From positions 1-36,848 of IMG/VR virus record IMGVR_UViG_3300031977_002769: a stretch of DNA of 36,848 bases; one strand, given 5' to 3'. The position numbers and the translations under genes are program-made. The stretch is from a virus. Position 1 is the stretch's first letter; every line of letters begins with the position of its first letter. The notes below the pieces were generated by a model that worked only from the letters and a program-made list of their open reading frames with translations, made no database searches and was not told the origin of the DNA. Shown in pieces: positions 1-36,848 of this stretch.

Positions 1-425
1 CCCTCTCCCGGTTCATCACTGGCGCAAGTCCCACCCGTGACGACATTGACCCAACCACCTTTACCATCTTTTGATTTGGACCCCTTAAACCATTTATGGA
101 GTGTTCCCTCACTGACACCTCCATTAGAACCCCCATTAGAGTTCCCATTCCCATTTTCATTCCCATTCGTTGTATTTCCATTTTTACTATCTTCATTAGA
201 GGTATCTTCATTATCTTTAGAAAGATATCCACCACGACCTACATGATATCCAATAGGAATTTTTTTACACTTTTTTTCGGTAAAGCAATAGTAATAACCT
301 ACTTTACAACTTTTAGCAGTTTCTTCATTCACTTTTTTTTCCTTCCCCCTACAATGAGCACGTTGAGAAAAACCTTTAGGGTTGTCACAATCAATAGATT
401 TTTTATACTTTTCTGACCAACCCAT
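1..425 (-). CDS. Modular Cys-containing phage protein, C-terminus cut by window edge
   Basis: An open frame starts with ATG at 425 and is still open at position 1, so at least 141 residues are present and the C-terminus is missing. Three modules are visible. Residues about 9-28 carry a GFSQRAHC motif. Residues about 40-70 have spaced cysteines ending in a GYHVGRGGYL motif. Residues about 108-141 carry LHKWFKGSKSKDG and GWVNVVTGGTCASDEPGE, which resembles the DUF6321-type domain of cyanophage proteins (recalled, not searched). The last two modules are joined by an Asn/Gly/Asp linker at about 71-104. It follows the terminase small subunit by 11 bases, so it is probably co-transcribed with the late module. 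Its function is unknown; repeated CxxC-like spacing could mean metal binding, which is inference. No strong Shine-Dalgarno sequence is seen. Confidence 0.75.
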   Translation of the reverse strand, partial: MGWSEKYKKSIDCDNPKGFSQRAHCRGKEKKVNEETAKSCKVGYYYCFTEKKCKKIPIGYHVGRGGYLSKDNEDTSNEDSKNGNTTNGNENGNGNSNGGSNGGVSEGTLHKWFKGSKSKDGKGGWVNVVTGGTCASDEPGE

Positions 426-436
426 GAGAAATAAAA

Positions 437-898
437 CTACTTCTTCTTATTATTTAGATCTTTATCTTCTTTTTGATTTTTTAACAATTTAGATAACTCT
501 GCAGTAGAACCTACAAATAGAGCATTAGTTACATTAGTAGGACCTTTTTCATCTGAACTTTCAACATCTTTTAGTTTTTTCTGCAATTCCATTAATTTAT
601 CGGTCGCATCTGAAACATTTTTAATCAACTGTCCAGCAACTTCATATGCTCTAGGAGTTTCAGTTTCTTGTGCTAAATCAAGAATTCCATCAATTGCTTG
701 TTGTCCTTTTTCAATTATAGAATACAATTTTGACCTAGTGTACTCATAATCTTTTTTGATATCATTGATATTATCATCAATTACCTTTTCTTTTTTTGCT
801 ATATCTGGTTTTTTAGTGTCTTGAATAATTTCAACATCAACACTAGAAGTCTCTATATTGAAAAAATCATTCAAACCATCATATGTGTTATTAGACAT
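437..898 (-). CDS. 16: Terminase small subunit, gp16-like
   Basis: This 153-residue protein (T4 gp16 is 164) should recognise DNA and stimulate the large terminase during headful packaging. The assignment rests on its position directly after gp13, gp14 and gp15, its size, and a central helical, charged stretch (residues about 45-110, heptad-like, including GQQAIDGILDLAQETETPRAYE) typical of gp16 of marine T4-like phages. The N-terminus is acidic (DGLNDFFNIE) and the C-terminus ends in a basic KDLNNKKK tail. The start is 5 bases after the gp15 stop, implying one transcript. The large subunit (gp17) would be expected beyond the left edge. The assignment is strong by synteny; no catalytic residues are expected. 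Confidence 0.85.
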   Translation of the reverse strand: MSNNTYDGLNDFFNIETSSVDVEIIQDTKKPDIAKKEKVIDDNINDIKKDYEYTRSKLYSIIEKGQQAIDGILDLAQETETPRAYEVAGQLIKNVSDATDKLMELQKKLKDVESSDEKGPTNVTNALFVGSTAELSKLLKNQKEDKDLNNKKK

Positions 899-903
899 AA
901 TTT

Positions 904-1908
904 TTAAATATAACTATCATCAAATCCGAAATTGTCTCCAACTTCTATTAGTAAATTATCTGCACTAGATATTTCCTTAACTGCAGATCCTAAAACATGA
1001 ACAGAAATAGGAGTACCATATTTACCACGTTCTACAGTTAGATTATTTCCATCTTTAGATTTTACATATAATGTTTCAGTATTAATTGTAATATATGAAT
1101 TTTCACTTATTGAAGAGGCATCATCAACCGACAACACACTATCATCAATTTTAAAATCTTCGGAAATTTTTGTAGAAATTATATTGTCATAATCTTTGGT
1201 TGCTTTTGGTTCAACAATATATTGAACATCTCTACTAGGTCTTTTAGTTGCCTCACCAGCAACATATCCAATACTAACCTTTTTAATAATTTCTTTGGAT
1301 ACATCTGCAGCAACAGGTCCAAACAAATATGTTTTAGCAGTAAATCTTAAAGTATAAATCAATGCTCTTCTAGTGCTAAAATCACCTTCATAATCATCAG
1401 ACATTGATATACTGTTCAAAATCATAGGCACATCTCTTTTTTCTCCAATACTTTCAACCATGTCTATAGATAAATTAAAGGATGGTTGAAAATATGGTAA
1501 TATTTGCTCTATGATTTGAAGCATATCATCATTATGTTTTGTCATTATCGAAAGTTCAAAATCAAGATCATATGGAACTGGCATATATGCCTTCTTGAAC
1601 TGAGTTTTATCGGTCTTACTCTGACCCACAAACTGTTGAGTTACTGTAGTTTTTCTCCTTGGATCATAATTAATTCCAACAACCTCAAACGACATTCTTG
1701 GTAATGTAATAGTAAAAGGTCTATTTAAATCTGCAGACTGCTCAAGTCTTGCTAGAAATTTTTGAGTGGGACCATATGCTATAGGTACTGTTATCTCCGA
1801 AGTAACTTCACCGGAACTATTGAGTCTCCTAATCTCCATCCCATTAAAAAGAGTACCGAATGCAATTACGGTTTTTCTAATTATTTCGTGATAAAAATAT
1901 TCAAACAT
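904..1908 (-). CDS. 15: Tail completion / sheath stabiliser protein, gp15-like
   Basis: In T4, gp15 caps the top of the tail tube and sheath and joins the tail to the neck. This protein is 334 aa against 272 in T4. Its first 200 residues (start MFEYFYHEIIRKTVIAFG, then an IPVAYGP-like IAYGPTQKF segment and a PRMSFE segment) match the conserved gp15 layout of marine T4-like phages. The extra length is a C-terminal module at about residues 245-310 with a VDDASSISENSYITINTETL segment and an RGKYGT motif followed by H and G. Related modules occur in three other structural proteins of this window. It sits between gp14 and gp16, as in T4. A late-promoter-like box lies 24 bases upstream of its ATG. 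Confidence 0.85.
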   Translation of the reverse strand: MFEYFYHEIIRKTVIAFGTLFNGMEIRRLNSSGEVTSEITVPIAYGPTQKFLARLEQSADLNRPFTITLPRMSFEVVGINYDPRRKTTVTQQFVGQSKTDKTQFKKAYMPVPYDLDFELSIMTKHNDDMLQIIEQILPYFQPSFNLSIDMVESIGEKRDVPMILNSISMSDDYEGDFSTRRALIYTLRFTAKTYLFGPVAADVSKEIIKKVSIGYVAGEATKRPSRDVQYIVEPKATKDYDNIISTKISEDFKIDDSVLSVDDASSISENSYITINTETLYVKSKDGNNLTVERGKYGTPISVHVLGSAVKEISSADNLLIEVGDNFGFDDSYI

Positions 1909-1931
1909 TAAACTGCACTCTTTTTATATAC

Positions 1932-1939
1932 TATTTATT
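1932..1939 (-). promoter_or_regulatory. T4-type late promoter upstream of gp15
   Basis: On the minus strand this reads AATAAATA, matching the NATAAATA late motif described for T4-like cyanophages (T4 itself uses TATAAATA). It lies just after the gp14 stop and 24 bases before the gp15 ATG, leaving a short leader. TATATAAA follows closely and is AT-rich. It would be read by host polymerase carrying phage gp55/gp33; neither gene is in this window. Confidence 0.5.
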
Positions 1940-3322
1940 CTATGGTGTACCAAATGGATTAGTTTGGGTAAAGTCTAATATAGAATCTGCTCCAGTCTCA
2001 ATATCATCATTACTTGCGAAAGTATCCTTAGTATTGAATTCTTCTTGAGTTCTAATCTCATAAACAGCACTAGATCCTTGCCCAACTACACGTTCACCGT
2101 TAACAAAGTCACCATTTAGATTCTTCAGTATCAATTCATTAGTGACTGCATTCCAAGAATTGACTCTTGCTGTGGTACTTGAAATAGAACCAACTACAAC
2201 TTCATTAACTGTAAATGTTCCACCAAGTCCTACTGCAGGACTAGAGAATGTAATAGTTGGGACTTCAGTATACCCAACACCAGCATTTCTTATAAAGATT
2301 GCGGTTACAATTCCAGCAGAGGAAATTGACGCATATGCACTTGCACTTGTAGATGCTATTCCAACAAAAGTGACCGTTGGTGAAGTAGTATAACCACTTC
2401 CTCCACTTGTTATAGTTACTATACCAATAGATCCATCTCCTATCGATGCAGTTGCCTCTGCACCAACTCCACCTCCACCATAAAACTGAACACTTGGTGC
2501 TAAAGTATAACCAAATCCAGGATTAGTAATTTCAACTCCTTGAACCCTATATCCTGTTCCTAATGGATCACACTCATCCACAATACCAGTAATTAATGTT
2601 GCAATTCCAACTGCAGTTCCTGAAGATTCAGGAGAACTTGAAATTCCAACTCTAGGTGCAGTAGTATAACCATGACCACGATTTGTCAGGGTAATAGCAT
2701 TAACAGCACCATTTCTAATTGTGGTTACTGCTGTAGCAGTTGATCCTACCCCAACTACAGTGAAACTCTTAAGACTTCCTTCATCAATAGAATTATCATC
2801 AATTTCATTGACTCCAGTATTCATGAGTTCACTTCCATATCTAAAGAGTTCACACTTCAATTCATAAACATAATTTTTCTGTAGTTGATAAAATGGAGAT
2901 TCATGCTCAACATATTTAATTTCAAAAATTCTATCACCAAGAGGAAAATATATTATATCTCCTTCTTTTGGTCTAGTATTTAATTTAATATCAGGTAGTC
3001 CTTCTGACAAAGGAGTTATATAAGTTTCAAAACGTTCTTTAGATATTACTAAAGTTAAGTCGTCAACATCTTGAATCCCAAACTTAGATAGTAAAGTTCC
3101 TTGACCACCATACCCATCATAAGTAGAAACATATGCTTCAATAGGATATGCATTATTTAATTGAGTATTAACATACTCTCTAATTACAGTATTGGTAGTA
3201 ATATAACTTCTTGGAACATAATATACTTCAATTCCATACATTCTCAACTGTTCGTTGATCAAATCCTGAACTAAACTTTGCTCAGTTTTACTGCCATTGA
3301 GAAAAAAGGGATTTAATGTCAT
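1940..3322 (-). CDS. 14: Neck protein gp14 with Gly-Tyr repeat insertion
   Basis: gp14 with gp13 forms the neck that closes the filled head and receives the tail. Residues 1-185 carry the recognisable gp14 start (NPFFLNGSKTEQSLVQDL, then YGIEVYYVPR). At 460 aa it is far longer than T4 gp14 (256). The excess is residues about 190-375, with four Gly-Tyr repeats centred on GHGY 216-219, GFGY 269-272, GSGY 308-311 and GVGY 348-351. A conserved-looking tail resumes at about 376 and ends in FTQTNPFG. The order gp13, gp14, gp15 supports the call. The insertion probably forms beta-rich decoration on the neck (inference). Its stop overlaps the gp15 late-promoter region. Confidence 0.85.
   Translation of the reverse strand: MTLNPFFLNGSKTEQSLVQDLINEQLRMYGIEVYYVPRSYITTNTVIREYVNTQLNNAYPIEAYVSTYDGYGGQGTLLSKFGIQDVDDLTLVISKERFETYITPLSEGLPDIKLNTRPKEGDIIYFPLGDRIFEIKYVEHESPFYQLQKNYVYELKCELFRYGSELMNTGVNEIDDNSIDEGSLKSFTVVGVGSTATAVTTIRNGAVNAITLTNRGHGYTTAPRVGISSSPESSGTAVGIATLITGIVDECDPLGTGYRVQGVEITNPGFGYTLAPSVQFYGGGGVGAEATASIGDGSIGIVTITSGGSGYTTSPTVTFVGIASTSASAYASISSAGIVTAIFIRNAGVGYTEVPTITFSSPAVGLGGTFTVNEVVVGSISSTTARVNSWNAVTNELILKNLNGDFVNGERVVGQGSSAVYEIRTQEEFNTKDTFASNDDIETGADSILDFTQTNPFGTP
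2198..2740 (-). repeat. Four tandem Gly-Tyr repeats inside gp14
   Basis: Four imperfect protein repeats of roughly 40-53 residues share the pattern I-T-x-x-G-x-G-Y-T-x-x-P-x-V-x-F, often followed by a Gly/Ala-rich stretch. The same repeat type recurs in gp8 and in the three giant structural proteins of this window. Confidence 0.7.
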
Positions 3323-3324
3323 GA

Positions 3325-4173
3325 TTATCCAATCATATCTAATGGTGGTAGTTCATAATTATTACTCATTTTCTCCATTAATTGATCAATTTCTCTTTGA
3401 CCATCTTCATATATTTGTCTTCCATTAAACTCTACACCTCCAGGAAGTTTAACTCCAGAAAACTTAATCAAATTCTGACCCCATTGACGTTTTACTAAAG
3501 CAGTCAAATATTGCTTAAGAAAAGAGTCATTCCAAACTTGACTATAACTACTAGGATCCAATGCTCGATAGCAATCTATAATTAAATATTCACCAGCAGT
3601 AACAGATGACCAATCAATATCAAGATATAACCTATCTGAACGTTGATTAAATCTTATCTGTTTTTGCGTTGTTAATAAAAAATCTAAATCTTCAAGATAT
3701 GACTTTACCATCGAATAACTTAATAATTCTGTAGATCCCCAATAATACACATCATTTAAAAATAATTGATATTTAATACTAAACATTCCACTAGATAAAC
3801 TATTGGAACCTTCAAACTGATAAATTTTATTAACACCTATTATGTGATTTGGAACCTGTAAATAATTACTATTTTCGTAGTAATTAAAAGTAGTTGCTGT
3901 TGTTGCAATACCAATATTAGAAGATGCTGAAGTAGATGCTATTCCCACACCAGAAAGTCCTGATGCTCTACCCCTATCAATATCTTCCTGAGTTATTTCA
4001 TACTTTAAAAATGCTTGAGTCACTCCGTCAAAATGACGTTCTTGAAAATATTGAACGGCATCATCAACTAAGTCTTCTATTTGCTCATCTGCAACATTAA
4101 TTTCAAGTACAGGAGCACCTAATTTCCTTTTAGTGTAATCTATTAACTCCTGTCTTGTTGTTGGTTGAGCCAT
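3325..4173 (-). CDS. 13: Neck protein gp13
   Basis: This 282-aa protein (T4 gp13 is 309) should complete the head neck together with gp14. The N-terminus TTRQELIDYTKRKLGAPVLE followed by INVADEQIEDLVDDAVQYF is the hallmark start of gp13 in marine T4-like phages, as far as I recall. Later segments such as LDIDWSSVTAGEYLIIDCYR and KRQWGQNLIKF also fit. It begins 26 bases after the stop of the 76-aa gene and ends 2 bases before gp14, so the neck genes are one operon. A short Gly/Ser/Ala-rich stretch (residues about 72-95) interrupts the conserved part. No NATAAATA box lies immediately upstream. Confidence 0.85.
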   Translation of the reverse strand: MAQPTTRQELIDYTKRKLGAPVLEINVADEQIEDLVDDAVQYFQERHFDGVTQAFLKYEITQEDIDRGRASGLSGVGIASTSASSNIGIATTATTFNYYENSNYLQVPNHIIGVNKIYQFEGSNSLSSGMFSIKYQLFLNDVYYWGSTELLSYSMVKSYLEDLDFLLTTQKQIRFNQRSDRLYLDIDWSSVTAGEYLIIDCYRALDPSSYSQVWNDSFLKQYLTALVKRQWGQNLIKFSGVKLPGGVEFNGRQIYEDGQREIDQLMEKMSNNYELPPLDMIG

Positions 4174-4199
4174 TATACTAAATGCTAATCCCTACTATA

Positions 4200-4430
4200 T
4201 TATGTATGCTTGTCTTTGATTAAAGTCCAGATAAGATCCTTTATTTCAGATACATTAGTATTTAATGTGTCAATTTGATCTTGCATTTCTTTCATCTTAA
4301 GGTCTTTAGACTCTCTAGACTTTTTCTGTTTAATATAATTGTCATAATCTGTTGTGTTTTTATTTATTATGGCATTAGTACGGGTATCTCTATAGATACC
4401 CGGTTGCCCATCAACTGGTATTAAACTCAT
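4200..4430 (-). CDS. Small coiled-coil virion-associated protein
   Basis: This 76-residue protein starts SLIPVDGQPGIYRDTRTNAI, a pattern I recall from short conserved proteins next to neck genes in T4-like cyanophages. Residues about 37-76 form a heptad-rich helix (KMKEMQDQIDTLNTNVSEIK) likely to be a coiled coil. The gene starts one base after the stop of the 2,531-aa giant and precedes gp13 by 26 bases, so it is co-transcribed with virion genes. A structural or assembly role is inferred from position only. Confidence 0.75.
   Translation of the reverse strand: MSLIPVDGQPGIYRDTRTNAIINKNTTDYDNYIKQKKSRESKDLKMKEMQDQIDTLNTNVSEIKDLIWTLIKDKHT
4381..4402 (-). repeat. 9-bp inverted repeat inside the 76-aa gene
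   Basis: Arms CGGGTATCT and AGATACCCG flank a 4-base loop. The hairpin lies about 28 bases inside the coding sequence and encodes the IYRDT segment. It could fold in the mRNA and limit readthrough or translation, or be coincidental. Confidence 0.5.
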
Positions 4431-4431
4431 A

Positions 4432-7400
4432 TCATGCTAAAGCAATACTTCTAAGGTTTCTAATCAGTGGTGGATATGCTTGATTTGTTGTGGTTCCAAT
4501 AATTTTAATTTTAAAGTTCTTAAATTCACCTAATTCAGTTGCAGTAAATTCATAAGATATAAAGTCATCAAATTTTGGTTCATGCAATAGTCTATCTTGT
4601 TTGACTGTTAGTATATCTGGAGAACCATCACTAGATCTAACATCAATCGTAGACCCGTCGTTAGAGTCTATATTGGAGTATCCAGGGAATGGTACAAATG
4701 TATTGGAATTTTCACCAATAGAATAGAAAACTCTTATATCAGAATTTACGGATATATATCCATCCAAAATAACTTTAATTGATGTAGCAGAATTTTCTAA
4801 TCGTATTTCATTAGAAACATACATAAACTTATTTGGATCTTCATTAATACTGTTAACTCTTGGATCTGTGGAATAGTTTGATATAGGAGAGTTGATGATA
4901 TTATTAATTAATGTTATATTAGTCATTGAAAGATCAACAACTGGACTAATTCTAGTATCAGTGGTTTCCATATCTAAATTAACAGTTATTGATTTTTTAC
5001 CAGGAATATCACTTAAATATTGAGTTTCATTAGTTCTAGAAGCAATCAATCTAGGAGAATCGAAATAATTAATACTATTAGTTAATAATTCCTGATATCC
5101 TTTATCAACATAAGGAACTTCAGAACCGTTAATACTTTTACCAGTAACAGTTCTAATAGATGAATTTATATTAGTTCCTGCAGGAGAAATTTGTTTGATG
5201 TTTGGAATTGCAGCCTCATATACAATGTTATAATCAATAGAAGCAGAACCTCCAGATTTTTTAGATGAATTTAATCTAAGTTTTCTGAATAAAGAAGAAA
5301 CGGATCTATCTACTAAAGTACCAGATCTAGTATCTGAAATATCAATCTTAATATGATAATGATTTGGACCAATTGGATCTTCTAATAAAGTTTCATCAAC
5401 TATACTTAGATCATGATCTCTATTAATTCTACATAAACTTACACCTGCTAATTCATACTTTTCAACAGGAGTATCACTTCCATAGTTGTGGGCAATTGTT
5501 GATAGTTGCTCTCTAACCACACCAGTTAATGTTGTAGAAGTAGTTCCAGTATACTTAAGAATTTCATCTCCAATTCTAACAAAACCTGGGTTGTTAGCTG
5601 CTACATCTTCTCCTTCATATGTTGTAAAGTTAACATTAGATGAAATATTAATAGTTCCAGTATTTACAGGATCTCCAGGATAATTTGAAGTTAATTTAGT
5701 TGTTGGAACATCAGATCTAATGTTTTTAAGTGTAGCCTTACTACTTGTGTTTAATCCATGATTTCTATGGAAAACTTTAATTGTAAGTCCATCAGATTTA
5801 GTGATCAAATTGGAAGGAGACATCTCAGTTCCTTTTATAAAATCTGTACTAATTCCACTAGAATTGATAACCTTAATAGTTCTATTTGTTGCTAATTCAC
5901 CAGTGATGTTATCAAGTATAATTGAATTATTTCCAGTTGTTATACCAACACTGAGTTGCATTCCAGATCCAAAACTAGGACCATTTGTACCTGGTGTTAA
6001 TACTTCACCTTTGAAATATCCAAAACCACCACTAGAAATTGTTGCTGCAACTGCAACATTATTTGAAATTGTTATATCTGCGGTTGCATTCAATCCATCA
6101 CCACTTAAACTATTAAGTGTAACTCCACTAAAAGTTCCGTTAGTATATCCAGATCCAGGATTAGTAATAGTTAATTCTCCAGCAATACTTGAACCAAAAG
6201 CAACGATAATGCCGGATGCTTCATCGGAAGCATTTACTCCACTATTAACTGCTGTTAATCCAATCGACACTTCATCATTTGTAAATGTATTAGCAAATCC
6301 AACGATAACTCGTTGAGAGATAGTATTCAATGGATTATTAATAGTAACTTCTTTCGATTCAGAGAGGTTAGAATTAAATAGTTGAGTAAATCCGGATGAA
6401 ACAAATTCACATCTATACAGTTCAAATTTAAGATCCTCATATTGACTTGGTGTCCAAGTTGATGCATTTTGAGACTTGAATAAGGAACCAAGTAAACTTT
6501 GTGTAGTAACTAATGATTGATTTTTTTCTGAAGAAAGTGTAGATACGTCAAACTCTCCTAGTTGAGAAATCCAAACATTATATTCATTAGAATCTGATAA
6601 TATAACAATGGCATACTCTCTTAGACCCTCTAAGTAAACGGGGGATTCAAAAGTTACTGTAGTTGCAACAGTGCCATCTTCAGAAAGGTTAATATTCTCT
6701 GGAATTAATTCGACTTCTGAAAATGGAAGAATCTTTTGAGTTGGTAATCCGAGTTCCATAGTTCTTAACTGAATTCTAACTGGTAAAGATTCATCTTTAG
6801 TTCTAAAGAATAAATCAAGTTTAGAAACGAATACTCCACTTTCATCTGGAACTTCAAATGATTGAGCAAGAGGATCCACATACCTTCCAGTCGGGGTAGT
6901 ACTAACATTTGTAGTCACAGAAGTTGAACTAGTAGATGAACTATCAGTTAATTGTCTGGACTCACTAAAAGAGTCATTAGTATCGACTCTAGCATTTCTT
7001 AAAGATAATGTTGTTTCTTGAATAGTATTAGCAGTTCCAGAAGAATAGAAAGATTCTTCTGCTAAGGTAGTAATAACTCCAGGAATTTGTGAATTTACAT
7101 CACTACTTGTTAATTTAAAATTTGATATGCCAGTTTCAAATGAAGGAGTAGAACCGTTTCCACTAGGAACAAAAAATGATCCAATTATAGTTCCAACTCT
7201 ATCAGTAACCAATCTTTTACCAACTACACGAGCTTCTGCTTTTGAAGTTTCTCCTACTAATCTCATTCCATTTAAAATATTTCCTTTAAATTGAGGAGTA
7301 GACTCATCTGCTAACGAATAAGTATCAATATTTAATAATGTACTGGTAGTAGAATATAATTCTGGTATATTAATGGTTCTATTATATGGATTTTTAACAA

Positions 7401-10400
7401 AAGTATCTGTTGGATTGTTATATGGACCGTATTTATGATTCGATTGTGCTACTCTAAATGCAGTTTGAGTTACAACATCCTCTATAGTAACACCAAATCC
7501 ACTCCAAGTTAAATCAGTTCCAGCTTCTACGATAGTGGTAATTTTTTCTCCTACTTCAAAAGTTCCTGAGATCATTTCAATCTCAATCAACTTACTAATA
7601 CAAAATCTAGAAACATCAACACCATCAAAAAATGGGAATACTTGAGTGAAAGGTTTCATTCCCCTAGAGGTAAATTCAATATTTCTAGATCTCATGAACC
7701 GAACAATATTAGAACTTTTAATTGCATCACCAAGACTTTCGGTATCAATTTGTTCAGTTATAATTTGTTGTCTTCCACTTCTTCTCTGACTGGCAGTAAT
7801 ATCTGTGGTAGTTGTAGTCGTGGTTGCAGTATCCGTCGTTGTTGTTGCTTCTTCAATTCTAAAAGTATTAGGAACAGAAGTCCTATCAGCTCTACTCGGA
7901 TCAGATGCTTGGAATTCAGCTAGTGTGGCTTTTCTACGGGTTATATCTGTACTTGAGTTTGCAGATGTGCTGGTATCCACTCTTCTATTTAAATCTATAC
8001 CAGTAGTTTCCCAAGATCCCCAAACTACTCCAGTATCACCCAAACGTTCACCATCTGCATTAGTAGTAATTTCTGAATTTAATGCTTCTGCAACCCCCAG
8101 AAAAGAACCCTCCATTTCAACTGAATTAAGTTGCAATCTTTTAGTGTCAATCCACTGATCAGCAGTTGGATCTAACTTTATAGAACCAAAATAAGTTTTT
8201 ACTAAAAATGGGGTTACATTTTCAGTTCTAGTCGCAAATGGTTGATTTATCCAAGATACATCTGTGTAATCTAGAGAAATTACATCACCGCTTCTTTTTA
8301 TATTTGATCCAAAGATTGAAGAATACCTCTTATCTTTACTTACATCAATAGTATCACCAATTATAGTCTCGTTACCAACTTCCAATTCTACATTTGTAGT
8401 GTAATGAGAAGGTCTTAAAATTCCTCTAGTAGGATCTACAGAGTTTCTAACACCAATACTATTGTCCTGTCCAAGTCTAGTAGTGAAATTATCAACATAA
8501 AACCCAGATTTAAATCTATTAGTACCTGTCCCATCGTCAACAAATAAATTTTTAGTATCAGTTTCTAATAAAGATAAAGTACTATACTCCTCAAGATTTT
8601 TAATTCTATTCTCAAGTCTAAAGATATCTTTCATTTGATATCTCTTATGTTTTACAAACTCAACCTTAGCATCAGAAGAATTAAACAAATATGGTGGCAA
8701 ATGTACATTTGCAATATTCATTCCACCATCTACATTTGCTGGTGGTTGTGGATTATCTGAAGGAGTTCCATAATTAACTACAAAAGTTTTATCTTTAGTT
8801 AAAGATATCCTATCAATTCTTGGTAAGTAATAATCATACTTTAATGGAATTGATTCATCAGAAACCATAACTTTCGTTAAATCTGAAGATGAAGTACTAA
8901 TAGATCTACCATCAAATTCAAAGGGAGATCGGGAACCCTCAGAAACAGTGTAATCACTTACTCTAGGTCTAAAGTCAATTATATCAGTTAATCTTTTACC
9001 CTCAATTGATGGAATGTCTGATCCATAATCAAAACCATCATAAGAATTTACTGTTGTAAAATGACCAGTATCTGAGGAATCATAAAAATATCTAGAGAAT
9101 AAAACCTTTAATTTTCCTTTAGGTGCTTCCGCATCCTCTTTCCGTATAATTCTAGAATAATCATAAAAAGACAACTTTTGTCCACTATTAAACTTATAAG
9201 AATCAATAATATTATTACTTCCAATATCAATAGAATTAATTACTGCATTCACATTTGAAGTAGTGAAATCAACAATTTCATTTTCTTTAAATCTAGAATC
9301 ATCCTGATAAACAAATCCAATGCTAGAACCAGACTTTTGCTCTAAATAAATTGCTTTTGCATTACTAGTTCTTCCAATGATAGTTTCACCAATAATAAGA
9401 TCTTCGGAATTTTTATTAATTGTAGCAGATGGTATAACTGGATCTGAGGTATCTCTTGATTCAAACACACCATAAAGAATATGTCCATCTGGATAGTTTA
9501 AACATATTTCCTTATCCTGTACTCTAGTTCCATATGGATAATTTCCGAAAGAAAGTCCATCATCTTCATTTTGAGATGATGCGTTTGAAGATTTATTAAT
9601 TATAATGCTTTCTACAATTTTCTTTCTTTTTATTTTTGATTTTACTTTAGTTTGTTTTAAAGTTGCAGTTAGATATGCAACACCTTGAGCACCATTCGTG
9701 TTGGTAAATTTTACTTGAGTTAATCCTGCATTAGATTCAAAGTTATCTGCTGTTATATTTACTTGATTGCCATTAGTATCGATTAATATATATCTTTCTT
9801 CATCAAATGGCATAAATGTAGAATCTGTTGGAACATCTGCAGTGTTATATCCAGTATCACCATTACTGTCTATAATCATTATAAAATCTTTTCTAAAAAT
9901 AAATTCAGAATTTTCAAGATCTACAGATTTAACATTTTTATTAGGAACATCACTGAACAAAGCTTTATTTGATGATGTATTTCCACTAAACTTTTCTCTA
10001 GGAAGTTTTGCGGACAATACTTGTAAATCATTTACTGTAATATCCGAAGTTGGAAGATCACCATGGTTTACTCCAGCAACATTTGAAACAGCGTTAATTT
10101 CAATTGTTTTGTTTAAAACATCAACAGAAGTTACTTTTGCGTATGTTACGGAAGTAATTCCAGATTGAGTATATTGAACTAAATTTCCTGTGGTGACAAT
10201 TCCAGTAATTATAGATCCATTCACAGTTATCGTAGATACTCCAGCAGATTCTCCTGTTATTTCAGAATTTCCAATAAAAGAAGTTGGTATTTGCACTACA
10301 TTTGCTACATTCATAATACCACCAGATCCAACGGAAAAGGATTGTACATCGGAAAGAGAATAATTAGTGATGTCAGTTATAAACCTACCCTCATCATCCT

Positions 10401-12027
10401 GTGCTGAAGTAGACGATGACGTGCTTCCAAAACTAATAGGTTCTTTTTCTGAAAATTCCCCATTTATACTATAGACAGTTACTGCAGTACCGGCAGTAAC
10501 ATCATACTTTAAAAATCCAGTCGCACCTGTATATTTTCCAGTTACTAACTTTGGTGTTGTGATTGTAATTGCTTCATTTAAAGTTAAATCTGATTGTAAA
10601 TCAACATCGATTATTGTGGTATCCCAAATATTAGCATATAAATTTGTGGCATCATAACTACCACTTTCTAGAGCAATGTCATACATTCTTGCTCTTCCAA
10701 TTTCTTTTGCTGAGTTGACAGCATTATAAATTTGAGTATTGTTGTCTATTCTACTATCATATAAACTAACTATTTTAAAGTTTCCAAATGCATTATTATT
10801 AGAACCTGCTGCCCCTTTTATTGTATTTAAAGATAATGTAGGTCCAAACCCAACTTTTACTGCCTTACTATCTTCAGTCTTAGTTGTTCTTGGTTTTGGT
10901 ACATCTAAAAATGTTGGTGCATTAAATTCAACTTCATATCCTTTTACGTATGCTTTTCCAGGACTAATCTTATATACTGCAAGATCATCACTGGGTACAT
11001 TTCCTTGATACGTTAATGCATTTTCTCTAAAAATTCCATTATTTAACCCATTATCCAAACTCTCCTTACAATATGTTTTAAATGGTTTTACATAATAATG
11101 TCCAGATTCATCATAAGTTCTTCTTGCAAACTCATCAGCAAGCAAATTATATTGAGTATTTTTATTATTACTAATTCTTACTCTACCATTTTCAATAGTA
11201 GCTAATGGAACAAACGAAGTATCATTAAAATCAGTGAGAGGTTTTTTTGTTAATGTAGTTGTAATTTTTAAACGATCTGCACCAGGAGCAGAATAGTTAT
11301 TATATCCCTGTGCATTATCTGCTAATGTAGTGTCTTCATCTGCGGTTACAATTTCTTCATTTACTAAAAGACCAACTCTATAATTTGGAGTATTGGTATA
11401 TTGATCTAAAATTAAAATTTCATCTAATACATTTACAAATGTGCCTCTAATAAAATAAACTCCATTTGATATAGAAAATGCAGATCCAGTTGAAGTTGAA
11501 TTTGCTAAAATTGTTGAAGCAAACCCCTGATTTTCAGAAATAAAAGTATTGCCAAACTTAATTGCAGTTTCTGATACCAAAACTTCATTATCATCAAAAA
11601 CACTCTTCACTAAATCTTCAGTAGAAGATTCTAAGTAATCGACGTAAAGAGTAATATTTCCTCTTTCTGATTGATCTGAAGTTATTACTTTTTCAATTTT
11701 TGCTCTTATCCCTGAATTTTGTCCACGAATCTTCTTTCCAACTAATTCATTTAAATATAGAGAAACTGGGACTCCTAAAAAGTCACTGTTAATTTCTACA
11801 GAAAAAAAGTTAGACCTATATCTTGTCTGTCCTGGAATTACTTTAGAACCCTCTTTGAAAAAATGAGTTCCAAATTTTTCTACTTGATCCTGCAGTATAG
11901 ATTGAAGAGTCGTTAATTCTCTTGCCTGTACTGGATATCCAGGTTTAAATAATACCTTATGGTAATTTTTTCCCGAATCAAAGTCGTCAAAATATGGAGA
12001 TACGTTTAGATTTGTTTCTTGTGGCAT
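4432..12027 (-). CDS. Giant baseplate/tail structural protein with DUF4815-type N-terminus
   Basis: This 2,531-aa protein opens with NLNVSPYFDDFDSGKNYHKV and KPGYPVQARELTTLQSILQD, the signature of the DUF4815 family of phage structural proteins (recalled). It occupies the place of T4 gp9-gp12 and wac between gp8 and gp13, so it probably builds the outer baseplate or a fibre attachment. Residues about 1,390-1,415 are a Thr/Asp-rich linker with a long Thr run. Next come FMRSRNIEFTSRGMKPFTQV and FPFFDGVDVSRFC, a segment also common in such proteins. Gly-Tyr repeats (PGSGYTNG, GGFGYFKG) lie at about residues 1,950-2,010. A module with IGDEILKYTG lies near residue 2,145. The start is 9 bases after gp8. 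A fibre or receptor-binding role is inference. Confidence 0.8.
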   Translation of the reverse strand: MPQETNLNVSPYFDDFDSGKNYHKVLFKPGYPVQARELTTLQSILQDQVEKFGTHFFKEGSKVIPGQTRYRSNFFSVEINSDFLGVPVSLYLNELVGKKIRGQNSGIRAKIEKVITSDQSERGNITLYVDYLESSTEDLVKSVFDDNEVLVSETAIKFGNTFISENQGFASTILANSTSTGSAFSISNGVYFIRGTFVNVLDEILILDQYTNTPNYRVGLLVNEEIVTADEDTTLADNAQGYNNYSAPGADRLKITTTLTKKPLTDFNDTSFVPLATIENGRVRISNNKNTQYNLLADEFARRTYDESGHYYVKPFKTYCKESLDNGLNNGIFRENALTYQGNVPSDDLAVYKISPGKAYVKGYEVEFNAPTFLDVPKPRTTKTEDSKAVKVGFGPTLSLNTIKGAAGSNNNAFGNFKIVSLYDSRIDNNTQIYNAVNSAKEIGRARMYDIALESGSYDATNLYANIWDTTIIDVDLQSDLTLNEAITITTPKLVTGKYTGATGFLKYDVTAGTAVTVYSINGEFSEKEPISFGSTSSSTSAQDDEGRFITDITNYSLSDVQSFSVGSGGIMNVANVVQIPTSFIGNSEITGESAGVSTITVNGSIITGIVTTGNLVQYTQSGITSVTYAKVTSVDVLNKTIEINAVSNVAGVNHGDLPTSDITVNDLQVLSAKLPREKFSGNTSSNKALFSDVPNKNVKSVDLENSEFIFRKDFIMIIDSNGDTGYNTADVPTDSTFMPFDEERYILIDTNGNQVNITADNFESNAGLTQVKFTNTNGAQGVAYLTATLKQTKVKSKIKRKKIVESIIINKSSNASSQNEDDGLSFGNYPYGTRVQDKEICLNYPDGHILYGVFESRDTSDPVIPSATINKNSEDLIIGETIIGRTSNAKAIYLEQKSGSSIGFVYQDDSRFKENEIVDFTTSNVNAVINSIDIGSNNIIDSYKFNSGQKLSFYDYSRIIRKEDAEAPKGKLKVLFSRYFYDSSDTGHFTTVNSYDGFDYGSDIPSIEGKRLTDIIDFRPRVSDYTVSEGSRSPFEFDGRSISTSSSDLTKVMVSDESIPLKYDYYLPRIDRISLTKDKTFVVNYGTPSDNPQPPANVDGGMNIANVHLPPYLFNSSDAKVEFVKHKRYQMKDIFRLENRIKNLEEYSTLSLLETDTKNLFVDDGTGTNRFKSGFYVDNFTTRLGQDNSIGVRNSVDPTRGILRPSHYTTNVELEVGNETIIGDTIDVSKDKRYSSIFGSNIKRSGDVISLDYTDVSWINQPFATRTENVTPFLVKTYFGSIKLDPTADQWIDTKRLQLNSVEMEGSFLGVAEALNSEITTNADGERLGDTGVVWGSWETTGIDLNRRVDTSTSANSSTDITRRKATLAEFQASDPSRADRTSVPNTFRIEEATTTTDTATTTTTTTDITASQRRSGRQQIITEQIDTESLGDAIKSSNIVRFMRSRNIEFTSRGMKPFTQVFPFFDGVDVSRFCISKLIEIEMISGTFEVGEKITTIVEAGTDLTWSGFGVTIEDVVTQTAFRVAQSNHKYGPYNNPTDTFVKNPYNRTINIPELYSTTSTLLNIDTYSLADESTPQFKGNILNGMRLVGETSKAEARVVGKRLVTDRVGTIIGSFFVPSGNGSTPSFETGISNFKLTSSDVNSQIPGVITTLAEESFYSSGTANTIQETTLSLRNARVDTNDSFSESRQLTDSSSTSSTSVTTNVSTTPTGRYVDPLAQSFEVPDESGVFVSKLDLFFRTKDESLPVRIQLRTMELGLPTQKILPFSEVELIPENINLSEDGTVATTVTFESPVYLEGLREYAIVILSDSNEYNVWISQLGEFDVSTLSSEKNQSLVTTQSLLGSLFKSQNASTWTPSQYEDLKFELYRCEFVSSGFTQLFNSNLSESKEVTINNPLNTISQRVIVGFANTFTNDEVSIGLTAVNSGVNASDEASGIIVAFGSSIAGELTITNPGSGYTNGTFSGVTLNSLSGDGLNATADITISNNVAVAATISSGGFGYFKGEVLTPGTNGPSFGSGMQLSVGITTGNNSIILDNITGELATNRTIKVINSSGISTDFIKGTEMSPSNLITKSDGLTIKVFHRNHGLNTSSKATLKNIRSDVPTTKLTSNYPGDPVNTGTINISSNVNFTTYEGEDVAANNPGFVRIGDEILKYTGTTSTTLTGVVREQLSTIAHNYGSDTPVEKYELAGVSLCRINRDHDLSIVDETLLEDPIGPNHYHIKIDISDTRSGTLVDRSVSSLFRKLRLNSSKKSGGSASIDYNIVYEAAIPNIKQISPAGTNINSSIRTVTGKSINGSEVPYVDKGYQELLTNSINYFDSPRLIASRTNETQYLSDIPGKKSITVNLDMETTDTRISPVVDLSMTNITLINNIINSPISNYSTDPRVNSINEDPNKFMYVSNEIRLENSATSIKVILDGYISVNSDIRVFYSIGENSNTFVPFPGYSNIDSNDGSTIDVRSSDGSPDILTVKQDRLLHEPKFDDFISYEFTATELGEFKNFKIKIIGTTTNQAYPPLIRNLRSIALA

Positions 12028-12036
12028 AATCTTTTA

Positions 12037-13578
12037 TTAAAATTGCAAAACGACTTTGATGTCTTCTTTTTGGTTTTTGGATCGTGTAATTGATGGTCTA
12101 TTATCAATATAAATCATTTCTCCAGTATATCTTTTAACTTCAGGATTTGCTAATCCATCAGTAAATTCTTGTCCAAGATTATATGTGGTATTATTTATTT
12201 GAGTAGAGATCCCAGTAAATATAGTATCTATACCAACATTATTTGTTTCACCTTGTATTTGATTTGTTGAAGAAATAAATGCATTCAATGTATATCCATA
12301 TTGAGGAACATTACCACTTAAAGAACTAGATCCTGTACTAAATCCAACCGCATATCTATCTTGCCAATACTTTAATACTCCCGTAACATTATTAAAAGAA
12401 ACTACTCTTCCTACAGCAGTTGTTCCTGTACTTACTGTTTGAGTTATTGTAGAATTTGCAGCAAAACTGGAAGTTGTATAATCATCTAGTTTTATAGCAT
12501 ATGTATTACTTGCTTTATCTTTTGTTAATTTAGTATCTGTAGTACCAAATACTAAAGGATTTTTAATAATTCCAATTCTAGCAACTTTATTTCCCACAAT
12601 AAAATCAGGATCTAAATTATCATTTTCAATTCTAGAATAAATTAATATATTTTTAGCACCCAATTCACTATAAATGTCTGATCCATGTCCATTTGGAGGT
12701 GGAATTATTACATTAAATCTTGGTAATGTAGTGCCGGTTATACCTGCAGCAGCAAGGTCAACTGACCCAAAGGTATAACCACTTCCACCAGACGATACAG
12801 TAACTGATTCAACGTTATTATTATTACCAACGACAATAGTTACCTTTCCACCTGACCCATTGCCTACAATTGGAACATTAGTATAAGTTTTTGGATTTCC
12901 AAGACCCACACCCCTATTAGTAATGGTTACAATTTTTAATTGACCACTGTTTACATTAGAAGCATTATCACGAACTTTAGCAACATCCGAATTAGTATCC
13001 CAATTTGAAGGTACTGGAATATAATCAAGAGAATCAAACTTTACTATATCGTTTGGTTTCATAGAAAAAAGATATTTCCAAATATATCCATCTCCACTAG
13101 TTCCAGCACTTCTTGGTTCTAAATCTGTAAATGTTGGTTCATCAATAGAAGTTTTTCCACTTGGATTTTCTGGATCTACTCCATTATGAAGACAAATATA
13201 AACATTAAAATCACTATTAATTACATAAAAATTAGATGCATATAATGTGGTAGAATTGGAAGGTTTTGATAAATTATTTCTACTTATATCATGTCTGTAC
13301 ATATCATAACGAGTACCAGAACTCCATGCAATCTTTTTAATTACATGCTTTACATCTGAAGAATTTATCTTTTTTAACGCAATTATTGTATCCCAAATAT
13401 CTGTATAGTTATCGAAACTATCAATTGGTGATGGGGGAAGAGATTCCCAATCAGCATCATAATCTGTAGAGTTGGTCAAACCAACGAAGGCATAATAATT
13501 ATCTACAGTAGATCCTATAGAAGTAATAAAATTCTTCGCACTCAAAATTCTAAATTGATCTGTTATAATAGCAGACAT
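12037..13578 (-). CDS. 8: Baseplate wedge protein gp8
   Basis: gp8 is part of the T4 baseplate wedge. From memory of T4 gp8, three landmarks align: the N-terminal ITDQFR segment (residues 5-10), GDGYIWKYLFSM at 162-173 (T4 DGYVWEYLFEI), and the C-terminal GEMIYIDNRPSITRSKNQKE with a beta-strand end (residues 486-513; T4 GEMIYMENRPPI). Length is 513 against 334 in T4. The excess lies mainly between about residues 205 and 485 and includes a Gly-Tyr repeat (SSGGSGYTFGS). Position between a giant wedge gene and the DUF4815 giant agrees with the T4 order. A late-promoter-like motif lies 21 bases upstream of the ATG. Confidence 0.85.
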   Translation of the reverse strand: MSAIITDQFRILSAKNFITSIGSTVDNYYAFVGLTNSTDYDADWESLPPSPIDSFDNYTDIWDTIIALKKINSSDVKHVIKKIAWSSGTRYDMYRHDISRNNLSKPSNSTTLYASNFYVINSDFNVYICLHNGVDPENPSGKTSIDEPTFTDLEPRSAGTSGDGYIWKYLFSMKPNDIVKFDSLDYIPVPSNWDTNSDVAKVRDNASNVNSGQLKIVTITNRGVGLGNPKTYTNVPIVGNGSGGKVTIVVGNNNNVESVTVSSGGSGYTFGSVDLAAAGITGTTLPRFNVIIPPPNGHGSDIYSELGAKNILIYSRIENDNLDPDFIVGNKVARIGIIKNPLVFGTTDTKLTKDKASNTYAIKLDDYTTSSFAANSTITQTVSTGTTAVGRVVSFNNVTGVLKYWQDRYAVGFSTGSSSLSGNVPQYGYTLNAFISSTNQIQGETNNVGIDTIFTGISTQINNTTYNLGQEFTDGLANPEVKRYTGEMIYIDNRPSITRSKNQKEDIKVVLQF

Positions 13579-13598
13579 TGACTTATAGTTTTTTTATA

Positions 13599-13606
13599 TA
13601 TTTATC
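13599..13606 (-). promoter_or_regulatory. T4-type late promoter upstream of gp8
   Basis: On the minus strand this reads GATAAATA and fits NATAAATA. It lies in the 33-base gap after the 1,502-aa gene and 21 bases before the gp8 ATG, followed by an A/T-rich leader. This is one of the few gaps in the structural cluster wide enough to hold a promoter. Confidence 0.5.
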
Positions 13607-13611
13607 TCACT

Positions 13612-16600
13612 TTATAAACTGTTATAACTATCAGACCTTAATTGATTGACTCTTCTTATTATTGGTGTAGTATTAATTCCAACAACACCATTTGAGGTAT
13701 TTACATTAAATTCAGTGGTAACCCCTGAAGATGGTACTGTAACCAGTCCCCAACTATAATCACCAAGATATAAATTAGAAGTATCACCAATTCCAGTGTT
13801 ATTATTTACTTTAACAATAACCTTAAGCACCGAAGTATTTCCTATTCCTGGTACTTGTCCGGTTACAATGTTAGTTGTAACTACCTGATATACATTATCC
13901 AATCCAGTTGTTCCAATACCAATTGTTGATCCTGGGTCTGCACCAATACCATGAGTTTCTGAAGTTTTTGGTGAATATGTTGTTGGAGTATTTGAAACTT
14001 TAAAGAAATCTCCAAAACTTAAACTACTTAACGTAATGGCAGTACCAACAATATTAGTATTTCTCAAATATGAAGTCGTGGGAATATGTAACTCAAATTC
14101 TATTTGATCTGTAGCACCTTGTATTGACGCTGATTCTCTAATTGCAGAAATAATTCCATGATCTCCAGTATATGCTGCACCAACAATAACGTTTTTCTTT
14201 ACCTTTGGTGATTCAATTAAAACTAATGGAGCCTGAGTCGTAGTGTATCCAGTTCCTGCATTAGTTACTGATATAGAACTTACACTGTCACCACTTAAAG
14301 ATGCCACTAATGTTGCTTTTGTTCCAAGTTGTGAATTTGTTATCGATACCTCGGGTGTAGAAACATACCCAGATCCACTATTACCTATAGATATACTCGA
14401 TATGGTTCCATTGGAAGAAACTACAGCAGTAGCACTTGCAGAAACTAATGTCAAATCATTATCAATAATTTCTATTTTACCATTTACAGTTGATGTAGTA
14501 TTTTCAAGATCAGAATCAAAAATAGATTTGGCACCATCTGTGTATATTTTAGTGGTTCCTATTCCAACACTCCTTAAAATGTGACTTGTAGGTTGAATGA
14601 ATGCTTCATATTCAGATCTGTTCTTAGTAATTATTTTACCATCAACCACGGAATCATTTCTTTGCTTACACCATATAACAGGTCTCTGGAAACTCAAATC
14701 ACTAGTAATTCCAACAGAATTATATGGTGAGGTTTCTACTAAATCTGAGAGAAGTATGTTACTTACTACACGAGTTTTTTCTAGCAAATCAATTTTATTA
14801 CCAACCAATCTTAAAGTATCTCCAGTAGTAATTGTTTCAGTGACTTCAACATTAGTAACATCAATATCTGGAGTACCTTTATAGAATATTATAGAACATT
14901 TATCTTTTTCCTTTGGAGCTTCTGAAAATTCTATAAAACTCCCTCCATCAAAAGTATATGCATAACTTGGATCTTGAAGAACTCCATTAACAAATACAAG
15001 AATAACATAACTCAAATCTACAAAAGACCCATCTCCAGATTCTATTGAAAACTGTTCTCCATCATTTTTTATTGGAAATCTTTTACGAGTTCCATCAAAT
15101 AATGACTCAATAGTATCTAAAGTTTGAAGTTCACCAACACTCCAGGCAGAAAAACTATCCGTATATGTCCTATCAACTATAACAGAAAAATTTTCAAATG
15201 TATATGAAGTATCTGTAGGAATACCAGTGGTTCCTCCAATGTCTAATGTAAGAATATCATTTTGCTTATATCCATATCCAAAATTCTTTATAGTAAAGTC
15301 TATAATGCTAGATCCTTGACCAACAACAATATCTACAGTTGCCTCTGTCCCAAGACCAGATGAATTTTGATATTTAAGATTTAAATTTGAATAAGATAAT
15401 GGATCATCAAACACTACATCTGGTGGATTTGTATTAGTATATCCAGACCCTGGATTTGTAATCGCAATACTTACAATATGACCATTTTCTACTGCTGCAG
15501 TACCAATAAATTCAATATTAGGAATACCAGTACTTGATGTTTGAACTCCAACATTGATTGTAGTCTGAATACCAATCCTATAACCAGATCCACTATTACC
15601 TATAGATATATTCGCTATTGTGCCTGCAGAAGACACTATAGCAGTTCCACCTGCAGCAACTAAAGGTTGATACCCTAATCCCCCACTAGACCCCAGTGAA
15701 ACGATTATACCACCCCTAGGAACACTGGCATTATTAGGGTCATATGATATGGAGGTTGCTGTTCCTGTGAAATTTATATCAGTTGTGTCTGAAGTTTCAT
15801 TTAATGTGTAATCAATATCACCTATTTGTAATACTCCATTAACCACAACAAATGCATTTGACGTTGAAAATCCTGCTACTTCACTTCCTGCATTTTTGAG
15901 ATTGAAGGATTTAGTTTTTGCATCGAAATTGGCACTTACGTCATCAAAAAGATAATTATTATTATACACATCTTGATTTAAAGATGAATTTCCAGTTCTT
16001 GTAAATACTCTACCTTGGAAAGAAGATCTTATATCAACATCACCGTTAACTTCATCATATATTGGACCATATGGAGCATCTGAAAAATGTATCTGGGATG
16101 CAACTATATTATAAGAACCAGTAACCTTTGTTATAGTATCTCCACTACTGTGTGATGATATCCCTGTCCCCATAAATGCTCTCTGAACTTCTACAAATGT
16201 AGTGCTACCTACACCGACTGCAGAAATTTTCATAATTTCATCACCAATTTTAATCAAGTCACTACTAAAAAATGATGTAATTCCCGAAAATTCTGCAACT
16301 ACGTCTAATACAGGAAAATCTTTCACTAAAGATTCTGTAATTGATGTATTTACAATAGGTGACTGAACAACATTATCTAAAAGAATGAGTGCCTTTGCGT
16401 TTTGATTTTGAGTAGTGATGTAATGATTCTTACCTAATCCCACATTAGTAAAATTGATTAATGATTTTGAAAACGCATCTTCAGGACTAGTACACAGTCC
16501 AATTCTATCATTATCCTGCTTATAAATGTATAAATCACCACTCAATTTATCAGTTGTTCCTGCTCCAGCAATAAAAGTTGATTCGATTTCAATAGATGCA

Positions 16601-18120
16601 ATTGTAGAACTTGTTACATTAGGATCATCAAATGCTCTAGAAAAAGTTACTGCAGATCCTGAAGAAACTGATGAGGGTAATGTAGTACCTAAAGAAATTG
16701 TATTTCCACTAATATCCAAAACCAATCTTCTTTCAATTCCAGGAAATACTACTAAATCACCAACTTCAACTCCAGTTTTTGCAGTGACATTTACACTAGC
16801 ACTTCCAGCAGACGATGTAGAACTTGTAGTAGTTTCAAAAAAATCTATAAATTCTAAAGGATCAGATCTATATGATACTTTTTCCCCTGTGTTGAAAAAA
16901 TGAGTCGGAATATTAATTAAATTATTTTCTAGATCTAAAGGTTTAGTTGCATCAGTACTCTTGGAAATACTAGCATCAAATCGTCTCTCAAAAATAGGTG
17001 TTCCTTTATGGAATAGATCAAAATTCTTTCTATTATTGAAATCACTAGAATCATTAAATACACTAAGTCCACTACTAAATTTAGTATTAACAAAATTTAT
17101 TGACTGAGGTCCTACTGAAAAGTACGTTAATGCTGCAGAGTGCTCTAAAACAGTAATTTCAACGTCAATATTTTCTTTAGGTGTGTATGTTAAAGTAGTA
17201 GTATCGGAAGTAACGGCGTTAAATTCTCCTAAAGAATTTCCTGTTTGAACATTTCCATACTCTAAGATTGTAGACTCTGTATTATTCTTTAATAAAAATA
17301 CTTCTGCAAGTTCTACTTTATTGTTTGTAGTGTCTGTTACTTGTGCGATAAAATATCCAAAATTAATTCTAGGTGATAATTGTAAAATATTTTGTGCTGT
17401 AGGATCAGTGCTAGAAGCAATCGATACATAATTAGATTTAAGTTGTCCAAATCTTAGTGGTTTTGCTGCAGTTTCAGTTATGGCAACTCCAGTTATTGAG
17501 GTTGCATAAACATTAGTTTCAATTTCATTAGATGAACTAGAATATGCAGTTACTACTGCATTACTTCCAGATCTTGAAACTCCATAAGTAACTATTCCAA
17601 CACTATTAGTTTTTAGTCCACCAAGTTCTACATAGTATGCTTCAGATTCAGAAGAATGGTTAACTAAGTTGATTTCATTATACTCATACTTATCTCCAGT
17701 AATGTCAGAGGTTTCAATTATAAGTTTAGATGAAACAAATTCTGATGGTAGTGTGAAAATCGATTTTGCTGTTCCAGCACTAATTTCAGTTTGTGTAGAT
17801 TCTAATTTTACACTACTTCCCACATAATTAAAATTTCCTCCACCAGGAACATTTTGTTTTGTTTCATATGATAAAAACGTATATATGTATTCGTTATTCC
17901 TACCATCAATAGGAAGAAATTCTAAAACTCCTTGACTTCCTACCCTCTTTACATCAAAACTGCCGATTTCATCATCAGTAAACATTTTTCCATACTGACT
18001 AGAAAACAATAGATCACCATCTGTTATTACAGAAACAATATTAAATTGTCTCCTATCATCATTTACATCATCCTTAACACCTAATAGAATTTTTTTTGCT
18101 CTTGCTTTTTCTTCGGCCAT
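13612..18120 (-). CDS. Large baseplate/tail structural protein (1,502 aa)
   Basis: I cannot match this to one T4 protein. It lies between the 2,533-aa gene and gp8, in the T4 gp7-gp8 interval, so a baseplate role is likely. The N-terminus is charged (MAEEKARAKKILLGVKDDVN). The body is beta-rich and modular. A FVNGVLQDPSYAYTF segment near residue 1,045 and a second VNGVLQIGDIDYT near 755 resemble repeats of phage tail fibres. A module with IKIGDEIMKISAVG and RAFMGTG lies near 630-660. Several Gly-Tyr repeats (NSGSGYRIG, NPGSGYTNT, NSGSGYVST, NAGTGYTTT) are spread from about 840 to 1,310. It starts 8 bases after the preceding stop. No enzyme motif was seen. Confidence 0.75.
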   Translation of the reverse strand: MAEEKARAKKILLGVKDDVNDDRRQFNIVSVITDGDLLFSSQYGKMFTDDEIGSFDVKRVGSQGVLEFLPIDGRNNEYIYTFLSYETKQNVPGGGNFNYVGSSVKLESTQTEISAGTAKSIFTLPSEFVSSKLIIETSDITGDKYEYNEINLVNHSSESEAYYVELGGLKTNSVGIVTYGVSRSGSNAVVTAYSSSSNEIETNVYATSITGVAITETAAKPLRFGQLKSNYVSIASSTDPTAQNILQLSPRINFGYFIAQVTDTTNNKVELAEVFLLKNNTESTILEYGNVQTGNSLGEFNAVTSDTTTLTYTPKENIDVEITVLEHSAALTYFSVGPQSINFVNTKFSSGLSVFNDSSDFNNRKNFDLFHKGTPIFERRFDASISKSTDATKPLDLENNLINIPTHFFNTGEKVSYRSDPLEFIDFFETTTSSTSSAGSASVNVTAKTGVEVGDLVVFPGIERRLVLDISGNTISLGTTLPSSVSSGSAVTFSRAFDDPNVTSSTIASIEIESTFIAGAGTTDKLSGDLYIYKQDNDRIGLCTSPEDAFSKSLINFTNVGLGKNHYITTQNQNAKALILLDNVVQSPIVNTSITESLVKDFPVLDVVAEFSGITSFFSSDLIKIGDEIMKISAVGVGSTTFVEVQRAFMGTGISSHSSGDTITKVTGSYNIVASQIHFSDAPYGPIYDEVNGDVDIRSSFQGRVFTRTGNSSLNQDVYNNNYLFDDVSANFDAKTKSFNLKNAGSEVAGFSTSNAFVVVNGVLQIGDIDYTLNETSDTTDINFTGTATSISYDPNNASVPRGGIIVSLGSSGGLGYQPLVAAGGTAIVSSAGTIANISIGNSGSGYRIGIQTTINVGVQTSSTGIPNIEFIGTAAVENGHIVSIAITNPGSGYTNTNPPDVVFDDPLSYSNLNLKYQNSSGLGTEATVDIVVGQGSSIIDFTIKNFGYGYKQNDILTLDIGGTTGIPTDTSYTFENFSVIVDRTYTDSFSAWSVGELQTLDTIESLFDGTRKRFPIKNDGEQFSIESGDGSFVDLSYVILVFVNGVLQDPSYAYTFDGGSFIEFSEAPKEKDKCSIIFYKGTPDIDVTNVEVTETITTGDTLRLVGNKIDLLEKTRVVSNILLSDLVETSPYNSVGITSDLSFQRPVIWCKQRNDSVVDGKIITKNRSEYEAFIQPTSHILRSVGIGTTKIYTDGAKSIFDSDLENTTSTVNGKIEIIDNDLTLVSASATAVVSSNGTISSISIGNSGSGYVSTPEVSITNSQLGTKATLVASLSGDSVSSISVTNAGTGYTTTQAPLVLIESPKVKKNVIVGAAYTGDHGIISAIRESASIQGATDQIEFELHIPTTSYLRNTNIVGTAITLSSLSFGDFFKVSNTPTTYSPKTSETHGIGADPGSTIGIGTTGLDNVYQVVTTNIVTGQVPGIGNTSVLKVIVKVNNNTGIGDTSNLYLGDYSWGLVTVPSSGVTTEFNVNTSNGVVGINTTPIIRRVNQLRSDSYNSL

Positions 18121-18128
18121 CTTGTTAC

Positions 18129-21100
18129 TTAAATATTAAATGCGGTTACAAAGGTTTCTGATAGGTTAGTATTGAACTCAAGACTAATATCATCTATTGA
18201 TAGAACCCTATTCCCATTAGAATTTGAAAAATCTTTTAATTTCACGGAATTGAATGATATCTCATCACTAGTTAAAGTTGATTCAACGTAAAAATGATTT
18301 TCAGTAACTAAATCAAAATCACCTAAACATTCTACATCAACTGTACTATTTAAGTCTGCAATTCCTATAGTTGCTTCAGTTTGTGCTAAACCAACAGATC
18401 CAGGAGTCGAACTAATAACTAAATTACTAAATCGTTTAAACCCTAAAGTGTGATTTAAATTGTTTACAGTTTGATCCCAAGTTTGTAAAGGAACTTCAGA
18501 CTTAAGAGCATAAGAAAAGTATTGGTAGTAATCACTGTCAAAAATTCTTTGCGAGGTTTCATTTAAGTATCCAGTGTTTCTATTCCATCCATCCTCAACT
18601 ACAGATGAAGAATTAAAATCATAAAACGTTTCATACTTAATAATATCTTTTACAGATGCCTTAGAACTTGAAACTGATCCAATTATAGTATCTCCAATCT
18701 TAAAATCCTTTATTAATTCTACAGTCAAATACTCATTGAGAGGATTCCACTTTATTATTCTTCCAGAATTATTATTGGATTTAACATTTTCACCTACAAT
18801 AAAATCATTTTTCTTAAGTGTAATTTTAAATGATGGTAATTCTTTATCAGAAATTGCTCTACCAGAAGATCTAACAGTAACAGCAATTCCTGGTTCAGAA
18901 CTACCTGTTAAATAATCACTCATTGAGTACACTATAGATGCACCTGATCCACCACTACTAGCATTTACTGCAGTAATTGGGAATAAATTATAGTCATAAT
19001 TTTTAGAGTTGTAACCCTTATCTGTTGAATTTGCTACGGTTATACCCTCAATATAAACATTATCACCAACCTCAAATGGATATTCAGAGACTGAACTAAA
19101 TTGTTTTGTAAAGTAAGCAGTTACTTGTTTTGAAGAACTATCATAAGTTATTGAACCTATTCCAAGTCCATTAGTATTATTAACTGCTACAATTCTTGGT
19201 TCAGCATCATAAAACCCTTTAGAATTTAAAACTATAGAAACACTTCTTGATTCAATATCATAATCTAATATTGCATCGGAAACTAATTTATTAGTAAAAC
19301 CATCAATAACAACAAGGTCTGGTTCGGTAATATAATTTAATCCAGGAGATATAACTTCAATAGTATTAATTGTTGATAATGGTTCTACTCTTACCATAGA
19401 AGCAAATTTAATCGTAGGTATTAGAGTTTTATCTGCAGGATAATTATATCCAATTTCAGATATTTTTACTTTATTAATTCTACCGATAGTATTACTTGCA
19501 GGTATTGCAACTATACCTGAACCAGTGGCAGATGTTATTGAAGATATTGATGGGAGTTTAACATATGACTTTCCACCTGAAGTTATTTCTATTTCTTTTA
19601 CTGTTCCGGTTTCATTTATAGAATTTGTATAGTAGTTAAAAGATCCATCAGTTTCACTATATGTACTAAACCTAAAATCAGATCCAGATAAAAATTCAAA
19701 TGTGTCTGATCCTACACCAATGATTTTTTTCTTTCCATTTAAAGGACTATTTGTAAAGGTAATTGTATTACTATTATTAAATTCAGAATCACGATAAACA
19801 ATACTATTTTTAATTTTATCTAATTGATAAAAAATCCTATCAGGAAACTCATCATCAACATTTATGGTAACTTTTGCACCTACATTACCAATAGTCCCAG
19901 TTTTAATTATTTTACTTTCTCGATTAGAATTAACTGGTAAATATACATTGGATAAATTATTATCTCGATATAAATTAAAATCAAACAAACTTATTCCATT
20001 ACTATCAGATAATGAACCATCAGATAAATCAAACTCAACAACTTGATTTTTATCTATTTTTATATTAGGATTAATTTCAGATACTGTAGGTGAAGTCGGA
20101 GAACGTCTATTTAATGAAATGGAAATTTCTTCTTGAGTATTTGAATTTGTTCCATAAGAGGATTCGGAAAGTTTAATTCTATTCCTATCATAAACAATTA
20201 CATAATAAATTCCATTATTAGATAATCCCGTAGGAACATGAGCAGTTGCTGTATATACTATCTTTTGTCCAGTTGTATATCCATGATCATTGATTGTTAA
20301 AATATTATCACTATAATTATGATTAGTTACTGTTCTTGGTTTAATAATTAATCTTCTATTATATTCATCATATTTAATTTTAATCGATGTTGTAATTCCC
20401 GGTTTAGCAGTTAAAAATATTTCGTCACCAATCTGCAATTTATGAGTTGTTGCTGTAGAAACTGTGACTGTGCTTATAGAAACATTTGCCTTAGATACAT
20501 TACTATATCTGGTTGTAAAACTATGAGTAGATCCTGCTCCAACTGCAGTGAAGTAAAGAATAGAATCTGTTGTATTAATTCCAACGAATCCTCCAGTAGT
20601 TCCTAAACCAACTTTAAAAGTTGATATTCCGATTAAATCATCTGTTATTTTTGCTGCAAAAACAGTAGATTCATCTGCTAAAGTAGATGTTGCATCACCA
20701 TCTTGAGAGATCGTTATTGGTGTTCCCCCATTATCTCTATACAATAACTCATCATTAGTCTCCAACCCGTGATTTCTAATGTAAATTGATCTAGTTGGTA
20801 TTTGTATAGAAGTTATACCAGATCCAGGATTTGAAAATGATAGTGTATGAATTCCACTACTAATAGTACCAATGCCTAAAGATTCAGAAGGATCAAAGTA
20901 CAATTCTTTATTAAATTTATATTTTTTTGTTTCTAGATTATATAAAGATTTTATAGTAAATTTTCTAGACTTCTCAACCAAAGAAGAATAAGAAGCATGA
21001 GTAACAGTGTCGTCAGTTCTTAAAACTCTAATTCTTGAAGAAGTTAAATCTACATTTAAAACAGTAATATCCTCAGTATCGACCGTAAATACATCATTAG

Positions 21101-24100
21101 GTTCTATTTTAGTTAAGTCTCCAGAAACACTAAAGAAAGTAACTAAACCAGTGGAAGCTGCAACGGGTGAATTTAAAAGTAATTGACTAGAAGTTATTCC
21201 AACATTGAATATTCCATTTAAACTAAAATCATTACGAGTTAGTGAATTTAAATTTATGTCTTGTTTATCATTTAAATTGTGCGGATCAGAGCAAATTCCA
21301 ATAAGTGTATTACTATCAATTGGATATAATTCCACATCAGTAATATCTCTAGTTTCTTGGGAAATTTGAGATATTGATTTTCCATCTAAGTATTCTACTC
21401 TTGCAGAGGCACCAGATCCACCTGTTCCTGCATTATCAAAGTTTACTACATCATTTACTTTATAATTTTTACCACCATATACAATTTGTATTGAATTTAT
21501 TTTACCTTTAGATGCTGATTGTACAACAGTATTTTGATCTGATATATTTTCTCTACTTAAAAAATACTCATAGGATGATGTCTCACTAAAACTATTATAA
21601 GAATTAGTGTTTCTTATAAGATTATTTTCATTAAACTCAAAGGTCTCTTGATTTGATTTACTCTCATAGTTAAATGGAATTGGTTTTGATTTATAAGTAT
21701 TTCCAATAATATAAGGAAATACAGGATCTTTACAATCTCGATCATTATCTAAAGCAGTTTTGCTTATGTCGTCGCCACTTAATGTTGTAAAATATGCATA
21801 TACACCATTTGGATAATCGGGAGTAACTGTATATCTGCCATTATGTCTATCCAAATCACCACTGTTTTTGAAAGAATAGTCTTCAACAAAATGACCTAAT
21901 GGGAAAATATTAACACTTGGTCTGTTAGGAATATCAGATTGATCTAATAATTCATATCCAGAAGTCATTTGTCTAACTTTTCTATTATCAATAGTGTCAT
22001 AACCATAAGGTCCATAAATTGGATTTCCATCATAAGACCACCCAATTATAGGAGAATGATATTTTTTAGTGTTTACTATATCATTGGAGTAATCCGTTTT
22101 ATATCTAAGTACACCATCATCTACAGACTTAGAATATATTTTTCTTCTTAAATTTCTAGGTGCATATGAATGACAACATTGAAGTTCATATTTAGAACTG
22201 ATGCCTTCGTAGATAACACTATCATCAATATTAAGTTTATTTGCGGTTATTAGTCTATTATTTTTTCCTTTCAATCTTTCTACAGTATTGATATTCCAAA
22301 CTTGAGGATAAGATTTTAATGATGGATCTGTAATAGGATCGATTATTTCTACCCTCAACTCACTCTGAGTGTAATTCATTCCTGGGTTTATAACTTTAAC
22401 TTCAGTTAAAATTCCATCAGAAGAAATAACAGGAGATAAAATTGCACCTATACCAGTTCCAATTCCAGATAGTACAATATCTGGTGGTGCAGTATAATTT
22501 TCTCCTCCATTTAAAACTACAACCTCTTTAATAGTTCCACCCGAAACTATAGGATATACTGAAGCATTAATGCCTTTATTCAATATAAAATCTGGTTGTT
22601 TATTATAATTAATTATTTCAGATGATCCATATCCAACTCCACCTTGATTTACATATATTGATGTTAAATTGCCTCGAAAAACTCCTTGGAGAACTGGGGT
22701 AATATTGGAATTGGAAGCATCATCACTGCCTGAAATAGAAATTGTTATTGGTTCATAATTAAAAGTATGAGTTCCAACACCACTAGAAGTTAAATTAATG
22801 TATTTTTTAGAGTTATAAAAATAAAATTTACCAGTGGTGCCAATACCAACTGAAGATAGTTTAAAAGATTTATCATCAATTCTAGTTACAACATAAGATG
22901 TCACTGCCAATCCAGAAACAACAGTTTCTGTACTACCGAAATATTTTACGATTTCACCACTCTGATATGGATGACTGTAAACATTTATAGTATCTGTAAA
23001 TGTATTAATACCAGTAGAATTAACAGATATTTTTTTATTTTTATACCCAGATCCAGGATTATCAATTACGATAGCATTTAATTTTTTCTTCTTTTCTGTC
23101 GATTTAAAGGAGTGATTTCCAACACCATTTTCAACAGATATTGTAGAAACTCCACTCAATGCATCAGACTTATTCTTATGTAATGTAATATTAAAATCAT
23201 TTACAACATTTACAAAATATGTTGAAGCAGTAGACAATCCAGATATGGCCTGAGAACCTCCTGTTTGATAAATGACAGATTCCCCAGTACTAAACTTATG
23301 ATAAGTAGAGAATCCTATAGTATGACTAGATCCAACTACAATTGTTGCATCAGATGCGTTTATAAAAGATTCATGATCATATGTAACTAATCTTGCTGTT
23401 GCTTTTGCACCGATTCCACCTCCACCACTAATCGATATTACTGGGTTTGATGTGAAATTAAAACCAGGATCTAAAATATCAATTCTTTCTAATTTACCTT
23501 CAACGGCACAAAAAATTGATGCCCCCACACCAACATCATCAGATACTGTTATTACTGGTGGTGTAATAATATCATAATTGTCACCAGTAGAAATAACATC
23601 AATAGACTTTATTGGTCCGTAATAAACATTGTCAGGGGACTTGTAATTAAGAATTTCTACACCATTTACAAGTATTCCGGTAGTTCCAGATAAAGTATCA
23701 TATTCAATACCATCATTTAATGGAGTCTCAATAGATCTAACTAATCTTTGTCCATCTAAACTTAAGGCATTATTATCATTCTTAGAAAATCTAAACAGAG
23801 AAATAGTATCTCCTGATAATGATGATGTAGTTGATATAAAATTTGAATTCTCGATATCTAATCTAGTTCTTGAAATCTTTATCTCATTATCACTTTCCTT
23901 TTTAACGTAGTATATTGATGTTGATATTCCAGAACTAGATCCATTATATGCAATAACATCACCAGTGAAAAATCCATGGTTATTAATAGTAATTTTATCG
24001 TCAGTAAAATTACCATTTAAATTGTACTTAAATTGATTAATATTTAAATCTACTTGATATTTTGGTATAGAATTAGATGTTACATATCTAATATCACTAT

Positions 24101-25730
24101 TAGTATCTTTATATACATTTAGAACATCTGTTAAAAATCCATTATCGTATTTACCAATTAATTTCTTAACACTCAGTATTCTTTGATCATTGCCATTTAA
24201 CTCTAAGTTTTGAACATTGAATACTCTTCCAGGAACAGTTTCATTAGAAATGAATACATCTCCAACCGATTTTTCAGTAATTGTCAAATTACCGTCAACA
24301 TAAGAATACTCAACCTCAACTAAATCTCCATTATATAATCCATTATCATCAATTGTCGTAATTTTATACTTATTATTTCCTATCTTTAAATATTCAGAAA
24401 CATTACATTTGACACTGACATTGAATATCCAATTTTTATCTTTAGGATCCTCACTAGTATATCCAAGATTAATAATTCTACCAACGTCACCCTTATCATA
24501 ATAGATATTTGGTTCTGATATATCTACATCAGAAAGAACACCAGTTACTTTAAATCTAATTTCAGATCCATTCTTATCATACCCAAAAGCATATGTATTA
24601 ACACCAACGACACTAGTTCTAGGAATACTTAAATCAATACCTTTACAATTTAAAAATTGATTTACAGTAGTACCATCATAGGATATAATAGTATCATTAA
24701 AAGATATTTCACCTTTCTTTGGAAATCCAATTGTAGAATCTACAGAAATTTTATCAGAATTTATTTCAACATCATCTAGTACTGATGTTTTTGGATGAAT
24801 AGGAAGATCTCCAAAAACAGATCCTTGAACAGATATATCTTTATCAAAATCATAATCTAACATTAGTGTGGTATATTGAATACCATCTCTGACAATCTTT
24901 TTAGTGTCTGTTACAGTTCCAAATGCTCTAGTAATACTATCATATCCATCAAATTGATTCTGTTGAATAGTTTGATTTAATAAGTCTTCTGGATTCCCCT
25001 GAACAGATTCTACAACAATATTACGAGTTACTCGATACTGTGCATCAGAGGGTCTGAATAAATCTTTTCTAGGTAAAACAACTTCTACATCCTTTCCATA
25101 TAATACTCTGAAAAGGATTTCAAAAGATCTCTCAGATCCCTTTGAAGAATAAAAATCTTTTGATTGTTTTACAAATATGTTTTGATTTAAGTCACTATCC
25201 AATTCACGATTTTCAAATCCAAACGCAAATTGACCTTTAACCTTATTAAAAAATTCTTTGAGGAATAAAGAACTTAGATTTTTTACTGTAGATCCATTTG
25301 CATGATTAACAGTTTCACTTGAAGAAAACGTAAAGTCTTCAGAATTTCCTACAGAATATTCAGTGATCCCACTAAATCCCCTACTACAATCAATAAAACT
25401 AGTGCTGGTTTTTGATTTATATAAAATAATTTCATTATTTACTAAGATAAGACCATAAGACTTTGGAAAACCCTCAGTAGTGCTTACACTAATAGTATCA
25501 TCAAATCGATTAACCTCATTGGTTAACGTGGTCGTCTCTACAACATTATATAATTCATTAGTTTTGATGTATTGATCAATATTCTGTATAATATCTAATG
25601 GAGATCCTTTAGATTCTAATGATTGATAATACTCAGTAAGGAGTTCAGAAACTAGAGGAAAGTCATCTCTTACATAAGATGGTAGTTGACTTTCTACAAC
25701 GGAACTGATTTTTATTCTAGTCTTTTCCAT
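18129..25730 (-). CDS. Giant baseplate wedge-region protein with YHYH domain, gp7 position
   Basis: This 2,533-aa protein directly follows gp6, the position of T4 gp7 (1,032 aa). The N-terminus (VESQLPSYVRDDFPLVSELL) and a segment near 185-230 (SKGSERSFEILFRVLYGKDV) are typical of the corresponding cyanophage protein. Around residues 1,225-1,320 it contains GWSYDGNPIYGPYGYD, then SGYEL, PLGHFVEDY and PDYPNGVYAYF, the pattern of the YHYH domain found in secreted and structural proteins. At least eight Gly-Tyr-type repeats (DNPGSGYKN, NQGGVGYGS, NGGENYTAPP and others) occur before and after it. The C-terminal part has a DSDYYQYFSYALKS segment. It starts 3 bases after gp6. gp7 homology itself was not shown. 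Confidence 0.75.
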   Translation of the reverse strand: MEKTRIKISSVVESQLPSYVRDDFPLVSELLTEYYQSLESKGSPLDIIQNIDQYIKTNELYNVVETTTLTNEVNRFDDTISVSTTEGFPKSYGLILVNNEIILYKSKTSTSFIDCSRGFSGITEYSVGNSEDFTFSSSETVNHANGSTVKNLSSLFLKEFFNKVKGQFAFGFENRELDSDLNQNIFVKQSKDFYSSKGSERSFEILFRVLYGKDVEVVLPRKDLFRPSDAQYRVTRNIVVESVQGNPEDLLNQTIQQNQFDGYDSITRAFGTVTDTKKIVRDGIQYTTLMLDYDFDKDISVQGSVFGDLPIHPKTSVLDDVEINSDKISVDSTIGFPKKGEISFNDTIISYDGTTVNQFLNCKGIDLSIPRTSVVGVNTYAFGYDKNGSEIRFKVTGVLSDVDISEPNIYYDKGDVGRIINLGYTSEDPKDKNWIFNVSVKCNVSEYLKIGNNKYKITTIDDNGLYNGDLVEVEYSYVDGNLTITEKSVGDVFISNETVPGRVFNVQNLELNGNDQRILSVKKLIGKYDNGFLTDVLNVYKDTNSDIRYVTSNSIPKYQVDLNINQFKYNLNGNFTDDKITINNHGFFTGDVIAYNGSSSGISTSIYYVKKESDNEIKISRTRLDIENSNFISTTSSLSGDTISLFRFSKNDNNALSLDGQRLVRSIETPLNDGIEYDTLSGTTGILVNGVEILNYKSPDNVYYGPIKSIDVISTGDNYDIITPPVITVSDDVGVGASIFCAVEGKLERIDILDPGFNFTSNPVISISGGGGIGAKATARLVTYDHESFINASDATIVVGSSHTIGFSTYHKFSTGESVIYQTGGSQAISGLSTASTYFVNVVNDFNITLHKNKSDALSGVSTISVENGVGNHSFKSTEKKKKLNAIVIDNPGSGYKNKKISVNSTGINTFTDTINVYSHPYQSGEIVKYFGSTETVVSGLAVTSYVVTRIDDKSFKLSSVGIGTTGKFYFYNSKKYINLTSSGVGTHTFNYEPITISISGSDDASNSNITPVLQGVFRGNLTSIYVNQGGVGYGSSEIINYNKQPDFILNKGINASVYPIVSGGTIKEVVVLNGGENYTAPPDIVLSGIGTGIGAILSPVISSDGILTEVKVINPGMNYTQSELRVEIIDPITDPSLKSYPQVWNINTVERLKGKNNRLITANKLNIDDSVIYEGISSKYELQCCHSYAPRNLRRKIYSKSVDDGVLRYKTDYSNDIVNTKKYHSPIIGWSYDGNPIYGPYGYDTIDNRKVRQMTSGYELLDQSDIPNRPSVNIFPLGHFVEDYSFKNSGDLDRHNGRYTVTPDYPNGVYAYFTTLSGDDISKTALDNDRDCKDPVFPYIIGNTYKSKPIPFNYESKSNQETFEFNENNLIRNTNSYNSFSETSSYEYFLSRENISDQNTVVQSASKGKINSIQIVYGGKNYKVNDVVNFDNAGTGGSGASARVEYLDGKSISQISQETRDITDVELYPIDSNTLIGICSDPHNLNDKQDINLNSLTRNDFSLNGIFNVGITSSQLLLNSPVAASTGLVTFFSVSGDLTKIEPNDVFTVDTEDITVLNVDLTSSRIRVLRTDDTVTHASYSSLVEKSRKFTIKSLYNLETKKYKFNKELYFDPSESLGIGTISSGIHTLSFSNPGSGITSIQIPTRSIYIRNHGLETNDELLYRDNGGTPITISQDGDATSTLADESTVFAAKITDDLIGISTFKVGLGTTGGFVGINTTDSILYFTAVGAGSTHSFTTRYSNVSKANVSISTVTVSTATTHKLQIGDEIFLTAKPGITTSIKIKYDEYNRRLIIKPRTVTNHNYSDNILTINDHGYTTGQKIVYTATAHVPTGLSNNGIYYVIVYDRNRIKLSESSYGTNSNTQEEISISLNRRSPTSPTVSEINPNIKIDKNQVVEFDLSDGSLSDSNGISLFDFNLYRDNNLSNVYLPVNSNRESKIIKTGTIGNVGAKVTINVDDEFPDRIFYQLDKIKNSIVYRDSEFNNSNTITFTNSPLNGKKKIIGVGSDTFEFLSGSDFRFSTYSETDGSFNYYTNSINETGTVKEIEITSGGKSYVKLPSISSITSATGSGIVAIPASNTIGRINKVKISEIGYNYPADKTLIPTIKFASMVRVEPLSTINTIEVISPGLNYITEPDLVVIDGFTNKLVSDAILDYDIESRSVSIVLNSKGFYDAEPRIVAVNNTNGLGIGSITYDSSSKQVTAYFTKQFSSVSEYPFEVGDNVYIEGITVANSTDKGYNSKNYDYNLFPITAVNASSGGSGASIVYSMSDYLTGSSEPGIAVTVRSSGRAISDKELPSFKITLKKNDFIVGENVKSNNNSGRIIKWNPLNEYLTVELIKDFKIGDTIIGSVSSSKASVKDIIKYETFYDFNSSSVVEDGWNRNTGYLNETSQRIFDSDYYQYFSYALKSEVPLQTWDQTVNNLNHTLGFKRFSNLVISSTPGSVGLAQTEATIGIADLNSTVDVECLGDFDLVTENHFYVESTLTSDEISFNSVKLKDFSNSNGNRVLSIDDISLEFNTNLSETFVTAFNI

Positions 25731-25733
25731 TTA

Positions 25734-27650
25734 TTACTTTCTTACTATGGATTCATTAACATAACTAGAAGATGTGATGTAATTTGCACCTGATGTATCA
25801 GATCCAGACTCAATATTATCTGGAATCACATTAACACTAACATCTCTTCTATGATCTATCTGAAGGTAAAGATCTTGGATACCCAGAACATCGTTAGATT
25901 CTGGTATCGCAGACAACTCGATGATTGGTGTTCCACCATTAGATTTTACTGTAGACAATATATTTAATGGATTTGTAATTACCTCACCTTTGACATAATC
26001 AACAATTCCAACATTACGTCTTACAATAACAGGATTTACATCTGATTCTAAGTAAAATAAGAAGAGTGATCCTGTTTTACGGTTTGCATTTGGTATATCA
26101 CCAAAATATACAGTATTTGATATACCACTTACAGTAAATCCAGAAGACTTTATATTATAACCAGACATACTCTTTATATGAAATTTATTTCTATAACAAA
26201 TTTCATATTCTGCAAATTGATTCTCAGAGATTCTTAAGTCTCTACGCATTTGTATGGTAGTAATATTCGATGTGATAGAGATATCACTTTCATCAATTAA
26301 CTTCTGATATTTACTATACTTAAACTTAGCACCATACTTATTAAGTTCCTCAGAGTCTGCATACTTATTAATATTATTTGTAATTTTAGTTCTCAATGCA
26401 TCAGCACTTGAAATTCTATTGGAATTATAATAAACATTAGACCCCACTTCAATATAAAGATATTTTAAATCTAATATCTCAGGAACAATTCCTGCAACTG
26501 AATATTTCTTAAGTTCTGCTTTGATATTATCCTTTACTCTATTTGACAAATAAGATCCGTAAAATGGTTTGATTGTAATGAAAACCTGACCAAATCTAGG
26601 AGGAACTAATTCTTCCCCACCAAATGCAGTAACTGATTCTGCTTCTGGGTAAATCTTAGGAATAATTACTTCGTAATCAGATGCAGTCACTGCTCTGTTT
26701 TGTGATGCATACAGTCTTGGTGCATAATTACGGATTGAATTAACAGATTCCACATCAGATCCACCTGTTGCAGGAACATCTGTAAGGATTGTAGAGATTA
26801 AAGCATTTACACTTCTACCTCTATTGTCAACTAAGATACCACTAAAATTAAAATTAGAAGATCCATTAGCTTCTGGACCATCTGTAACTATATACGATAC
26901 TTCAATAAAGTTATTATTATCTAACTTTTTACCAAATATCCCATCACCAAAAATAATTTCGTAGTATTCATCCTCTACTTCTTGTATAAAGAATATTCTT
27001 GAACTACTTGTTACATCCAGTAAACTAGATGATAGAATATACTTCGATGTTACATTACTAGATGCAGTGGGTCTTACCTTAACTTGAATCGTAGATGTAT
27101 CAATACCACGATTATTTAAAATGAATCTTTGATTTGGATTACTTTCATTTACAGTAAAAGAACTTGTAACATAAGTTCCTTCATGAATATCAATCGTATC
27201 AAATATTGCAACTCCTACATTATTACTTCTTGTTACCGGAACTGTAATATCATCATTTACTGAAAATGAAAAGGAAGTAGAACCAAATGTTCTTGAATTA
27301 AATGCAAGACCTTTTTTTAAGGTTAATGTAGATATGGTGGTATCAGCAACTTCAACATTAAAACTTACATTTGCTTTAGGAGACTTTCGAGATCTAGGAA
27401 GATATCCAATATTTCTTGCAAGAGAAACAACATTTTCTCTTAATGTTGCACTATCAATAAAAACTTCATTACTCACCATATTCGCATTATATGATGATAT
27501 GTATGTATTATATGCTAATACATCAATCAGTGTGGACAAATTTGACCCTTCAAAATCGTAATCAGTAAAATTTGAATTCGATTTCAAATAATCTTGAATC
27601 GAAGATTTTATTTGGTCAAAGTCTAGATTTGTAAAGTTGACTAATGCCAT
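25734..27650 (-). CDS. 6: Baseplate wedge protein gp6
   Basis: gp6 forms the ring that links the T4 baseplate wedges. The 638-aa length is close to T4 gp6 (660). The N-terminal LSTLIDVLAYNTYISSYNAN followed by EVFIDSATLRENVVSLARNI is the strongly conserved opening of gp6/baseplate J-like proteins. A central SVNSIRNYAPRLYASQNRAV with TASDYEVIIPKIYP is the typical J-like core (residues about 300-335). Its ATG overlaps the gp25 stop by one base (TAATG), so translation is coupled to gp25. It is followed by the 2,533-aa gene after 3 bases. This is one of the safest calls in the window. Confidence 0.92.
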   Translation of the reverse strand: MALVNFTNLDFDQIKSSIQDYLKSNSNFTDYDFEGSNLSTLIDVLAYNTYISSYNANMVSNEVFIDSATLRENVVSLARNIGYLPRSRKSPKANVSFNVEVADTTISTLTLKKGLAFNSRTFGSTSFSFSVNDDITVPVTRSNNVGVAIFDTIDIHEGTYVTSSFTVNESNPNQRFILNNRGIDTSTIQVKVRPTASSNVTSKYILSSSLLDVTSSSRIFFIQEVEDEYYEIIFGDGIFGKKLDNNNFIEVSYIVTDGPEANGSSNFNFSGILVDNRGRSVNALISTILTDVPATGGSDVESVNSIRNYAPRLYASQNRAVTASDYEVIIPKIYPEAESVTAFGGEELVPPRFGQVFITIKPFYGSYLSNRVKDNIKAELKKYSVAGIVPEILDLKYLYIEVGSNVYYNSNRISSADALRTKITNNINKYADSEELNKYGAKFKYSKYQKLIDESDISITSNITTIQMRRDLRISENQFAEYEICYRNKFHIKSMSGYNIKSSGFTVSGISNTVYFGDIPNANRKTGSLFLFYLESDVNPVIVRRNVGIVDYVKGEVITNPLNILSTVKSNGGTPIIELSAIPESNDVLGIQDLYLQIDHRRDVSVNVIPDNIESGSDTSGANYITSSSYVNESIVRK

Positions 27651-28051
27651 TATCTTACTGATTGTAATGCAAATGAAAGTTCTTGTGCTGGTACATTAAT
27701 ACCAACAATTCTATATTGAATCGTTACATTATATTGTAAATTATCAAAATTAGGTTCCACTCTTACTCTTATTAAATCAACCCTTGGTTCATAATTTTGA
27801 ATTGTATTTTCAATTTCAGATTGAATATTAATAGCAGTTATATCACTAAAGTTTTCAAATAACTGTCTACTAACTCTTGAACCTAAATCAGGATTAAAGA
27901 ATTTTTCACCAGGATATGTATATATTAAATTACGAATTGATCTTGCAACTGCAGTTTCATTTTTTACTGTAATTAAATCATAGTTAATTGGATTTACCTT
28001 TAGAGATAAACTAATATCTTTAAATGATTTACTTATTCTCTCTACAGGCAT
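27650..28051 (-). CDS. 25: Baseplate wedge protein gp25 (lysozyme-like fold family)
   Basis: At 133 aa it nearly equals T4 gp25 (132). Residues 34-70 contain AVARSIRNLIYTYPGEKFFN and PDLGSRVSRQLFENF, the core of the GPW/gp25 family, which sits at the baseplate centre and is needed for sheath assembly. Residues about 85-110 (IENTIQNYEPRVDLIRVRVE) complete the domain. It is the first gene of the structural cluster in the transcription direction. A NATAAATA-type late promoter lies 29 bases upstream, and its stop overlaps the gp6 start, marking the head of a long late operon. Confidence 0.92.
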   Translation of the reverse strand: MPVERISKSFKDISLSLKVNPINYDLITVKNETAVARSIRNLIYTYPGEKFFNPDLGSRVSRQLFENFSDITAINIQSEIENTIQNYEPRVDLIRVRVEPNFDNLQYNVTIQYRIVGINVPAQELSFALQSVR

Positions 28052-28079
28052 TGTCTCACAAAGGAGTTTGATTATAACT

Positions 28080-28087
28080 TATTTATT
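28080..28087 (-). promoter_or_regulatory. T4-type late promoter upstream of gp25
   Basis: The minus strand reads AATAAATA, overlapping the stop of the 240-aa gene and lying 29 bases before the gp25 ATG. It is well placed to drive the gp25-gp6-giant operon. Confidence 0.55.
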
Positions 28088-28809
28088 CACTCATTCCATT
28101 CTGTACGTACACTTAAATCACTACCTTCTACTACGTCAATTTCAATGTCCTTTGAATTAGATTCTCTTTCCTTTGAGGTCTTCCAAAAATAATCATCCTC
28201 ATTACCCATACCAAGTCGATCATATCCATTCTCTACTTGATAATATTCTGTTGATACCTTGAAGTCAGGAATCTTAGGTTCCTTTGGAGTTAAACTGTTA
28301 TCGTAGATACGAGTTCGATTATTTGGATATAAACAATATTGACCATTTACTAATTCAATTAGATTATGTGACTTATGTTCTGCAGGGTTTTCACTTGTTG
28401 CATAATCAATTGCATCAGGATCTTGGTGGTAATTATCAATCGTGCATACATAGGTGCCTCTCATCGTCCCGAAGTCCCTTGTATAAACCTCAAAGTCCAT
28501 TGACCCTATAAATTTCTTATCGACTGCCACAACCCCATAATCCATACAATTCCAGAATTGTAAATTATGTAGAGTCATATCAGGTTCTGGTGTCCTTGGT
28601 TCTGATACAAATGCACTAATTGGTAACTTATCATACATTGCAGCATATTCTGGTAAATAAGTTTCAAAATAAAATGCACGACCAGGCATTGATTTTGCAC
28701 TTACCCATACACCTTTGACAAATTCACCATGACCACTTTGATGATCAGTTAGATACTCTTTTCTTACCCATACTTCATGAGATGGTAGATTACATATTAA
28801 ACAAGACAT
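28087..28809 (-). CDS. Conserved phage protein of unknown function (240 aa)
   Basis: I do not recognise a family. The N-terminus MSCLICNLPSHEVWVRKEYL has a CxxC pair and several His residues (HQSGHGEF). The middle is rich in aromatic residues and Asp (FYFETYLPEYAAMYDKLPIS; LHNLQFWNCMDYGVVAVDKK). The C-terminal 60 residues are acidic and probably flexible (SKDIEIDVVEGSDLS). There is no signal peptide or membrane segment. It stands alone between an intrinsic terminator upstream and the gp25 late promoter, with two TATAAT-like elements in its leader. Position just before the structural cluster hints at a virion or assembly role, without proof. Confidence 0.8.
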   Translation of the reverse strand: MSCLICNLPSHEVWVRKEYLTDHQSGHGEFVKGVWVSAKSMPGRAFYFETYLPEYAAMYDKLPISAFVSEPRTPEPDMTLHNLQFWNCMDYGVVAVDKKFIGSMDFEVYTRDFGTMRGTYVCTIDNYHQDPDAIDYATSENPAEHKSHNLIELVNGQYCLYPNNRTRIYDNSLTPKEPKIPDFKVSTEYYQVENGYDRLGMGNEDDYFWKTSKERESNSKDIEIDVVEGSDLSVRTEWNE

Positions 28810-28846
28810 AGAGAATATTTAAAATTTTTTTTCAAGAGCAACGCGC

Positions 28847-28865
28847 ATTATACGCAGTTATTATA
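28847..28865 (-). promoter_or_regulatory. Two TATAAT -10 elements before the 240-aa gene
   Basis: On the minus strand TATAAT occurs at 28,860-28,865 and again at 28,847-28,852, the second within TGCGTATAATG. No good -35 is seen at the usual spacing. The elements lie 38-56 bases before the ATG at 28,809 and just after the terminator of the upstream gene, so a host-type promoter is plausible. Confidence 0.4.
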
Positions 28866-28874
28866 TCTATAAAC

Positions 28875-28907
28875 AAAAAAAAAGTACCTGGAATTACCCA
28901 GATACTT
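28875..28907 (-). terminator. Intrinsic terminator after the 47-aa gene
   Basis: On the minus strand the stem GTATCTGG / CCAGGTAC (one G-U pair, 6-base loop) is followed by a run of nine or more T. It begins about 10 bases after the stop at 28,915, a textbook rho-independent terminator. It separates the upstream block from the virion block. Confidence 0.85.
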
Positions 28908-28914
28908 GCAATTA

Positions 28915-29058
28915 TTATTTTCCTTGACCACGATATTTCTTTCGTGCCTTATTTCTACTGGTTGCAGCATACTTAGTGTTCTTCCCATCACCCTGTCGGG
29001 TATTCTTGGGTTTTGATTCTATGAATACTGTGCCAAGTAGTGATTTGCTAATTTTCAT
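28915..29058 (-). CDS. 47-aa basic conserved phage microprotein
   Basis: A 47-residue frame starts with ATG at 29,058, preceded by a strong GGAGG ribosome-binding site 4 bases upstream, and ends 10 bases before an intrinsic terminator. The sequence begins MKISKSLLGTVFIESKPKN and continues TRQGDGKNTKYAATSRNKAR, then KKYRGQGK. I recall nearly the same pattern in small proteins of other T4-like cyanophages, though the function is unknown. It is strongly basic (many Lys and Arg) and could bind nucleic acid, which is inference. It follows the glycosyltransferase gene by 25 bases. Confidence 0.8.
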   Translation of the reverse strand: MKISKSLLGTVFIESKPKNTRQGDGKNTKYAATSRNKARKKYRGQGK

Positions 29059-29083
29059 AAATCCTCCATTGTAAAAGTGTTAA

Positions 29084-29854
29084 TTAAATTACTCTGGTCT
29101 TCTCATGACCAACACGGATCCTAGGATCACACCAAATCTCAAATCCTTTCTCCTTTGCATCAAGACAGAATGATACATCTTCTCCACACATATCCTGTAC
29201 TGCTCCAGATTCAAATACTTGCATCTTAGGAGCAAACCATGGATACTCTAGATTCTCAAATACACCCTTCTTGATTAATACCCATCCGAAACCTGTGTAG
29301 TCTACAGTAAATGGTTTCTTTCGTTTTGTAATACCATCAACCATCTCATGATTCATGACACCACCATTACTACGGAAATCATCCTCGTCTAACCAATGAG
29401 CAACACTTGTGGTACGTCCATCTTCTGTACAATACCACCCGGCAACAATCTCTTTCTCTTCACCTTCCCCATCGATTGCCATATCACATAGTTGCCAAAA
29501 CTTCTCAGTGTTAAACACAATGTCACTATCAATCCATAACTGATAATCATACTGTAGTTTACCATCCCATGGAATCTGATTCGGTCCCCTCAGTACATTT
29601 GCACCTAAACACTTGCATCTCGCAAAATTAACCATTGAACTATAGTCTTGCGAAATCTGAATGCTCATTCCATTCTGTACAAGATCAAAACAAAGTTGTA
29701 CAAAATTTTTCAAAAATACATATGAGCATCCTCTTCCAGGTAAACAAAAAACAATGCTCTTTCCCTTCATCCTTGATTTGATTTCATCATAATCCCACTC
29801 AGGTCCATTGCTTACCTTTGGTGTCTTTGCCTTTACTGTAAATCCTTTTGCCAT
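29084..29854 (-). CDS. GT-A-like glycosyltransferase
   Basis: This 256-aa protein has the layout of a GT-A fold glycosyltransferase: SIVFCLPGRGCSYVFL near residue 33; a DSD metal/nucleotide-sugar motif at 109-111 (LWIDSDIVF); a GFGWVLIKKGVFENL acceptor-side segment at 188-202; GEDVSFCLDAKEKGF at 224-238; and a late His at 250. Such enzymes move a sugar from a nucleotide sugar to an acceptor. In phages the acceptor can be DNA bases, virion proteins or host surface glycans; nothing here decides which. It has its own TTGACA-17-TAAAAT promoter and lies between two microproteins upstream of the structural cluster. The sub-family was not determined. Confidence 0.75.
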   Translation of the reverse strand: MAKGFTVKAKTPKVSNGPEWDYDEIKSRMKGKSIVFCLPGRGCSYVFLKNFVQLCFDLVQNGMSIQISQDYSSMVNFARCKCLGANVLRGPNQIPWDGKLQYDYQLWIDSDIVFNTEKFWQLCDMAIDGEGEEKEIVAGWYCTEDGRTTSVAHWLDEDDFRSNGGVMNHEMVDGITKRKKPFTVDYTGFGWVLIKKGVFENLEYPWFAPKMQVFESGAVQDMCGEDVSFCLDAKEKGFEIWCDPRIRVGHEKTRVI

Positions 29855-29877
29855 TGTTAATAATTTACTTCATGTCA

Positions 29878-29906
29878 ATTTTACTCGTTTATTTAGTTTT
29901 TGTCAA
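29878..29906 (-). promoter_or_regulatory. Sigma70-type promoter for the glycosyltransferase gene
   Basis: The minus strand has TTGACA at 29,901-29,906, a 17-base spacer, and TAAAAT at 29,878-29,883, ending 24 bases before the ATG at 29,854. The spacer also contains CTAAATAA, a late-like sequence. The -35 overlaps the stop of the 63-aa gene. Confidence 0.6.
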
Positions 29907-30094
29907 TATGATGAGTTGTGTATATCTCGTCGATTCACCACACACTCTTCATAACTTAATTCGTTCTCATTATATTCTGTTTTCATTAATCCTACCATGT
30001 TAACTAAATTAGACCACGTTTCTTTGAACTTATCCTCCGTTAACGATGAATATATGCATTGGTCTCTTAGATATACATGATAGATTTTTTCCAT
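29903..30094 (-). CDS. 63-aa conserved small phage protein
   Basis: The protein starts MEKIYHVYLRDQCIYSSLTE and continues with DKFKETWSNLVNMVGLMKTE, ending in a polar SYEECVVNRRD region. I recall this opening (KIYHVYL.D.CI) from small proteins present in many T4-like cyanophages, always of unknown function. It is soluble with no membrane segment. Upstream is the long non-coding region with A/T repeats; downstream its stop overlaps the -35 of the next promoter. Confidence 0.75.
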   Translation of the reverse strand: MEKIYHVYLRDQCIYSSLTEDKFKETWSNLVNMVGLMKTEYNENELSYEECVVNRRDIHNSSY

Positions 30095-30102
30095 AAGACT
30101 TA

Positions 30103-30173
30103 AAAATTTTTACCGGAATTTTTTTATATATCGACTTATACACTCCAAAATTTTTACCAGAAATTTTTTTTAT
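30103..30173. repeat. Pair of direct repeats upstream of the 63-aa gene
   Basis: Two near-identical units of about 26 bases, each AAAATTTTTACC then GGAA or AGAAA and a long T run, begin near 30,103 and 30,147. The 44-base spacing is close to four helical turns. They lie in the leader of the 63-aa gene and may be regulator sites. Confidence 0.6.
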
Positions 30174-30341
30174 GAAAGTGAAATCACTCTCTCGTTTTGT
30201 CACCTCTGTAGGTTAGGGTAGTTAGAGGTTTTTATAACCGGGGGGGGGCATGGACCGCTAATAAGAATTAACAATTAATCGTAATAACTGTTAATAACGA
30301 ATAACTGCAGAAACGAATAAGTATTAGTTATTCGTGTTGGT

Positions 30342-30399
30342 GTTAATAACACTCAGAGAGTTTGTGAGTGTAATACGAAACCCACTGAGTGTTATTAAC
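30342..30399. repeat. 15-bp perfect inverted repeat with 28-bp spacer
   Basis: Left arm GTTAATAACACTCAG (30,342-30,356) is the exact reverse complement of the right arm (30,385-30,399). GTTAATAAC also occurs at 30,290-30,298, and ACGAATAAC pairs with GTTATTCGT just to the left. It ends 18 bases from the stop of the 49-aa gene. There is no T run, so it is not a simple terminator. Confidence 0.75.
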
Positions 30400-30417
30400 G
30401 AACAATAAGAACGAATA

Positions 30418-30567
30418 CTAACTCATTGCCACTGCATCCTGCTGCTGATTATCATTAACGATCTGCTGCTGATATTCTTCCACGATAACATCGAGGATCT
30501 TTAGAATGGAATTACCATCCTTACCTACACGAATCATAGAGAGAATGCTTTGACGATTAAGAGGCAT
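30418..30567 (-). CDS. 49-aa phage microprotein
   Basis: An ATG at 30,567 opens a 49-residue frame: MPLNRQSILSMIRVGKDGNS, ILKILDVIVEEYQQQIVNDN, then QQQDAVAMS. The sequence is balanced, with a helical middle and Gln-rich end, and has the look of a real small phage protein rather than random frame; I recall similar proteins in cyanophages without known function. A hairpin/-10 element lies about 50 bases upstream. It is isolated between two non-coding stretches. Confidence 0.65.
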   Translation of the reverse strand: MPLNRQSILSMIRVGKDGNSILKILDVIVEEYQQQIVNDNQQQDAVAMS

Positions 30568-30619
30568 AAGATAAACGGAGTGAATAACGTAATGAAGGTG
30601 AACCCCTCACCACCTGTCT

Positions 30620-30638
30620 AATATAGGGCATTCTGCCC
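30620..30638 (-). promoter_or_regulatory. Hairpin plus -10 element for the 49-aa gene
   Basis: Stem GGGCA/TGCCC (30,626-30,638) lies directly before TATATT (30,620-30,625, minus strand), 52 bases from the ATG at 30,567. The layout matches other gaps in this window. No -35 is evident. Confidence 0.4.
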
Positions 30639-30704
30639 CGTATGGACGGAACACTGTGCCACTTACACAGGTGGTTCTGGACGAATGAGACTCGCAGGAC
30701 TGTC

Positions 30705-30738
30705 GTATCTTATAAGACTATTACATCTTATAAGATAC
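30705..30738. repeat. 13-bp perfect inverted repeat overlapping a gene end
   Basis: Arms GTATCTTATAAGA (30,705-30,717) and TCTTATAAGATAC (30,726-30,738) are perfect complements with an 8-base loop. Each arm contains the smaller palindrome TCTTATAAGA, so two operator-like sites lie 21 bases apart. The stop codon at 30,721-30,723 sits inside the loop. It is not followed by T, so it is not a canonical terminator. Confidence 0.75.
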
Positions 30739-30900
30739 ACAGATAGGAAGACTGAGATCTTCAACATACGATTTTACCTTCTCATTCTTATTCAAATCAA
30801 ACACTTTTTTCCAGTCAAGTTCATAAGGATTAAAATCCTCATTAACTTCCATCTCCAAAGTGATTCTGTACTTATTCTTTTGTCTGGTCTTGGAGATCAT
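30721..30900 (-). CDS. 59-aa small protein of unknown function
   Basis: The sequence after the chosen start is MISKTRQKNKYRITLEMEVN, EDFNPYELDWKKVFDLNKNE, and KVKSYVEDLSLPICVSYKM. It reads as a compact mixed alpha/beta protein with a basic N-terminus. Start 30,900 gives an ATGA overlap with the frame upstream; an in-frame ATG at 30,906 would add Met-Ala. A TTGACA-17-TAATAT promoter lies about 30 bases upstream of the start, so it can be expressed on its own. The C-terminal codons form part of a strong hairpin. The family was not recognised. Confidence 0.65.
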   Translation of the reverse strand: MISKTRQKNKYRITLEMEVNEDFNPYELDWKKVFDLNKNEKVKSYVEDLSLPICVSYKM

Positions 30901-31118
30901 TGCCATTGGATTTTTGAGCAGTGTATATCTATATTATCAAATTTCAATCCTGATGTCAAGAGTGTGCCAGTAATTTCAGTGTCCTGGGGTGCTTGACATT
31001 TTGGAGGGTTTGTGATATAATGCTCGCCAAGATCACAATAACCAGAAGCATTTAGATAGTAGTTACCAGGAGGATTAAGAGAACAATTAGTCAAGGTATT
31101 CAGAGATAAAAAGAACAA
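30897..31118 (-). CDS. Doubtful 73-aa frame, possibly a lipoprotein remnant
   Basis: The frame has no ATG; the only early start is TTG at 31,118. The N-terminal FFLSLNTLTNCSLNPPGNYY looks like the end of a lipoprotein signal with a Cys after LTN, but the positive n-region is missing. Upstream in-frame codons (KYGLIL) would supply one, but no standard start precedes them before a stop. Later cysteines occur at YCDLG, PPKCQ and IHCSK. Two promoter sequences of opposite direction lie inside it. It overlaps the next gene by an ATGA. It may be a decayed gene or non-coding sequence. Confidence 0.3.
   Translation of the reverse strand: MFFLSLNTLTNCSLNPPGNYYLNASGYCDLGEHYITNPPKCQAPQDTEITGTLLTSGLKFDNIDIHCSKIQWQ
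30931..30959 (-). promoter_or_regulatory. Sigma70-type promoter for the 59-aa gene (leftward)
   Basis: The minus strand has TTGACA at 30,954-30,959, a 17-base spacer, and TAATAT at 30,931-30,936. It points left, toward the ATG at 30,900. It is back to back with the rightward promoter starting 33 bases away. Confidence 0.6.
30993..31021 (+). promoter_or_regulatory. Perfect consensus sigma70 promoter on the plus strand
   Basis: TTGACA at 30,993-30,998 and TATAAT at 31,016-31,021 are separated by exactly 17 bases, with TGA just before TATAAT (extended -10). The predicted start is near 31,028, and transcription would run rightward, opposite to every gene here. No convincing plus-strand gene follows: only a 33-codon frame with no ribosome-binding site from 31,176. 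A non-coding RNA, a replication primer or an antisense transcript is the likeliest product. Confidence 0.65.
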
Positions 31119-31128
31119 AATAAGACCA

Positions 31129-31136
31129 TATTTATA
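31129..31136 (-). promoter_or_regulatory. Perfect T4 late promoter box
   Basis: The minus strand reads TATAAATA, identical to the T4 late consensus. A transcript would begin near 31,123, too close to the TTG at 31,118 for a normal leader. It may serve the 59-aa gene or the origin-like region instead. Confidence 0.4.
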
Positions 31137-31214
31137 CCCTTAAATATAACACCATTTTACATTTATTATTACATTATGAAAACATTAACAAATAAATGTT
31201 ATGATGAACACACA
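31137..31214. other. AT-rich tract, possible unwinding element
   Basis: This stretch of about 78 bases is very AT-rich, with AACATT/AATGTT inverted repeats at about 31,181-31,200. It lies between the rightward consensus promoter and the DnaA-like boxes. No gene is seen in it. Confidence 0.45.
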
Positions 31215-31235
31215 TGTGGAAAAACCTGTGGAAAA
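31215..31235 (-). other. Two DnaA-box-like nonamers
   Basis: TTTTCCACA occurs twice on the minus strand, at 31,227-31,235 and 31,215-31,223, separated by GGT. As I recall, TTTTCCACA is the consensus DnaA box reported for the Synechococcus elongatus origin (E. coli uses TTATCCACA). The pair abuts the stop codon of the 44-aa gene. Confidence 0.5.
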
Positions 31236-31370
31236 CTACATAAATTCCATCATATAGTAGTCCACAGTAACTTCTAATTGAGATGCAATCTCTTCAATAG
31301 AGTTCATCTCATCATTATCATTATCTTCCTCATTATGTTGAGTAAAGAGATCAAGAGTAGAATTGTTCAT
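31236..31370 (-). CDS. 44-aa acidic microprotein
   Basis: ATG at 31,370 opens a 44-residue frame that overlaps the upstream gene by ATGA, typical of coupled translation. The sequence is MNNSTLDLFTQHNEEDNDND, then EMNSIEEIASQLEVTVDYYM and MEFM. The second half (IEEIASQLEVTVDYYMMEF) has the length and pattern of a helix-turn-helix-like motif seen in small cyanophage proteins; the first half is acidic. It is the last gene of its operon. A regulatory role is inference. Confidence 0.7.
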   Translation of the reverse strand: MNNSTLDLFTQHNEEDNDNDEMNSIEEIASQLEVTVDYYMMEFM

Positions 31371-31570
31371 GAGTTTGAAATGTTAGAATAATCAATGGAG
31401 TTAATACACCAACCAGTAAAGGATGTAATCTCATCAATTAGATCCTCTTCATCAACTGCTTCCCAAGGTTCTTCTAATACATCTTTAATCAAAGCAACTT
31501 GTTCATCATTAGGCAATTCACCTTCAGAGTCTATGAAATCGAATTGAATGTCATGTACAAGAAATTTCAT
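31367..31570 (-). CDS. 67-aa conserved small phage protein, paralogue A
   Basis: The start at 31,570 (MKFLVHDIQFDFIDSEGELP) is preferred over an upstream in-frame start at 31,621, because the latter would overlap the ArdA-like gene and the family begins at this Met in its paralogue. Residues 38-58 (VDEEDLIDEITSFTGWCINS) are the most conserved part. The gene at 33,477-33,677 shares the pattern F-x-x-x-x-x-x-D-F then ELP, W-x-V/A-D-x-E-x-L, and G. The protein is acidic. I recall this family as common in T4-like cyanophages, with no known function. Confidence 0.75.
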   Translation of the reverse strand: MKFLVHDIQFDFIDSEGELPNDEQVALIKDVLEEPWEAVDEEDLIDEITSFTGWCINSIDYSNISNS

Positions 31571-31580
31571 AAGTTTAAGA

Positions 31581-31973
31581 TCAGAAGTGTTTAGCAAAGA
31601 TGAATCCCATATTGTAAGCAAAATCTTTTTCTAGATTATCCCAAGTGGAGAGAAGATCATATTCAATCCAATCAGGAACACTAGGATAAGAAGATTCTTC
31701 AATTAGATTTTTAACAAAGTCCTCAATACTCATTTCTCCATAATAAGAATCTTCAAAACCAGAGATTGATTGAATACCAAATTGATCAATGAATGCTTCG
31801 ATTGCTGCATAAGAATACTCTTCTCCAATCGTTACATAATCAACATAATACTTTTGGAAATAGACTTCACCATATTGTTCAATAAAGTCAAACATATCTT
31901 CATCATGATAATTATCTTCAATCAGATCAGAGATGAGAGATTTAGTCTTTTCAGTGAGTTGAATAGTAAGCAT
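31581..31973 (-). CDS. Probable ArdA-type antirestriction protein
   Basis: This 130-aa protein is highly acidic. Residues 71-90 (SGFEDSYYGEMSIEDFVKNL) and the end (WDNLEKDF at 111-118, GFIFAKHF at 123-130) follow the pattern of ArdA antirestriction proteins, whose C-terminal domain reads F-x-D-x-Y-x-G and W-x-x-x-x-x-D-f then ends in V/I-F. ArdA mimics DNA and blocks type I restriction enzymes. The protein is shorter than typical ArdA (about 165 aa), missing some N-terminal sequence. It is in an early-type operon of small acidic genes, the right context for defence against host restriction. The assignment is by pattern only. Confidence 0.55.
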   Translation of the reverse strand: MLTIQLTEKTKSLISDLIEDNYHDEDMFDFIEQYGEVYFQKYYVDYVTIGEEYSYAAIEAFIDQFGIQSISGFEDSYYGEMSIEDFVKNLIEESSYPSVPDWIEYDLLSTWDNLEKDFAYNMGFIFAKHF

Positions 31974-32011
31974 TGTGGAAAAAGTAAATAAAGGTTTGTT
32001 TAGAGGTTTAA

Positions 32012-32215
32012 TTAAACAGATTCATAAACATCATTAATCTGTTCCCAAGTTGCTGCATCATAATATGCGTTCCAGAATTGATGCCAAAGATCTGTATCAT
32101 CACAGATTCGGATTCCGGTCATTTCACACATCCAATCATAAGCAGTATCAAGATCAGCAGGAGTTTCACTCACAAACTGAGGAAGTTGAGAGAGTGCATC
32201 GGAGAATGTGATCAT
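32012..32215 (-). CDS. 67-aa acidic protein of unknown function
   Basis: The sequence is MITFSDALSQLPQFVSETPA, DLDTAYDWMCEMTGIRICDD, TDLWHQFWNAYYDAATWEQI, NDVYESV. It is rich in Trp, Tyr and acidic residues with no recognised domain. It is first in the block 32,215-31,236, behind a hairpin and TATAGT element. DNA mimicry by acidic small proteins is possible but not shown. Confidence 0.65.
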   Translation of the reverse strand: MITFSDALSQLPQFVSETPADLDTAYDWMCEMTGIRICDDTDLWHQFWNAYYDAATWEQINDVYESV

Positions 32216-32240
32216 GGGAGTGCGTTCCTTTGACTCTCTT

Positions 32241-32268
32241 ACTATACATGGGTTTCACCCCAATGGGG
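32241..32268 (-). promoter_or_regulatory. Hairpin plus TATAGT promoter
   Basis: Stem CCCC/GGGG with a 3-base loop (32,258-32,268) lies directly before TATAGT (32,241-32,246, minus strand), 26 bases from the ATG at 32,215. No -35 consensus is seen. It marks the boundary between two gene blocks. Confidence 0.45.
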
Positions 32269-32286
32269 GGTTTGGTGGACACCTCC

Positions 32287-32715
32287 TCAACTGTCTCCTG
32301 TTAAGCACATGTAAAGATAAAGTTCCCTAACCTTATTACTGTTGTGCTGTTTACTACCCATGGATCTTGCTAAATCATATACTCTTCCATAATGATTTGT
32401 ATTATCCTCACAATCATACTTAATTGTCTTGGAATATAAAAACTCTACATCATAACATTTATACTCCCCATATGATTTCCATGGATTACATGATGTTTCA
32501 TTCTTTACTCTCACACATGCTAAATTGATAGAATCTAAATCCTCTTTATCAGATGACTTAGAAATAACTAAAACCCTGGATCCTACCTTAAATGTATTAT
32601 TTTTTATACCATGCCCAAGCATACCAGATAATTTTCCAGTATTGAAAAGATCATGATGTGTAAATTCATGATCCTTAGGAGTTCGGTAGATACTGAGATA
32701 AACAATGTTATTCAT
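32287..32715 (-). CDS. 142-aa protein of unknown function
   Basis: The N-terminus MNNIVYLSIYRTPKDHEFTH leads into FKVGSRVLVISKSSDKEDLD and later cysteine-containing segments (SCNPWKSYGEYKCYDVEF). The beta-strand-rich middle and RVLVISKS/ACVRVKNE could form a small barrel. I do not recognise the family. Its ATG overlaps the stop of the 67-aa gene upstream by 4 bases, so it is coupled to it. It is the last gene before the 32.2 kb hairpin/promoter gap. Confidence 0.7.
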   Translation of the reverse strand: MNNIVYLSIYRTPKDHEFTHHDLFNTGKLSGMLGHGIKNNTFKVGSRVLVISKSSDKEDLDSINLACVRVKNETSCNPWKSYGEYKCYDVEFLYSKTIKYDCEDNTNHYGRVYDLARSMGSKQHNSNKVRELYLYMCLTGDS

Positions 32716-32915
32716 GATTCACCACCTAGTTTGACATATAATGAATTTGCCTTATTAACTTGTTGTTGATGATAATCTATCCATTCCTTTACTTCATTCA
32801 GTATATCATTCATGAAATCTTCTACTTCTAATTGTTCATCATTCAAATAACCACCAATTAAATCAGAAATTTGATCACGTTGCTGCTTTCTGTAAAGATA
32901 CTTTACATCTTCCAT
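32712..32915 (-). CDS. 67-aa helical small phage protein
   Basis: The sequence begins MEDVKYLYRKQQRDQISDLI and continues GGYLNDEQLEVEDFMNDILN, EVKEWIDYHQQQVNKANSLY. It is a predicted all-helical protein; the pattern ending in EWIDYH followed by a basic helix resembles small cyanophage proteins I recall, without known role. It is in the same operon as the flanking genes, 9 bases after the upstream stop and overlapping the next start by ATGA. Confidence 0.7.
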   Translation of the reverse strand: MEDVKYLYRKQQRDQISDLIGGYLNDEQLEVEDFMNDILNEVKEWIDYHQQQVNKANSLYVKLGGES

Positions 32916-32924
32916 TATAGATTC

Positions 32925-33191
32925 TCAACTCGCAGGTTTCATTGTATCAGAATAAGTTACCTTGATCGGGGAGTTAGATACTAGATCCTGAAGTGTCTCC
33001 TCACCATAAAGATCAATAATTTCTTCCTTAACTTCTTCTTCAGTCCATGTTTCGATGTTTTCCATGATACTATCAAAAGCAAATGTGATGAGAGTATCCA
33101 TGTCCATCCCATCAATGATCATGTGAGTATAGTTCTCTTTAAGAGTTTCGAGTTCGTTCATAGTTTGATCAGTGAGTTTAGAATTAGTCAT
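32925..33191 (-). CDS. 88-aa acidic small phage protein
   Basis: The sequence begins MTNSKLTDQTMNELETLKEN and contains MDMDTLITFAFDSIMENIET and WTEEEVKEEIIDLYGEETLQ. It is helical and acidic with no signal peptide. The WTEEEVKEEI helix resembles other short acidic proteins of the block. It lies between the 57-aa and 67-aa genes, spaced 15 and 9 bases, in one transcription unit starting at the 33.4 kb promoter. Function is unknown. Confidence 0.7.
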   Translation of the reverse strand: MTNSKLTDQTMNELETLKENYTHMIIDGMDMDTLITFAFDSIMENIETWTEEEVKEEIIDLYGEETLQDLVSNSPIKVTYSDTMKPAS

Positions 33192-33206
33192 GATGTTTGA
33201 ATAGAA

Positions 33207-33380
33207 TTAAACTTTGGTAAGTGCATCCTTTTTCTGTTTTTGTTTTTTGGTTGATTTACACCAAACAGATTTCTTACTTACTTTAATTTGTGATGGAAGA
33301 ACTGTGGTTCCTTGTACTTCATTCACAAGTGCAATGAATCGAAGAAAAAATTGCCTTTCCATTCTATCAGAAGTGCTCAT
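33207..33380 (-). CDS. 57-aa basic microprotein, first gene of its operon
   Basis: ATG at 33,380 opens a 57-residue frame: MSTSDRMERQFFLRFIALVN, EVQGTTVLPSQIKVSKKSVW, CKSTKKQKQKKDALTKV. The C-terminal 25 residues are highly basic, which may favour nucleic-acid binding (inference). AAGGA lies 6 bases upstream as a ribosome-binding site. The gene sits directly behind the palindromic promoter block at 33.4 kb. The family was not recognised. Confidence 0.7.
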   Translation of the reverse strand: MSTSDRMERQFFLRFIALVNEVQGTTVLPSQIKVSKKSVWCKSTKKQKQKKDALTKV

Positions 33381-33391
33381 GGTTTCCTTGA

Positions 33392-33414
33392 TTGATTACT
33401 TCGTAATCATAGCA
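33392..33414 (-). promoter_or_regulatory. Palindromic operator-promoter, copy 1
   Basis: This 23-base block is identical to those at 35,783 and 36,684. On the minus strand TGC precedes TATGAT (33,406-33,411), an extended -10, and the palindrome TGATTAC-TTC-GTAATCA (plus strand, 33,393-33,409) covers the -10 and predicted start. No -35 is seen. It precedes the 57-aa gene. Confidence 0.6.
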
Positions 33415-33418
33415 CACT

Positions 33419-33442
33419 CAGAGACCTCTGGGTGGGTCTCTG
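33419..33442 (-). terminator. 8-bp GC-rich hairpin before promoter copy 1
   Basis: Arms CAGAGACC (33,419-33,426) and GGTCTCTG (33,435-33,442) with an 8-base loop. No T run follows on the minus strand, so it may be a rho-independent-like barrier, a processing site or an mRNA end stabiliser. It lies between a gene end and the next promoter. Confidence 0.45.
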
Positions 33443-33444
33443 TG

Positions 33445-33476
33445 CCACTTTAACATGTGGTTTTAGGGTAAACCAC
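33445..33476 (-). other. Two mutually exclusive hairpins after the 66-aa gene
   Basis: GTGGTTT (33,457-33,463) pairs with AAACCAC (33,470-33,476), directly after the stop at 33,477. The same GTGG (33,457-33,460) can pair instead with CCAC (33,445-33,448). Only one pairing can form at a time, an attenuator-like arrangement. Confidence 0.4.
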
Positions 33477-33677
33477 CTAAAAGGATAATTTAATTGCTCT
33501 AACCTCTTTTACAGCAAATCCAAAAAATGAGAATAATTCTTCTTTCAAATTCTCCTCACTATCTACTTCCCATTCTCTTGCATAAGTTTGTTCAATGATA
33601 TGTTCTTGCATGACCGGAGGTAATTCAAAATTGTTATCCTCAAAATCATACTTAACCTGTGTGATCTGAAAAATCAT
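33477..33677 (-). CDS. 66-aa conserved small phage protein, paralogue B
   Basis: The sequence begins MIFQITQVKYDFEDNNFELP and contains WEVDSEENLKEELFSFFGFA. It is a clear paralogue of the 67-aa protein at 31,367-31,570: same length, same D-F then ELP, W-x-V-D-x-E-x-L, E-L/I and F-x-G pattern. The G-W-C segment of paralogue A is replaced by GFAVKEV here. It is the last gene of the helicase block, 46 bases after the oxygenase gene. Function is unknown. Confidence 0.75.
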   Translation of the reverse strand: MIFQITQVKYDFEDNNFELPPVMQEHIIEQTYAREWEVDSEENLKEELFSFFGFAVKEVRAIKLSF

Positions 33678-33723
33678 GATTTATAAAGTGATGGTAATAA
33701 AATTCATGCGTAACCCTATAAAA

Positions 33724-34353
33724 TCATGTGAAAGGATTACCAAGTGCCCAGGCAACTAAACTATATCGAACTCCCCTTGTTACTGGTGTGACTCGATGTG
33801 ATCGAAAACTTGGAAATACAATTCCAATTCCTTTTGATCTACATCTAGGATCTCTGATAATTTGATTTTCCAATGAATATTCTCCTGGATGACATGGAAA
33901 AGCAAATTCTAAATCTCCATCATCATAATCTTCATATGGATCTGATAGATTAATTGTACAACTTATTTTGCGAACAAGTCCATCTTCATTTTTTCCAGAA
34001 TGATCACTTTCACCATCAACATGCCAATTATAATGATCACCCACATCGTACTGTGAAAATTGAATTGGTTCTATTTGTGAAATGTGCCAATCCCATCCTG
34101 CTTTTTTATTACAATCAAGAATTATTGCTTGAACTCTCTCATAGATCCATTTAACATCATCACTAGGAAGTAAAAAAGTTGTTTTGCAGTTTCTTTTATT
34201 ACTATCATAAACAACCTGAAGTCCCTCTGGTGTGCTCTCCCCAGTTCCTGCTTCTAGGAGATCATCCTGAGTTTTAGCAATATCAATAATTTTTTTACAT
34301 TGATCTGAATCAAAGCACTTTGGATAATATCGACTTAAAACATTTAATCTCAT
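33724..34353 (-). CDS. 2OG-Fe(II) oxygenase (PKHD-type hydroxylase-like)
   Basis: This 209-aa enzyme shows the iron-binding triad H111-x-D113 (YNWHVDGESD) and H186 (SFRSHRVTPV), and the likely 2-oxoglutarate-binding R196 (RGVRYSLVAW). A D-G-D-L-E-F segment at 145-150 precedes the second half of the fold. Such enzymes use Fe(II), O2 and 2-oxoglutarate to hydroxylate proteins, nucleic acids or small molecules. The length fits PiuC/PKHD-type members common in marine T4-like phages, where the substrate is unknown. It follows the 54-aa gene by 6 bases and shares its promoter with the helicase. Confidence 0.85.
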   Translation of the reverse strand: MRLNVLSRYYPKCFDSDQCKKIIDIAKTQDDLLEAGTGESTPEGLQVVYDSNKRNCKTTFLLPSDDVKWIYERVQAIILDCNKKAGWDWHISQIEPIQFSQYDVGDHYNWHVDGESDHSGKNEDGLVRKISCTINLSDPYEDYDDGDLEFAFPCHPGEYSLENQIIRDPRCRSKGIGIVFPSFRSHRVTPVTRGVRYSLVAWALGNPFT

Positions 34354-34359
34354 GGTTTA

Positions 34360-34524
34360 TTATGAAAGGTTATCAATGAATTTTCTTAAGATATGTCTAC
34401 CTTTAGGCACATCAAATCTTTTATCAATAGCTACCATTAAATCACCCACAAGATCTTTATATTCTACAGGGATTCGTAAGTGTTTGGTCTCTTTTGAATG
34501 TTGGTATTTTGGTTTGAAAGGCAT
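34360..34524 (-). CDS. 54-aa putative DNA-binding microprotein
   Basis: ATG at 34,524 opens a 54-residue frame: MPFKPKYQHSKETKHLRIPV, EYKDLVGDLMVAIDKRFDVP, KGRHILRKFIDNLS, then tandem stops. The basic N-terminus, R-I-P-V strand and helix after it resemble small ribbon-helix-helix-type proteins of cyanobacterial plasmids and phages (inference from pattern). It lies between the helicase and oxygenase genes, 26 and 6 bases away, in the same operon. Confidence 0.7.
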   Translation of the reverse strand: MPFKPKYQHSKETKHLRIPVEYKDLVGDLMVAIDKRFDVPKGRHILRKFIDNLS

Positions 34525-34550
34525 AACAATTTATGTGTAACCATATGTAT

Positions 34551-35759
34551 TTAACAAAAAACAGTTTTACCTTCATTGAAGACAACATTAACAACATTCT
34601 GAAGTTTTCTCTGTGTTGTCTTACCATGACCACTAGAAACAGGAACAATCACCTTTCCACATCTTTTAGAGTACATACTAAATTGACCAGGAGTAAGTTC
34701 ACCATTACTAATTGCAGTTCGATCTTCTTTTGCAATACGGATTACCCTTCCAATAGTTTGAAGCATCTCAATAGTTGGAAGATTGCGAAGCATAATGCAA
34801 TGAGTGAGACCAGTAACATTGATCCCCTCACCTAGAATGGAATGATGAAAGACAATGATCTTTTGGTTTTTATCAGCACCATACTCATTCAATCGTTTGA
34901 AGAATACTTCACGACTTACTTTGGTTTTGTTAATGAATGCCCCATACTTGCTGGTGATATGCATTACAATATAACCAAGATCATTAAGTTCTTTCATCAT
35001 GTCAGTTTGTGACAATGACTCAAAGATAATCTTTGTGGAAGGTGCAGCAACAAGAATCTTTGCATCTTCTTGATCAATATCTTTGACAATGCTGGTCACA
35101 TTAGTTGCATCAACTAGAGATGCATTTTCTTTAGTTCTCTGAAAATCATGTTCATACACCTCAACCTCAGGAGGAAGAATTGTACCAACAGAAAGTAATT
35201 CTTTTGCAGAAACAGAAACAATATGACTACCGTAAATGTCTGTGCTATTCTTCATGCTAGTTTTTGGAGTTGCAGTGAAGAAATAAGCATTATTTGCAAC
35301 CTGAGAAGTGTGAGCAATACCAACAAAATTAGAAGGTTTCACACTATGATGTGCTTCATCAAAATAAACAACATCAATATGAATCTCTGAAAGATTGATT
35401 TTATGTAGAGACTTGTAAGTGGTGAAAATAAAGTGATGCATATTCATTGCATCTGCAATCGCAGAATGATTTTGAATTTCATTCACTTTTGTTGTGGCAT
35501 CCTGACCACTATGAACATTGGTAATATAAACATTCTCATCTTTCATGAACTCACTGAAATCATCAGAAAGTTGCTCAGAAAGAAGAATACGAGGAGCAAC
35601 AATGACAAAAGTCATTCTGCTTTTAGAATTATTGATACGAGACTTCGCATCACTCATAAAGATAATAGTTTTTCCTGCACCAGTTGGGAGAGTAAGCAAC
35701 CCTTTGTTGTGATTTTTGAGTTGTGTTACTGCTCTTTCCTGATAAGGATAAAGATTCAT
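34551..35759 (-). CDS. SF2 DEAD/DEAH-box helicase (type III restriction-helicase-like)
   Basis: This 402-aa ATPase has Walker A LPTGAGKT at 24-31, motif II DEAH at 134-137, motif III FTATP at 161-165 and motif VI QTIGRVIR at 334-341; a Q-motif-like YPYQERAV opens the protein. It unwinds or remodels nucleic acid using ATP. It has the size of the ResIII-like helicases carried by T4-like cyanophages and is shorter than T4 UvsW (587 aa), so I do not call it UvsW. It is first in the block ending with the 66-aa gene, driven by palindromic promoter copy 2. Role in replication, recombination or host takeover is not decided. Confidence 0.85.
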   Translation of the reverse strand: MNLYPYQERAVTQLKNHNKGLLTLPTGAGKTIIFMSDAKSRINNSKSRMTFVIVAPRILLSEQLSDDFSEFMKDENVYITNVHSGQDATTKVNEIQNHSAIADAMNMHHFIFTTYKSLHKINLSEIHIDVVYFDEAHHSVKPSNFVGIAHTSQVANNAYFFTATPKTSMKNSTDIYGSHIVSVSAKELLSVGTILPPEVEVYEHDFQRTKENASLVDATNVTSIVKDIDQEDAKILVAAPSTKIIFESLSQTDMMKELNDLGYIVMHITSKYGAFINKTKVSREVFFKRLNEYGADKNQKIIVFHHSILGEGINVTGLTHCIMLRNLPTIEMLQTIGRVIRIAKEDRTAISNGELTPGQFSMYSKRCGKVIVPVSSGHGKTTQRKLQNVVNVVFNEGKTVFC

Positions 35760-35782
35760 AAAAAAGTTTGGAGATCATTTGA

Positions 35783-35805
35783 TTGATTACTTCGTAATCA
35801 TAGCA
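35783..35805 (-). promoter_or_regulatory. Palindromic operator-promoter, copy 2
   Basis: This is the identical 23-base block: TATGAT at 35,797-35,802 (minus strand), the TGATTAC palindrome at 35,784-35,800. It drives the helicase block, with the ATG at 35,759 about 24 bases on. Confidence 0.6.
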
Positions 35806-35808
35806 GAG

Positions 35809-35829
35809 GACTCCCCATTTTGGGGAGTC
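35809..35829 (-). terminator. 9-bp GC-rich hairpin before promoter copy 2
   Basis: Arms GACTCCCCA (35,809-35,817) and TGGGGAGTC (35,821-35,829) with a 3-base loop, the strongest stem of the set. It lies between the stop of the 123-aa gene and the promoter. No T run follows. Confidence 0.5.
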
Positions 35830-35850
35830 TAGTGGACAGTTCTACAAGTG

Positions 35851-36222
35851 TCAATAATTGTTATCAATCATCTTTGCAATTTCATCAAATCTATAACCTG
35901 AATCATTTGCAAATGCTAATGTTTCAACTCTACCATCTGGACTTTTAATTTCTTTTATTTGGGGATCACAATTTGGTAATCCGGACCAGAAAATAACATC
36001 ATTAGGTAGAGTTTCAGATTGATCTAAAAATTCCCACTTGTCTTTTTGTTCAAATTCGGAGAATGTGTGTGACCATTCATGTTCTTTATGTTCTTTACGA
36101 TAAAGATCACAAAGAACACCTAGACAACAATAACCATCACCATCGAATAATTGTTGTCTAGTTTGTTGATACTCTCCAGATAGGAGAGCATCAATCCATT
36201 TTTGTTTAATTCTTTTATCCAT
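35851..36222 (-). CDS. 123-aa conserved phage protein of unknown function
   Basis: Start at 36,222 (MDKRIKQKWIDALLSGEYQQ) is preferred over an upstream in-frame start at 36,258, because it is preceded by AGAGG at a good distance and the upstream gene ends 5 bases away. The YCCLGVLCDLYRK segment (residues about 31-43) is a recurrent motif in small phage proteins I recall, with three cysteines in GYCCLGVLC. It is acidic toward the middle. No enzymatic motif is known. It is co-transcribed with the upstream 147-aa gene, and its end is followed by a hairpin gap. Confidence 0.75.
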   Translation of the reverse strand: MDKRIKQKWIDALLSGEYQQTRQQLFDGDGYCCLGVLCDLYRKEHKEHEWSHTFSEFEQKDKWEFLDQSETLPNDVIFWSGLPNCDPQIKEIKSPDGRVETLAFANDSGYRFDEIAKMIDNNY

Positions 36223-36227
36223 ACTTT

Positions 36228-36671
36228 TTACCTCTGATAAAGATAAGAACCTGCCCAATCTGCTCGATTGTACATTTCATTACGAGACTTTTCATCAATA
36301 AGATTATATCTGATTCCTTTTGCAGGAGACTTCCAACTAGCAGATTTATAAACATCACCAGTCTTCATGTCAACAAATGCATGAGCAGACCTATTTCCAG
36401 CAGCAGTCACATGAATAATTTTAGCATATTTCCTACCCTTTTGATAAACAAATTTATCAAGTACTTCAGGATTATTATTGATTTCTTCGATTTGTTTGGT
36501 ATGAAAATCTACGTTATCATTCCTTAGAATGTAATGACGATGAGAGTTAATTGAATACTCTTTATAATGCTTAGCAAGAATATCACAAAAATTTTCGATC
36601 AAATCAATTACTTTTTCCATCTGAAGAGTGGTGTTGTTTTTTGTGGAAACGAAATCAGAAAATTCAGACAT
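36228..36671 (-). CDS. 147-aa conserved phage protein of unknown function
   Basis: The start is ATG at 36,671; an in-frame GTG one codon before would add Met. The C-terminal half (KIIHVTAAGNRSAHAFVDMK, TGDVYKSASWKSPAKGIRYN) follows a pattern of phage proteins in which TGDVYK and SWK-x-PAKG are conserved, ending in WAGSYLY. The N-terminal half is helical. I recall relatives in cyanophages and other marine phages, all uncharacterised. It is the first gene behind palindromic promoter copy 3. Confidence 0.75.
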   Translation of the reverse strand: MSEFSDFVSTKNNTTLQMEKVIDLIENFCDILAKHYKEYSINSHRHYILRNDNVDFHTKQIEEINNNPEVLDKFVYQKGRKYAKIIHVTAAGNRSAHAFVDMKTGDVYKSASWKSPAKGIRYNLIDEKSRNEMYNRADWAGSYLYQR

Positions 36672-36683
36672 CACTGTGTTTGT

Positions 36684-36722
36684 TTGATTACTTCGTAATC
36701 ATAGCACCTGAAGTGGTGCTAT
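36684..36722 (-). promoter_or_regulatory. Palindromic operator-promoter copy 3, overlapping a hairpin
   Basis: This is the identical 23-base block at 36,684-36,706, with TATGAT at 36,698-36,703 and the palindrome at 36,685-36,701. An 8-bp hairpin, ATAGCACC (36,701-36,708) and GGTGCTAT (36,715-36,722), overlaps the -10 region itself. It lies 7 bases from the stop of the upstream partial gene and precedes the ATG at 36,671. Confidence 0.6.
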
Positions 36723-36728
36723 GGTAAT

Positions 36729-36848
36729 TTACTGTGCCACTTCAACTTCTGGTTCTTCAGTATTAGTTTCTTCTTCAGTTTCAGATTCTTCTTGAGGAAG
36801 TTCTACACCGATTTGTTGCAGATATTCAATAGCACCTTGAACTTTAAG
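36729..36848 (-). CDS. C-terminal fragment of an acidic protein, cut by window edge
   Basis: An open frame runs from the right edge to TAA at 36,729. The 39 visible residues are LKVQGAIEYLQQIGVELPQE, ESETEEETNTEEPEVEVAQ. They form a helix followed by a Glu/Thr-rich acidic tail, a common end in small phage proteins. The N-terminus is outside the window, so family and function cannot be judged. It ends just before palindromic promoter copy 3 and probably belongs to another early block. Confidence 0.65.
   Translation of the reverse strand, partial: LKVQGAIEYLQQIGVELPQEESETEEETNTEEPEVEVAQ

Follow-up and report, generated by a model that had tools for sequence, protein, structure and literature searches.

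What is the role of a strong promoter that points against the genes on either side of it in a phage genome? This question is raised by a viral contig of 36,848 bases from IMG/VR (the entire stretch of DNA analyzed, referred to here as the window). An initial annotation, made without database searches, proposed that a non-coding region of this contig contains a divergent promoter pair, an AT-rich tract and two DnaA-like boxes, and that it may be a replication origin resembling oriF of phage T4 or, alternatively, a regulatory RNA locus. The window encodes gp25, gp6 and a helicase, a gene set of T4-like phages, and its nucleotide relatives are phages that infect Synechococcus and Prochlorococcus. 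On the basis of these genes and relatives we assign it to a T4-like cyanophage (Kyanoviridae). The only match to the helicase in the PDB was T4 UvsW (2oca), with an E value of 2e-6 over part of its length.

The rightward promoter was found exactly where it had been annotated (Table 1), and it opposes its neighbors, as the genes on either side are on the minus strand. No other 12/12 match was present in the 14.8 kb scanned, and a perfect promoter with an extended -10 element is expected just 0.0025 times per window at such a composition. The description of it as the only strong plus-strand signal needs to be relaxed, since an 11/12 match is present at positions 24661-24689, within a long coding frame. 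The back-to-back leftward promoter is also present, as is the AT-rich tract downstream of the rightward promoter, with an AT content of 79% at 31118-31213 relative to 68% for the whole window. The 100 bp at 31105-31204 fall within the least stable 0.33% of the window. Both boxes are present as well; the plus strand reads TGTGGAAAA, so that the minus strand carries TTTTCCACA, which is the DnaA box of most cyanobacteria (PMC4674748). The arrangement TGTGGAAAA-ACC-TGTGGAAAA is common to the window, S-CAM1 and S-CAM3. A 73-aa minus-strand frame that covers the promoter was rejected as a real gene, being encoded by only one near-identical contig. In the window and many of its relatives, the extended -10 element and the start-site core together form a spaced inverted repeat, TTGTGAT-N15-ATCACAA (30993-31038). 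This is perhaps an operator overlapping the promoter, although its left half is not kept in all relatives.

Table 1 Features of the candidate origin region and its neighboring genes in the window.
Feature	Position	Strand	Remarks
gp6, baseplate wedge	25734-27650	-	Left landmark; Pfam Gp6-like
gp25, baseplate wedge	27650-28051	-	Left landmark; Pfam GPW_gp25
61-aa gene	30721-30906	-	phrog_12516; function unknown; conserved left neighbor
Leftward early promoter	30959-30931	-	TTGACA-17-TAATAT; 10/12, TG before -10; predicted to drive the 61-aa gene
Rightward sigma70-type promoter	30993-31021	+	TTGACA-17-TATAAT; TGn extended -10; antisense to neighboring genes
Start-site / initially transcribed sequence	31027-31054	+	CCAAGATCACAA (31027-31038) plus CATTTA (31049-31054)
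AT-rich low-stability tract	31105-31204		Candidate DNA-unwinding element; contains TACATTTA
First DnaA box	31215-31223	-	TTTTCCACA
Second DnaA box	31227-31235	-	TTTTCCACA; direct repeat, 12-bp spacing
44-aa gene	31236-31370	-	End of right-hand operon; stop codon abuts second DnaA box
UvsW-like helicase	34551-35759	-	Right landmark; phrog_16, E 7e-61; Pfam ResIII; PDB 2oca

We searched for this region in other viruses. When phage records were searched for near-identical sequences, no match extended over more than 12% of the query, and the family was therefore sought with a start-site 15-mer and with relaxed patterns. A search for distant similarity gave a match to S-SCSM1 inside an unannotated gap, where a promoter is followed at the predicted start site by the sequence that the window also has there, GCCAAGATCACAATAA....GCATTTAG, and further down by TTCTCCACAGGTTTTTCCACA. 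Scanning 2.9 million viral contigs for CCAAGATCACAATAA, and afterwards for the -10 element plus CCAAGATCACAA, yielded ~100 loci. In these, the -35 element reads TTGAC[AT] or TTGCC, the spacer is exactly 17 long, and TGnTAnnnT is followed by the core after 5 bases. Many of the 54 bare 15-mer matches lacked a promoter and were rejected as chance. Related loci number ~130 in public viral contigs, in addition to many isolates, including S-PM2, Syn9, S-SM2, S-CAM1, S-CAM3, S-SCSM1, S-PRM1, P-TIM68, Bellamy and DSL-LC03. The element is unique in most genomes, with one strong match per genome, and the strict element pattern was not found in bacteria (84,980 species genomes).

An alignment of 62 distinct copies revealed conserved columns at GGG (-40 to -38), the -35 element, the 17-nt spacer, TGnTA...T, G at -5, G at -1, the core and CATTTA (+22 to +27), with no column conservation after +28. 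The invariance of CCAAGATCACAA in this alignment is partly an artefact, because the search pattern demanded the core, whereas CATTTA and the layout of the -10 element were not imposed. Variants of the core are found in the same place: CTTAGATCACTA in S-SM2, Bellamy and ~20 contigs, and CTAAGCCAAC in S-PM2, S-CAM3 and 10 contigs, with CCAAGACAGCTATAAG, CTAAGATGACTATAAG and CTAAGACTACAA at the matching place in DSL-LC03, P-TIM68 and Syn9, respectively. When loci were chosen by the box pair alone, ignoring promoters, the promoter element was found beside the boxes in ten cases; core variants are seen among these box-selected loci too. A leftward promoter was found in 51% of the relatives' flanks, compared to 9% of controls. 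The initial annotation had proposed aligning related phages to see whether the promoter and boxes, but not the overlapping frame, are conserved, and this pattern, with the 73-aa frame not kept, is what the comparison with relatives revealed. A lack of promoter conservation would have refuted it; instead, the promoter, start-site sequence, AT-rich tract and boxes are kept together, in one syntenic place, across the ~130 loci. As judged from their sequences, these parts, including the two boxes of the window, make up one conserved non-coding module.

The boxes are strongly concentrated at this module. Within -300 to +250 of the 62 elements we counted 180 copies of TTTTCCACA/TGTGGAAAA in 33 kb (5.4 per kb) versus 8 in 489 kb (0.016 per kb) elsewhere in the same contigs, a ~330-fold higher density. 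At least one exact box is found near 47 of the 62 elements, while for about a quarter of those from metagenomes no exact box is within reach. In the complete genomes of S-PM2, Syn9, S-SM2, DSL-LC03, S-CAM3 and P-TIM68, clusters of exact boxes are present only at the element locus, with a chance expectation of 0.003-0.07 box pairs. This locus is at 19.2-19.6 kb in S-PM2, 52.4-52.7 kb in Syn9 and 58.0-58.2 kb in S-SM2. Paired boxes are also present in S-CREM1, S-CAM1, S-RIM8, S-RIM2, S-H35 and Syn30, a few kb from gp25/gp6 where gp6 could be located, and are essentially confined to one locus per genome. No clear module was found in P-SSM2, P-SSM4 or ACG-2014f. In Bellamy the promoter part is present, but no exact box accompanies it. 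Neither the element nor the box pair was found in T4 or in the Pelagibacter phage Mosig, the latter being classified in the family of these cyanophages; the hosts of both are non-cyanobacterial. The TTTTCCACA motif alone is not specific, and was rejected as a cyanobacteria-specific mark, since triplets of it occur in many cyanobacterial genomes but also in other bacterial phyla. Downstream of the element, the 8-mers enriched in relatives are the boxes and the AT-rich TACATTTA/TTTTTAAT, and AT content climbs from a background of 62% to ~71% (76 relatives).

The number and position of the boxes vary. Marine genomes mostly have 1-3 boxes at a single place. Dense arrays, with up to eight DnaA boxes flanking the promoter on both sides, were observed in many contigs, several of them apparently from lakes. 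Boxes are upstream only in P-TIM68. Annotations at two of these loci appear to be in error. The tRNA genes in the S-PM2 record (NC_006820, 17414-19333) overlap coding genes as well as the box cluster, and their coordinates look wrong since ARAGORN detected no tRNA over the boxes. In Syn9, the box pair is covered by a small annotated gene, gp86 (52477-52635), which is probably a spurious gene call.

We then considered the genomic location of the module. Across the 130 element loci, gp25 was encoded on the opposite strand, to the left of the element, in 77/77 detectable cases, as were gp6 (73/73) and the 61-aa gene (51/51), and the helicase was to the right in 13/13, with the promoter antisense to all of these landmarks. 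Annotated isolates agree, with the element found in an unusually long gap upstream of gp25-gp6. The module is thus located between gp25-gp6 and the UvsW-like helicase, directed from gp25 toward the helicase, and stays there while the gene facing it beyond the boxes differs between relatives. In T4, gene 25 and uvsW flank oriF, whose primer RNA is transcribed from the gene 25 side toward uvsW. This positional parallel is strong. Common descent of the two sites is nonetheless not proven, because the orientation of gp25 is opposite to that in T4.

Other non-coding features lie near the module in the window. A near-perfect, very stable hairpin is present at 30330-30410 (z-score of -5 on the plus strand and -7 on the minus strand), in a region rich in GTTATTAACG-like repeats. 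The hairpin is real, and its weak, sub-threshold Rfam matches to tmRNA and mir-181 were rejected, as these names are surely due to chance. A second non-coding stretch, at 30190-30248 (CACCTCTGTAGGTTAGGGTAGTTAGAGG), is conserved and unannotated in P-SSM2, S-SM2, Bellamy, P-SSM5 and Sf-FS3. It lies ~100 bp upstream of a small gene (29903-30094) and may be a leader or a regulatory element. Upstream of the same gene, at 30103-30175, there are two near-copies of AAATTTTTACC[GA]GAAATTTTTTT.

How does the module compare with known origins and promoter cassettes? T4 oriF and oriG require ~100 bp, consisting of a promoter and an A+T-rich unwinding element, and their transcript forms an R-loop (PMC3016281). 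Like oriF (ori(uvsY)), the module has a promoter followed by an AT-rich tract, with a matching place and direction relative to gene 25 and uvsW. However, oriF uses a MotA middle promoter that doubles as the uvsY promoter and has no DnaA boxes, whereas the cyanophage module has an early, sigma70-looking promoter that opposes all genes in most genomes, as well as host DnaA boxes. A MotA-dependent middle-mode promoter, as in oriF and oriG, was not found at the module, which has a canonical TTGACA -35 element instead. The module also resembles T4 oriE, which combines an early promoter with short repeats, or iterons (PMC3016281), but the iterons differ from DnaA boxes and have no proven role. With cyanobacterial oriC, located next to dnaN, it shares TTTTCCACA boxes in AT-rich non-coding DNA (PMC4674748); it differs in having no adjacent dnaA or dnaN, usually only 1-3 boxes and a strong outward promoter. 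PeSL cassettes of T4-like phages are similar in having an early promoter in an intergenic gap in a region of gene exchange, but they are defined by a promoter with a stem-loop terminator, in several copies per genome, which the module does not meet, being single, antisense to genes, without a stem-loop and with boxes and an AT tract. At the sequence level, the module shows the promoter into the origin that is expected of a T4-type R-loop origin, the cluster of host-type boxes expected of a DnaA-dependent origin, and the place expected of a positional equivalent of oriF (between gene 25 and uvsW, with the predicted transcript toward uvsW).

Given the promoter, AT-rich tract and host DnaA boxes of this module, we propose an origin with an early host-type promoter and DnaA-aided opening. 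The best explanation of our observations is that 30993-31235 is a replication origin of a T4-like cyanophage, built like the T4 origins that combine a promoter with a DNA-unwinding element, with host DnaA boxes added; its origin function, transcript and DnaA binding are inferred. It remains a candidate only, with a probability of roughly 0.6, as there are no replication, transcript or binding data. As a candidate, the oriF-like origin suggested by the initial annotation is supported by the joint conservation of the parts, their synteny, the DnaA-box match and the placement relative to gp25 and UvsW. Early after infection, host sigma70 RNA polymerase would begin a short non-coding transcript at ~31027-31034 that enters the AT-rich tract, and host DnaA, bound to the TTTTCCACA boxes beyond the tract, would aid its opening. 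The transcript may stay hybridized as an R-loop, as in T4 oriF, or the open bubble may be loaded directly. The phage helicase loader, helicase, primase and polymerase would then assemble. T4 UvsW later unwinds R-loops (PMC3016281), and the UvsW-like helicase encoded nearby could, by inference, silence the origin in this way.

The absence of the module from T4 and Mosig, whose hosts are not cyanobacteria, speaks for this candidate. Speaking against it are the lack of a clear module in P-SSM2, P-SSM4 and ACG-2014f, the elements without an exact box, the variable box positions and the plus-strand genes that follow the promoter in S-PRM1, S-8S53 and S-8S55. No GC-skew switch was seen at the element in any of six genomes, but since almost all of their genes are on one strand, any switch would be hidden; GC and AT skew were therefore discarded as uninformative. 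A viable mutant of S-PM2, S-PM2d, lacks 9.5 kb (5,799-15,339) but retains the box cluster at 19.2 kb (PMC4503421). An essential role for this cluster is compatible with the deletion but is not tested by it.

Alternatively, the promoter may make a small regulatory or antisense RNA that targets the 3' end of the facing operon or acts in trans, with the boxes serving only to modulate it. The promoter is strong and its start-site sequence is conserved, there is mostly no plus-strand gene after it (the median length of the longest plus-strand ORF to begin within the first 250 nt is 32 aa), and cyanomyoviruses are known to make antisense RNAs, such as cfrI in S-PM2. In S-PRM1, S-8S53 and S-8S55 a plus-strand gene does follow, and the promoter there may therefore double as an mRNA promoter. 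However, no structure was found in the conserved part with Rfam (no match at 30931-31235), alignment folding or RNA folding; the RNA z-score is only modestly negative (mean of -1.24), which inverted boxes could cause. Column conservation does not extend past +28, and there is no common antisense target, since the facing gene differs between relatives. Furthermore, such an RNA leaves the AT tract and the 330-fold box enrichment unexplained. As the gene beyond the boxes changes while the module stays, we favor an origin and consider an RNA locus unlikely, without dismissing it.

Another possibility is that the boxes act as a sink for DnaA or place the promoter under DnaA control, stopping host replication or timing early transcription, with no phage initiation here. 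The presence of boxes near a divergent early promoter pair, and in lake phages of up to eight of them, upstream and downstream of the promoter, is consistent with this, and many phage copies would titrate DnaA. The 1-3 boxes at one place in most marine genomes are few for a sink, though, and neither the adjacent AT-rich tract nor the T4-like position is accounted for. We regard this possibility as rather improbable.

That the region is an ordinary early promoter region or a PeSL-like gene-shuffling promoter cassette, with incidental box matches, is highly improbable. Leftward early promoters are common beside the element and fit the 61-aa gene, and T4-like phages are known to have PeSL cassettes (cited in PMC4503421). 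Yet conservation and box enrichment, which cannot be incidental, already argue strongly against this, as do the single element per genome, in one place and pointing against genes, and the lack of a terminator-like stem-loop at the window's rightward promoter. A DNA-processing site other than an origin, such as a packaging or recombination start, would fit a single, syntenic, non-coding element but hardly merits retention, since it needs neither a strong promoter nor a host DnaA box and T4-like phages, which package by headful, are not known to need a strict site.

We found nothing on replication origins or DnaA boxes of T4-like cyanophages in the full-text literature, although subscription papers were outside this search and an earlier mention cannot be excluded. 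We put forward only tentatively the more specific proposal of a single master origin at the genomic place of oriF with a dedicated antisense primer transcript and host DnaA boxes, and it may well not hold. T4 replication is not known to need DnaA, and DnaA has been reported to be dispensable in some cyanobacteria. If our reading is true, these cyanophages recruit the host initiator whereas T4 does without it, and the conserved start-site sequence is a new origin signal. T4-like cyanophages rank among the most abundant viruses infecting marine cyanobacteria, and with a short, conserved and syntenic candidate that carries host DnaA boxes, the question of their replication origin can be tested directly in the cultured phages S-PM2, Syn9 and S-SM2. 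Such an origin would link phage replication to the host initiator, would provide a marker by which cyanophage genomes can be placed and compared, and would show how a T4-type origin may have altered upon a change of host.
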